From Taeniopygia guttata (Eukaryota > Chordata > Aves > Passeriformes > Estrildidae): DNA of 64,000 nt. The position numbers and the translations under genes were made by a program. How positions within the stretch are numbered: position 1 is the stretch's first letter; each line of letters begins with the position of its first letter. A model generated the notes under the pieces. It saw only the letters and a list, made by a program, of their open reading frames with translations. It had not been told where the DNA came from and did not search any database. The DNA lies in assembly GCF_048771995.1 (NCBI RefSeq), contig NC_133028.1, positions 1,766,001 through 1,830,000 of the forward strand, given 5' to 3'. Below are positions 1 through 64,000 of this stretch, piece after piece.

Positions 1-235
1 ATTTTTAGGACCATTCTTAGGGTTATTTTAGGGTCATTTTAAGGGTTATTTTAGGATCATTCTTAGGGTTATTTTAGGCTTATTTTTGGGGTTATTTTAG
101 GATCATTTTTAGGGTTATTTTAGGATCATTTTTAGGGCCATTTTTAGGGTTATTTTAGGCTTATTTTTGGGGTTATTTTAGGGTCATTTTTAGGGTCACT
201 TTACGCCTATTTTTAGGCCTATTTTTTGCTATTTC
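1..235. repeat. degenerate TTTTAGGGTTATTTTAGGATCATT-like tandem array
   Basis: Short units of about 18-24 bases, such as TTTTAGGGTTATTTTAGGA, repeat imperfectly from the left edge. TTAGGG words occur inside longer units and not head to tail, so this is an AT-rich interstitial minisatellite and not telomeric sequence. The array probably continues left of the window. Confidence 0.7.
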
Positions 236-555
236 CCCCTTTTTTTTGTAGGATTTTTTTTCTCTTTTCCCATTTCCACTCCGCGACCAAAACCCCGTGA
301 AGTTCCGGGCGGGCCCCGCCGGGAGCTGCCGGCGAATCCAGGCGTGAAAAATCAAAAATGTGCGTGAAAAATCAAAATGTGCGTGAAAAAAAAACTGTCC
401 CTCCCCTCTCCCCGCTCCTTTTCCCACCCCAAATCCTTCTGGAGGGGGTTTTCCCTACAAATCCCATAAATTGTTTCCAAGCCTCACCAATGGGATTTTG
501 TCTCCCAACCCCCGAACGTCCCCAAGGATGGGATTTGACCCTCAGTGCCCCCCAC
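236..555. other. non-repetitive spacer, no gene recognised
   Basis: Mixed AT/GC sequence between two arrays. Short open frames here carry no recognisable protein. The only repeat is a local duplication of GCGTGAAAAATCAAAA near 340-385. Confidence 0.5.
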
Positions 556-1557
556 CTCCCCCTGGCTGATTCCCATTCCCATTCCCATTCCCATTCCCAT
601 TCCCATCCCCATCCCATTCCCATTCCTATTCCCATTCCCATTCCATTCCCATCCCCATCCCATTCCCATCCCCATCCCATTCCCATTCCCCCATCCCTAT
701 TCCCATTCCCATTCCCATCCCCATCCCATTCCCATTCCCATTCCCATTCCCATTCCATTCCCATCCCCATCCCATTCCCATCCCCATCCCATTCCCATCC
801 CATTCCCATCCCATTCCCATTCCCATTCCCGTTCCCATTCCCCCATCCCGGTTCCCATTCCCATTCCCATCCCCATCCCATTCCCATTTCCCCCATTCCC
901 ATTCCCATTCCCATTTCCCCCATCCCTATTCCCATTCCCATTCCCCCATCCCTCTTCTTGTTCCCATTCCCCCATTCCCACTCTCAATCTCATCCCCATC
1001 CCTGTTCCCATTCCCCCATTCCCCCATCCCCATTCCTGATCCCACTCCTGTTCCCATTCCCCCATCCCCATCCCCATTCCTATTCCCCCATTCCCATTCT
1101 CGTTCCCATTCCCCCATTCCCATTCCCTCATTCCCATTTCCCCATCCCCGTTCCCGTTTCTGTTCCCATTCCTCCATTCCTGGTTCTCGTGTCCCCATTC
1201 CCCATTTCCCCATCCCCATTCCCATTCCCTCATTCCCATTTCCCCATTCCCATTCCACCATTCCCTCATCCCCATTCCCGTTCCCATTCCCGTTCCCATT
1301 CCCCCATCCCCACTCCCATTCCCATTCCCCCATTCCAATTCCCCCATTCCCCCATCCCCATCCCCATTCCCGTTCCCATTCCTGTTCCCATTCCCTCATT
1401 CCCATTTCCCCATTCCCGTTCCCATTCCCTCATTCCCATTCCCCCATCCTGGTTCCCATTCCCATTCCCATTCGCATTCCCCCATCCCCATCCCCATCCC
1501 CATTCCCATTCCCTCATTCCCATTCCCCCACTCCCGTTCCCGTTCCCGTTTCCCCGC
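556..1557. repeat. CCCATT hexamer satellite, about 1 kb
   Basis: Roughly one kilobase of CCCATT hexamers with interspersed CCCCAT and CCCGTT variants. The left half is nearly pure and the right half more diverged. Open frames on both strands (PIPIPFPFP on +, GMGMGNGN on -) come from the hexamer period and are not genes. Confidence 0.9.
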
Positions 1558-1783
1558 TCTCCCGGCCGCGCTGCCCCGGGCTGCCACAGCCGCCCCCGGT
1601 TCCCCCCTCCCGCCGCCGCCGCCCATCGCTCCGTGCTGCGCGGGGGTCGCGCTCCGGTCAGCCCTGCCTGATCCGTGCCCGCTCCCCCCGGGCCGCGGCT
1701 GCCGCCGGCTGCCGTCAGCTCCGCTCAGCCTCCCGCGGCCCGCGAACCGTGAATGCACCGCGGCCGGGGACCGGCACCGGGAC
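1557..1783. promoter_or_regulatory. CpG-island-like block, owner unknown
   Basis: Very GC- and CpG-rich unique sequence with CGCC/GCCGCC runs, merging on the right into a CpG-rich minisatellite. It has the composition of a promoter CpG island, but no coding exon could be linked to it on either strand. It could serve a gene outside the window on the left, or be a by-product of GC-biased repeat growth. Low confidence. Confidence 0.3.
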
Positions 1784-2290
1784 CGTGCGGTGCTGCTCCC
1801 CGGGACCGGTTCTGCTCCCCGGGACCGGTTCTGCCTCCCCGGGACCGGTTCTGCTCCCCGGGACCGGCCCCGTGCGGTGCTGCTCCCCGGGACCGGCCCC
1901 GTGCGGCGGCGGCTGCCCCGAGACCGGTTCTGCTCCCCGGGACCGGTTCTGCCTCCCGGGACCGGTTCTGTCTCCCGGGACCGGTTCTGCCTCCCCGGGA
2001 CCGGTTCTGCCTCCCCGGGACCGGTTCTGCTCCCCGGGACCGGTTCTGACTCCCCGGGACCGGCTCTGCCTCCCCGGGACCGGTTCTGCCCCCCGGGACC
2101 GGTTCTGCCCCCCCGGGACCGGTTCTGACTCCCCGGGACCGGTTCTGCCCCCCCGGGACCGGCCACGCTGCTGCTCCCCGGGACCGGTTCTGCTCCCCGG
2201 GACCGGTTCTGCTCCCCGGGACCGGCTCTGCTCCCCGGGACCGGCTCTGCCCCCCGGGACCGGCCCCGCTGCTGCTCCCCGGGGACCGAA
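1783..2290. repeat. CpG-rich 20-22 bp minisatellite (CCCCGGGACCGGTTCTGCTC)
   Basis: About 23 head-to-tail copies of CCCCGGGACCGGTTCTGCTC with TCTGCC and GGCCCCG variants. Every unit holds two palindromes, CCCGGG and ACCGGT, and three CpGs. The proline/glycine/arginine frames across it are periodic and not coding. Confidence 0.9.
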
Positions 2291-2324
2291 GGGGGAGCAA
2301 TCGGGAAAAAGGAAAAAACCGGGA

Positions 2325-2770
2325 AAAGCGGGAGATCAATCGGGAAAAGGAGGAGATCGATCGGGAAAAGGGGGAGATCAATCGGGAATGATGGGGGATC
2401 AATCGGGAAAAGGGCGGGGATCAATCGGGAATGATGGGGGATCAATCAGGAAAAGAGGGGGTGATCAATCAGGAAAGGTGGGAAAATCAATCGAGAAAAG
2501 GGGGGGATCGATCAGGAAAAGGCAGGGCAGCAATCGGGAAAAGGGGGAGCAATTGGGAAAGGTGGGGGGATCGATCAGGAAAAGGGAATCGATCAGGAAG
2601 GATTGGGGGATCGATCAGGAAAAGGGAATTGATCAGGAAGCATTGGGGGATTGATCAAGAAAGATTGGGGGATCGATCAGAAGGATTTGGGATCGATCAG
2701 GAAAAGGGGATCGATCAGGAAGGATTTGGGATCAATCAGGAAAAGGGGATCGATCAGGAAGGATGGGTGC
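2325..2770. repeat. GATCAATCGGGAAAAGGGGG minisatellite
   Basis: About 20 imperfect copies of a unit near GATCAATCGGGAAAAGGGGG, with GATCGATCAGGAA variants to the right. It gives lysine/glycine-rich open frames that are repeat artefacts. Confidence 0.85.
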
Positions 2771-2932
2771 GATTTTGGGGTTCCCATCTCTCCTCAACCA
2801 AGATTTGGGGGTCCCGTGTCCCTTCAGCCAAGATTTGGGGGTCCCGTGTCCCCTCAAGCTGGATTTTGGGGGTCCCGTGTCTCCTCAAGCTGAGTTTTGG
2901 GGGTCCCGTGTCCCCTCAGTTGGGTTTTGGGG
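2770..2932. repeat. four-copy minisatellite, unit about 36 bp
   Basis: Four tandem copies sharing TTTGGGGGTCCCGTGTCCCC, followed by TCAAGCTGGA-like linkers. Confidence 0.75.
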
Positions 2933-3125
2933 CGAGGCCACCAACCCCGGTGCCACCGAGGTGGTGCCACCAACCCGGGTGCCACCGAGGCGGTGCCACC
3001 AGCGCGTCCCCAAGTCCCTCCCCGGAGCCGATTAACTCATTTCCAGCGCCGGCCCCGAAGTGGCTCAGGCGTGTGACACCGCGGCCACCCCACGGGTGAC
3101 CCCCAGGGGACATCCCCGGCCGTGT
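2933..3125. other. short unique GC-rich spacer
   Basis: Contains two diverged copies of GGTGCCACCGAGG and a unique stretch around GATTAACTCATTTCCAG (near 3030-3050). No gene seen. Confidence 0.4.
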
Positions 3126-3660
3126 CACCTCCCCTGGTCCCCACCCCTCCCTGTCCCCATCCCTGTCCCTGTCCCTATTCCTGTTCCTCTCTATCAGTAT
3201 CTCTGTCCCCATCTTCATTCTCATCCCTGTCCCCATCTTTGTCCCATCCCTGTCCCTGTCCCCATCCCTGTCCTCATCCCCATTCCTTGTCCCAGTCCCT
3301 GTCCCTGTCCCTGTCCCTATCCCCATCTTTGTCCCCATCCCTGTCCCCCTTCCCCATCCCCATTCCCAGTCCCCATTCCTTGTCCCTCTCCCTGTCCCCA
3401 TTCCCAGTCCCCATTCCCTATCCCTGTCCTTGTCCCTGTCCCCATCCCTGTCCCAGTCTCCAGCCAGCACAGGGGCATCGTGGCCATCCGCGGGTGACAC
3501 CGGTGACATTTCCGGACGGAAAGGTCACAGCCACATCCCGGTGCTCCGCCGCGGCCCTCAGAGCCGTGTCCCCAATGCCACCCGTGTCCCCAGTGCCACC
3601 CGTGTCCCCAGTGCCACCCGTGTCCCCGGTGTCACCCATGTCCCCAGTGCCACCACCCCG
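3125..3660. repeat. CTGTCCCCATCC array, then GTGTCCCCAGTGCCACC array
   Basis: 3125-3470 holds many CTGTCCCCATCC-like dodecamers. After a short unique gap, 3560-3655 holds about six copies of an 18-bp unit near GTGTCCCCAGTGCCACCC. Confidence 0.8.
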
Positions 3661-3769
3661 GGGTGGCTCAGCCCCAATGGTGTCACCTCCCAGCCCCGTT
3701 CCGGGATTCACCTCCCCTGGAATTTGGCGTCCGGAGCGCGAATGTCACCGACACCGTCCCTGCCCGGAT

Positions 3770-4625
3770 CCCTGGGATGGGAGAGGGACGGAGGGAGGGA
3801 TGGAGGGATGGGAACGGGGAAATGGAGGGATGGAGGGATGGGGAATGGGAAAATGGAGGGATGGAGGAATGGGAAAATGGAGGGATGAGGAATGGGGAAA
3901 CAGAGGGCTGGGGAACGGGAAAATGGAGGGATGGGGAACAGGGAAACAGAGGGATGGAGGGATGGGAAAATGGAGGGATGGGGAATGGGGAACGGGGAAA
4001 CGGAGGGATGGATGGAGGGAGAAAGGGAAAATGGAGGGATGGGGAATGGGAAAATGGAGGGATGGGGAACAGGGAAACTGAGGGATGGAGGGATGGGGAA
4101 TGGGAAAATGGAGGGATGGGGAACGGGGAAACAGAGGGATGGAGGAAGGGAGGGAGAAATGGGAAAATGGAGGTATGGAGGGATGGGAAAACAGAGGGAC
4201 AAAGGGATGGGGAATGGGGAAACAGAGGGATGGAGGGATGGGAAAATGGAGGGATGGAGGGATGGAGGGATGGAGGGATGGGGAGTGGGAAAATGGAAGG
4301 AGGGAGGGATGGGGAATTGGAAAATGGAGAGATGGAGGGATGGAGGGATGGGGAACAGGAAACTGGAGGAATGGAGGGATGGCAAAAGGGAAAATGGGGG
4401 GATGGGGAATGGGAAGATGGAGGGATGGAGGGATGGATGGATGGATGGATGGATGGATGGATGGATGGATGGATGGATGGATGGAGCACCGGAGGGATGA
4501 AGGGACAAAGGGACAGAGGGATGAAGGAGTGAATGCTGGGCTGGATGAAGGCACACAAGGATAGCAGGATGGAAGGATGGAAGGATGGAAGGATGGATGG
4601 ATGGATGGATGGATGGATGGACAGT
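3770..4625. repeat. GGAGGGATGGGGAATGGG minisatellite with ATGG microsatellites
   Basis: A purine-rich array of GGAGGGATGG and GGAATGGGAAAATGGAGGGA units, with pure ATGG tetranucleotide runs near 4425-4485 and 4575-4620. The complementary strand gives long His/Pro/Ser frames of repeat origin. Strong purine/pyrimidine strand asymmetry. Confidence 0.9.
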
Positions 4626-6000
4626 CGGACAAACGGACAGACTCTGGGAAAGGGACAGACAGCACTTACGGCACAGCTGGAATCTCCGGGAACAGAGCAG
4701 GATTCCAGAGCCACAGGAAGGCAACAGGACACAGGGAAGGACACATGGACAGGCCCCACTTCCCCTCTTCCCTGAATCTCCTGGTCCATCCCTTGTCCCG
4801 GTACCGGCGGTGTGGATGTGACTCTGTGTGGTGCCAGAGCACCGCCATGTGTGGGCACCGCCGTGCCAGGATGGGGACGGGCGTGGGATCATCTCCTCGG
4901 GATGGGGACGGGTGTGGGATCATCTCCTCGGGATGAGGACGGGCGTGGGACCATCCATTTGGGATGGGAATGGGATCACCCGCCGGGATGGGCACCCCAA
5001 ATCCAACCCCAACCGCTGCCCGCCCATGGAGCAGCTGCCCACCCCATCCCACCGCCGCCCCATTCCCATTTCTCCGCTCACCATCCTCCTCCTCTGGGCG
5101 AGATGTCCCCGAGATGTCCCCGAGGTGTCCCTGGTGCTGCTCCGAGCCCGGCTCAGCAGCACCGGGATGGATCCAGACCCCAAAATTCAGTCCAGTCCCC
5201 CAAAATCCGCTCTGCACACGGAGTGGAGCCTTCTCCCCTCCTCCCCCATCCCGACCCACCGCGGGTGGAGCCCGGGATAACGGAGGGGTCTCAGCCCGGT
5301 TTTGGGGGGCTCGGCGCGGGTCCCCTGGTGCCGATGTCCCCTCCCTGTCCCTCTGTCCTCGCTGTCCCTCCGTGCGCCCACCCGGAGCCCACGGGGCATT
5401 CCCGGGATCCGCCGCCCGTTCGCCCCGAGCCCCCCAAACCTCCGCGGCTTACCCCGCGCCTCCCGTGGTGGGAGAAGCCACCTTAGCCGGGCTGGGGACA
5501 CGCTCAGGGGACGGCGGGGACCCTCCTGTCCTTGTCGCAGCGAGGGTGGCAGCGGGGACAGCGCTGTCCCCACCCCGCGGGCCCCACCGGCGGCTCCCGG
5601 CTCCGCTCCAACTTTGTCACAAGTTGAGACAAAGGCGGCGGGAGCTGTCCCCTGTCGCTGTCCCCTGTCGCTGTCCCCTGTCGCTGTCCCCTGTCGCTGT
5701 CCCCAGACAGGCTGGTGCCACCGGGGCTAATGAGGGCACGGGGGCGGTGGGCTCGGGGCCGCACGCCCCCCGCATTAACCCTTCCCCTGCCGCCGCCGCG
5801 ATCGCTCCTCCCGCCGGCCCCGGGACCCCCAGACGGGAAAACGGGGATGGTGCCAAGGGGCTGTGTCACTCCTCGGGTGGGGATGGTCACCGGGGAGGAG
5901 GTGGCACATGGAGAGGAGCCCCCCCAGGCCCCCGGGGTCATCGTCATGCCCCACTGAAGGGTTGGGGGGAGTTGATTGCAGTCCTGTTCTGGCTGTGTCC
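4626..6000. other. intergenic segment with small arrays, no gene recognised
   Basis: Mostly unique GC-rich sequence. It includes three copies of GGGATCATCTCCTCGGGATG-like units (4860-4970) and five copies of CTGTCGCTGTCC (5650-5705). Several open frames pass through but none resembles a known protein or has convincing splice sites. Confidence 0.45.
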
Positions 6001-6004
6001 CCAT

Positions 6005-6405
6005 CCCATCCATCCATCCATCCATCCATCATCCATCCATCCATCCATCCATCATCCATCCATCCATCCATCCATCATCCATCCATCCATCCATCATCCA
6101 TCCATCCATCCATCATCCATCCATCCATCATCCATCCATCATCCATCCATCCATCCATCATCCATCCATCCATCATCCATCATCCATCCATCCATCCATC
6201 ATCCATCCATCCATCATCCATCCATCCATCCATCATCCATCCATCCATCCATCCATCCATCCATCCATCCATCCATCCATCCATCATCCATCCATCCATC
6301 CATCATCCATCCATCCATCCATCCATCCATCATCCATCATCCATCCATCCATCATCCATCCATCCATCCATCCATCCATCCATCCATCATCCATCCATCC
6401 GTCCA
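6005..6405. repeat. CATC tetranucleotide microsatellite with CATCATC interruptions
   Basis: About 400 bases of CATC repeats, regularly broken by ATCATCC steps so that runs of three to eleven tetramers alternate. Confidence 0.95.
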
Positions 6406-6589
6406 TCTCTCTCTCCCTTCACGTTTTCCATCCCTCCTCTCCCTCCCTCCCTATCCCCGGGGCGGGGACAGCTCCGGCACGGCTGTCACTGCTGCCATCA
6501 GTGTCACCTCTGCCATCAGTGTCACCTCAGTCCCCCGCTGGGCCCTGCAGGACGCAGCTGTGACCGCGCTGCCCCGGGGAGGGGACCCG

Positions 6590-7380
6590 GCATGGCCGTG
6601 CAGGGACACCCGAGCGAGGGGACAGAGGGGACACCGGGCACTGAGGGGACATGGGGGACAGAGGGGACACCGGGCACTGAGGGGACATGGGGGACAGGGG
6701 GGACAAGGGGACCCCCTCAGCTCGGGGGGATCCCGGGAAGGACGGGCTCGGTACGGGGTGGGCTCTGACCTGGGTGGGTATGGGGGGATTTGAGATGTTT
6801 GTCACGGGTGGGTTTTGGGGGGATTTGTCACGGGTGGGAACGGGGAGATTTGGGGGAATTCCCTGTGCGGGGTACGGGGGGTTTTGGGCTGTTTGTCACG
6901 GGTGGGTTTTGGGGTGATTTGTCACGGGTGGGTTTTGGGGTGATTTGTCACGGGTGGGTTTTGGGGGGATTTGTCACGGGGGGGATTAGGGGGATTTACC
7001 CCCGTCCGGAGCCCCACAGGCATGGGGCAGTGTCCGAGCGTGTCCGTGGGGCCAGCAGCGCCCGGTGCCACCGAGGAGTCCCGGGATGGGACAGGGAGGG
7101 GACAGGGAGGGGACACGGAAAGGACCGGGAAGGGACAGGGAAGGGACAGGGAGGGGACAGGAAAGGGACAGGAAAGGGACAGGGAGGGAACAGGGAAGGG
7201 ACACGGAGGGAACAGGGAGGGGACACGGAAAGGACCGGGAAGGGACAGGGAAGGGACAGGGAGGGGACAGGAAAGGGACAGGAAAGGGGACACGGAGGGG
7301 ACAGGGAGGGAACAGGGAAGGGATAGGAAAGGGACAGGGAGGGGACAGGGAGGGGACAGGGAGGGGACACAGAGACCCGG
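6590..7380. repeat. three short minisatellites upstream of NAGK
   Basis: 6595-6710: CACTGAGGGGACATGGGGGA-like copies. 6785-6990: about eight copies sharing TTTGTCACGGGTGGGTTTTG. 7085-7375: GGGACAGGGAAGGGACAGGG units, within which a block of about 110 bp is itself duplicated (compare about 7095-7190 with 7215-7310). Confidence 0.8.
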
Positions 7381-7381
7381 A

Positions 7382-7571
7382 ACGAGCGGGGGGCGTGGCC
7401 ATATGCAGGAATGGCGCCATTCTATGCTCATATAAGGATATGGGCGTGTCTGTGGGCGGAGCCACGTGAGGGGGCGTGGTCGGGGACGCGGCAATGACCA
7501 ATGACCAATGACCAGGGCGGGTTGGCCACGCCCCGGGGGCGGGGCCCGGAGCGGGGGCGGGGCCGGCGGCG
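7382..7571 (+). promoter_or_regulatory. NAGK: NAGK promoter
   Basis: The unique 190 bases before the NAGK start codon hold a CACGTG E-box (7463-7468), two CCAAT boxes seven bases apart (7498-7502 and 7505-7509), several GGGGCGGGGC GC-boxes (7535-7565) and an AT-rich CATATAAGGATATG word (near 7428-7441). This is the usual layout of a CpG promoter of a housekeeping gene. The exact transcription start cannot be placed from sequence alone. Confidence 0.6.
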
Positions 7572-14931
<7,360 letters not shown>

Positions 14932-15085
14932 GCCCCAAAAACGGCCGCCGCGCCCCGAAAACGGCCCCACGGGAAGAGGGGGAGCGGCCGTGGGAGGGGC
15001 GGGGCGGTTTTGGGGGGTTTTTGTGGGGTTTTTGGGGGGGTTTTGTGGGGTTTTGGGGGGGTTTTGGTGGGGTTTGAGGTTTGGC

Positions 15086-15091
15086 AATAAA
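15086..15091 (+). terminator. NAGK: NAGK polyadenylation signal AATAAA
   Basis: First AATAAA after the stop codon, giving a 3' UTR of about 170-180 bases. The 3' UTR itself is G/T-rich (GGGGTTTTTGTGGGG). Confidence 0.75.
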
Positions 15092-15109
15092 ACGGTTGCA
15101 CTGGTCCAG

Positions 15110-15825
15110 GGGAGTGGGAATGGGGTGGGAATGGGAATGGGGATGGGGTGGGAATGGAAATGAGAATTAAACTGGGATTGGGAATGGGAATAGGATTGGA
15201 TTTGGGATTGGAAATGGGATTGGGAATGGGATTGGGAATGGGAACGGGATTGGGAATGGGATTGGGAACGGGATTGGGAACGGGATTGGGAACGGGATTG
15301 GGATTGGAAATGGGAATGGGATTGGAAATGGGAATAGGAATGGGAATGGGAATGGGATTGGGATTGGGAATGGGAATGGCATTGGAAATGGGAATGACAT
15401 TGGGAATGGGAATGGGAATGGCATTGGGATTGGGATTGGGATTGGAAATGGGATTGGGAATGGGAATGGCATTAGAAATGGGAATGGGATTGGGAATGGG
15501 ATTGGGAACAGGAACAGGATTGGGAATGGGATTGGGAATGGCAATGGGATTGGGAATGGGATTGGGAATGGGAAGGGGATTGGAAATGGGAATGGGATTG
15601 GGAATGGGATTGGGATTGGAAATGGGATTGGAAATGGGATTGGGAATGGGAATGGGAATGGGAATGGGAATGGAAATGGGAATGGGATTGGGAACAGGAA
15701 TGGGATTGGGATTGGGATTGGGATTGGGATTGGAAATGGGATTAGGAATGGGAATGGGATTGGAAATGGGATTGGGAACAGGAATGGGATTGGGAATGGG
15801 ACTGGGAACAGGGATGGGAGCGGGG
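15110..15825. repeat. GGAATGGGATTGGGAATGGG array downstream of NAGK
   Basis: About 115 hexamers alternating GGAATG and GGATTG, with a few GGAACA/GGAACG. It separates the convergent NAGK and PAIP2B genes. Confidence 0.93.
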
Positions 15826-16200
15826 TGCTGAGCCTGCCAACACAGGCAGGGAGGGCTCTGCATCCAAGGAAAAGCAGGAAGAAGGAAATCCCAAAGATTA
15901 GGATCAGGGATGACATCCGTGACCTGGGAATGGACGTGGAGCTGCTGGAGCAGCTTTTGGGGGAATTCCCACTTAAAAGGGGAAACAAAAAAAAAAGGAG
16001 AAAATCCCTTTTGGGTTCTTTTTACCGGGAATCAAAAGTGTCCGGAAAGGTGAAAGTGCTGGGAAATCCTCTGGGAGCTTTTCCAGGAGGGAAATTCCCA
16101 AGCAGAGCCAGCTGAGGCTCTAAACTGGGAATGACTGGGATCACTGGGAGGGGCCAAACCCACTGATGGAGACCCCGCAGTTTTCCAAGGAAAACTTCGG
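15826..16200. other. unique spacer with an unassigned lysine-rich open frame
   Basis: A + strand frame at 15825-16115 reads RKSRKKEIPKIRIRDDIRD and DVELLEQLLGEFPLKRG. It is non-repetitive, unlike its surroundings, but I recognise no family and see no splice sites or promoter. Probably chance or a remnant. Confidence 0.3.
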
Positions 16201-16222
16201 CCCCGCTCCCTTCCAAAAAAAG

Positions 16223-16228
16223 TTTATT
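16223..16228 (-). terminator. PAIP2B: possible PAIP2B polyadenylation signal (AATAAA on -)
   Basis: TTTATT on + reads AATAAA on -. It lies about 2.9 kb downstream of the PAIP2B stop codon, in unique sequence just before the NAGK side, and would give a long 3' UTR as in mammals. No nearer AATAAA was noticed on the minus strand. Confidence 0.4.
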
Positions 16229-16589
16229 TGGGATAACGCCTCGTCCGAAATTTACAGCCTTGGGGGGGTGGGGAAAGGAGGGAACTGGGGGAGAAATCCA
16301 AGGAAAACTGGGAAAAAGAGGAGGGGAGAATGTGGGATTGCTCCAGGGGATGGATCCCGTCCTGCCCGGCCAAAAAACGGCCCCAAATGGGGTTTGCAGG
16401 GTGGGAATTCCATGAGCTCAGCCCCGTTCCCGCTGCTTGGAATGGGAATTTTCACGGATGAGCAGCAGGAACGGGGCTGATGGTGCTGCTTTTCCAGGAT
16501 TCCCAGCCTGGCAGATCCCATTTCCCTGGAAAAGGGAGCCTGGAAAGCTCCTCTGGTTTGGGATTCCCAACCCCAAGCAGCTCCCGTTT

Positions 16590-17610
16590 TTCCTCTGTAG
16601 GGATTTCCAATCCCAAAACGGTCCTGATATCTCTGGATAGACATTCCCAATCCCAAAACATCCCTGATTTCCCTGGACACAGATTCCCAATCCCAAGGAA
16701 CTCTGGATTTCCTTCAATACAGATTTCTGACCTTGGGAAGCTCCCACTTTCCCTAGATAGGGATTCCCAATCCCAAAAAGTTCCTGAATTCCCTGGATAG
16801 GGATTTCTGACCTTGGGAAGCTCCCACTTTCCCTAGATAGGGATTCCCAATCCCAAAAAGTTCCTGAATTCCCTGGATAGGGATTTCTGACCTTGGGAAG
16901 CTTCCACTTTTCCTGAAGAAGGATTTCCAATTCCAAAAAACTTCCTGATATCTCTGGATAGGGATTCCCAGTCCCAAAATGTTCCTGATTTCCTTGGACA
17001 GGGATTTCCAATCCAAAAAAGTTCCTGATTTCCTTGGATAGGGTTTGTGACCTTTGGAACCTCCTGCATTCCCTAAATAGGGATTTCCAATTCCAGGAAG
17101 TTCCTGAATTCCCTGGATAGGGTTTCTGACTTTGGGAAGTTCCTGCTCCCCTTGGACAGGGATTTCCAATCCCAAAAATTTCCTGATTTCCTTGGACAGG
17201 AATTTCCAATCCAAAAAAATTCCTGATTTCCTTGGACATGGATTTCTGACCTTGGGAAGCTCCCACTTTTCCTGGATTGGGATTTCCAATCCCAAAATTT
17301 CCTGATTTCTTCAGATAGGGACTCCCAATCCCAAGGAACTCTGGATTTCCTTGGATACAGATTTCTGACCTTGGGAAGATCCTGCTCTCATTGGAGAGGG
17401 ATTTCCAATCCCAAAAAGTTCCTGATTTCCTTGGATATGGATTTCTGACCTTGGGAAGCTCCCACTTTTCCTGGAGAGGGATTTCCAATCCCAAAAATGT
17501 TCCTGATATCTCTGGATAGGGATTCCCAATCCCAAAATGTTCCTGATTTCCTTGGACATGGATTCCCAATCCCAAGGAGCTCCTGGTTTCCCTGGATTTC
17601 TGAGCCTTCC
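16590..17610. repeat. minisatellite in the presumed PAIP2B 3' UTR
   Basis: Imperfect copies of units near GGGATTCCCAATCCCAAAA and TTTCTGACCTTGGGAAGCTC. Two pairs of blocks of about 80 bp are nearly identical (16725-16805 and 16805-16885). It lies between the PAIP2B stop and the candidate poly(A) site, so it may be transcribed into the mRNA tail. Confidence 0.8.
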
Positions 17611-18009
17611 CTAATTTGGGAATTAGGGATCTGCAGCTCCCATGGATGGGGAAGGAAATTCCCAGGATCAAATTCTGATGGAGACACGGATCCCACTCCA
17701 GGATCCTTGGAAAAGGGATCAGCATCAGGATATTCCCACCACATCCCATAATATCCCTTATCCCAACAGAGGATCCCTCTCCTCTCCGCCAGGAATTCCG
17801 TTTTCCTTGGATTTTCACCCGTGAGGAATTGGGGCTGTAGTGTTGGATGAGCTGAGGAATTCCTTAAGGGGAAGAGGAATTTGGGGAAATCCAGGTTTCC
17901 CTAAAAAAAAAACCTCTGGAATTGGCAGGATCCCCCTGCTCAGCTTCCGTATGGAGGGATTTCGGGATCGCACCTTTGGGACCCTTCGCTTCCAGCAGGA
18001 AAAATCCCA

Positions 18010-18885
18010 TTCCAGAAAAATCCCATTCCAGAAAATCAGGGAAAATCACATTCCGGAAAATCAGGGAAAATCACATTCCGGAAAATCAGGGAAAATCACA
18101 TTTCAAAAGATCATGGAAAATCCAGTTCCCAACCCTAAAAATCTGGAAAATCTGGTTTTCCCATTATTGATTTCCCATTATTTTTCCATTATTTTCCTGT
18201 GATTTTTCCATGATTTTCCCACGACTGATTTCCCATTATTTTTCTATGATTGATTTCCCATTATTTTTCCATGACTTCCCCACGATTGATTTCCTACGAT
18301 TTTTCTGTGATTTTTCTGTGAATTTCCTATTATTTTCCCATGATTTTCCTGATTTTCCTGTGATTTTTCAATTATTTCCCTCTGATTTTCCCATTATCGA
18401 TTTCCCATGATTTTTCCGTTATTTTTCCATGATTCCCCTGTGATTTTCCTGTGATTTTCCCATGATTTTTCCATTATTGATTTCCCATTATTTTCCCATA
18501 ATTTTCTTGATTTTCCCGTGATTTTTCCATTATTTTCCCATTATTGATTTCCCATGATTTTTCCATTATTTCCCCATGATTTTCCTGTGATTTTTCCATT
18601 ATTTTCCCATTATTTTCCTGTGATTTTCCCGTTATTTTTCCATTATTTTCTCACTATTGATTTCCCATGATTTTTCCATTATTTTTCCCAAGATTTTCCC
18701 ATGATTTTCCATTACTGATTTCCCATGATTTTTCCATTATTTTTCTGTGATTTTCCCATGATTTTTCCGTGATTTTCCCATGACTGATTTCCTATGATTT
18801 TTCCATTTCTTTCCATGATTGTCCCGTGATTTTCCTGTGATTTTTCCACTATTGATTTCCCATGATTTTCCCCAAGATTTTCCCG
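18010..18885. repeat. TTTTCCCATGATTTTTCCAT array, left copy
   Basis: Starts with a few CATTCCGGAAAATCAGGGAA units, then about 700 bases of TGATTTTTCCATTATTTTCC and TGATTTCCCATGATTTTTCC units. The same family forms a second array at 20740-21420 inside PAIP2B intron 2. Confidence 0.88.
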
Positions 18886-19104
18886 CTGGTGGGGTCACCG
18901 CAAATCCCAGGAAGCCAAAAACTGCCAAGAAAAAGTGAGGAAAAGCCAGGAAAAAAAAAAAAAAGAACAACCTAAGGAAAACCAGAAATACTTGGAGCTG
19001 GAGCAGATCCCGGTGCTGGAGCTGCTCCGGGCTCTTCCCATGTCCCAACTTTTCCCTGGAGCAGGGAATCAGTCTCTGGCCAGGCCATTCCCGAATTTCC
19101 AAGG

Positions 19105-19161
19105 TCAGTATTTCACTCCGGGAACGAATTCCTTGGCATCTGGATTCAAGTTGCTTTTGCT
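19105..19161 (-). CDS. PAIP2B: PAIP2B last coding exon with PAM2 motif
   Basis: Encodes [18 protein letters not shown] and stop TGA. The acceptor on - ends TTTTCCAG. The PAM2 peptide docks on the MLLE domain of poly(A)-binding protein. The exon is short and sits in array-rich surroundings. Confidence 0.95.
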   Translation of the reverse strand, partial: SKSNLNPDAKEFVPGVKY

Positions 19162-22100
19162 CTGGAAAAAAGAATTGGGAATGGGATTTGTCAGGGTTGG
19201 GAATTCCAGGGGTTTCCCACATCCCAAGGAATTCCCAGATTTCTGGGATGGGTCAAGGGTTTCCCAAGGTTGGGGGGCTCAGGTTGGATTTGGGGTTTCT
19301 GTGGGAAGTGGGATCATGCGGAGAGAAAATTTATGGAATTGTGGAATGGTTTGGGTGGGAAGAGATCTTTAAATCCCATCCAATCCCATCCCAATCCCAT
19401 CCCAATCCCAATCCCATCCCAATCCCATCCAATCCCATCCCAATCCCATCCCAATCCCATCCCAATCCCAATATTCCAGGTGGATCCAGCCTGCCCTTGG
19501 ACACTTCCAGGGATCGTGGGGCAATTCCAGGGATGGGACAATTCCAGAGACAGAATTCTAGGGATTGGAGAATTCCAAGGATGGGCCAATTTCAGGAATG
19601 GGACAATTCCTTGGAATGGACAATTTGAGAGATTGGACAATGCCAGGGACAGAATTCCAAGGATGGGCCAATTCCAGGAATGGGACAATTTCAAGGACAG
19701 AATTCCAGGGATTGGTCAATTCCAGGGACAGATTTCCAGGAATGGGACAATTCCAGGGATTGGTCAATTCCAAGGATTGGTCAATTCCAGGGTCAGAATT
19801 CCAGGGATGGGAGAATTCCCAGGATTAGTCAATTCCAGGGTCAGAATTCCAGGGATGGGAGAATTCCAAGGATGGGACTAATCCAGGCATTGGACAATTT
19901 CAAGGATGGGACAATTTCAATAATGGGACAATTCCAGGGGGAGAATTCCAAGGATGGAACAAATCCAGGGACAAGAGAATTCCAAGGATGGGCCAATTTC
20001 AGGGACTGGTCAATTCCAGGGACAGAATTCCAAGGATGGGACAAATCCAAGGATGAGACAATTCCAGGCACTGGGCAAATTCAAGGACAGAATTCCAGGG
20101 ACAGGAGAATTCCAAGGATGGGCCAATTCCCGGGATTAGTCAATTCCAGGAACAGAATTCCAAGGATGGGACAACTCCAAGGATTGGACAACTTCAAGGA
20201 CTGAATTCCAGGAATGGGCCAATTCCATGGATGGGACAGTTCTAGGGACAGAATTCCAAGGATGGGAGAAATCCAAGGATGGGCCAATTCTAAGGACAGG
20301 AGAATTCCAAGGATGGGACAAATCCAAGGACGGGCCAATTCCCGGGATCCTCACCAGGATGTCCTCGGCTCCGTGCCCGTCGCCCACGGCGAGGCCGTGG
20401 AGCTGCTGCTGGAGCTGCCCCATTCCCTGTGGGAGATCCCGCGCCGGGATGAACCAATCCCGCTCCTCCTCCTCCAGCATCTCCTGGAAGCAGCGATCCA
20501 GGAATTCCTGCTCCTGCAGCTCCTCCTCCACCTGCCCGGAGACGTTCCGTGGGAAGGAAATCCCGGGATTTGCCACAGGAAGAGCTCCATGGAATTCTCC
20601 AGGTTGGAAAAGCCCTTGGAGATCCTTTCCGTCCCCGCGAAATCCCGCTGGGAATGGGGATTCCGGCTCTTTTCCAAGAGGAATATTCCCGGTTTTTGTT
20701 CTTCCCTCTCATCCCGCCGCCGTTCCCAAATCCAGATTCCCACCCGTGATTTTCCCATGATTGTTCCCATGATTTTTCCATGATTTCCCCATGATTGATT
20801 TCCCATGATTTTTCCATGATTTTCCCATGATTGTCCCATGATATTCCCATGATTGATTTCCCATTATTTTTCCATGATTGTCCCATGATTTTCCCATGAT
20901 TGATTTCCCATGATTTTTCCACGATTTTCCTGTGATTTTCCCATGATATTCCCATGACTGATTTCCCATGATTTTTCCATTATTTTCCTGTGACTTTCCT
21001 GTGATTTTCCCATTACTGTTTTCCCATTATTTTTCTGTGATTTTCCCATGATCTTACTGTGATATTCCCCTGATTTTTCCATGATTTTCCCACTATTGAT
21101 TTCCCATGATTTTTCCACGATTTTCCTGTGATTTTCCCATGATATTCCCATGACTGATTTCCCATGATTTTTCCATTATTTTCCTGTGACTTTCCTGTGA
21201 TTTTCCCATTACTGTTTTCCCATTATTTTTCCATGATTTTCCCATGATCTTACTGTGATTTTCCCATGATTTTTCCATGATTTTCCCACTATTGATTTCC
21301 CATGATTTTTCCACGATTTTCCTGTGATTTTCCCATGATATTCCCATGACTGATTTCCCATGATTTTTTCATTTTTTCCCATGATTGTCCCGTGATTTTT
21401 CCATGAATTTTTTTTTCCCGCAATTTTTCCCACCCGGCTCCTCCTGTCTGGGAATTGTGGAGCTCCAGAAGGTCCCTGAGCCTCCTTTTTTCCCGGGAAT
21501 TGCTCCAGGAATGGTGGATGTGATCCAGCCTGGAATTCCCGGTGCTGCCCAGGCAGGGATGTGGAAGGGAATCACAGCTTTTCCCATTTTCCTGTTTTTT
21601 TCAGGATTTAGGAGACTCCAAGAGGAGCCAATCCTCAAAAATTTTGATCCACGAAATGCTGGGGAAAGCCGGAGCTTTTCCATGTTCACCTGGAAAATCC
21701 AGGGAATTCTCAGCATTCCCAAAGGGGCTCCAGGAGTGGGGATGGAAGGACAGGATACAGGGAATGGCTTCCCATTGGAAAACTGGAATTGATCTGGGAT
21801 TTGGGAAGGAATTCCTGCAAGGAAAGGGAAGGGGAATCCCAAAACCTCGGGAGAAGGGAATGGTGGTGCCACCACCCCTCAGGAAGGACCAAAGGGATTT
21901 TTTCCAGCTTTTTTCCAGCTTTTTTCCGTTTTTTTTTTCCAGGCAAATCCAACACTCTGCCTTGAGCCACCTTTTCCCATCAAAGCACAATATTCCCAAA
22001 TCATAATCATTTTCCCTATGGATACACACAGAACTGGGAATCACCCCCAGGCTGAACACAAATCCCAGGAATTCCTGGATATGGGGATGTGGGAATCCCC

Positions 22101-23002
22101 CCAGGCTGATCCTGAATCCTGAGAATTCCCAAATGTGGGAATCTCTGGGAATCACCCTCAAGCTGAACCCTAATCCCAGGAATTCCTGGATATGGGAATC
22201 CCCCCAGGCTGATCCCAAATCCCAGGAATTCCCAAATGTGGGAATCTTTGGGAATCCCAAGAATTCCTGGTTGTGGGAATCTCTGGGAATGCCCCTATGT
22301 TGATCCCGAATCCCAGGAATTCCCAAGGGTCGGAATCTCTGGGAATCCCCCCAGGCTGAACCCAAATCCTGAGAATTCCCAACTATGGGAATCTCTGGGA
22401 ATCCTGGGAATTCCCAGCTGTGGGAATGTCTGGGAATCACCCCCAGGCTGATCCCAAATCCCAGGAATTCCTGGATATGGGAATCTCTGGGAATCCCCCC
22501 AGGCTGATCCCAAATCCCAGGAATTCCTGGATATTGGAATGTAGGAATCACCCCAGGCTGATCCCAAATCCTGGGAATCCCCAGCTGTGGAAATCTCTGG
22601 GAATCACTCCAGACACAAATCTGACCTGAATCCAAATAATTTGTGGATTTTGGAATCTCTGGGAATCAATGCCAGGCTGAACCCAAATCCCAGGAATTCC
22701 TCGATATGGGAATCTCTGGGAATCCCCCCCCAGGCTGATCCCAAATCTTGAGAATTCCCAACTATGGGAATCTCTGGGAATTCCCAGCTGTGGGAATCTC
22801 TGGGAATCCCCCCCAGGCTGATCCCAAATCCCGGGAATTCCCGGCTCTGGAATCTCACCTGCCGGTTGAAGTCCTCCTCGTTCTCCATCCACATGTACTC
22901 GGCGAAGGGGTTCTTCTCCTTCTCCTCGTGCCCATTCCCAGCCGGATCCTCCTTGGATTTGGGATTGGACGCCGTGGTGCTGGCGAGCTCGGAGCCATTC
23001 AT
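19105..23002 (-). CDS. PAIP2B: poly(A)-binding protein-interacting protein 2B, complete, 3 coding exons
   Basis: PAIP2B binds cytoplasmic poly(A)-binding protein and displaces it from poly(A) and eIF4G, lowering translation. Coding exons on -: 23002-22859, 20531-20355, 19161-19105. These are 48, 59 and 18 codons plus stop, all phase 0, giving 125 aa; human is 123 aa. Visible parts are [18 protein letters not shown] (31-48), the acidic PAM1-type segment with [19 protein letters not shown] (63-81), and the C-terminal PAM2 motif [13 protein letters not shown] (110-122). MNGSELAST and GMGQLQQQL and GHGAEDIL favour PAIP2B over PAIP2. The gene is convergent with NAGK and divergent from ZNF638, as in human. 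Both coding introns are filled with minisatellites. Confidence 0.96.
19338..19515 (-). mobile_element. CR1 LINE 3' end with internal CCCATCCCAAT expansion
   Basis: On -, the usual CR1 tail words appear: CAGGCTGGATCCACCTGG-like on one side and CCACCCAAACCATTCCACAA on the other. Between them 19373-19470 is an expanded CCCATCCCAAT tract, so a microsatellite has grown inside the element. It lies in PAIP2B intron 2. Confidence 0.6.
19515..20335. repeat. PAIP2B intron 2 minisatellite (left part)
   Basis: Units near AATTCCAAGGATGGGACAAT and TTCCAGGGACAGAATTCCAG, about 20-40 bp with variable order. It extends almost to the donor of the middle coding exon at 20354. Confidence 0.88.
20355..20531 (-). 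CDS. PAIP2B: PAIP2B middle coding exon
   Basis: Residues 49-107, [19 protein letters not shown] to GHGAEDIL. Acceptor CGGGCAG and donor CTG|GTGAGG on -. Holds the acidic PAM1-type region and the [10 protein letters not shown] motif. Confidence 0.96.
20740..21420. repeat. TTTTCCCATGATTTTTCCAT array, right copy (PAIP2B intron 1)
   Basis: Same unit family as 18120-18885. A block of about 185 bp is duplicated within it: about 20920-21100 and 21110-21290 are nearly identical. Confidence 0.88.
21420..22035 (+). mobile_element. unique intron sequence with a decayed CR1 fragment
   Basis: 21670-21830 resembles the CR1 3' region seen elsewhere in the window: ACCTGGAAAATCCAGGGAAT, GGGAATGGCTTCCCATTGGA and GGAAGGAATTCCTG in the same order. 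The rest is unique AT-rich intron with poly-T runs (21895-21950). No exon seen. Confidence 0.45.
22040..22855. repeat. PAIP2B intron 1 minisatellite next to the first coding exon
   Basis: Units near CCCCCAGGCTGATCCCAAAT and GGGAATCTCTGGGAATC, total period about 55-65 bp, reaching to within a few bases of the donor at 22858. Confidence 0.88.
22859..23002 (-). CDS. PAIP2B: PAIP2B first coding exon
   Basis: Residues 1-48, [20 protein letters not shown] to NEEDFNRQ; donor CAG|GTGAGA on -. The start aligns with mammalian PAIP2B (MNGS). Confidence 0.95.
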
Positions 23003-23039
23003 CCTTGGGGACTCTGGGATGAGGGAATTTGGGAATTTG

Positions 23040-23915
23040 GGAATGCATGGATCCATCAATCCATAAATCCATTGATCCATCAGTTTAGGGATTCGTAAAT
23101 CCATCTATCCATGGAACCATTGATCCATCAATCCATGGATCCATTGCTTCATCAATTGATGGATCTGTCACTCCTCCAATCCATGGACCCATAAATCCAA
23201 TTCATAAATCGATCCATCGATCCATCAATCCATGGATCCATGGATCCATCCATTAATCCATTCATCCATGGATCCATCATTCCATATATCCATAGATCCA
23301 TCCATGGATCCATTGATCCATCAATTCAATCAATTCAAGGATCCACCAATCCATGGATCCATCCATCCACCAATCCATTGATCCATCAGTTCATGGATTC
23401 ATAAATCCATGGATCTGTCAATCTACCAATCCATGGATCCATCATTCCATCCATCCATGGATCCATAAATCCATGGAACTATTGATCCATAAATCCATGG
23501 ATCCATCAATCTATCAATCCATCAATTCAATCAATGCATGGATCCATCAATCCATCATTCATCCATGGATCCACTGATCCATCAATTCAATCAATGCATG
23601 GATCCATCAATCCATTGATCCATCAATTCAATCAATGCATGGATCCACCAATCCATGGATCTGTCAATCCACCAATTCATAGATCCATTGATTCATCAAT
23701 TCAATCAATTCATGGATCCATCAATTCATGGATCCATGGATCCATTATCCATCAATCCATGGAACAACTGATCCATAAATCCATGGATCCATCAATCCAT
23801 CATCCATTAATCCATTGATCCATTAATTTCATCAATCCATGGATCCACCAATCCATGGATCCATTGACCCATCAATCCATCAATCCATGGATCCATCCAT
23901 CCCTCCATCCATCCA
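23040..23915. repeat. ATCCATGGATCC palindromic satellite
   Basis: About 870 bases built from CAATCCATGGATCCATC and CATCAATTCAATCAATGCAT words. CCATGG, GGATCC, ATCGAT and TGCATGCA-like palindromes recur throughout, so either strand reads similarly. Located in the PAIP2B intron upstream of the first coding exon. Confidence 0.9.
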
Positions 23916-24004
23916 TGCCTGGGTTATCCTGGAAAAGGATCATTCCCAACCCCAAAAACGCCAAAGTTTGGGAAGTTTTGGGAGTCTGGGAATGGAGGAT
24001 GAGG

Positions 24005-24270
24005 TCAGGGACGATGGGAGAGCTGGGAATGTTCCCCTGGAGAAGGGAAAATTCCAGGGAATTTCCTGGACAAGGATGGAGGGACAGGAGCCAGGGAATG
24101 GCTCCCACTGGGAAAAGGGAGATTGGGCTGGGATCTTGGCAAGGAATTCCTGGCTGAGCCAGAATTCCCAAAGAATCCCTGGGAATGTCCAAGGCCAGGT
24201 TGGATCCAGCTGGGATGGTGGAAAACATCCCTGGATGGGATTTAAGGATTTTTTCCCCCAAAGCATTCCA
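24005..24270 (+). mobile_element. CR1 LINE 3' fragment
   Basis: Carries the CR1 3' words in order: GGGAATGTTCCCCTGGAGAA, GGAGCCAGGGAATGGCTCCC, GGGATCTTGGCAAGGAATTC, AAGGCCAGGTTGGATCC, and a decayed GGGATTTAAGG tail. Confidence 0.7.
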
Positions 24271-24454
24271 GAATTCCAGGAAAACCCCAAATTCCCTGAA
24301 CGTGGATGTTTGCAGGATAACGCTCCAAATCCCAGAGTTTTTATCCGGAGGTTTTATCCCAAACATCCCATGGAGAGTGGGAGAGCTTTTCCCAAATCCC
24401 AGGATTTGGGATCCTGGATGCTCAGCCTGGTATCCCCTCCTGGGCTAACATGGA

Positions 24455-25005
24455 AAATACCCCAAATATCGCATGGCAATGGGGCAGAATCCAAAATATC
24501 CCAAATCCCGACTATCCCATGGGAGTGGGGCAGGAATATCCCAAATATCCCAAATCCCAACTATCCCATGGGAATGGGGCAGAAATATCCCAAATATCCC
24601 AAATCCCTACTATCCCATGGGAATGGGGCAGAATCCCAAATATCCCGTATGAACAGGGCAGGAATATCCCAAATCCCAACTATCCCAAATGTCCCATGGG
24701 AACGGGGCAGAATCCCAAATATCCCATGGGAACAGGGCAGGAATATCCCGACTATCCCATAGGAGCAGGGCAGGAATATCCCAAATCCCAACCATCCCAT
24801 GGGAAAAGGGCAGGAATATCCCAAATCACAACTATCCCAAATATCCCATGGGAACGGGGCAGAAATATCCAAACTATCCCATGGGAATGGAGCAGGAATA
24901 TCCCAAATATCCCATGGGAAAAGGGCAGGAATATCCCAAATACCCCAAATCACAAATATCCCATGGGAACAGGGCAGAAATATCCCAAATCCCGACTGGA
25001 GGGGG
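24455..25005. repeat. ATCCCATGGGAATGGGGCAG minisatellite
   Basis: About 14 copies of a unit of 30-50 bp sharing ACTATCCCATGGGAACGGGG and CAGGAATATCCCAAAT. CCCATGGG is palindromic. Confidence 0.9.
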
Positions 25006-25077
25006 AATTTGGGGCAGAGAATTCCCCCAAATGTGAGGGAGCCACAAGCTGGGGGAGCCATGGGAAACGGGGGGGGG

Positions 25078-25490
25078 GAATGGAATGGGAATGGGATTGG
25101 GATTGGGATTGGGGATGGGAATGAAAATAGGACACGGAACAGGAATGGGAACAGGATTGGAAACAGGGATGGAATGGGAACAGGAATAGGGATGGGAACG
25201 GGAATGGGACTGGGAATAGGGACAGGAATGGGACAGGAAACAGGACTGGGAGCAGGGATGGGAATGGGACAAGGAACAGGAATGGAAACAGGATGGAATG
25301 GGAAGGGGATTGGGATTGGGAATAGGGACAGAAATGGGATTGGGAACGGGGATGGGTCTGGGACAGCGAACAGGAATGGGAACGGGATTGGGAACGGGAA
25401 TGGAATGGGAACAGGATTGGGAAGGGGAATGGGAAAGGGATTTGGAACAGGAATAGGATCGGGAATGGGATTGGGAATGGGAACGGAGAA
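25078..25490. repeat. GGGAATGGGATTGGGAACAGG array
   Basis: Hexamer-type array of GGAATG, GGATTG, GGAACA and GGGACA, similar in style to the one after NAGK. It borders the PAIP2B CpG island. Confidence 0.88.
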
Positions 25491-25499
25491 CAGGAGCCG

Positions 25500-26130
25500 C
25501 TCCCGGCCCACACCGGGCGCACTCCGGGGGCCGTTCGGGGGTGCCGGGAGCCGCTCCCGGGGGCTCCGCGCCAGGAGCCCGAGCGGGGCCCGGCCCGGCC
25601 TCGGCAGCCCCCGGTACCCCGAACCCCCCGGTACCCCCAGAGCCCCCGGTGCCCCCCGGTCCCGCTGGCCCGGCCCGGCCCGGCCCGGTCCCCCCCGGTA
25701 CCTCGGGCCCGGCCGGTGCCGCTCCCCGCTCCGCCGCCGCCACGCCCACACCTCCCATTGGCCAGCACCGCCGCGCGGCCCCGCCCCTCACCGCTCTGAT
25801 TGGGCACCGCGCATGGAAGGCGCGTTGCTATTGCGCCGCGCGGCTGTCAATCATGAGGTTAAGCCCACCCACCTAGCGACGCGCCGGACTGGCCGCCGCC
25901 GGCGGCGCTGATTGGCTGAGCGCACGCGTCGCCCACGTGGGGCAGCGCGCGGGGGGCGGGGCCGTGCGCGATGTAAATAACACCGAGAGCCACGCCCCCC
26001 TCCCGGGATGGAGAATGATTGACATGCGGTTCCGCCAATGGGAGGAAGCGTCACTAATCCGCCCCGGCGCGGGGGCGCGTTGGTAGAAGCGCGGTGATTG
26101 GATGGAAGATGTAAACACGGGGAGGGGGCG
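25500..26130 (-). promoter_or_regulatory. PAIP2B: PAIP2B CpG-island promoter
   Basis: A 600-base CpG-rich unique block with five CCAAT/ATTGG boxes (25757, 25799, 25911, 26035, 26097) and GC boxes. On - a good donor GAG|GTACCG at 25701-25700 could end an untranslated first exon starting near 25760, matching the mammalian gene, which has a non-coding exon 1. Boxes in both directions suggest a bidirectional promoter. Confidence 0.6.
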
Positions 26131-26144
26131 GGGCTGCGCGTGGT

Positions 26145-26850
26145 TATGGAAGGGGGGGGGCCCAATTTTGGGGGGGGGGGGCCCAAATTTGGGGGGGGGA
26201 GGACACAGAGCTGTGACCCCCCCCCCCCCAGGGTTGGGGACACCGTGAAGGGGGACCCGGCCCCGCACCCCAAATTGGGGTCAGGAAAGGGGGGGCCCCG
26301 CACCCCAAAATTTGGGGTCAGGAACAGGGGGGGATCCAGCCCCGCACCCCAAAATTTGGGTCAAAAACGAGGGACATCCATCCCTGAACCCCAAAATTTG
26401 GGTCAAGAACAGGGGGGGTTTCCCCAGCCCTGCACCCCAAAATTGGGGTCAGGAAAGAGGGGGCCCTGCACCCCAAAATTTGGGATCGGGAACGGGGGGA
26501 GACCCAGCCCCGCACCCCAAAATTGGGGTCAGGAAAGGGGGGGCCCTGAAGTTTTGGGGTCAGGAACGAGGAGGATCCATCCCCGCACCCCCAAAATTTG
26601 GGTCAAGAACGGGGGGGATCCAACCCCGCACCCCAAAATTGGGGTCAGGAACTGGGGGGGATCCCCAGCCCTACACCCCAAAATTTGGGTCAAGAACGGG
26701 GGGGGGATTTCATCCCCACAACCCCAAAATTTGGGATCAGGAACAGTGGGGGGGGGGGGGGGGGTTTCTCCAACCCTGCACCCCAAAATTTGGGTGAGGA
26801 ACTCGGGGGGTTTCCCCGCACCCCAAATTGAGCAGAGCACCAGGGGAGGG
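26145..26850. repeat. CCCCAAAATTGGGGTCAGGA minisatellite with long G runs
   Basis: About 18 copies of a unit near CCCCAAAATTTGGGTCAAGA plus GGGGGG runs. The unit core CCCCAAAATTGGGG is palindromic, and G runs of up to 18 bases occur (about 26748-26764). Likely to fold into quadruplex or hairpin. Confidence 0.9.
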
Positions 26851-27310
26851 GGGACCCCAAATTTTGCTGCCACCTCCAAGTGCCCCCCCTAAACCCCACA
26901 ACGGGGAGCGCCCCTAAAGTTGTTTTTTGGGGGTCTCGCACTTTTGGGGTGACCCGGGGGGGGGGGATTCCCCCAACTCCGCACCCCAATAACCACGAGA
27001 CCCAATTTTGGGGGTGTCCCCTCCCCAAAATCCCCCCCTCGGGTGTCCCAGCGCCGCCCCCCCGCGGTGACGATCCCAAAAGCGCGATCCCAAAAGCGCG
27101 ATCCCAAAATCCCGACCCCGATCCCGCCATGCCGGGGGGAGGCGGCGCCTCCTCCGCGCCCCCCAAAATTCGGGGTCCCCCCCCGACCCCCCCCGACCCC
27201 CTGGGACGGTGAGTGAACCCCAATTTCCTCCTCTGGGGGGTCCCCAAATTCTCCCCGCGCGGTTTGGGGCGGGTTTGGGGCGGGTTTGGGGCTTTGGCAG
27301 TCTCAGGCGG
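26851..27310 (+). other. CpG-rich unique block with a possible small first exon
   Basis: An ATG at 27129 begins a 27-codon frame (MPGGGGASSAPPKIRGPPP...) ending at a consensus donor CGG|GTGAGTG (27210). Upstream are three copies of GATCCCAAAAGCGC. I recognise no protein and no following exon, so it may be chance. Confidence 0.25.
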
Positions 27311-28195
27311 TCCCGGGTTTTGGGAATTCTGAATTTTGGGGATTTCTGAATTTTGGGGAACCCCGAATTTTGGGAATTCTGAATTTTGGGGATCCCGAAT
27401 TTAGGGAATCCCGAGTTTGGGAATTCTGAATTTTGAGGATTCCAGATTTTGGGAATTCCGGATTTTGGGGAACCCCGAATTTTGAGGATCCTAATTTTGG
27501 GGATCCCGGATTTTGGGAATTCTGAATTTTGGGGATTTCCGAATTTTGAGGATCCGTGGATTTTGGGAACCCCGGATTTTGGGGATCCCCGAATTTTAAG
27601 GATCCCAATTTTGGGGATCCCGGATTTTGGGAATTCTGAATTTTGGGGATCCCCGGATTTTGGGAACCCCGAATTTTGGGAATTCTGAATTTTGGGAATC
27701 CCGAGTTTGGGAATCCCAGATTTTGGGAATTCTGAATTTTGGGGGTTTCCGAATTTTGAGGATCCGTGGATTTTGGGAACCCCGAATTTTGGGAAACCCG
27801 ATTTTGGGGATCCCGGATTTTTGGGAATTCTGAATTTTGAGGATTCCAGATTTAGGGAAACCCGATTTTGGGGATTCCCGAATTTTGGGAACCCCGAATT
27901 TTGGGAATCCCGATTCTGGGGAACCCCGAATTTTGAGAATATTATTTTTGGGGAACCCCGAATTTTGGGAATCCCGATTTTGGGGATTCCCGAATTTTTG
28001 GGGAACCCCGAATTTTGGGAATTCCGGGTTTTGGGGAACCCCGAATTTTGGGGATCCCCGGATTTTCGGAACCCCGAATTTTGAGGATTCCAGACTTCGG
28101 GAACCCGGATTTTGGGGAACCCCGAATTTTGAGGATCCCAATTTTGTGAATCCCGATTTTGGGAACCCCCGAATTTTGGGGATCCCGGGAGGACC
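27310..28195. repeat. GAATTTTGGGGATCCCGAAT minisatellite
   Basis: About 45 copies of an 18-20 bp unit near AATTTTGGGGATCCCGGATT, full of short palindromes (GAATTC, GGATCC). Long F/G/N frames on both strands are periodic. Confidence 0.92.
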
Positions 28196-28254
28196 CCATG
28201 GGAAAAAGGGGGAGCCAAAATGTCCCCCCGGCTCTGGGGTGACCCCAAAACCGT

Positions 28255-28705
28255 TCCTGCTGCGGGCTGGGGTTTTTGGGGTGCGGGGAGCGGTTTTGGG
28301 GTGGGGGGCGCAGTTTTGGGGTCTCCTGGACTCCCTGGACACCCCATGGGCAGTTTTGGGGTGCAGGGAGCACTTTTGGGGTGCGGGGATCAGTTTTGGG
28401 GTGCGGGGATCGGTTTTGGGGCTCCGGGCGCAGTTTTGGGGCCCCGTGCGCAGTTTTGGGGTGCGGGGATCGGTTTTGGGGCCCCGTGCTCAGTTTTGGG
28501 GTGCGGGGATCGGTTATGGGGTGCGAGGATCGGTTTTGGGGCCCCGTGCTCAGTTTTGGGGTGCGGGGATCGGTTTTGGGAATCCGGGCTCAGTTTTGGG
28601 GTGCGGGGATCAGTTTTGGGGTGCGGGGATCGGTTTTGGGGCCCCGTGCGCAGTTTTGGGGTTCAGGGATCGCTTTTGGGGCTCCGGGCGCATTTTTGAG
28701 GTCAC
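28255..28705. repeat. CAGTTTTGGGGTGCGGGGAT minisatellite
   Basis: About 18 copies of a 22-23 bp unit near CAGTTTTGGGGTGCGGGGATCGG, G-rich on +. Confidence 0.9.
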
Positions 28706-28844
28706 CCCGAGGAGCTTTGGGGGTTTGTCCCCTCCCCACGTGCGGGGTCCGGCCCCCCCAGTGTGGGGCGGGATGTCCCCGTGTCCCCGCTGGGTGGGGA
28801 CAATCCCGCCGGGGCTTGGGGACAAAGGGGGGGGCGGAGGGAGG

Positions 28845-29630
28845 GCGGTGTCCCCAAGGCCAGGAGTGTCCCCAAGGCCAGCGGTGTCCCCAGCACTGTC
28901 CCCAAGGGCCATTTCTGTCCCCAAGGCCAGCGGTGTCCCCAGCGGTGTCCCCATGGCCAGCGGTGTCCCCAAGGCCAGCACTGTCCCCAGCAGTGTCCCC
29001 AAGGCCAGCAGTGTCCCCAGCACTGTCCCCAGCAGTGTCCCCAGCAGTGTCCCCAAGGGCCATTTCTGTCCCCAAGGCCAGCACTGTCCCCAGCAATGTC
29101 CCCAAGGGCCAGCAGTGTCCCCAGCTTTGTCCCCAGCAGTGGCCCCAGCAGTGTCCCCAAGGCCAGCACTGTCCCCAAGGGCCAGCAGTGTCCCCAGCAG
29201 TGTCCCCAAGGGCTGAGTGTCCCCAAGGGCCAGCAGTGTCCCCAGCAGTGTCCCCAAGGGCCATTTCTGTCCCCAAGGCCAGCAGTGTCCCCAGCAATGT
29301 CCCCAAGGGCCATTTCTGTCCCCAAGGCCAGCGGTGTCCCCAGCAGTGTCCCCAGCACTGTCCCCAAGGCCAGCACTGTCCCCAGCAGTGTCCCCAGCAG
29401 TGTCCCCAAGGGCCGTTTCTGTCCCCAAGGCCAGCACTGTCCCCAGCAGTGTCCCCAAGGCCAGCAGTGTCCCCAAGGCCAGCAGTGTCCCCAGCAGTGT
29501 CCCCAAGGCCAGCAGTGTCCCCAGCAATGTCCCCAAGGCCAGTGGTGTCCCCAGTACTATCCCCAAGGCCAGCGGTGTCCCCAGCAGTGTCCCCAGCAGT
29601 GTCCCCAAGGGCCGTTTCTGTCCCCGCGCC
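28845..29630. repeat. GTGTCCCCAAGGCCAGCA minisatellite
   Basis: About 50 copies of 12- and 18-bp alternating units, GTGTCCCCAGCA and GTGTCCCCAAGGCCAGCA, with a CCATTTCTGTCCCC variant. Period multiple of three, so all frames stay open. Confidence 0.92.
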
Positions 29631-29639
29631 CTCAGCCGG

Positions 29640-30030
29640 CGCTAATCCCAAACCGCGGGGACAAACACCACAAAGTGTCCCCAGGCAGCAGCAGGTGACA
29701 ATCCCCGTGTCACCGGCACCGGGCCACCCAGAAGGCGACACCTCGGGGACAAAGTGCCACCCCCCCCCCCCCCGAGGCACCCGCGGGCTCCTTGTATGGT
29801 TGGGGACAGCGGTGTCACCGCAAGGGACAGAAATAGCGCGGGGGACGCTGAGGGGACAAGGGGGTGGCACCTCGGGGTGACAGGGGGCTGGGGACACTCC
29901 GGGGGGGCTGCGGTGGCACTTGGGGACAAATGTCCTGTGGGGTGTGGGGGGACAGGAGGGGACAGGAGGGGACAGGAGGGGACAGGGGGGGACAGGAGGG
30001 GGACAGGGGGGGACAGGAGGGGACCGAGGT
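29640..30030. other. spacer with GGGGACAGGA tract
   Basis: Unique GC-rich sequence, then eight GGGGACAGGAG-type decamers (29950-30020). No gene recognised. Confidence 0.5.
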
Positions 30031-30159
30031 CACCGAGGGCCACCGAGCCGGGCCAGGAGTGTCGCACGGGCACGCGGCCGGCGGTGACAGGAATGTCACA
30101 CAAATGTCACCCGGCGGCTGGGCTGGCACCGCACGTGGGCACGGCCACGGGGACAGCGA

Positions 30160-30655
30160 CAGCGGCCGGTGTCCCCAACAGGGACACGGGGCTGGTGTCC
30201 CCTCTGTGTCCCCAACAGGGACACGGGGGTGCTGTCCCCTTTGTGTCCCCAACAGTGACACGGGGGTGGCTGTCCCCTCTGTGTCCCCAGCGGTGACACG
30301 GGGGTGGCTGTCCCCTGTCCCCTGTCCTGTCCCCAGAGGTGACACGAGGCTGGCTGTCCCAGCTCTGTCCCCAGCGGCGGCGACACGGGGGTGGCTGTCC
30401 CCTGTCCCTGTCCCCAGCGGTGACACGGGGGTGGCTGTCCCCTGTCCCCTGTCCTGTCCCCAGCAGTGACACGGGGGTGGCTGTCCCCTGTCCCCAGCAG
30501 TGACACGGGGGTGGCTGTCCTCTGTCCCCTCTGTGTCCCCAGCGGTGACTCGGGGATGGCTGTCCCCTCTGTGTGTCCCCAGCGGTGACATGGGGGTGGC
30601 TGTCCCCTCTCTGTCCCCTCTCTGTCCCCTCTGTGTCCCCTCTGTGTCCCCGCCC
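30160..30655. repeat. GTGACACGGGGGTGGCTGTC minisatellite
   Basis: About 13 copies of a unit of 36-42 bp sharing GTGACACGGGGGTGGCTGTC and CCTCTGTGTCCCCAGC. Confidence 0.9.
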
Positions 30656-30955
30656 CGGCGCCGCTGTCGCGCAGCGCTGTCCCCTCGGGGCGGTGTCCCC
30701 ATCTGCTGTCACACCTTGGGGACATCGCTGAGAGCGCCGCGACCCCCGGAGCCACCTGAGGAGTCAATAATGACTTAATGACTTAATTACTTAATGACTT
30801 CTTAATTGGGGCCAGCAGCTGCCAGAGCCTCCAGCGCCACCATTACCCCGAGGCCACCGCGTGTCCCCAAGTGCCACCGAGCCCCAGGGACGGGGACCCG
30901 CCCGGCGGGGCTGGAAAAGCTTTTCCAGGCGGAGAATTCCCAAATTCCCAGCCCA
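30656..30955. other. unique spacer
   Basis: GC-rich unique sequence with a short GACTTAAT repeat (30772-30805). No gene recognised. Confidence 0.4.
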
Positions 30956-31470
30956 ACCCCCCAAAATCCCTTTTTTTTTGCTGGTTGCACCCCAAAATCT
31001 TCTCAACCCCAAAAATCCCCTTTTTTTGCTGGCTGCACCCCCAAAATCTTCTCATCATCCCCCAAATATTTTCATTTTCTGGCTGGATCCCCAAAATTAT
31101 CCTCACCCCACAAAATCCCATTTTTTTGTGGCTGCACCCCAAAATCTTCTCCTCACCCCCCAAATTTCCTCCTTTTGTGGCTGCACCCCCAAAATCTTCT
31201 CAACCCCAAAAAATCCCTCTTTTTTTTGCTGGCTGCACCCCCAAAATCTCCTCACCCCCCAGATTTCCACATTATTTGGCTGCACCCCCAAAATCTTCTC
31301 CTCACCCCCAAATATTTTCATTTTCTGGCTGGATCCCAAAAATTATCCTCACCCCACAAAATCCCTTTTTTTTATTGGCTGCACCCCAAAATCTCCTCCT
31401 CATCCCCCAAATTTCCCCTTTTTTGTGGCTGCACCCCCAAAATCTTCTCCTCACCCCCAAATTCAGCTGG
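30955..31470. repeat. GCTGCACCCCCAAAATCTTC minisatellite
   Basis: About nine copies of a unit of about 55-60 bp with GGCTGCACCCCCAAAATCTT, CTCACCCC and poly-T parts. A higher-order period of about 240-250 bp is visible (31060-31110 against 31305-31355). Confidence 0.88.
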
Positions 31471-31639
31471 GAATTGGATGTAGGAATTTTGGGATTCTCC
31501 CTTTTTTGGGAAAATCCAGCCCCACTGGGCTGTGGGAACCCAAAATTCCACCTTCCAGGAGCTCCAAAATTCCCTCAGAATTCCCTGGAAAAGGGGTGTG
31601 GGATGGGGCAAGGCCGGTGCCATCCCTGCTGTGGGATTT

Positions 31640-32205
31640 GGGGAATTTCAAGGGAATTTTAAGGAAATTTCTAGGGGATTTCATGGGAATTTTAAGGGAA
31701 TTTCAAGGGAATTTTAAGGAAATTTCAAGGGAACTTCAAGGAAATTTCAAGGGAACTTCAAGGGGATTTCAAGGGGATTTCAAGGGGATTTTAAGGAAAT
31801 TTCAAGGGAACTTCAAGGGGAATTTCAAGGGAATTTTAAGGAAATTTCAAGGCGATTTTGATGAAATTTCAAGGGGATTTTAAGGAAATTTCAAGGGAAC
31901 TTCAAGGGAAATTTCAAGGGGATTTTAACAGCATTTTAAGGAAATTTCAAGGGAATTTTAAGGGAATTTCAAGGGAACTTCAAGGGAATTTTAAGGGAAC
32001 TTCAAGGGAATTTTAAGGGAATTTCAAGGGGGATTTTTAGGGGATTTCAAGGGAACTTCAAGGGAATTTCAAGGGGGATTTCAAGGGAATTTCAAGGGAA
32101 CTTCAAGGGAACTTCAAGGGAACTTCAAGGGAACTTCAAGGGAACTTCAAAGGATTTTAAGGGAATTTCAAGGGAATTTCAGGGGAACTTCAAGGGGAAC
32201 TTCAG
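31640..32205. repeat. TTTCAAGGGAATTTTAAGGA array
   Basis: About 50 units of 9-12 bases such as TTTCAAGGGAAC and TTTTAAGGAAA. Low CpG and AT-rich compared with the neighbouring arrays. Confidence 0.9.
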
Positions 32206-32420
32206 GCACTCTGAGCATTCCCTGGAATTTTTCCCTTCTCCAGGGGAACATTCCCAGTTTTCCCAGCCTGGCTCCAGAATCCTGGAATAGTTTGGAAAGG
32301 ATTTTAAATCCCAACAATTCCACCCCATCCACGGACAGGGACAATTCCCACTATCTCAGGTCGCTCCAATTCCTTTCCTTGGTCGTTCCAAGGATGGAAA
32401 ATCCATCCCAAGAATCCTCA
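32205..32420 (-). mobile_element. CR1 LINE 3' fragment
   Basis: On - it shows the CR1 3' words: CCTGAGATAGTGGGAATTGTCC, GGATGGGGTGGAATTGTTGG, and GGGAAAACTGGGAATGTTCC followed by CTGGAGAAGGG. Confidence 0.65.
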
Positions 32421-32925
32421 TGGATGTCAGCGCCTCAGATATGTAATGTTTTGGGTTTTTTTTCTGGAATTACTTGGGAAATTGTCTCTCCATAGGGCCC
32501 AGAACACCTTGAAGAGAAATTTGGAATAAATCCACGTGGCTGCTGAGGGAGGCCGAGCTGCAAACCCAACCTCAGGCTGGAATTGCTCTATTTAAACCCA
32601 ATTTTAACCCAAACCAACAATTCCCAACAGCCAGATCCCATTTTTTTTTCCACGTAAAAACGCTGAATTTATGGATTGAATGCCTGAATAAGGATGAAAT
32701 GAAGATTTTAAGTGTTAATTAATTAATCAGCTGCCGGTCCCTCACGGCAGCAGGGCGGGAAGCGCTGTGCTACACACAGCAACGCAACGAGGGCACCGCA
32801 AGGAGCAGGCTCGATAACTGAGGGCAGAACACGCTGCCCTAAAATAACATTGTTCTTATTTACAAAAAAAAACAACCACAGAAGCGGCAAAAACGGCAAT
32901 AAAAGGCCGAAAGCGGAGAAGCGAA
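32421..32925. other. unique sequence upstream of the ZNF638 promoter
   Basis: AT-richer unique sequence with AATAAAAGG (32897-32905) and poly-A near 32862-32872. Possible distal promoter; no exon recognised. Confidence 0.35.
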
Positions 32926-32929
32926 CCCC

Positions 32930-33310
32930 ACGGACGCCAGCGCCGCTCTGAGGCAGCGCGCGCTGCCGCCGCCCTTTTATAGCGGGGGGGGCGCGGGGGG
33001 CGGGGCTTCGCTTTGCACACGGCCGCGCGCGCCATAACCCGCGCTGCCGCTGCCCCCGCGCATGCGCAGAGCGCCCAGCGTCCTTCCGTGCCCGCCGGTC
33101 CCGGCGCTCTCCCCCCGCTGCTTTTGGGGCGCTTTCCCCGCTTTTAGGGTTTTTTTCCCCCGCTTTTAGGGTTCTCTCCCCGCTTTTAGGGCTTCATCCC
33201 GGCTGTCCCGGCGGCGGGGGACGCGGGGAAAGCGGCGGTGCCGAGGTAGGAGGCGAGCGGCGGCCGCCCCCCCCCCCTCCCCCCCGAGGGGGACGCGTGT
33301 AATGGCGGCG
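32930..33310 (+). promoter_or_regulatory. ZNF638: ZNF638 CpG-island promoter with probable untranslated exon 1
   Basis: CpG island with a TTTTATAG TATA-like word (32976-32983), an NRF1-type GCGCATGCGCA (33058-33068) and repeated CCGCTTTTAGGG words (33137-33190). A consensus donor CCGAG|GTAGGA (exon end 33245) could end a non-coding first exon joined to the acceptor at 39765. Placement of the transcription start is inferred. Confidence 0.55.
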
Positions 33311-36300
33311 GTGGGGGGGGGGGGAATGTGAGGGGCCCTCATGAGGACCTTGGGGCTGTGGGGATTTATTATTAATTTTTTTAATCCTTTCTCCTTTATT
33401 CCTTTCTTTTGTTGTCCCTTTTGTCGTTAATCTGTGATTCTTTTTTTTTCGGCACGCGGATAAAGCCGCCCCTTAAGCAGCGAGCTGCAGCGCAGCCCAG
33501 CAAGGGATTGGCCGCATTTTATACGCATTTTATACGTATTTTATACACATTTAATACACATTTTATATACATTTTATATACATTTTATACTCGGATCTAA
33601 ATATGTTTTTTTTAGATATTTTAGATATTTCAATCCCGGCTTTACGCTGTTTCAACCCTGGTCCTCCTTCCATTTCCCTGTACGTCAAACAACACTCAAA
33701 GCCTTCATTTAATCCTCATTCAAGCCTCTAAATCCACAAATTCAATATTTTTACCTTAAAAAGGTTGGGATATGGGTGTTGGGAGTTGTGGTTTTGGGTT
33801 AAATTAAAATTGATTCTAAATAGAGCAATGCCAGGTTGGGTTTGCACCTCAGCACCTGGACGTGACCTCAGGCACCTCCTCGTGGTTGGGGGCTAAAAAA
33901 GTGGATTTCCCCTCTTTTTTTTTTTTTTTTTTTTCGTGTTTTAAAACGCGAATAATTGAGCAGAATTGGGTAAAATACCCGAAGAAAAATAATTTTTAGG
34001 GAAGGCCGAGTGTTGTAGCTCTGTAGCATCACGTGGTTTGCAGGAACTTCCTCTTTTGGGGGATTTAACCTTTTTTAAAATGCAATTTAAGCATGGGCTC
34101 CTTGGATATTTTTCGTGTTATTTGAAACCAGAAATGCAATGAACGTTGTTACTTTAATTTTTTTAAAAATCTCTTTATAGGGTAAACTCTAAGAGTTTAG
34201 TTTTTTTTACTCAGAATCCAAACCAACCCCCCCAAATCTCATTCCAGCCCAGAATTGATGTTTAAATGTTGTGGGTTTGGGGTTTTTTGCTTCTTTCTCT
34301 GCTTTCCCGGACATCTAAAACCTTAAATCAGCTGCTGGGAAGATCGGAGAGGGTGGATCTGACATGAGCTCATGATTTTCTTTGGGATAAGACATTCTCC
34401 AAGGAAAAGGAGTATCCTGAATTTCATTTTTAATTTCTTTTTCCTTGTTTAAATCTGCCCCTGGGGTGTGGGGATAGAAGGGACAAGCTCAGCCTCTTCT
34501 TCCCCAAATTCTGCTGAAATTGAGAATATTTATCCAAAGGTGGGGTTTTCCAAAGGCTTCCAAAGCCTGGATTCCTTCTCTTCCTTCTTTCTCCTTCCCC
34601 AATTTTTGGGATTGTTTTTGCTGCCAGACAAGGAGCTCATCCGGGTATTTCCCTTTTATCTTTCACTTTTGGAGGTAAATAAAACCTATTTTCCTACGTC
34701 CTTGCCATCAGTTAAATATTCTGCATGGAATTTGGGCTTTTTTGGGGGGAATTTTAGGCAGGAATGTCGGTGATGGTGTCAGGGACTTGTTGCCTGTGTT
34801 TAAACAGATTTATCAAACTTCATGCTGCTCTGAAAGTGGAATTTGAGGAAGATTCCTGGTGTTAAAATACCCAATTTTGGTCCTGTTTCAGGAATTCCTG
34901 GCTGAAAGGCGTGTCCTGGTTTTGGTTTTTTTTTTCTTTTTTTGGTTCTGGATAAAAACCTCCTGTCCCAAAGGCTGGGATGGGGCAGAAATTTGGGAAT
35001 ATTCCAGTAGATTCCATGCTGGTGTTGATGTTTTGCTCAGGTAGGGATGGAATTCACTTTTGCTGGCAGTTTTGTTTGGGATTTGGGAGCTGAGTTTAGC
35101 TGGAAATTGGCTGGGAGTGGCTGAAGGGATATTCCAAAGTGTCGTTTTCCATAGGAAAACTGGGATGGAGGAGTGGGAAAATGGGAGTTTGGCTTTCAGG
35201 AGGAATAATTTTGTTTGGGTTTTGGGTCCCTTTTTCCTCCATGGTTTTATCTCATCCCAGGAATTTTCTTAATCAAGTGTTTCCTTTCCCATCCTGGTCC
35301 TTTTTTTAGGATCTGCTTTCATTCAGCCTTTACAATTCCAGCTCAGCCTCTTGCTGTTCTCTTTTTCTTGGGAAATCCAAATTTCTGGGCTGGGATTTGT
35401 CCTCTTCCCATTATCCAGGTGCTCCAGGACCATTCCCATTCTGCCTTCCTCTTCCTCCTCATCCTCCAGGCCACATCCTGATCCCTTGTATGTCCTGGTG
35501 TGGCTGGAACGTTCCCAGTGATCCTGGCTCTTGGAATTCCAAATCCACCGATCCCAGTCGATATCCTGCTGGATCTGGAGCTGGGAGGATTTTGCTTGGA
35601 GTTGCTTTCACTTCTAAAATCTTGGGAATTTTTGCCTGAGTGGGCAGGTGATCCTGCTGGAATTGCAGAACTTGGAATGCCAGACCTCCTGGAATGCCAG
35701 ACCACCTGGATCTGTTGTGCTCTTCTGGATTTGGGCCGTGCCAGAGGAGCTGGAAGATCCCGGGATGGAGGGATAATAAGGATGGACACCACGGATAACC
35801 CGGGAAATCCAGGAGCTCCTGCTGGAACCGGGATGTCCCCTCCAGGTGGGGTTGTGCTGGCAAGGGGAAGTCTGGAGGTGACAAAAATCCCAGAGATCCA
35901 GATGGTGGTGAAGTGGTGAAGTGCCCAGAGCCACCCAGAATCACGGGAAGGAATTCCCAAATGCAGGAAAAGGGCTGGGAATGCCCTATCCAAGTCCTGA
36001 CCTTGATGAGAGAACATCTGGGCTGCTGTGGATGAGGAATTCTCCAGCACCCTCTGGATGCCATTGTGGTGTTGAAGGAGGAGGAAAATTCAGGACTTTC
36101 CAAAATATTCCAAGATTTTGCCATCAAACAAAGGAAGAGCAGGGAATCTCCAAAGGAGATGCAGGTCTTGGGACTGGACACGGTCAGATCCGTGGGAATG
36201 TGGTCAGTTCTGGAAAAGCTCTTGGAAAGGCACAGCAGCTTTGCTTCCAGCTTTGTTTATCTGCTCTGGGCTTAGCACAGAGCCAGAAAATTCCATGCTA

Positions 36301-36400
36301 TTTATAGGGAGAAATCAGGAAATTCTCCTTTTGGAATTTCCTTTTGGATGAACCTTCTCTGTGACGGGAGAAATTCGCTTCCGCCTTCTCCTGAGGTTCC
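33311..36400 (+). other. ZNF638 intron 1, unique part
   Basis: About 3 kb of ordinary AT-richer intron, the least repetitive stretch of the window. It contains TTTATACGCATTTTATAC-type repeats (33515-33590) and a poly-T run (33911-33934). No exon or RNA gene recognised. Confidence 0.5.
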
Positions 36401-36725
36401 TGGAGAAAAAGAGGCTCCAGAGGAACCTTGTGGTTCTCCACAACTCCCTGACAGGGAGGAGGGTTTGGGATCTGATCCCAGGGAATAACAGGAAAAGAGG
36501 GAAGAGGCTCAGGTTGGACACCATCAGGAATTTCCTCATGGAAAGGGTGGTCAAGCCTTGGAAGCACCCAGGGAGGTTTGGAATCCCCATTCCTGGAGGT
36601 GTCCAAGGAATTCCTGGATGTGGCACGGAGTGCCAGGGTGGGCATCGGGCACAGCTTGAAGTGGATGATCCCAAAGGCGTTTTCCAGCTGGAATAATTCC
36701 AGGATTCTGTGCTGTTGCAGTTTCC
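36400..36725 (+). mobile_element. CR1 LINE 3' end
   Basis: Good match to a bird CR1 tail: CTCCACAACTCCCTGACAGG, CATCAGGAATTTCCTCATGG, AAAGGGTGGTCAAGC, CTGGAGGTGTCCAAGGAATT, GGGTGGGCATCGGGCACAGC, and a GATTCTGTG end. Confidence 0.85.
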
Positions 36726-36934
36726 TTGCCCTTTTCCTCCGTGCAGGGATTCTTGCTCTGGATCTGTCTCTTTCTGCAGGGCAGCCTTGTGCAGGCACTG
36801 CAAACATCAGGGAGGGCTTAAAATCCAGAACTTTCCATTTCTCCATCCGAATTGGGAAGCCTGGAAAAATGGAGGGAGGAGGTTGAAGGGAAAGCAAGGA
36901 AGGCGTCGTTCGGCTTTTGAGTTGTGCTCTGAAG

Positions 36935-37340
36935 TTCTGGGATTGCCGTTCCCAGGGGTCAGCTGGGAATGTTCTCCTGGAGAAGGGGAAGCTCCAGGGA
37001 GAGCTCAGAGCTCCTTCCAGGGCCTCAAGTGGCTCCAGGAGAGCTGGAGAGGGACTGGGGACATGAGGGATGGAGGAACAGGACACAGGGAATGGCTTCA
37101 AATGGGAAAAAGGAGATTTGGGTGGGATCTTGGGAAGGAATTCCTGGCTGGGAGGGTGGGGAGAGGCTGGGCTGGAATTCCCAGATTTGCTGTGGCTGCC
37201 CCTGGATCCCTGGAGTGCCCAAGGCCAGGTTGGATGTTGGGGCTTGGAGCAGCCTGGGGTGGTGGAAGTATCCCTGATCTGGGGTGGGATTGGGTGGGAT
37301 TTGAGCACTTTTCCCACCCAAACCATTCCATGATTCCGCC
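36935..37340 (+). mobile_element. second CR1 LINE 3' end (different subfamily)
   Basis: GGGAATGTTCTCCTGGAGAA through AAGGCCAGGTTGGATGTTGG, ending CACCCAAACCATTCCATGAT, the standard CR1 terminus. Confidence 0.85.
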
Positions 37341-37574
37341 CGATTTCCGTTCGGTGTCGCCGCAGCCCCAGCTCGGAGCCTGGTCCCTGCTGTGGCGTCC
37401 CTGTCCCAGCAGCGGCGCTTCCCAGGCTCCAACACTTCCCAAACAAAGCTGCCTGGAAGAGGAAGGTGAGGCTCTCCCCGATATCTCCAGAACATTGTTT
37501 CCTCCATCTTGGCATTTCTTTAGAAGCATTTCCAGCATTTCCTTTGGAAAGGTCACTCAAGAGCTCCATGTCCG

Positions 37575-37715
37575 CAGCCCTTCCTGGAATCCTGGACTGT
37601 TTTGGGTGGGAAGGGACCTCCAATCCCATCCAATGCCACCCCCTGCCATGGATGGGGACATTTTCCATAAACCAGGTTGCTCCAAGTCTTTCCCAGCCTG
37701 GATCCCATCCCTGGC
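37575..37715 (-). mobile_element. CR1 LINE 3' tail fragment
   Basis: On - reads CAACCTGGTTTATGGAAAAT, CCATGGCAGGGGGTGGCATT and CCCACCCAAAACAGTCC, a short CR1 terminus. Confidence 0.75.
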
Positions 37716-39765
37716 CAGGCTGACGAGCTGGGGTTTGCAGAGGTGAGTTGTTATTCCTGATCCCGCTGCGGGAGCTTCCCTGCTCCCAGGTGTCCACGTG
37801 AGATGCAGCACCTGGAAATACCTGGAGAGGTAAAAACTCATCCTGTGGGAATTCTGGTTTTGTGTCTCCTTTGGGAGATTCCCGATCGGTGGAATTAAGG
37901 TTGGTGGTGTTTCAGATTTCCTCTGCTGATCCATTTGTGGTTGTCCTGGTGAGGGTGGCTTTGACAGTGTTCCTTCTCCAAGTGCTTCCCACAGGGATGG
38001 GCTTAGAGGGAATTTTTGTCCTCCAGTGCTGGGAGTTCTGGAGAAAACACAAATGGAAAGGCAGGAGGTGGCTTGGGGAATGTTGGTTCACATTTGTTTG
38101 GAAACCCTCTGGAACAAACTTGGCTTCACATGCAGCTCCTGTTGAAATCCAATCTAATTTATGGAGGGAGGAGGAATGTTGGGTGAGAGGCTGGAATTTT
38201 GGGAATGCTGACTGGTGGGAATCTGGTTATTGTTTGCTTGGAGAGGATTAATAGGATTCGTGTTTCTCCTGGGCCTGAGGAGTTTGTAAATGATTCCTCA
38301 AAAGAACTCACACCCAGATGGGAACAAACTCCGGGAATTGTGCTGGAAAATCCTCCTCTCCTGCACCTGTATTTGGTCATTCCCTGTAAGGTTTATTCCT
38401 CGAGCTGTGATCTCAGTGTGAACCTCTGCTCGTGGAAAAACTTCAGCTGGAGTCAGCTTGGAAAACAAAACCCCGTGACGGCATCGGCGATGGTGAGACA
38501 AGAACCTCGGCGCCGCAGGAAGTCGGCACAGAACTTTGGGAACGGCCGGGAAAACTCCTGGAAAACCTCGTGTGTGGCTGCAAGAAGAATCCAGTTCCAG
38601 GAGCCAACAGATGGACAAGGGGGAAATGAGGAATTCCCGGGTTTGGAGTTTTCCTGGTTTGGGCTGGGACGGGGTTGGGAGTTTTTCCAGCTGCTGCTCC
38701 GGCAGTGCCGTATTTGGGGTTGGGAACGGGGACGGAGCTGGGGATGCACTGATGTTGTGGCTGCTGCTTTGTCCTCGCTCTAAATCCAGAATTCCCGGTG
38801 TCCTCGCTCGGTCCCGAGGAGCTGCACAAGGACTTTGCCGCTCTTTGATGTTTTACTGATCTCAGTCTCCATCCCTGACCTGCTTGGACGGGGCTTGGAG
38901 CACCCTGGGATAACGGGAGGTGTGGAACGGCAGGAGGTGGAATGGGATGGGCTTTAAGCCCTGTGTGATTCTTTCTCCAGAACTCTGTGGTGTTTCATTT
39001 TCCTCTCCCTGTATTTGTACCTTCTTTTCCCCCTCACAGCACAGAATTCTGTGATTTCACCCCAACCAAGCCCTGCTTCCCTTGACCACGGTGCTTTTTG
39101 TGTGGAGATCTATTTTTTTGTTGTTGTTCCTGTACGATTTTACTCCTCTCTGTTTCAAACCCTTTCCATTTAAGCTCTTGGAGAGATTGGATATTTTCTA
39201 CCCACAGAATTCCAGCCTCGTCCCACCCTGTGAATTCTTGCAGGGTTTGCTCTTCACCCATGAGAGCGCTCATGGGAGTGTCCTCCTGGAAACTGCTCCG
39301 GCCTCGGCTCGGCTCCACCCAGTTGGAACTGGTTGGAGTTCTCCACCTAAACGGTTCCACTTCCAACTCATCCCTCGTCACCCTTCCGACAGAGGGGTTT
39401 CATTATTTGCCTTACTGCTCCTGAAATTATTAATTGAGTTATTAATTGTAATTAAACCCAAACTGTTGTCACAAAGAAGTGAAATGCCAGGTTTTAAGCA
39501 ATGTTGTTGAAAGTGTCACCACTGGTTGTGTTCCCTGTGACATCCAACTTGTTGGGTTAAGCTTGTTAATTACCTATTTAATTGATTAATCACGTGTTCT
39601 CTATATTTAAGATTTTAACAGCGAAAATTTTTGTGAATTTTGAGTGCTTTAAACTCTGGCACAAATCCCGCTTCCGTGCCTTGGGTTGCTTTTCTCCCCG
39701 TCCTAGAAGCTGCTGTGAGCAGATGCCAAAGATGACCCATCTAATCCTTGTCTTTTAACTTGCAG
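37716..39765 (+). other. ZNF638 intron 1, right part, with a small CR1 tail
   Basis: Unique intron. 38885-38985 resembles a CR1 tail (CTTGGAGCACCCTGGGATAA and GGTGGAATGGGATGGGCTTT). The intron ends with a pyrimidine tract and TTAACTTGCAG. No other exon recognised. Confidence 0.45.
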
Positions 39766-39961
39766 CTTTGTGTTGTTCTTGGAAAGTTTCGCACCACTTG
39801 TGAATTCCCTGAACCTTGGCCTTGCCAGCCCCCTTGTGTTGGGCCCTCCTCCTTTTCAGCTTGCCCAAATTAAGACCCACTTGGCTCTCCAGCACTTGGC
39901 TGCCAGCGGCGGGCGGGCACCTCCCCATGCTGGCGCCCGCCAGGCATTGCTGAAAGACGCA
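39766..39961 (+). other. ZNF638: in-frame exon sequence upstream of the ZNF638 start codon
   Basis: After the acceptor TTGCAG at 39765 the ZNF638 frame is open for 65 codons before the presumed start ATG, with no in-frame ATG. It reads FVLFLESFAPLVNSLNLGLA and then PPPFQLAQIKTHLALQHLAA. The LAQ-K--LALQ-L pattern resembles a short helix I associate with RBM20-type matrin-family proteins. It may be 5' UTR of coding ancestry, or coding in a transcript starting upstream. Confidence 0.45.
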
Positions 39962-41392
39962 ATGTTTAGCCCCAGAGGAACCTTGCCCCCGAGGCCCAGA
40001 GGACCCAACCCGTCAGGCACCAAACCCCCGGCAGCTTTCAGGGCCGGAGGCGCGGCGGGGCCGCCCAGGAAAGCCGCGCCCGCGACGCCCCAAGGAGCGC
40101 CCCAAAGATTATCGGGGCAGGACGCGCTGCAATGGACGGGTTCGCAGAGGATCAACGTCCGCGTCACGCTGCACAGGGCCGATCCCAGGAAAGTCAAGGA
40201 GAAGACCGGCCTGCACCAGGAGCAGAAGGGAGACCTCCGTGCCACTCGCTGGGATGGCGGCCACTGCCCCGCTGGCACCGCCGGGCCGAAGCCGCCCGGC
40301 CCGGTGCCGCTTTTGGAGCAGAGTTCCAACCCCCAGAACCGCTACACGCCCGAAAGCGCCTCCAGCATTTTAGCGAGCTTCGGGCTGTCCAACGAAGACC
40401 TGGAGGAGCTGAGCCGCTACCCCGATGACCAGCTGACGCCCGAGAACATGCCGCGGATCCTGCGGGAGATCCGCATGCGGAAGATGGGCCACGCCGTGCC
40501 CGGCCTGCACGCTCCCAGCCGGGCGGAGGAGCCGGCGGGCGAGAGCAGCGGCGCCGCCGTCAAGGGCAAAGTGATCGACTACGGCCACGCCAGCAAGTAC
40601 GGCTACACCGAAGACCCGCTGGAGATCCGCACCTACACCCCTGAGGCGCTGCCCGAGGAGCCGCTGGAAGCGCGCGTCTACACTCCTGAAAGTTTGAGCG
40701 CGGAGAACCGGGAAGAATTCCAGCGGGAGCAGAGCGTGCCGGTGGCCGTCCCGCCGCCCAACGTGCCGTGCAACCCCGTGTTCCCGGCCGAAGACCTCAT
40801 CAAGCTGCCGGCCTTCCCCACCGACTCCTCGCCCGCTCCGACGTTTTTCCCAGCCGAGCCGCCGGCCAAGGTGCAGGTGCTGTGCAGCGCCGTGCCCGCC
40901 GCGCTGCCGGTGGTGAAGCCGGTGTCCCAGCCGCCCGTGCCGCCGGTGCTGCCGCCCATCCTGCCGGCGCTGCTGCCCACGCCGCTGCCGCAGCCCATGC
41001 TGCCCCCGGTGATACCGCCGCTGGTCCAGCCGCCCGTGTCCCAGCACGTGTTGCCCGCCTTGACGCCGCCGCCCTTCTCGGCCGGGCTCCTGGCCGCCAT
41101 CAGCCAACACGAGCAGAAGCAGCGCGACACCGGCGGCGCCCATCCCGCGCCCGGCACCTCCGGCGGGGCCTCGGCGGGACACAAACCCTTCCACAAACCC
41201 TTCCACCCGCCGGCACAGGAGCCCATCAAATCCCCGTTCGGGGTGGTGAAGGCGTCCTGGCTGCCCGTGTTCCCGGACCAGAAGAGCAAACGCCTGCCCA
41301 CCCCGTCCATGATGAACGACTACTATGCCACGTCGCCGCGAATATTCCCACATTTGTGTTCTCTGTGTAACCTTGAATGCACTCATATGAAG
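39962..41392 (+). CDS. ZNF638: ZNF638 first coding exon (477 codons)
   Basis: From MFSPRGTLPPRPRGPNPSG to the first half of the matrin-type finger, FPHLCSLCNLECTHMK; donor AAG|GTGAGT. Codon third positions are strongly G/C, and a proline-rich stretch (VPPVLPPILPALLPTPLPQ) is expanded relative to mammals. Long antisense frames here are shadows of this bias. Confidence 0.95.
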
Positions 41393-44300
41393 GTGAGTGG
41401 CTTTCCCAGATTATTCCCTAAACGTGTGTACTCGGCACCTTTTCCTGCCGCTGATTGTTTTCCCTGGGAATTCTGTGGATTGGGATGCTGGTCGCCAAGT
41501 TTGAGTGTTGGGAATGGTGCTAGAAATGATTGTAACGGCGTGTTCTGCTCCCAGTTGCATTTCAGAGTTGCTTTATGTGTTGATTTTTATTTTCTTTAGT
41601 GTTGAAGTGATTTCTGTCTTTGCAGCGGGTTTCAAACAACAAAACCTCAAGCAGCAGAGTGAAATATTAATATCGTGTGTGGGGGACTCAAATCATGTCT
41701 GGGGGTGGCTGAGATGTCTGTGTGTTCATTCCCTCCCCTCCTCCTCCTCCAAAACTCTGCCTGAAAACAAGAGAGCCCATTTAGAACCTGAAATTTCATC
41801 TTCCAAATCAGCTCTGTGTGTGACAACGCTGAATATTCCAGAGGATGGCTCGGGGCGACGCGGAAAATGCGTCCATTCATCCTGCTGGGCTTTCGGCCTT
41901 GGAGGAAATCACAGTTCCAGCTTTGAAGGAAAAAATAAAGGGAGAAAATGGTGGATATTGGGAGATAAAAAATGTTTTGGAAGTTGTGGGTTTTCTTGGA
42001 AAAGCCCAAGGTTTGAGGTGTCAGAAATGTGGGAGAACGTGATATGAAAAACAAACAGAGTAATTAATTAATAATTATTTAATGTGTTTGAATTGCAAAG
42101 TGTGGAGAGGACGTGGGGGAGGGATTTTTGTAATTTGGCAAAATCCTGGAGATTTTAGGCTCTGTTTGCTATGAATTAAAAATCTGGCTGAAAATGGGGA
42201 CGGCTTTGTTAGGGAAAACCAAACAGAAATTCCCAAACCCTTTCCCCCAAGAAGCGCTGAGGGTCATGGAGATGGGCAACTGGAAGTGGGAAGGATGATT
42301 TAAAATAAAAATGGGTAAAATTGAACAGGAAAACAAAAGTCGGGGGGTGTTAACAAAGGAAAAAAACTATTTTGGAAAAAGGAATTAATTTAGATGGGAA
42401 TTCTTCTCTCATTTAAGGAGGGAAATGTCACTAAAAATCTGTTGACAAATTAGCTCTGGCTGAGGGTTTTGGGGTGGACTGAAGGTGGTGAGATCTTGTC
42501 CCAGTGGCACTGCGGTGGGATGTGTTCCCAGGAATGCTGATCCTACTGCAGCCTCCCAAATCTGCTCCCTGTCCTTCAGCTCTGGCCCAGATTCGCTTCC
42601 TTTGGGAAGCGTTGGGTGTTTGTCTCCCAGGGACACAGGAGACCTCCCAGGTGCAGAAGAACCCACAAGAGTTCGGGAGCTTTTATCCCAGAAATAAAAC
42701 TTGGATGGAGAAATGTCCAGCTGGTGCATCCATGAATTGCAGAGATCGACGAATTCCTCTCAGTTCCAGCTCTGCAGTTCGGCGAATCCGGTCAGTTTTG
42801 GGAGGTTGGAGATGACTTGGACATTCCAGGTTTGTCTTCCCAACCATTCCCTGTCCCGTTGTGGGAGAGCTGGATGGGACCTCAGGTTGGAAGAGCCACC
42901 AGATCTGGTGATTCCCAAGGATTTCAGACATTTGATGCTGTCCCACGTAGCCTCGCTGTCCCTGGCCTGGAGAAATGGATTTCATGGATGGAGCGCTCGG
43001 GACTGGATGGTGGCACCTGGAGTTGTCACCAGCTCCGTGCCCAGGTGGGACCAGCTGCCCTGGGATTGGGATCGGCGCCGTTCAACGTCTCCATCGGTGA
43101 CATGGACACCGGGATCGGTCACCCTTGGCACGGTGAAGGTGACACCGAGCTCTGCACTGGGATCACACCTGGAGAGGTGGGACCATCCCAACATCGTGAG
43201 GCTCAGCGAGGGCAGGAGCTCCTGGGCAGGACAATCCCGGCGCAGATCCGAGATGGGAAGAGAACGATTGGAGCAGCCCTGGGAGAAGGATTTGGGGTGT
43301 CATGGATGGGAAGCTCCGAACGTCCCTGACGGATCCCTGTGCCCTGGGCTGATCCCACAGTGTGGGCAGCAGGAAAGGTGGGAATTCTGCCCAGGTGAGA
43401 CCCCACCTGCAGAGCTTTGGGGCAACGTCAGGAGGACCTGGAGCTGCTGGAGCAAATCCAGAGGTGGCCATGGAGCTGCTCTGGAGCCAGGTTGGGAAAA
43501 GTGGGAATGTTCTCCTGGAGAAGGGAAAATTCCAGGGAATGCTCAGAGTCCCTGAAGGGGATCCAGGAGAGCTGGAGAGGAACTGGGGACAAGGACAGAG
43601 GGACAGGAGCCAGGGAATGGCTCCCACTGGGAAAGGGGAGATTGGGCTGGGATCTTGGCAAGGAATTGCTGGCTGGGAGGGTGGGGAGGGGCTGGGCTGG
43701 AATTCCCAGAGAAGCTGTGGCTGCCCCTGGATCCCTGGAGTTCTTAAGGCCAGGTTGGATGGATTTGGATCCACCTGGGATTAGGGAAGGTGGTGGGAAT
43801 GGGGTGGGATTTAAGGTCCCTTCCAACCCAAACCATTCCAGGATTCCGGGATAACAAGACCCGACATCAGATGAAGATGAAGGTGCCTAACAAGGAAAAC
43901 ATTTTCTATCCCACGTTTGAAGACCCTGAAGACAAAATTCCAGTGATGGATTCCAAATTCAGGCTGTTGGTGCTGAGCACCCTTTTTCCATGGATTTTTC
44001 CATGGTTTTTCCATGGATTTTTTTAATCTCTTCTTGGATTAACTCATTTTGGATCCGACCACGCCGCATTGCCTATGGGAAGAGAATTGAATCAGCCATT
44101 GGATTATGAAACCCAGAGGTTCCCACCTGGATATGGAATATTCATCCAAACATCATTAGTCATGCCAAAACTCTGGAAGCTGAATTTTCCCTGGAAAAAA
44201 ATCCTCCTGGGTGTTTTTTTTTACACATTTGTGATACATTTTAATGTTTTGGTTTTTGGTTGTTTTTTTGTTTTTTTTTTTTGGTTCAGAAGCTACAGTT

Positions 44301-47300
44301 TTGGTATTTCCCACCTGCATCCAGAATTTTTTATGGAAAATGGATCGTCTTCATGTTTCAAGCAGGCAGGTCCAAAATGTTGGGAATTTATGGAAAAAAT
44401 GGTGGAAATTTGTGGAGATTTCCGTGGAAGGTGGGGTTGGGGCAGCACCAGAATTTGATGGATTTGGCCTCATTTTGATTTTGGGCAGGAAGGGATGTGG
44501 TGAGAGGTTGGACTCTGATCTTCAGGAACGTTCCTGTGGGATCCTCAGGGTTGGCTCTAAGGAGGTGCAACCACACCAAGGTGGATTTTTGGGCATTAAA
44601 ATCAGAATTTGAGGCAAAAATTGATGCTTGGGCTAGGTATTCCCAAAAATCTTTGTGTCCTGGATCTTTTTTTAGGCAAAATTCGCAGTTCTGCTCTGGG
44701 GTGGGCGGAATCTGGCCCCCTGCTGTTCCCTTTTAATTCTAATTTCCCAAATCCTCAAAATCTCAAAGAATTTTATGGATATTCTATGGAGCAGTTTCGT
44801 TTTCCGCTCAGAATCGCGTCCTGTTGGAATAACAAAGCGGAATTTGTGGGATTCCTCCTTCTCCAAACACTTCACCTCTTGGATGGAGCAGATTTCTTGG
44901 AGTAACAACGATTCCTTCATCCTCACTCCCATCACATCTGGAATGAAGTGGATTTGAAGCATTCCCAGCACGAGGGATGGGATTGATCCTTATTTTTATC
45001 CAGTTTTATTCCCTAAATCCATTCAAAGTTGGGGGTGACGCCTCCTTGGACCTCGAATCTGGGAAATCCTTGGACTTTTCAGTTTTCCATGAAGATTTGC
45101 ACTTGGAATTCCTTTATTGGACACTTTGCTCCATCACCTTCTGCTTCCAGGATTTCTTGGTGGTGATCCATGAGTGAGAGGAGGGTGGGGATGGAATTAG
45201 GGAAGGTGGGAATGGAGGAGTTTGGATGGAATTTTTCCTCTCACTGAGATTTGATGGGAAGGGATCCTGTACTTTTAAGGGAAGGATTTCTTTGGATCCC
45301 TGGAAAAATCATGGCTGCTCCATCCCTGGAATGTCCAAATCCAGGTTGGATGGGGCTTGGAGCAACTTGGGATGATCTTTAGGTTCCCTTCCTACCCAGC
45401 CATTCCATGATGATTCCATGGGCAGTGGAATATTCCCAAAGAGTGGGAAGGGCCAGGAATGAGACAAAAAGGAGAAAAATCCATAAATCCAGCAGGGTTT
45501 GGATTCTGTGGCCGGTGGAATATTCCCAAAGAGTGGGAAAATCCAGGAATGAGACAAAAAGGAGGAAAATCCATAAATCCAGATGTTTTTGGCTGGTGAG
45601 GACCTGGCAAGGGGAAGGAGATGCCCAAAAGTCTTGGATCAGCAGCTGGAAGGATTTGGGAGCCAAAACCCCTCCTTTGCACCATGGAATTGGAATTCTG
45701 GGAGCCAAATTCCCTCTGGCACCATGGATTTGGAATTCTAGGAGCCAAATTCCCTCTTCATTCACACCAGATTTTCCTTGAGGAACAGCTTTGGTTTATC
45801 CTGGTTAAATTCAAACCTGGAAAAATCCAGATCCTTGGGAATGGGATTGCTTAGGGATAGCCTGGAATTAGGGAAAAGCAGCTTGGAATGCTGAAATTGC
45901 TGCTTTATCCTCATGGGAATTATTCCATCATCCTGGTTCTTCAGGTCCATTATTTAATTATAATTATTCCATATTTGGTTGGATTTCATGCTGTAAGAGC
46001 AGCCAGAAGTTGATTTTTTGTTTTTCCCCAAGGATATTTAATAATTATCATTGGTGATGTTCCACTTTGAAGAATTCCAGAGTTTCCAAGAATTTCCAGA
46101 GTTTTCCTGCCTCCTTTTTTTTCCCAGCTCCCTGTTAAACCCGAATTTAGGGGTTTTTATGTGGCATTAAATCCTGTTTTTATCAGATTTTTTAAACGAT
46201 AAACGAGTGTGAAAAACATCCCGAGGCTCTGGAGCGACCTTTGAGCTGTGACATGATGGGAAGTGAAGATTCCCAGAGCTCCAGGCACGGAAATTCCGGG
46301 CTGGGAATGAGATTGGATGTGAAGATGGCACATTTGGAGGGAGCTGGAATTGCTCACGGATGTGACAGCAAATCGTGGATTTCTTCCCTTTCATTCTGAT
46401 TTTTTTGGAGCAGCCTGTGGTGATCCACGTGCTGCTGCCATCCCCAGCGTGGGGGTGGGTTAATTGATGAATTAATTGATTTAATTAATGGGTTGAATTA
46501 ATTAATTTAATCAATTCATTGAGTTAATTGATTTAATTGAGGTTTTTGCTCTGGAGCATTGATAATCGGCTTTTAACCTCCTGCCTGAATTCCATGGAAA
46601 TTTGACTTTTCCGAGGTAAAAACGGGCTGGGAAATGCAGCCCCGAGGGATGGGGATGATCCCGGACTTTTCCACCTGATCCCGCTTTTCCCAATGTTCCT
46701 TTTCCCCCCAGGATTGGATCCTGCACCAGAACAACCCCGCACACCTCGAGAGCTGCCGCAGGCTGCGCCAACAGTAAGGGACGCGCTGGGGATCCATTGG
46801 GAATGTCCTGGGGATCCGCTGGGGATCCATTGGGAATATCCCGGGGATCCATTGGGAATATAATGGGGATCCATTGGGAATCCCTTGGGAAACCACTGGG
46901 GATCCATTGGGAAAACACTGGAGATCCATTGGGAATCCATTTGGGATCCATTGGGGAGATGCTGGGAGTCCATTGGGAATCTGGGGATCCATGAGGAATG
47001 AATTGAGGATCCATTGGGAACCCATTGGGGATCCATTGGGAATCTGCTGGGAATCCAGTAAAACTCCATTGGGGATCAATTGGGAAACCACTGGGAATGC
47101 ATTGGAAATCCAATGGGGATCCACTGGGAACCCATTGGGAAACCACTGGTGATCTTTTGGGAATCTGCTAGGAATCCATTTGGAATCTGCAGATGATCCA
47201 CTGGGGATCCCTTGGGGATCTGCTGGGAATGCATTGGAAATGCATTCCATTTGGAACCCATTGGGGATACATTTGGGATCCACTGGGGATCCATTGGGAA

Positions 47301-50300
47301 TCCACTGGGAATGTATTGGAAATCCTCCAGGGATCCATTGGGAACCCATTGAGGATCCACTGGAAATCCATCTGGGATCTACTGGGGATCCATTGTGACT
47401 CCCACTGGGAACCTACTGGGGATCCACTGGGAACCCATTGAGAATCTGCTGGGACTCCATTAGGAATCTTATGTGGAACCCACTGGGAACCCATTGGGGA
47501 TCCACGGGGATCATGGAATGCTGGGGAAGGACCTTAAATCCCAACAATTCCAACCCCATCCATGGGCAGGGACACCTCCCACCATCCCAGGTGGATCCAA
47601 CCCCAAAGTCCAGCCTGGCCTTGGACATTCCCAGGGATCCAGGGATTCTCTGGGAATTCCAGCCCAGCCAGGAATTCCTTGCCAAGATCCCAGCCCAAGC
47701 TCCCCTTTCCCACTGGGAGCCATTCCCTGGCTCCTGTCCCTCTGTCCCTTGTCCCCAGTCCCTCTCCAGCTCTCCTGGAGCCCCTTCAGGGGCTCTGAGC
47801 ATTCCCTGGATTTTTCCCTTCTCCAGGGGAACATTCCCTGTTTCCCCAGGCTGGCTCCAGAGCAGAATCCTGGATTTTTCCCTAAATCCCATCCATTCCC
47901 ACCTTCCCTTATCCCAGGTTGCTCCAAGCCCTGCCCAATCCAGCCTTGGACATTCCCAGGGATTTGGGGCAGCTCCAAATTTCCCTGGATTCTCCCCCCA
48001 TCCCAAGAAAAGCTTTGGGATTTCCAACCTGAATTCCCTTTGGAATCCCTCAGAGTTTTCTCTGGAATTTTCCATTCTCCACTTCCCAGAGCCGAGGGAT
48101 TTCAAAATCCTGGAATGATTTGGGATGGGAGGAACCCTAAATTCCCATTATCCCAATTCCCATCCAACCCCTCTTGCATGAACAAAAATCAACATTTGTC
48201 ACTTTTGGGATCCCAAATGGGAATTTTTATCTGGAAAAATCCCTGTTTCTTTTCTGGGAATTTTGGCTTTTCTGCTGACATTTTTCCCTTTGTCATCGAC
48301 AGATATCCCGAGTGGAATCCTGAGGCTCACTCCTCCAACAGGTACCTTGTGATTTTAATTCCTTTAATTACTAATTAATTAATTAATTTTAACCAATTAT
48401 TTTCCCTGATTTGCCTTCCCCAACCCCTCTCCATGAGGTCACATTTTTGTTATAAAATTTAAGGGCTTTTTATGGGTTTTTGACCCAAATTCCACAGAAT
48501 TTCTCCAACAGTTTGGGTTGGAGGGACCTTAAATTCCACATATTTTTATCCAGGCATTTTCCAGTTTTATCAAATTTTTTCCAGTTTAATCCAGTTTTTC
48601 CATTTCTTCTGTTTTTTTCCCCTTTTCCAGTTTATCCAGATTAGTCCAGTTTTGTCCATTTTTTCCAGTTTTATCCAATTTTTTCCATCTTACTCAATTT
48701 TTTCCATTTTCCCGTTTTTTTCCCAGTTGTTGCAATTTAATCCACATTGGTCCAATTTAGTCCATTTTTATCCAGTTTAATCCAGTTTTGTCCATTTTTT
48801 TCCCCAGTTTTATCCATTTCCCGGTTTAGTTGTGTTTTATTTAGTTTTATCCCTTTTATTCCAGTTTAATCCATTATTTTTACATTTTTTCCAGTTTAAT
48901 CCAGACTTTTTTCAGGTTTTTTTTCCAGTTTAATCCAGATTTTTTTCAGGTTTTTTTCCAGTTTAATCCAGATTTTTTTCAGTTTTGTTCATTTTTCCCA
49001 GTTTTTTCCCTTTTTTCTCATTTCTTCCTTTCCCCAGAAATCTCACATCTCCCTTTTCCCAAATTCTCCTTTTCTTCGAAATCCCATTTCTCCTTTTTCC
49101 AAATTCCTGGTTTTCCCAAATCCCCCTTTTCCCAAGAATCTCATTTCCCCTTTTTCCCAAATCCCCCTTTTCCCAGATCCCCATTTCCACCTTTTTCCAG
49201 AAATCTCATGTTTCCCCTTTCCCAAATTTCTGTTTTCCCAAATCCCCATTTCTCCCTTTTCCCAAAAATCTCACATCCCCCTTTCCCCCAATCCCTATTT
49301 TCCCCAATCCCATATTCTGTTTCCCCAATCCCATTCCCCTTTTCCCCAGTCCCCTTTCCTCAATCCCCCTTTTCCCATATTCTCTTTCCCCAATCCCCTC
49401 TCCCCAATCCCATATTCAATTTTGCCAATCCCCATTTCCCCAATCCCATATCCCCTTACCCCAATCCCCTTTCCCCCATTCCTTTTCCCCAATCCCATAT
49501 TCCCTTTCTCCAATCCTTTTTCCCCTTTCCCCAATCCCATATTCCTTTTCCCCAGTCTCCTTTCCCATTTCCCTGATCCCCTTTCCCCAAATCCCCTTTC
49601 CCCCAGTTCCCATCCCCTTTCCCCCATATCCCCAATCCCATATCCCCAATTCCAATCCCCTTTTCCACGATCCCATTCCCCTATCCCCTATCCCCAATCC
49701 CCCTTTTCCCAATCCTACATTCCCTTTCCCCATTCCCCAATCCCCAATCTCATATACCTGATCCCATATTCCCTTCCCCCAAACCCATATCCCCGACCCC
49801 ATATCCCCAACCCCATATCCCCAACCCCATATCCCCATTCCCCATTTCCAAATCCCACATTCCCTTTCCCCATTCCCCAGTCCCACATTCTGTTTCCCCA
49901 ACTCCAAATCCCATCTCCCCAATCCCCATCCCATATCCCCATTCTCCTTTCCCAATCACATATTCCCTTTCCCCATATCCCCAATCCCCACTCCCCAATC
50001 CCATACCCCAAACCCCATATTACCTTTCCCCTCTTCCCAGTCCCACATTCCCTTTCCCCGACCCCATATCCCCAACCCCCATATCCCCATTCTCCTTTCC
50101 CAGTCCCATATTCCCTTTCCCCATTCCCCAATCCCGTTTCCCCAATTCCACATTCTGTTTCCCCAGCTCCATATCCCATATCCCCAATCCCCATCCCATA
50201 TCCCCATTCTCCTTTCCCAATCGCATATTCCCTTTCCCCATATCCCCAGTCCCATATCCCCAATCCCATATCCCCAATCCCCACTCCCCAATCCCATATA

Positions 50301-53300
50301 CCCAATCCCATACCCCAAATCCCGTATTACCTTTCCCCTCTCCCCAGTCCTACATTCCCTTTCCCCGACCCCATATCCCCAATCCCATACCCCAGACCCC
50401 CTTTCCCAATCCCATATTCCCTTTCCCCATTCCCCAATCCCATTCCTCAACCCCATATCCCATATCCCCAATCCCCATCCCATACTCCCATTCTCCTTTC
50501 CTAATCACATATTCCCTTTCCCCATTCCCCAATCCCATATCCCCAATCCCACATTCTGTTTCCCCAACTCCATATCCCATATCCCATATCCCCAATCCCC
50601 ATCCCATATCCCCATTCTCCTTTCCTAATCGCGTATTCCCCACTCCCCAATCCCATATCCCCAATCCCATATACCCAATCCCATACCCCAAATCCCGTAT
50701 TACCTTTCCCCTCTCCCCAGCCCCACATTCCCTTTCCCTGACCCCATATCCCGAATCCCATACCCCAGACCCCCTTTCCCAATCCCATATTCCCTTTCCC
50801 CATTCCCCAATCCCACATTCTGTTTCCCCAACTCCATATCCCATATCCCCAATCCCCATCCCATATCCCCATTCTCCTTTCCCAATCGCATATTCCCTTT
50901 CCCCATATCCCCAAATCCCCCCTCCCCAATCCCATATCCCAAATCCTGTATTACCTTTCCCCTCTCCCCAGTCCCACATTCCCTTTCCCCGACCCCATAT
51001 CCCCAACCCCATATCCCCAATCCCACATTCTGTTTCCCCAACTCCATATCCCCAATCCCCATCCCATATCCCCATTCTCCTTTCCCAATCACATATTCCC
51101 TTTCCCCATATCCCCAATCCCCACTCCCCAATCCCATGTACCCAATCCCATACCCCAAATCCCGTATTACCTTTCCCCTCTCCCCAGCCCCACATTCCCT
51201 ATCCCCAACCCCATATCCCCATTCCCCTTTCCCAGTCCCATATTCCCTTTCCCCATTCCCTAATCCCATATCCCCAATCCCACATTCTGTTTTTCGAACT
51301 CCATATCCCCAATCCCCATCCCATACCCCCATTCTCCTTTCATATTCACATATTCCCTTTCCACATTTCCAAATCCCATATCCCCAATCCCCACTCCCCA
51401 ATCCCATATACCCAATCCCATATACCCAAATCCCGTATTACCTTTCCCCTCTCCCCAGTCCCACATTCCCTTTCCCCGACCCCATATCCCCAACCCCACA
51501 CCCCAGACCCCCCTTATCTCCCCGTTCCCGTTGCCGCTGTCTGACGGTGTCGGTGGCCCCGCAGGCACGGCGCGGACCGCAAGGAGAACCGCACGCCGCG
51601 CCGCCGCTCGGGTTCGTGCAGCCCGAGCCGCTGGTCCCCGTCCCGCCGCTGCCCCGCGGGCCCCGCGCGCCGCCGCCGCTCCCGGTCCCGCAGCCCCGGG
51701 CGGCCCCGGCGGCCGCGCTCCCGCAGCCCGCGGCACCCGCCGCGCCCGCGCTCCCGCTCCCGGCCCCGCTCCCGCAGCCGCTCCCGCTCCCCGCAGCGGC
51801 CCCGCGCCGCCCCCCGCGGCAGCCCCCGGCCACGGAGATCGCCCAGCGCCGCCCGCAGGCCCGGCCGCGCCCCGCAAGGTGACTGCCAGCAGGGGAACCG
51901 GGAACCGGGGCGGGGGAACACCGGGAAATGCGGGAACACCGGGGACCGGGAAATGGGAACCGGGAACTGCGGGAACCGAGAACTGCGGGAACCCCGGGAA
52001 GTGCGGGAACTGCGGGGACCGGGAAATGGGAAACAGGAATCACGGGAACCGGGAACTGCGGGAACCCCGGGAAATGGGAACCGGGAAGTGCGGGAACCGG
52101 GAAATGGGAACCGGGAACCGGGAAATGGCTACTGGGAAGTGCGGGAACCCCAGGAAGTGCGGGAACTGGGAAATGTGGGAACTGCGGGAACCGGGAAATG
52201 GGAACCGGGAATTGTGGGAACCCCAGGAAATGGGAACCGGGAAATGCGGGGACCAGGAAATGCGGGAACCGGGAAATGGGAAACAGGAATCACGGGAACC
52301 GGGAAATGCAGGAACCCCAGGAACTGCGGGGGGCAAAAACCGGGAAATGCAGGAACCGGGAAATGGGAACCGGGAACTGCGGGGACCGGGAAATGGGAAC
52401 CGGGAACTGCGGGAACTGGGAAATGGGAACCGGGAATCACGGGAACCGGGAAATGCAGGAACCCCGGGAACTGCGGGGGGCGGGAACCGGGAAATGGGAA
52501 CCAGGAACTGCAGGGTCCGGGAAATGCGGGAACCGGGAAATGGGAAACGGGAATCACGGGAACCAGGAAATGCAGGAACCCCGGGAACTGCGGGGGCCGG
52601 GAAATGGGAACTGGGAAGTGCGGGAACCAGGAAATGGGAACCGGGAAATGCGGGAACTGCAGGAACCGGGAAATGCGGGAACTGCGGGAACCGGGAAATG
52701 AGAACTGGGAACTGCGGGAACCCCGGGAAGTACGGGAAACGGGAAATGCGGGAGGCGGGAACCGCGGGAAGTGCGGGAAATGGGAATTGCAGGAACCACG
52801 GGAACTAGGAAATGCGGGAACCCCGGGAACTGCGGGAACCGGGAACTGCGGGAATCGCAGGAAATGCGGGAACTGTGGGGACCGGGAAGTGGGAACCGGG
52901 AATTGCGGGAACCCCGGGAAGTACGGGAAACAGGAATCACGGGAACCGGGAATTGTGGCGGGCGGGAAGTGTGGGAAATGGGAATTGCGGGAACCACGGG
53001 AAATGGGAACCGGGAACTGCAGAAACCAGGAATTGCGGAAACCCCGGGAACCGGGAGGCAGAAACAGGGGGAACACCGGGAACCCCGGGAACCTGGAAAC
53101 GTGGGAGGCACGGGAGAGTCCCAGAGGGAATTTCGGCTATTCAGGAGGGTTCCCCAAGGGAATTTCGGGAATTCAGGGGGATTCCCAACGGTTTTTGTCA
53201 CCCCCAAAGGGAATTTTGGGAATTCACGGGGATTCCTGGCAGGAATTTTGGGAATTAAGGGGGATTCCCAAAGGGTTCTGTCATGCCCAAAGGGAATTTT

Positions 53301-56300
53301 GGGAATGCTCAGTGGGATTCCCGATGGGAATTTTGGGAATGCTCAGTGGGATTCCCAATGGGAATTTTGAGAATGCTCAGTGCAATTCCCAAAGGAATTT
53401 TTTTGAATGTTCAGTGCAATTCCCCATGGGAATTTTGGGAATGTTCTGTGGGATTCCCAAAGGAAATTTTGGGACTGCTCAGTGCAATTCCCGATGGGAA
53501 TTTTGGAAATGCTCAGTGCAATTCCCAGTGGAAATTTTGGGAATGTTCTGTGGAAATCCCAATGTTTTTTCACCCATAATTGGAATTTTGGGACTGCTCA
53601 GTGCAATTCCCAATGGGAATTTTGGGAATGCTCCGTGGAAATCCCAAAGGTTTTTCCCCCCAGTGGGAATTTTGGGATTCCCAGGATTTTTTTAGGGATA
53701 AATGGAAATAATTTGGGAATTCTCTGACCAATAACCGCCCTGTGGGTTCTCTGCAGCCGTGCAGCAGCCAGGCATTAATTAAGGACTAATTAAAGACTAA
53801 TTAAGGACTAAATAAAGCAGCCCAGGAAGGCTCTGAGCCCGTAAGTACTGGAGGCTCAGAGTCCCAAACAATTCCCAGAAAATTCCCAAATAATTCAAAA
53901 AACATTTTAATAATTTTTTAAAAATCCTTTTTTTTCCGCAAAAAATTCACATTTCCCCAAAACAAAATCCTTTTTTCCTCCCAAAATTCCCTCCCAAAAT
54001 TTCCATTTTTCCCCAAAAAAATTCCCAAAAAAACTGTATTTTTCCCAAAATCTAAAAAAAGTTCTTTCTTTAATTCCCAAAAAAATTCCATTTTTTTTCT
54101 TCCAAAATTCCCTTTTTTTTTGCCCCAAAAATTCCCATTTTTCCCTCCTAATATTCCCAGAAAATCTCCCCAAAACTCCCATTTGTTCCCCAAAAAATCC
54201 ACCCCAAAAATTCCTTTTTGTCCCAAAATCCCCCCAAAATATCGTGTAAAAATTTTTAAAAATCCCATTTTTAGTCCCAAAAATCCCCCTAAAAATTCCC
54301 ATTTTTTCCCCCCAAAAATTTCCAGAAAATCCTCCCAAAATCTCCCATTTTCCCCCTAAAAATTCCTATTTCCCCCCCTCCCAAAAAAATTATATAAAAT
54401 TCTCTTTTTTTCCCTCCAAACCTCCCAAAAATTTCCCATTTATTAGTCCCAAAAATCCCTCCAAAAATTCCCTTTTTTTCCCCACCCAGTGTGGGTTCCC
54501 GTTGTTCCCTCTGGCAGCCGCAGTCGGGGCCACGCCGTGCTGGTAGCCCCCAAAATCCAAAAGAATTCGCATTTTTTCCCCAAAAGAATTCCCATTTTTC
54601 CCTAAAAATTCCCTTTCCCCCCCAAAAAATCCCATTTTCCCCCATAAATTCTTATTTTTCGCCCAAAATTCCCACTGTTTCCCCACCCAACTGTGGGTCC
54701 GGTTGTTCCCTCAGGCAGCCGCAGCCGGGGCCGGGCCACTCTGGAGGCCCCCAAATCAAAAAAAAGTCGCACTTTCCCCCAAAAAATTCCCATTTCTCTC
54801 AAAAAATTTCCATTTTTTTCTCCCAAAATTCCCATTTTCCCCGAAAAATTCCCATTTTTTTTTCCCCCGAAAACCCCAAAACTCCCATTGTTTCCGCACC
54901 CAACGGCCAATTCCGTGGCCGCTGTTCCCTCAGGCAGCCGCAGCCGGGGCCGGGCCGCGCTGGTGGCTCCCAACATCCAAAAAAATTCCCATTTCTTCCC
55001 CAAAAAATTTCAATTTCTCTCAAAAAAATTCCCATTTTCCCTCCAAAATTCCCATTTTTCGCCCAAAATTCACATTGTTTCCGTACCCAACCGTGGCTTC
55101 CCATTGTTGCCGTTCTTCCCTCAGGCAGTCGCAGCCGCAAGCAGATGCGCTGGTGGCCCCCAACATCCAAAAAAATTCGCTTTTTTTACCGAAAAAATTC
55201 CCATATTCTCCCCAAAATTCCCATATTTTTCCCCAAAAAATTCCCGAAAACGTGTTTTTCTCCCAAAATTCTCATTGTTTCTGCACACAACCGTGGCTTC
55301 CTGTTGTTGCCGCTGTTCCGTCCCCTCGGGCAGCCGGGGCCGGGCTGTGCTGGAGGCCCCCAACATCCAAAAAAATTCGCTTTTTTTACCCAAAAAATTC
55401 CCATATTCTCCCCAAAATTCCCATATTTTTCCCCAAAAAATTCCCGAAAACCTGTTTTTCTCCCAAAATTCCCATTATTTCCTCACACAACCGTGGCTTC
55501 TCGTTGTCGCCGCTGTTCCGTCCCCTCGGGCAGCCGGGGCCGGGCCGCGCTGGTGGCCCCCAACATCCAAAAAAATCGCTTTTTTTACCCAAAAAAATCC
55601 CATATTCTCCCAAAAATTACCATATTTTTCCCCCAAAAATTCCCGAAAACCTGTTTTTCTCCCAAAATTCCCATTGTTTCCGCACACAACCGTGGCTTCC
55701 CGTTGTTGCCGTTCTTCCCTCAGGCAGTCGCGGCCGCAAGCAGCTGCGCTGGTGGCCCCCAACATCCAAAAAAATTCGCTTTTTTTACCCAAAAATTTCC
55801 CATATTCTCCCCAAAATTCCCATATTTTTCCCCAAAAAATTCCCGAAAACCTGTTTTTCTCCCAAAATTCCCATTGTTTCCGCACACAACCGTGGCTTCC
55901 CGTTGTTGCCGCTGTTCCGTCCCCTCGGGCAGCCGGGGCCGGGCCGCGGTGGTGGCCCCCAACAGCCAAAAAAATTCGCTTTTTTTACGCAAAAAATTCC
56001 CATATTCTCCCCAAAATTCCCATATTTTTCCCCAAAAAATTCCCGAAAACTTGTTTTTCTCCCAAAATTCCCATTGTTTCCGCACACAACCGTGGCTTCC
56101 CGCTGTTCCGTCCCCTCGGGCAGCCGGGGCCGGGCCGCGCTGGTGGCTCCCAAATCCAAAGAAATTCGCATTTTTCCCCAAAAAAATTTCAATTTCTCTC
56201 AAAAAAAATCCCATTTTCCCTCCAAAATTCCCATTTTTCGCCCAAAATTCCCATTGTTTCCGCACACAACCGTGGCTTCCCGTTGTTCCGTCCCCTCGGG

Positions 56301-59300
56301 CAGCCGGGGCCGGGCCGCGCTGGCGGCCCCCAACATTTAAAAAAATTCGCTTTTTTTACCCAAAAAATTCCCATTTCTCTCAAAATTCCCATATTTTTCC
56401 CCAAAAAATTCCCGAAAACCTGTTTTTGTCCCAAAATTCCCACTGTTTCCTCACACAACCGTGGCTTCCCGTTGTCGCCGCTGTTCCGTACCCTCGGGCA
56501 GCCGGGGCGAGGCCGCGGTGGTGGCCCCCAACATCCAAAAAAATTCGCTTTTTTTACCCAAAAAAATCCCATATTCTCCCCAAAATTCCCATATTTTTCC
56601 CCCAAAAAATTCCCGAAAACCTGTTTTTCTCCCAAAATTCCCACTGTTTCCGCACACAACCGTGGCTTCCCGTTGTTGCCGTTCTTCCCTCAGGCAGTCG
56701 CGGCCGCAAGCAGCTGCGCTGGAGGCCCCCAACATCCAAAAAAATTCTCTTTTTTTTTACGCAAGAAATTCCCATATTCTCCCCAAAATTCCCATATTTT
56801 TCCAAAAAAAATACCGAAAACCTGTTTTTCTCCCAAAATTCTCATTGTTTCCGCACACAACCGTGGCTTCTCGTTGTCGCCGTTGTTCCGTCCCCTCAGG
56901 CAGCCGGGGCCGGGCCGCGCTGGTGGCCTCCAACATCCAAAAAAATTCACTTTTTTTACGCAAAAAATTCCCATATTCTCCCCAAAAAAATCCCATATTC
57001 TCCCCAAAATTCCCATATTTTTCCCCGAAAAATTCCCGAAAACCTGTTTTTCTCCCAAAATTCCCATTATTTCCGCACACAACCGTGGCTTCCCGTTGTT
57101 GCCGTTGTTCCGTCCCCTCGGGCAGCCGGGGCCGGGCCGCGGTGGTGGCTCCCAACATCCAAAAAAATTCGCTTTTTTTACCCCAAAATTTCCAATATTC
57201 TACCCACAATTCTCATATTTTTCCCAAAATAAAATCCCGAAAACCTGTTTTTCTCCCAAAATTCCCACTGTTTCCGCACACAACCGTGGCTTCCCGTTGT
57301 TCCGTCCCCTCGGGCAGCCAGGGCCGCGCCACGCTGGTGGCTCCCAAATCCAAAAAAATTCGCATTTTTACCCCCAAAAATTTCAATTTCTCTCAAAAAA
57401 ATTCCCATTTTCCTGCCAAAATTCCCCTTTTTCGCCCAAAATTCCCATTGTTTCCGCACCCAACCGTGGCTTCCCGTTATTGCCGTTGTTCCGTCCCCTC
57501 GGGCAGCCGGGGCCGGGCCGCGCTGTTGGCCCCCAACATACAAAAAAATTCGCATTTTTCCCCAAAAAAATTCCAATTTCTCTCAAAAAAAATCCCATTT
57601 TTCCTCCAAAATTCCCATTTTCCCTGAAAAATTCCCATTTTTTTCCCCCCGAAAACCCCAAAACTTCCATTGTTTCCGCACCCAACAGCCGATTCCATTG
57701 CCGCTGTTCCCTCAGACAGCTGCAGCCGGGGCTGGGCTGCGCTGGTGGCTCCCAACATCCAAAAAAATTCCCATTTTACCGCCAAAAAAATTCAATTTCT
57801 CTCAAAAAAATTCCCATTTTCCCTCCAAAATTCCCATTTTTCGCCCAAAATTCTTATTGTTTCCGCACCCAACCGTGGCTTCCCGTTGTTGCCGTTCTTC
57901 CCTCAGGCAGTCGCAGCCGCAAGCAGCTGCGCTGGAAGCCCCCAACATCCAAAAAAATTCGCTTTTTTTACCCAAAAAAATCCCATATTCTCCCCAAAAT
58001 TCCCACATTTTTCCCCAAAAAATTCCCGAAAACCTGTTTTTCTCCCAAAATTCCCATTGTTTCCGCACACAACCGTGGCTTCCCGTTGTTGCCGCTGTTC
58101 CGTCCCCTCGGGCAGCCGGGGCCGGGTCGCGCTGGTGGCTCCCAACATCCAAAACAATTCGCTTTTTTTACGCAAAAATTTCCCATATTCTCCCCAAAAT
58201 TCCCATAGTTTTCCCAAAAAAATTCCCGAAAACCTGTTTTTCTCCCAAAATTCCCATTGTTTCCGCACACAACCGTGGCTTCCCGTTGTCGCCGCTGTTA
58301 CGTCCCCTCAGGCAGCCGGGGCCGGGCCGCGCTGGTGGCTCCCAACATCCAAAAAAATTCGCATTTTTTCCCAAAAAATCCCCATTTCTCTCAAAAAATT
58401 TCCATTTTTTTCTCCCAAAATTCCCATTTTCACTGAAAAATTCCCATTTTTTTCTCCCCGAAAACCCCAAAACTTCCATTGTTTCCGCACCCAACAGCCG
58501 ATTCCGTTGCCGCTGTTCCCTCAGACAGCTGCAGCCGGGGCTGGGCTGCGCTGGTGGCTCCCAACATCCAAAAAAATTCCCATTTTCCCCCCAAAAAAAT
58601 TCAATTTCTCTCAAAAAAAATCCCATTTTCCCTCCAAAATTCCCATTTTTCTCCCCAAATTCCCATTGTTTCCGCACACAACCGTGGCTTCTCGTTGTCG
58701 CCGCTGTTCCGTCCCCTCGGGCAGCCGGGGCCGGGCCGGGCCGCGCTGGTTGCCCCCAATAACCAAAAAAATTCGTTTTTTTTACCCAAAAAAATCCCAT
58801 ATTCTCCCCAAAATTCCCATATTTTTCCCAAAAAAAATCCCGAAAACCTGTTTTTCTCCCAAAATTCCCATTGTTTCCGCACACAGCCGTGGCTTCTCGT
58901 TGTTGCCGTTGTTCCGTCCCCTCGGGCAGCCGGGGCCGGGCCGCGCTGGTGGCTCCCAAATCCAAAAAAATTCTCTTTTTTTTAACGCAAAAAATTCCCA
59001 TATTCTCCCCAAAATTCCCGTATTTTTCCCCCAAAAATTCCCGAAAACCTGTTTTTCTCCCAAAATTCCCATTATTTCCGCACACAACCGTGGCTTCCTG
59101 TTGTTCCGTCCCCTCGGGCAGCCGGGGCGAGGCCGCGGTGGTGGCCCCCAACATCCAAAAAAATTCGCTTTTTTTACCCAAAAAAATCCCATATTCTCCC
59201 CAAAATTCCCATATTTTTCCCCCAAAAAATTCCCGAAAACCTGTTTTTCTCCCAAAATTCCCACTGTTTCCGCACACAACCGTGGCTTCCCGTTGTTGCC

Positions 59301-62300
59301 GTTCTTCCCTCAGGCAGTCGCGGCCGCAAGCAGCTGCGCTGGAGGCCTCCAACATCCAAAAAAATTCTCTTTTTTTTACGCAAAAATTTCCCATATTCTC
59401 CCCAAAATTCCCATATTTTTCCCCCAAAAATTCCCGAAAACCTGTTTTTCTCCCAAAATTCCCATTATTTCCGCACACAACCGTGGCTTCCCGTTGTTCG
59501 TCCCCTCGGGCAGCCGGGGCCGGGCCGCGCTGGTGGCCCCCAACATCCAAAAAATTTCCCATTTTTACCCCCAAAAAATTCAATTTCTCTCAAAAAAAAT
59601 CCCATTTTCCCTCCAAAATTCCCATTTTTCGCCCAAAATTCCCATTGTTTCCGCACACAACCGTGGCTTCCCGTTGTCGCCGTTGTTCCGTCCCCTCGGG
59701 CAGCCGGGGCCGCGCCGCGCTGGAGGCCCCCGCGCAGAATCAAAAATAAAAAATTCTCAATTTTTTCCCCAAAAAATTCCCAAAATTCCCCAAAAATCCC
59801 CCAAAACCCCCCACATTTCCGCCGCCAACCGTGTGTTCCCGCTCGCTGTTCCCGCAGGCAGCCGCAGCCGCAGCCGCAGCCGCAGCCGCAGCCGGGGCCG
59901 GGCCGCGCTCGAGGCCGTGGTGCGCTCGCTCGGGCCGCGCTTCCTGGCCGAGTTCCAGCGGCACCGCTGCCTGCAGGGGGCGCTGCCGGAGCCGCCCGCC
60001 GCCCGCGCCGCCCGCAAAACCCCCAAACCCGCCCCAAAACCCACCCCAAAATCCGCCCCAAAAGCCGCCCCGAAAGCCGCACCCAAGGATGGAGCCTCGC
60101 AAGCAACGGGAGCGACCCCAAAAACCGACAAGGAGGAGGAGGAGGAGGAGGATGATGAAGCGGCTGGGAAGAGTCAACCCTATAATAGGGTGAGTGTGGG
60201 GTTTGGGGAACTTATAGGGTTTGAGGGGTTCCTAGGGTTTGTGGGGTTTGGGGAATATGGAGGGTTTGGGGATTTTGGGGGTTTGTGGGGTTTGGGGAAC
60301 TTGGGGGGTTTGGGGGAGTTCCTGGGCTTTGGGGTTTTTGGGGTTTGGGGAGTCTTGGGGTTTGTGGGTTTTTGGAAATTCCTGGGGTTTGGGGAACTTA
60401 CAGGGTTTGGGGATTCCTGGGTTTTTTGGGGTTCGGGGAACTTGTGGGGATTTGGGAATTCCTGGAGTTTGTGGAGTTTGGGTATTCTTGGAGTTTGTGG
60501 GGTTTGGGGAACTTGGGGGGTTTGGGGGAGTTACTGGGCTTTGGGGTTTGTGGGGTTCGGGAGACTTGTGGGATTTGGGGATTCCTGGGGTTTGGGGTAC
60601 TTGTGGGGTTTGGGGGAGTTCCTGGGCTTTGGGGTTTTTGGGGTTTGGGGAGTCTTGGGGTTTGTGGGTTTTTGGGAATTCATGGGGTTTGGGGAACTTA
60701 GAGGGTTTGTGAATTCCTGGGGTTTGGGGAATTTGTAGAGTTTGTGGGGTTTGGGGGTTCCTAGGGTTTGTGGGGTTTGGGGAATATGGAGGGTTTGGGG
60801 ATTTTTGGGGTTTGTGGGGGTTTGGGGAACTTGGGGGGCTTGGGGGAGTTATTGGACTTTGGGGTTTGTGGGGTTTGGGGATTCCTGGGGTTTCTGGGGT
60901 TTGGGGATTCCTGGGGTTTCTGGGCTTTGGGGTACTTGTGGGGTTTGGGGGAGTTCCTGGGCTTTGGGGTTTTTGGGGTTTGGGGAGTCTTGGGGTTTGT
61001 GGGTTTTTGAGAATTCCTGGGGTTTGGGGAACTTACAGGGTTTGGGGATTCCTGGGTTTTTTGGGGTTTGGGGAACTTGTGGGGTTTTTGGGAATTCCTG
61101 GAGTTTGTAGGGTTTGGGTATTCTTGGGGTTTGGGGGGTTTGTGGGAATTCCTGGGATTTGGGGGAATTCCTCAGGTTTGTGAATTCCTGGGGTTTGGGG
61201 AATTTGTAGAGTTTGTGGGGTTTGGGGATTCCTGGGGTTTTTGGGAATTCCTGGGGTTTGGGGGGTTTGGGGAATATGGAGGGTTTGGGGATTTTTGGGG
61301 TTTGTGGGGGTTTGGGGAACTTGGGGGGTTTGGGGGAGTTCCTGGGGTTTGTGGGTTTTTGGGTTTGGGGAGTCTTGGGGTTTGTGGGTTTTTGGGAATT
61401 CCTGGAGTTTGTGGGGTTTGGGTATTCTTGGGGTTTGGGGATTCCTAGGGTATTCTGGGGGTTTGGGGGGTTTGTGGGAATTCCTGGGGTTTGAGGGGTT
61501 TGGGTATTCTTGGGGTTTGGGGGGTTTGTGGGAATTCCTGGGATTTGGGGGAATTCCTGGGGTTTGGGGGGTTTGGGGAATTTGTAGAGTTTGTGGGGTT
61601 TGGGGATTCCTGGGGTTTGTGGGAATTCCTGGGGTTTGGGGGGTTTGGGGAATATGGAGGGTTTGGGGATTTTTGAGGTTTGTGGGGGTTTGGGGAACTT
61701 GGGGGGTTTGGGGGAGTTACTGGGCTTTGGGGTTTGTGGGGTTTGGGGATTCCTGGGGTTTCTGGGGTTTGGGGTACTTGTGGGGTTTGTAGGAATTCTT
61801 GGGGTTTGAGGTTTGTGGGGTTTGGGGAGTCTTGGGGTTTGTGGGGTTTGGGGATTCCTGGGGTTTCTGCGGTTTGGGGTACTTGTGGGGTTTGGGGGAG
61901 TTCCTGGGCTTTGGGGTTTTTGGGGGTTGGGGAGTCTTGGGGTTTGTGGGTTTTTGGGAATTCCTGGGGTTTGGGGAACTTACAGGGTTTGGGGATTCCT
62001 GGGTTTTTTGGGGTTTGGGGAACTTGTGGGGTTTTTGGGAATTCCTGGAGTTTGTAGGGTTTGGGTATTCTTGGGGTTTGTGGGGTTTGGGGAACTTGGG
62101 GGGGTTTGGGGGAGTTACTGGGCTTTGGGGTTTGTGGGGTGCTGGAGACTTGTGGGATTTGGGGGTTTCTGGGGTTTGGGGAACTTGTGGGGTTTGGGGG
62201 AGTTCCTGGGCTTTGGGGTTTTTGGGGTTTGGGGAGTCTTGGGGTTTGTGGGGTTTTGGGAATTCCTGGGGTTTGGGGAACTTATAGGGTTTGGGGATTC

Positions 62301-63439
62301 CTGGGTTTTTTGGGGTTTGGGGAACTTGTGGGGGTTTTGGGAATTCCTGGGGTTTGGGGGGTTTGGGGAATTTGTAGAGTTTGTGGGGTTTGTGAATTCC
62401 TGGGGTTGTGGGAATTCCTGGGGTTTGGGGGTTTGGGTGTTCTTGGGGTTTGGGGGGTTTGGGGATTCCTGGGATTTGTGGGAATTCCTGGGGTTTGAGG
62501 GGTTTGGGGGGGTTTGGGTGTTCTTGGGGTTTGGGGGGTTTGGGGATTCCTGGGATTTGGGGGAGTTCCTGGGGTTTGTGGGGTTTTTGGGGTTTGGGGA
62601 GTCTTGAGGTTTGTGGGTTTTTTGGGAATTCCTGGGGTTTGGGGAACTTACAGGGTTTGGGGATTCCTGGGTTTTTTGGGGTTTGGGGAACTTGTGGGGT
62701 TTTTGGGAATTCCTGGAGTTTGTGGAGTTTGGGTATTCTTGGGGTTTGGGGGGTCTGTGGGAATTCCTGGGGTTTGTGGGAATTCCTGGGGTTTGTGGGT
62801 TTTTGGGGTTTGGGGAGTCTTGGGGTTTGTGGGTTTTTGGGAATTCCTGGGGTTTGGGGAACTTACTGGGTTTGAGGGTTTTGGGGGTTCCTGGGGTTTG
62901 TGGGGTTTGGGGATTCCTGGGGTGTTGGGAGGTTTGGGTATTCTTGGGGTTTGTGGGAATTCCTGGGGTTTGAGGTTTGTGGGGTTTGGGGATTCTTGGG
63001 GTTTGGGAGTTTTTGGGGGGATTCCTGGGGTTTGGGGGGTTTGGGGATTCCTGGGGTTTGTGGGGTTTGGGGATTCCTGGGGTTTGTGGGGTTTTGGGGA
63101 TTCCTGGGGTTGGTGGGAATTCCTGGGGTTCCCAAAACAATCCGGGTTTGGGGGATTTTGGGGATTTTTAGGGGTTTTTGGGAATTCTGCACTGCTGACT
63201 CATGGGATTTTTGGGGGTTGTACCCAGTCACTCGGGATTTTTGGGAATTTTTGGGAATTCTGCCCCCTCACCCCGTCTCTGTGGCCGCGCAGCTGCTGCG
63301 GGAGGAGCTGCTGAGCTGCGGGACGGTGCTGCAGATCTCGGAGCTGCCGGACTCGGGATTCTCTGAGCAGGACCTGAAGCGGCTGGTGCAGCCCTTCGGG
63401 AAGGTCAGCGACCTGATCCTGCTGCGCTCCCGCAACCAG
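39962..63439 (+). CDS. ZNF638: zinc finger protein 638 (NP220), 5' part, six coding exons, runs off the window
   Basis: ZNF638 is a nuclear-speckle, cytidine-cluster-binding protein with matrin-type zinc fingers, an RS region and RRMs. It acts as a splicing cofactor and in silencing of unintegrated retroviral DNA. Coding exons: 39962-41392, 46712-46773, 48303-48341, 51565-51878, 59858-60189, 63293-63439. All are GT-AG with matching phases, giving 775 codons here. Family blocks seen are MFSPRG.../RGPNPSG (start), [69 protein letters not shown], the finger CSLCNLECTHMK-DWILHQN, YPEWNPE, an RS region, RAALEAVV, and RRM1 QISELPDSGFSEQDLKRL. The start aligns with human MSRPRFNPRG. The remaining C-terminal half lies beyond 64 kb. 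Confidence 0.95.
41393..42825 (+). other. ZNF638 intron, unique
   Basis: Unique AT-rich intron sequence; short frames without family resemblance. No array. Confidence 0.45.
42830..43860 (+). mobile_element. CR1 LINE, 5'-truncated, about 1 kb (RT end and 3' UTR)
   Basis: The longest CR1 piece in the window. It contains the typical late-ORF2 words GTGCCCAGGTGGGACCAGCT, ATCGGTGACATGGACACCGG, CTGGAGAGGTGGGACC, GGTGAGACCCCACCTGCAGA, then CTGGAGAAGGGAAAATTCCA, AAGGCCAGGTTGGATGG and the terminus CCAACCCAAACCATTCCAGG. Frames are broken throughout; an old, inactive copy. Confidence 0.8.
43861..45300 (+). other. ZNF638 intron, unique
   Basis: Unique AT-rich intron with a TTTTTCCATGGATTTTTCCATGG micro-repeat (43985-44020) and T-rich runs (44213-44283). 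No exon recognised. Confidence 0.45.
45300..45425 (+). mobile_element. CR1 LINE 3' tail
   Basis: CCTGGAATGTCCAAATCCAGGT, TTGGAGCAACTTGGGATGAT and a CAGCCATTCCATGATGATTCC end. Confidence 0.75.
45420..45765. repeat. two small tandem duplications
   Basis: GTGGAATATTCCCAAAGAGT with its following 60 bases occurs at about 45425 and 45513. ATTCTGGGAGCCAAATTCCC with CACCATGGATTTGG occurs about three times in 45655-45760. Confidence 0.75.
45766..46711 (+). other. ZNF638 intron, unique with TTAATTGATT tract
   Basis: Mostly unique. 46455-46545 is an AT-rich TTAATTAATTGATTTAAT low-complexity tract. It ends in the pyrimidine tract and CCCCCAG acceptor of the next exon. Confidence 0.5.
46712..46773 (+). 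CDS. ZNF638: ZNF638 coding exon 2 (second half of zinc finger)
   Basis: Encodes DWILHQNNPAHLESCRRLRQ plus two bases. Supplies the two histidines that complete the matrin-type finger started in exon 1. Donor ACA|GTAAGG. Confidence 0.95.
46785..47512 (+). repeat. GGGGATCCATTGGGAATCC minisatellite
   Basis: About 38 copies of an 18-20 bp unit near TGGGGATCCATTGGGAATCC start only ten bases after the exon 2 donor. Confidence 0.92.
47512..48175 (-). mobile_element. two overlapping or adjacent CR1 3' ends
   Basis: On -, 47512-47865 reads as a CR1 3' region (CCATGGATGGGGTTGGAATT, GGAGCCAGGGAATGGCTCCC on -). 47870-48175 begins a second copy with CAACCTGGGATAAGGGAAGG and a tail at 48105-48175. Confidence 0.7.
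48303..48341 (+). CDS. ZNF638: ZNF638 coding exon 3 (39-nt micro-exon)
   Basis: Encodes the completion of Gln then YPEWNPEAHSSN plus two bases; acceptor TCATCGACAG, donor AACAG|GTACCT. Matches human YPDWNPEILPS and fits the phases on both sides. Confidence 0.92.
48535..49030 (+). repeat. TTTAATCCAGTTTTTTCCAT array
   Basis: AT-rich units of 12-20 bases such as CCAGTTTTATCCATTTTTTC, with three nearly identical copies of TTTAATCCAGATTTTTTTCA at the right end. Confidence 0.85.
49030..51515 (+). repeat. CCCAATCCCATATTCCCTTT minisatellite, 2.5 kb
   Basis: 49030-49290 has CTCATTTCCCCTTTTCCCAA units. 49290-51515 has units such as CCCATATCCCCAATCCCCA, with a higher-order repeat of about 300-350 bp containing CCCAAATCCCGTATTACCTT, which recurs at least six times (about 50010, 50320, 50690, 50940, 51155, 51425). 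Pyrimidine-rich on the transcribed strand. Confidence 0.93.
51565..51878 (+). CDS. ZNF638: ZNF638 coding exon 4 (RS-rich region)
   Basis: Encodes RHGADRKENRTPRRRSGSCSPSR... and many SRSR/SPR dipeptides, residues 511-615; acceptor GCCCCGCAG, donor CAAG|GTGACT. Corresponds to human [21 protein letters not shown]. Extremely GC-rich. The RS region targets the protein to nuclear speckles. Confidence 0.93.
51885..53105 (+). repeat. GGGAACCGGGAAATGCGGGA minisatellite
   Basis: About 95 copies of an 11-13 bp unit such as GGGAACCGGGAAATG and CGGGAACTGCGGGAACCCC, with higher-order blocks (for example CAGGAATCACGGGAACCGGG at about 52030, 52280, 52425 and 52550). Starts six bases after the RS exon donor. 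Confidence 0.93.
53105..53665 (+). repeat. GGGAATTTTGGGAATGCTCA minisatellite
   Basis: About 15 copies of a 30-40 bp unit sharing GGGAATTTTGGGAATGCTCAG and GGATTCCCAATG. Confidence 0.9.
53666..54480 (+). repeat. unique strip, then CCCCAAAAATTCCCATTTTT array
   Basis: 53700-53880 is unique, with GACTAATTAAG repeated three times. 53880-54480 is an AT-rich array of CCCAAAAATTCCCATTTTTCC units, the same words as the non-coding half of the 200-bp units that follow. Confidence 0.85.
54480..59750 (+). repeat. 27-copy exon-bearing minisatellite, unit about 200 bp, in ZNF638 intron
   Basis: Each unit has a half of AT-rich CCCAAAATTCCCATTTTTCC words and a GC-rich half. The GC-rich half copies the 3' splice site and first about 40 nt of the ZNF638 exon at 59858 (CTCAGGCAGCCGCAGCCGGG, then GCCGCGCTGG). 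Anchors lie near 54513, 54707, 54930, 55121, 55325, 55526, 55720 and so on to 59698, mean spacing about 200 bp. About 11 of 27 copies keep a TCAG|GCAG-type acceptor; the rest read TCGGGCAG or TCTGGCAG. Several subtypes form higher-order blocks. Confidence 0.93.
59858..60189 (+). CDS. ZNF638: ZNF638 coding exon 5 (RS tract, ALE-VV segment, lysine/acidic tail)
   Basis: Residues 616-726; acceptor GTTCCCGCAG, donor AGG|GTGAGT. Begins GSRSRSRSRSRGRAALEAVV, where (AGCCGC)5 is an in-frame RS hexamer expansion at 59860-59890. Then follow a PKPAPKPTPKSAPKAAPK repeat and a KTDKEEEEEEDDE acidic run. Human has RSSDRKKALEDVVQRSG here. It is taken as the real exon because only this copy continues past about 40 nt to a donor in phase. 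Confidence 0.93.
60195..63165 (+). repeat. GGGGTTTGGGGATTCCTGGG minisatellite, 3 kb
   Basis: About 150 copies of TTTGGGGATTCCTGGGGTTTG and TTTGTGGGGTTTGGGGAAC words of 18-27 bp fill the intron before the RRM exon. Higher-order repeats are clear: the stretch around GGGGGAGTTCCTGGGCTTTG, GGGGAGTCTTGGGGTTTGTG, GGGAACTTACAGGG recurs at about 60310, 60600, 60940, 61890, 62190 and 62570. Very G-rich on the transcribed strand. Confidence 0.94.
63293..63439 (+). CDS. ZNF638: ZNF638 coding exon 6 (first half of RRM1)
   Basis: Residues 727-775: LLREELLSCGTVLQISELPD then SGFSEQDLKRLVQ and PFGKVSDLILLRSRNQ. Acceptor GGCCGCGCAG, donor CAG|GTACGG; 49 codons, phase 0. Matches human VLLITELPEDG and LFQPFGKVNDVLI (beta1, alpha1, beta2 of the RRM). 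The RNP1-containing exon lies outside the window. Confidence 0.94.
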
Positions 63440-64000
63440 GTACGGGAATTTGGGAATTTGGGAATTTGGGATTGGGAATGGGGGATTGGGATTGGTGCAG
63501 CCCTTCGGGAAGGTCAGCGACCTGATCCTGCTGCGCTCCCGCAACCAGGTACGGAAAAATGGGAATTTGGGATTGGGAATGTGGGATTGGGATTGGTGCA
63601 GCCCTTCGGGAAGGTCAGCGACCTGATCCTGCTGCGCTCCCGCAACCAGGTACGGAAAAACGGGAATTTGGGAATTTGGGATTGGGAATGGGGGATTGGG
63701 ATTGGTGCAGCCCTTCGAGAAGGTCAGCGACCTGATCCTGCTGCGCTCCCGCAACCAGGTACGGGAATTTGGGAATGTGGGATTGGGATTGGGAATGGGG
63801 GATTGGGATTGGTGCAGCCCTTCGGGAAGGTCAGCGACCTGATCCTGCTGCGCTCCCGCAACCAGGTACGGGAATTTGGGAATGTGGGATTGGGATTGGG
63901 AATGGGGGATTGGGATTGGTGCAGCCCTTCGGGAAGGTCAGCGACCTGATCCTGCTGCGCTCCCGCAACCAGGTACGGGAATTTGGGATTGGGAATGGGG
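63440..64000 (+). repeat. exon-bearing minisatellite: RRM1 exon 3' end plus donor, at least five copies
   Basis: The block GTGCAG followed by the last 48 nt of the RRM1 exon and the donor GTACGG recurs with GTGCAG at 63495, 63596, 63705, 63812 and 63919 (real one at 63386; spacing 101-109 bp). The linkers are GGGAATTTGGGATTGGGAAT words. Over the 48 nt only one base differs, in the third copy (GGGAAG to GAGAAG). Each copy is bounded by AG on the left and GT on the right. The array continues past the window edge. Confidence 0.95.

Follow-up and report, generated by a model that had tools for sequence, protein, structure and literature searches.

A probable large case of exon stuttering at ZNF638 exon B, with a companion array on the donor side of exon C

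An array of 27 tandem units, each resembling the 3' splice site and first codons of a downstream coding exon (exon B), lies in an intron of ZNF638 from Taeniopygia guttata within the 64,000-nucleotide stretch of DNA that we analysed (the window). The units are homologous in tandem to the intron/exon B junction and fall into mosaic subtypes, and a second array lies at the donor of exon C. We read this as a new, large case of a published phenomenon that here comes with a donor-side companion array. The array is, very probably, the product of exon stuttering, and its decoy acceptors would mostly be passed over for want of nearby donors.

ZNF638 and its two arrays of exon edges

By its encoded sequence the gene in the window is ZNF638, as had been proposed: several exons match a provisional human ZNF638 query, in order and with the identities given below, and among the PDB sequences listed, exon C finds its best match in Zinc finger protein 638 (6sxw, E 1.1e-7). 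A Pfam scan of the partial gene model returned 0 families at E 0.001. The coding exons are intact, since the partial model of five exons comprises 761 codons without a stop. Exon A ends at base 51878 with one base of phase left over, and its donor GT begins at 51879. The PAIP2-family exons beside the gene fit the PAIP2B-ZNF638 neighbourhood that we take to exist in human, and in chicken ZNF638 presumably lies on chromosome 22. Tandem Repeats Finder (TRF) coverage amounts to 77%, 92% and 95% in three of the ZNF638 introns, with 92% in intron A-B, and to 6% in another.

19.1-22.95 kb, minus strand: three PAIP2-family exons, upstream of ZNF638
~39965-41392: ZNF638 coding exon, 46% identity to the provisional human ZNF638 query
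46712-46773: ZNF638 exon, placed by order against the provisional human ZNF638 query
51565..51878, plus strand: ZNF638 exon A (RS-rich), ending AAG/GTGACT, 53% identity to the provisional human ZNF638 query
59858..60189, plus strand: ZNF638 exon B, with open frame, splice sites and frame-preserving joins with its neighbours
63293..63439, plus strand: ZNF638 exon C (start of an RRM), donor CAG/GTACGG

The sequence-only reading had described about 27 tandem copies of an acceptor and first codons ahead of exon B, in units of about 200 bp, and we counted 27 between 54.48 and 59.74 kb; as it had also stated, only the copy at 59858 runs on into the full exon. The pattern TC[AG]G[GA]CAG matches 26 times in the array, with 11 matches of the TCAG type and 15 TCGG copies that read TCGGGCAG in its place, and a degenerate copy at 54510 brings the decoys ahead of the real acceptor at 59858 to 27. 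They are spaced 180-222 bp apart, and the last lies 158 bp from the real acceptor. In the alignment, a unit consists of an A/T/C-rich spacer, a branch-point-like CAAC, a pyrimidine tract, the acceptor and about 29-35 nt of the start of exon B. Simple pattern rules assigned the acceptors of 26 units to types A (5), B (17) and C (4) and their spacers to types S1 (16), S2 (6) and S3 (3), with one unit without a spacer type. To judge from these alignments, exon B is the source of the copies: the copied segment corresponds to roughly its first ~59 nt, and the GCAGCC (Ser-Arg) repeat of exon B is longer than that of the copies.

54480..59735, plus strand: array of 27 tandem decoy units, from motif counts and alignment to the exon B junction
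55125, 55724, 56694, 57907, 59314, plus strand: subtype A TCAG decoys (first exon-like base), approximate PWM 11.1
54715, 54934, 56900, 57716, 58312, 58525, plus strand: other TCAG decoys (first exon-like base), approximate PWM 7.3-9.0
55334..59704, plus strand: 15 TCGG (subtype B) copies, whose sole remaining AG lies four bases downstream, PWM 3.0-4.7
63493..64000, plus strand: second array, on the donor side, built from the final 56 bp of exon C and its donor and truncated at the end of the window

The gene thus carries an acceptor-side and a donor-side array. The latter holds five further copies of the exon C edge (at 63493, 63594, 63703, 63810 and 63917) that are 98-100% identical over 56 bp. 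Extension of exon C to the third or fifth donor would add 210 or 426 nt, both multiples of three and free of stops; extensions of 109 and 319 nt contain no stop but shift the frame, and one of 533 nt runs into a stop.

Comparison with published exon stuttering

In excerpts of Hron et al. 2026 (PMC12954441), exon stuttering denotes the copying of one side of a coding exon, together with its donor or acceptor, through the adjacent intron, and is reported for 115 genes and 236 introns of the chicken; 190 of these introns lie on dot chromosomes, and intron variability is slightly raised on chromosomes 22, 25 and 33 too. In the published cases the copy number is 1-44, the span 112-23,555 bp and the exon part 20-187 bp, the length of stuttering introns varies strongly between birds with length polymorphism as a main feature, and the repeats of PHF8 are imperfect, at less than 20% edit distance from their consensus (PMC12954441). 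As far as these excerpts go, ZNF638 is alike in that a coding-exon edge, complete with donor or acceptor, is repeated imperfectly in tandem along the neighbouring intron while the exons are intact, in that its 27 copies, its span of ~5.4 kb and its exon part all fall within the published ranges, and in that intron A-B is rich in simple repeats. The earlier statement that no bird gene with such an arrangement had been described is therefore overtaken by the 115 chicken genes of Hron et al. 2026 (PMC12954441). ZNF638 itself returned 0 matches in the main text of that paper, no literature on its intron in chicken was found in the titles and abstract openings of the matches listed, a search on the ZNF638 neighbourhood in chicken gave one unrelated paper, and our search for sequence stuttering of introns found no other paper.

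Both arrays were recovered by a screen with the published task and cut-offs as excerpted (blastn-short, no dust filter, matches of at least 20 nt, bit score of at least 42.1), to which we set the E-value limit ourselves. For exon B, 11 copies out of 19 matches of at least 20 nt passed 42.1 bits, and for exon C all five matches did so, in each case on the plus strand and in the adjacent intron only. One passing match stood exactly at 42.1 bits, and the highest score in 50 shuffled controls was 32.2. The BLAST cores of the exon B copies begin at exon position 25 or 31, inside the exon, because its Ser-Arg repeat is longer. Stuttering at the three PAIP2-family exons was rejected, as a search of 17-25 kb found no match of at least 20 nt except the exons themselves.

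Splice sites multiplied within their own gene are also said to occur in human, where Turri et al. reportedly described in 1995 a minisatellite, built of 12-nt units, that supplies an interferon-induced transcript (6-16/IFI6) with multiple splice donors in use. The ZNF638 array likewise multiplies a splice site of the gene that contains it, but it consists of candidate acceptors in units of ~200 bp that are known from sequence alone. Tandem motifs likewise fill the introns of GC-rich avian genes in the account of Beauclair et al. 2019 (PMC6792250), the excerpts of which, unlike what we describe for ZNF638, do not mention exon-derived units with splice sites.

Splice-site strength, reading frame and constraint

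Among the alternatives to exon stuttering, one holds that the decoys are functional, such that exon A, spliced onto decoy acceptors, would yield stop-containing transcripts and the length of the array would tune ZNF638 output. We consider this unlikely, although acceptor strength speaks for it. Splice sites were scored with PWMs of approximate human frequencies (not MaxEnt), so that all scores are rough. On this scale the real exon B acceptor (9.1) ranks 7th of the 166 AGs in the intron, behind a site at 54490 (9.6) and five subtype A decoys (11.1), which means that 5 of the 11 TCAG decoys outscore it, while the AGs that follow four bases later all fall short of its score (0/27 reach it). For exon A the presumed acceptor reaches only 4.9 and for exon C only 3.7. 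Both values are exceeded by every TCAG decoy and are below or near those of most decoys, and the decoys are therefore not too weak for use. Against a function stands the loss of the AG at the native position in 15 of the 26 strict copies, together with the donors: donor-like sites of the array reach at most 3.9 bits on the approximate PWM, as opposed to 9.7 for the donor of exon B, and none as good as the latter was found within the array. The sequence-only reading had pictured a ladder of decoy acceptors with no donor following, which these scores bear out, and decoy cassette exons were rejected on the same ground. Given decoys in the score range of the gene's presumed acceptors and weak donors in the array, it would be the missing nearby donor, and not weakness of the decoy acceptors, that protects the real site.

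The reading frame was followed for 38 candidate AGs, each joined in turn to exon A. Eleven of these keep the frame of exon B, and 5/38 also stay open to its end; among the TCAG sites, 3/11 are in frame and one (57716) is in frame and open. The earlier counts of 11 TCAG and 15 TCGGGCAG copies were right, but most copies, once spliced, do not keep the phase of exon B. As a functional role of the decoys would have it, 10 of the 11 TCAG sites run into a stop when spliced from exon A (after 41-1164 codons), and stops in the exon B frame occur across the array at 54544, 56338 and 57625. The sequence-only reading had expected a frame that stays open without an early stop; this does not hold for these ten sites, whereas stops are indeed rarer than composition predicts (11 versus 56 +/- 7 in 300 order-1 simulations) and the longest open stretch, at 1186 codons, exceeds the simulated 95th percentile of 615. 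Since the units are copies and not independent, this scarcity may simply go back to a founder unit without stops, and we rejected the open frame as a preserved property despite the few stops.

Constraint on the splice module would also favour functional decoys. The AG block shows the lowest diversity over the 26 units (0.082), followed by the stretch from branch point to tract (0.102) and the exon-like part (0.155); the spacer value of 0.219 is inflated by the spacer subtypes. Singleton changes, counted within subtypes to take out subtype differences, were fewer for the splice module inside the S1 group (3/852 against 23/1612 unit-bases, p 0.012, uncorrected) and did not differ significantly in two other groupings (p 0.62 and 0.089). 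This gives a hint of constraint at most: the signal is weak, with one of three groupings significant, and the spacer is homopolymer-rich, so that we do not rely on selection on the splice module.

In a bolder form, the array would be a length-variable splicing rheostat in which copy number sets the share of ZNF638 pre-mRNA diverted to stop-containing transcripts, since the acceptor of every added subtype A unit would outscore the real one. We regard this as decidedly improbable; if it is true, and taken with the second array next to exon C, two splice sites of one gene would be controlled by repeat number.

Origin of the array and its meaning

The relationships between units bear on whether the assembler multiplied or mis-joined the copies. 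Near-identity of the donor-side copies of exon C could suggest so, as could the longest exact repeat in the acceptor-side array, a block of 237 bp at offset 2620. However, the decoys are 76-99.5% identical to their nearest other unit, the subtypes recur, the window is free of any N, and for chicken PHF8 the tandem structure of such an intron was verified from raw nanopore reads (excerpts of Hron et al. 2026, PMC12954441), which together make an artefact very unlikely. When compared with a single consensus, 16 of the 26 units differ by less than 20%, all of them with spacer S1, and 10 by more than 20%. The combinations S1A, S1B, S2A and S2B all occur, and modules have therefore been exchanged between units.

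Whether the resemblance exceeds chance was assessed by local alignment of the copies to 40+40 nt around the real exon B junction. The 27 copies scored 17-34 and 96 windows of the same intron (51.9-54.4 kb) at most 12; each copy was resampled 200 times at order 1, and the 5400 resamples had a 99.9th percentile of 19.6 and a maximum of 22, values exceeded by 23 and 18 of the 27 copies, respectively. The observation of the sequence-only reading is confirmed. A further search with ten boundary queries from five exons, for which the acceptor position of exon 2 was only approximate, found junction-spanning matches for the exon B acceptor (27) and the exon C donor (5) and none at the eight other boundaries queried; those of the exon B acceptor comprise 21 in the array and six of low complexity outside it (five in exon A, one in exon 2). 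That low-complexity intron sequence resembles a splice site by chance, as might be suspected from the 92% TRF coverage and from four copies that individually do not rise above that percentile of the order-1 resamples (19.6), is ruled out for the array as a whole by the other 23 copies, by the scores of all 27 above the 96 non-array windows and by exon-coding sequence common to the copies (up to 28 nt exact), and we give it next to no credence.

Exon stuttering would account for the array through local intron instability of the kind described, in the excerpts, for GC-rich bird genes. A segment of ~200 bp straddling the intron/exon B junction would have been tandemly multiplied within the intron, and its copies may have been reshuffled by unequal exchange or gene conversion. 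As the founder unit would have held a whole 3' splice site, the pre-mRNA would carry a ladder of decoy acceptors, some of which match the real one in score. In vertebrate splicing an acceptor is paired with the donor at the other end of the same exon, and decoys without a good donor in exon range should therefore mostly be passed over, with exon B spliced from 59858. Leaky use of decoys would give mostly stop-containing or frame-shifted mRNA.

With acceptor-side and donor-side arrays in one gene whose exons are intact, ZNF638 would be a large example of the phenomenon that was published in 2026. Its acceptor ladder, in which some sites score better than the real one, would offer a natural test of how far a nearby donor, as against acceptor strength, governs the choice of acceptor.

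Tandem-repeat density along ZNF638 and its neighbor

Coverage by tandem repeats (TRF coverage, the share of a stretch that they occupy) is just 6% in the ZNF638 intron after exon 2 (41393-46711) and 77-95% in the three introns that follow, so that repeat density shifts sharply within one gene. Intron B-C (60190-63292), between the exons at 59858-60189 (B) and 63293-63439 (C), is covered to 95%; its repeat motif starts around 6-8 bases past the end of exon B, and the repetition is intronic, not exon-derived.

Upstream of ZNF638 lies another gene, with repeat-bearing stretches between its exons:

19108-22951, minus strand, exons of a PAIP2-family gene

TRF coverage between these exons is 58% and 80%, and a search of 17-25 kb for copies of them of at least 20 nt found none.

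Arrays at exons B and C

Within the array of 27 decoy copies of the exon B acceptor and first codons (54.48-59.74 kb), 237 bp recur exactly at 56491 and 59111 (offset 2620), which points to recent block exchange. Mirroring this acceptor-side array, the terminal 56 bp of exon C and its donor GTACGG are followed by five extra copies that reach the window end (63389-64000). Exon C extensions of +210 and +426 nt would keep the frame and repeat LVQPFGKVSDLILLRSRNQ.
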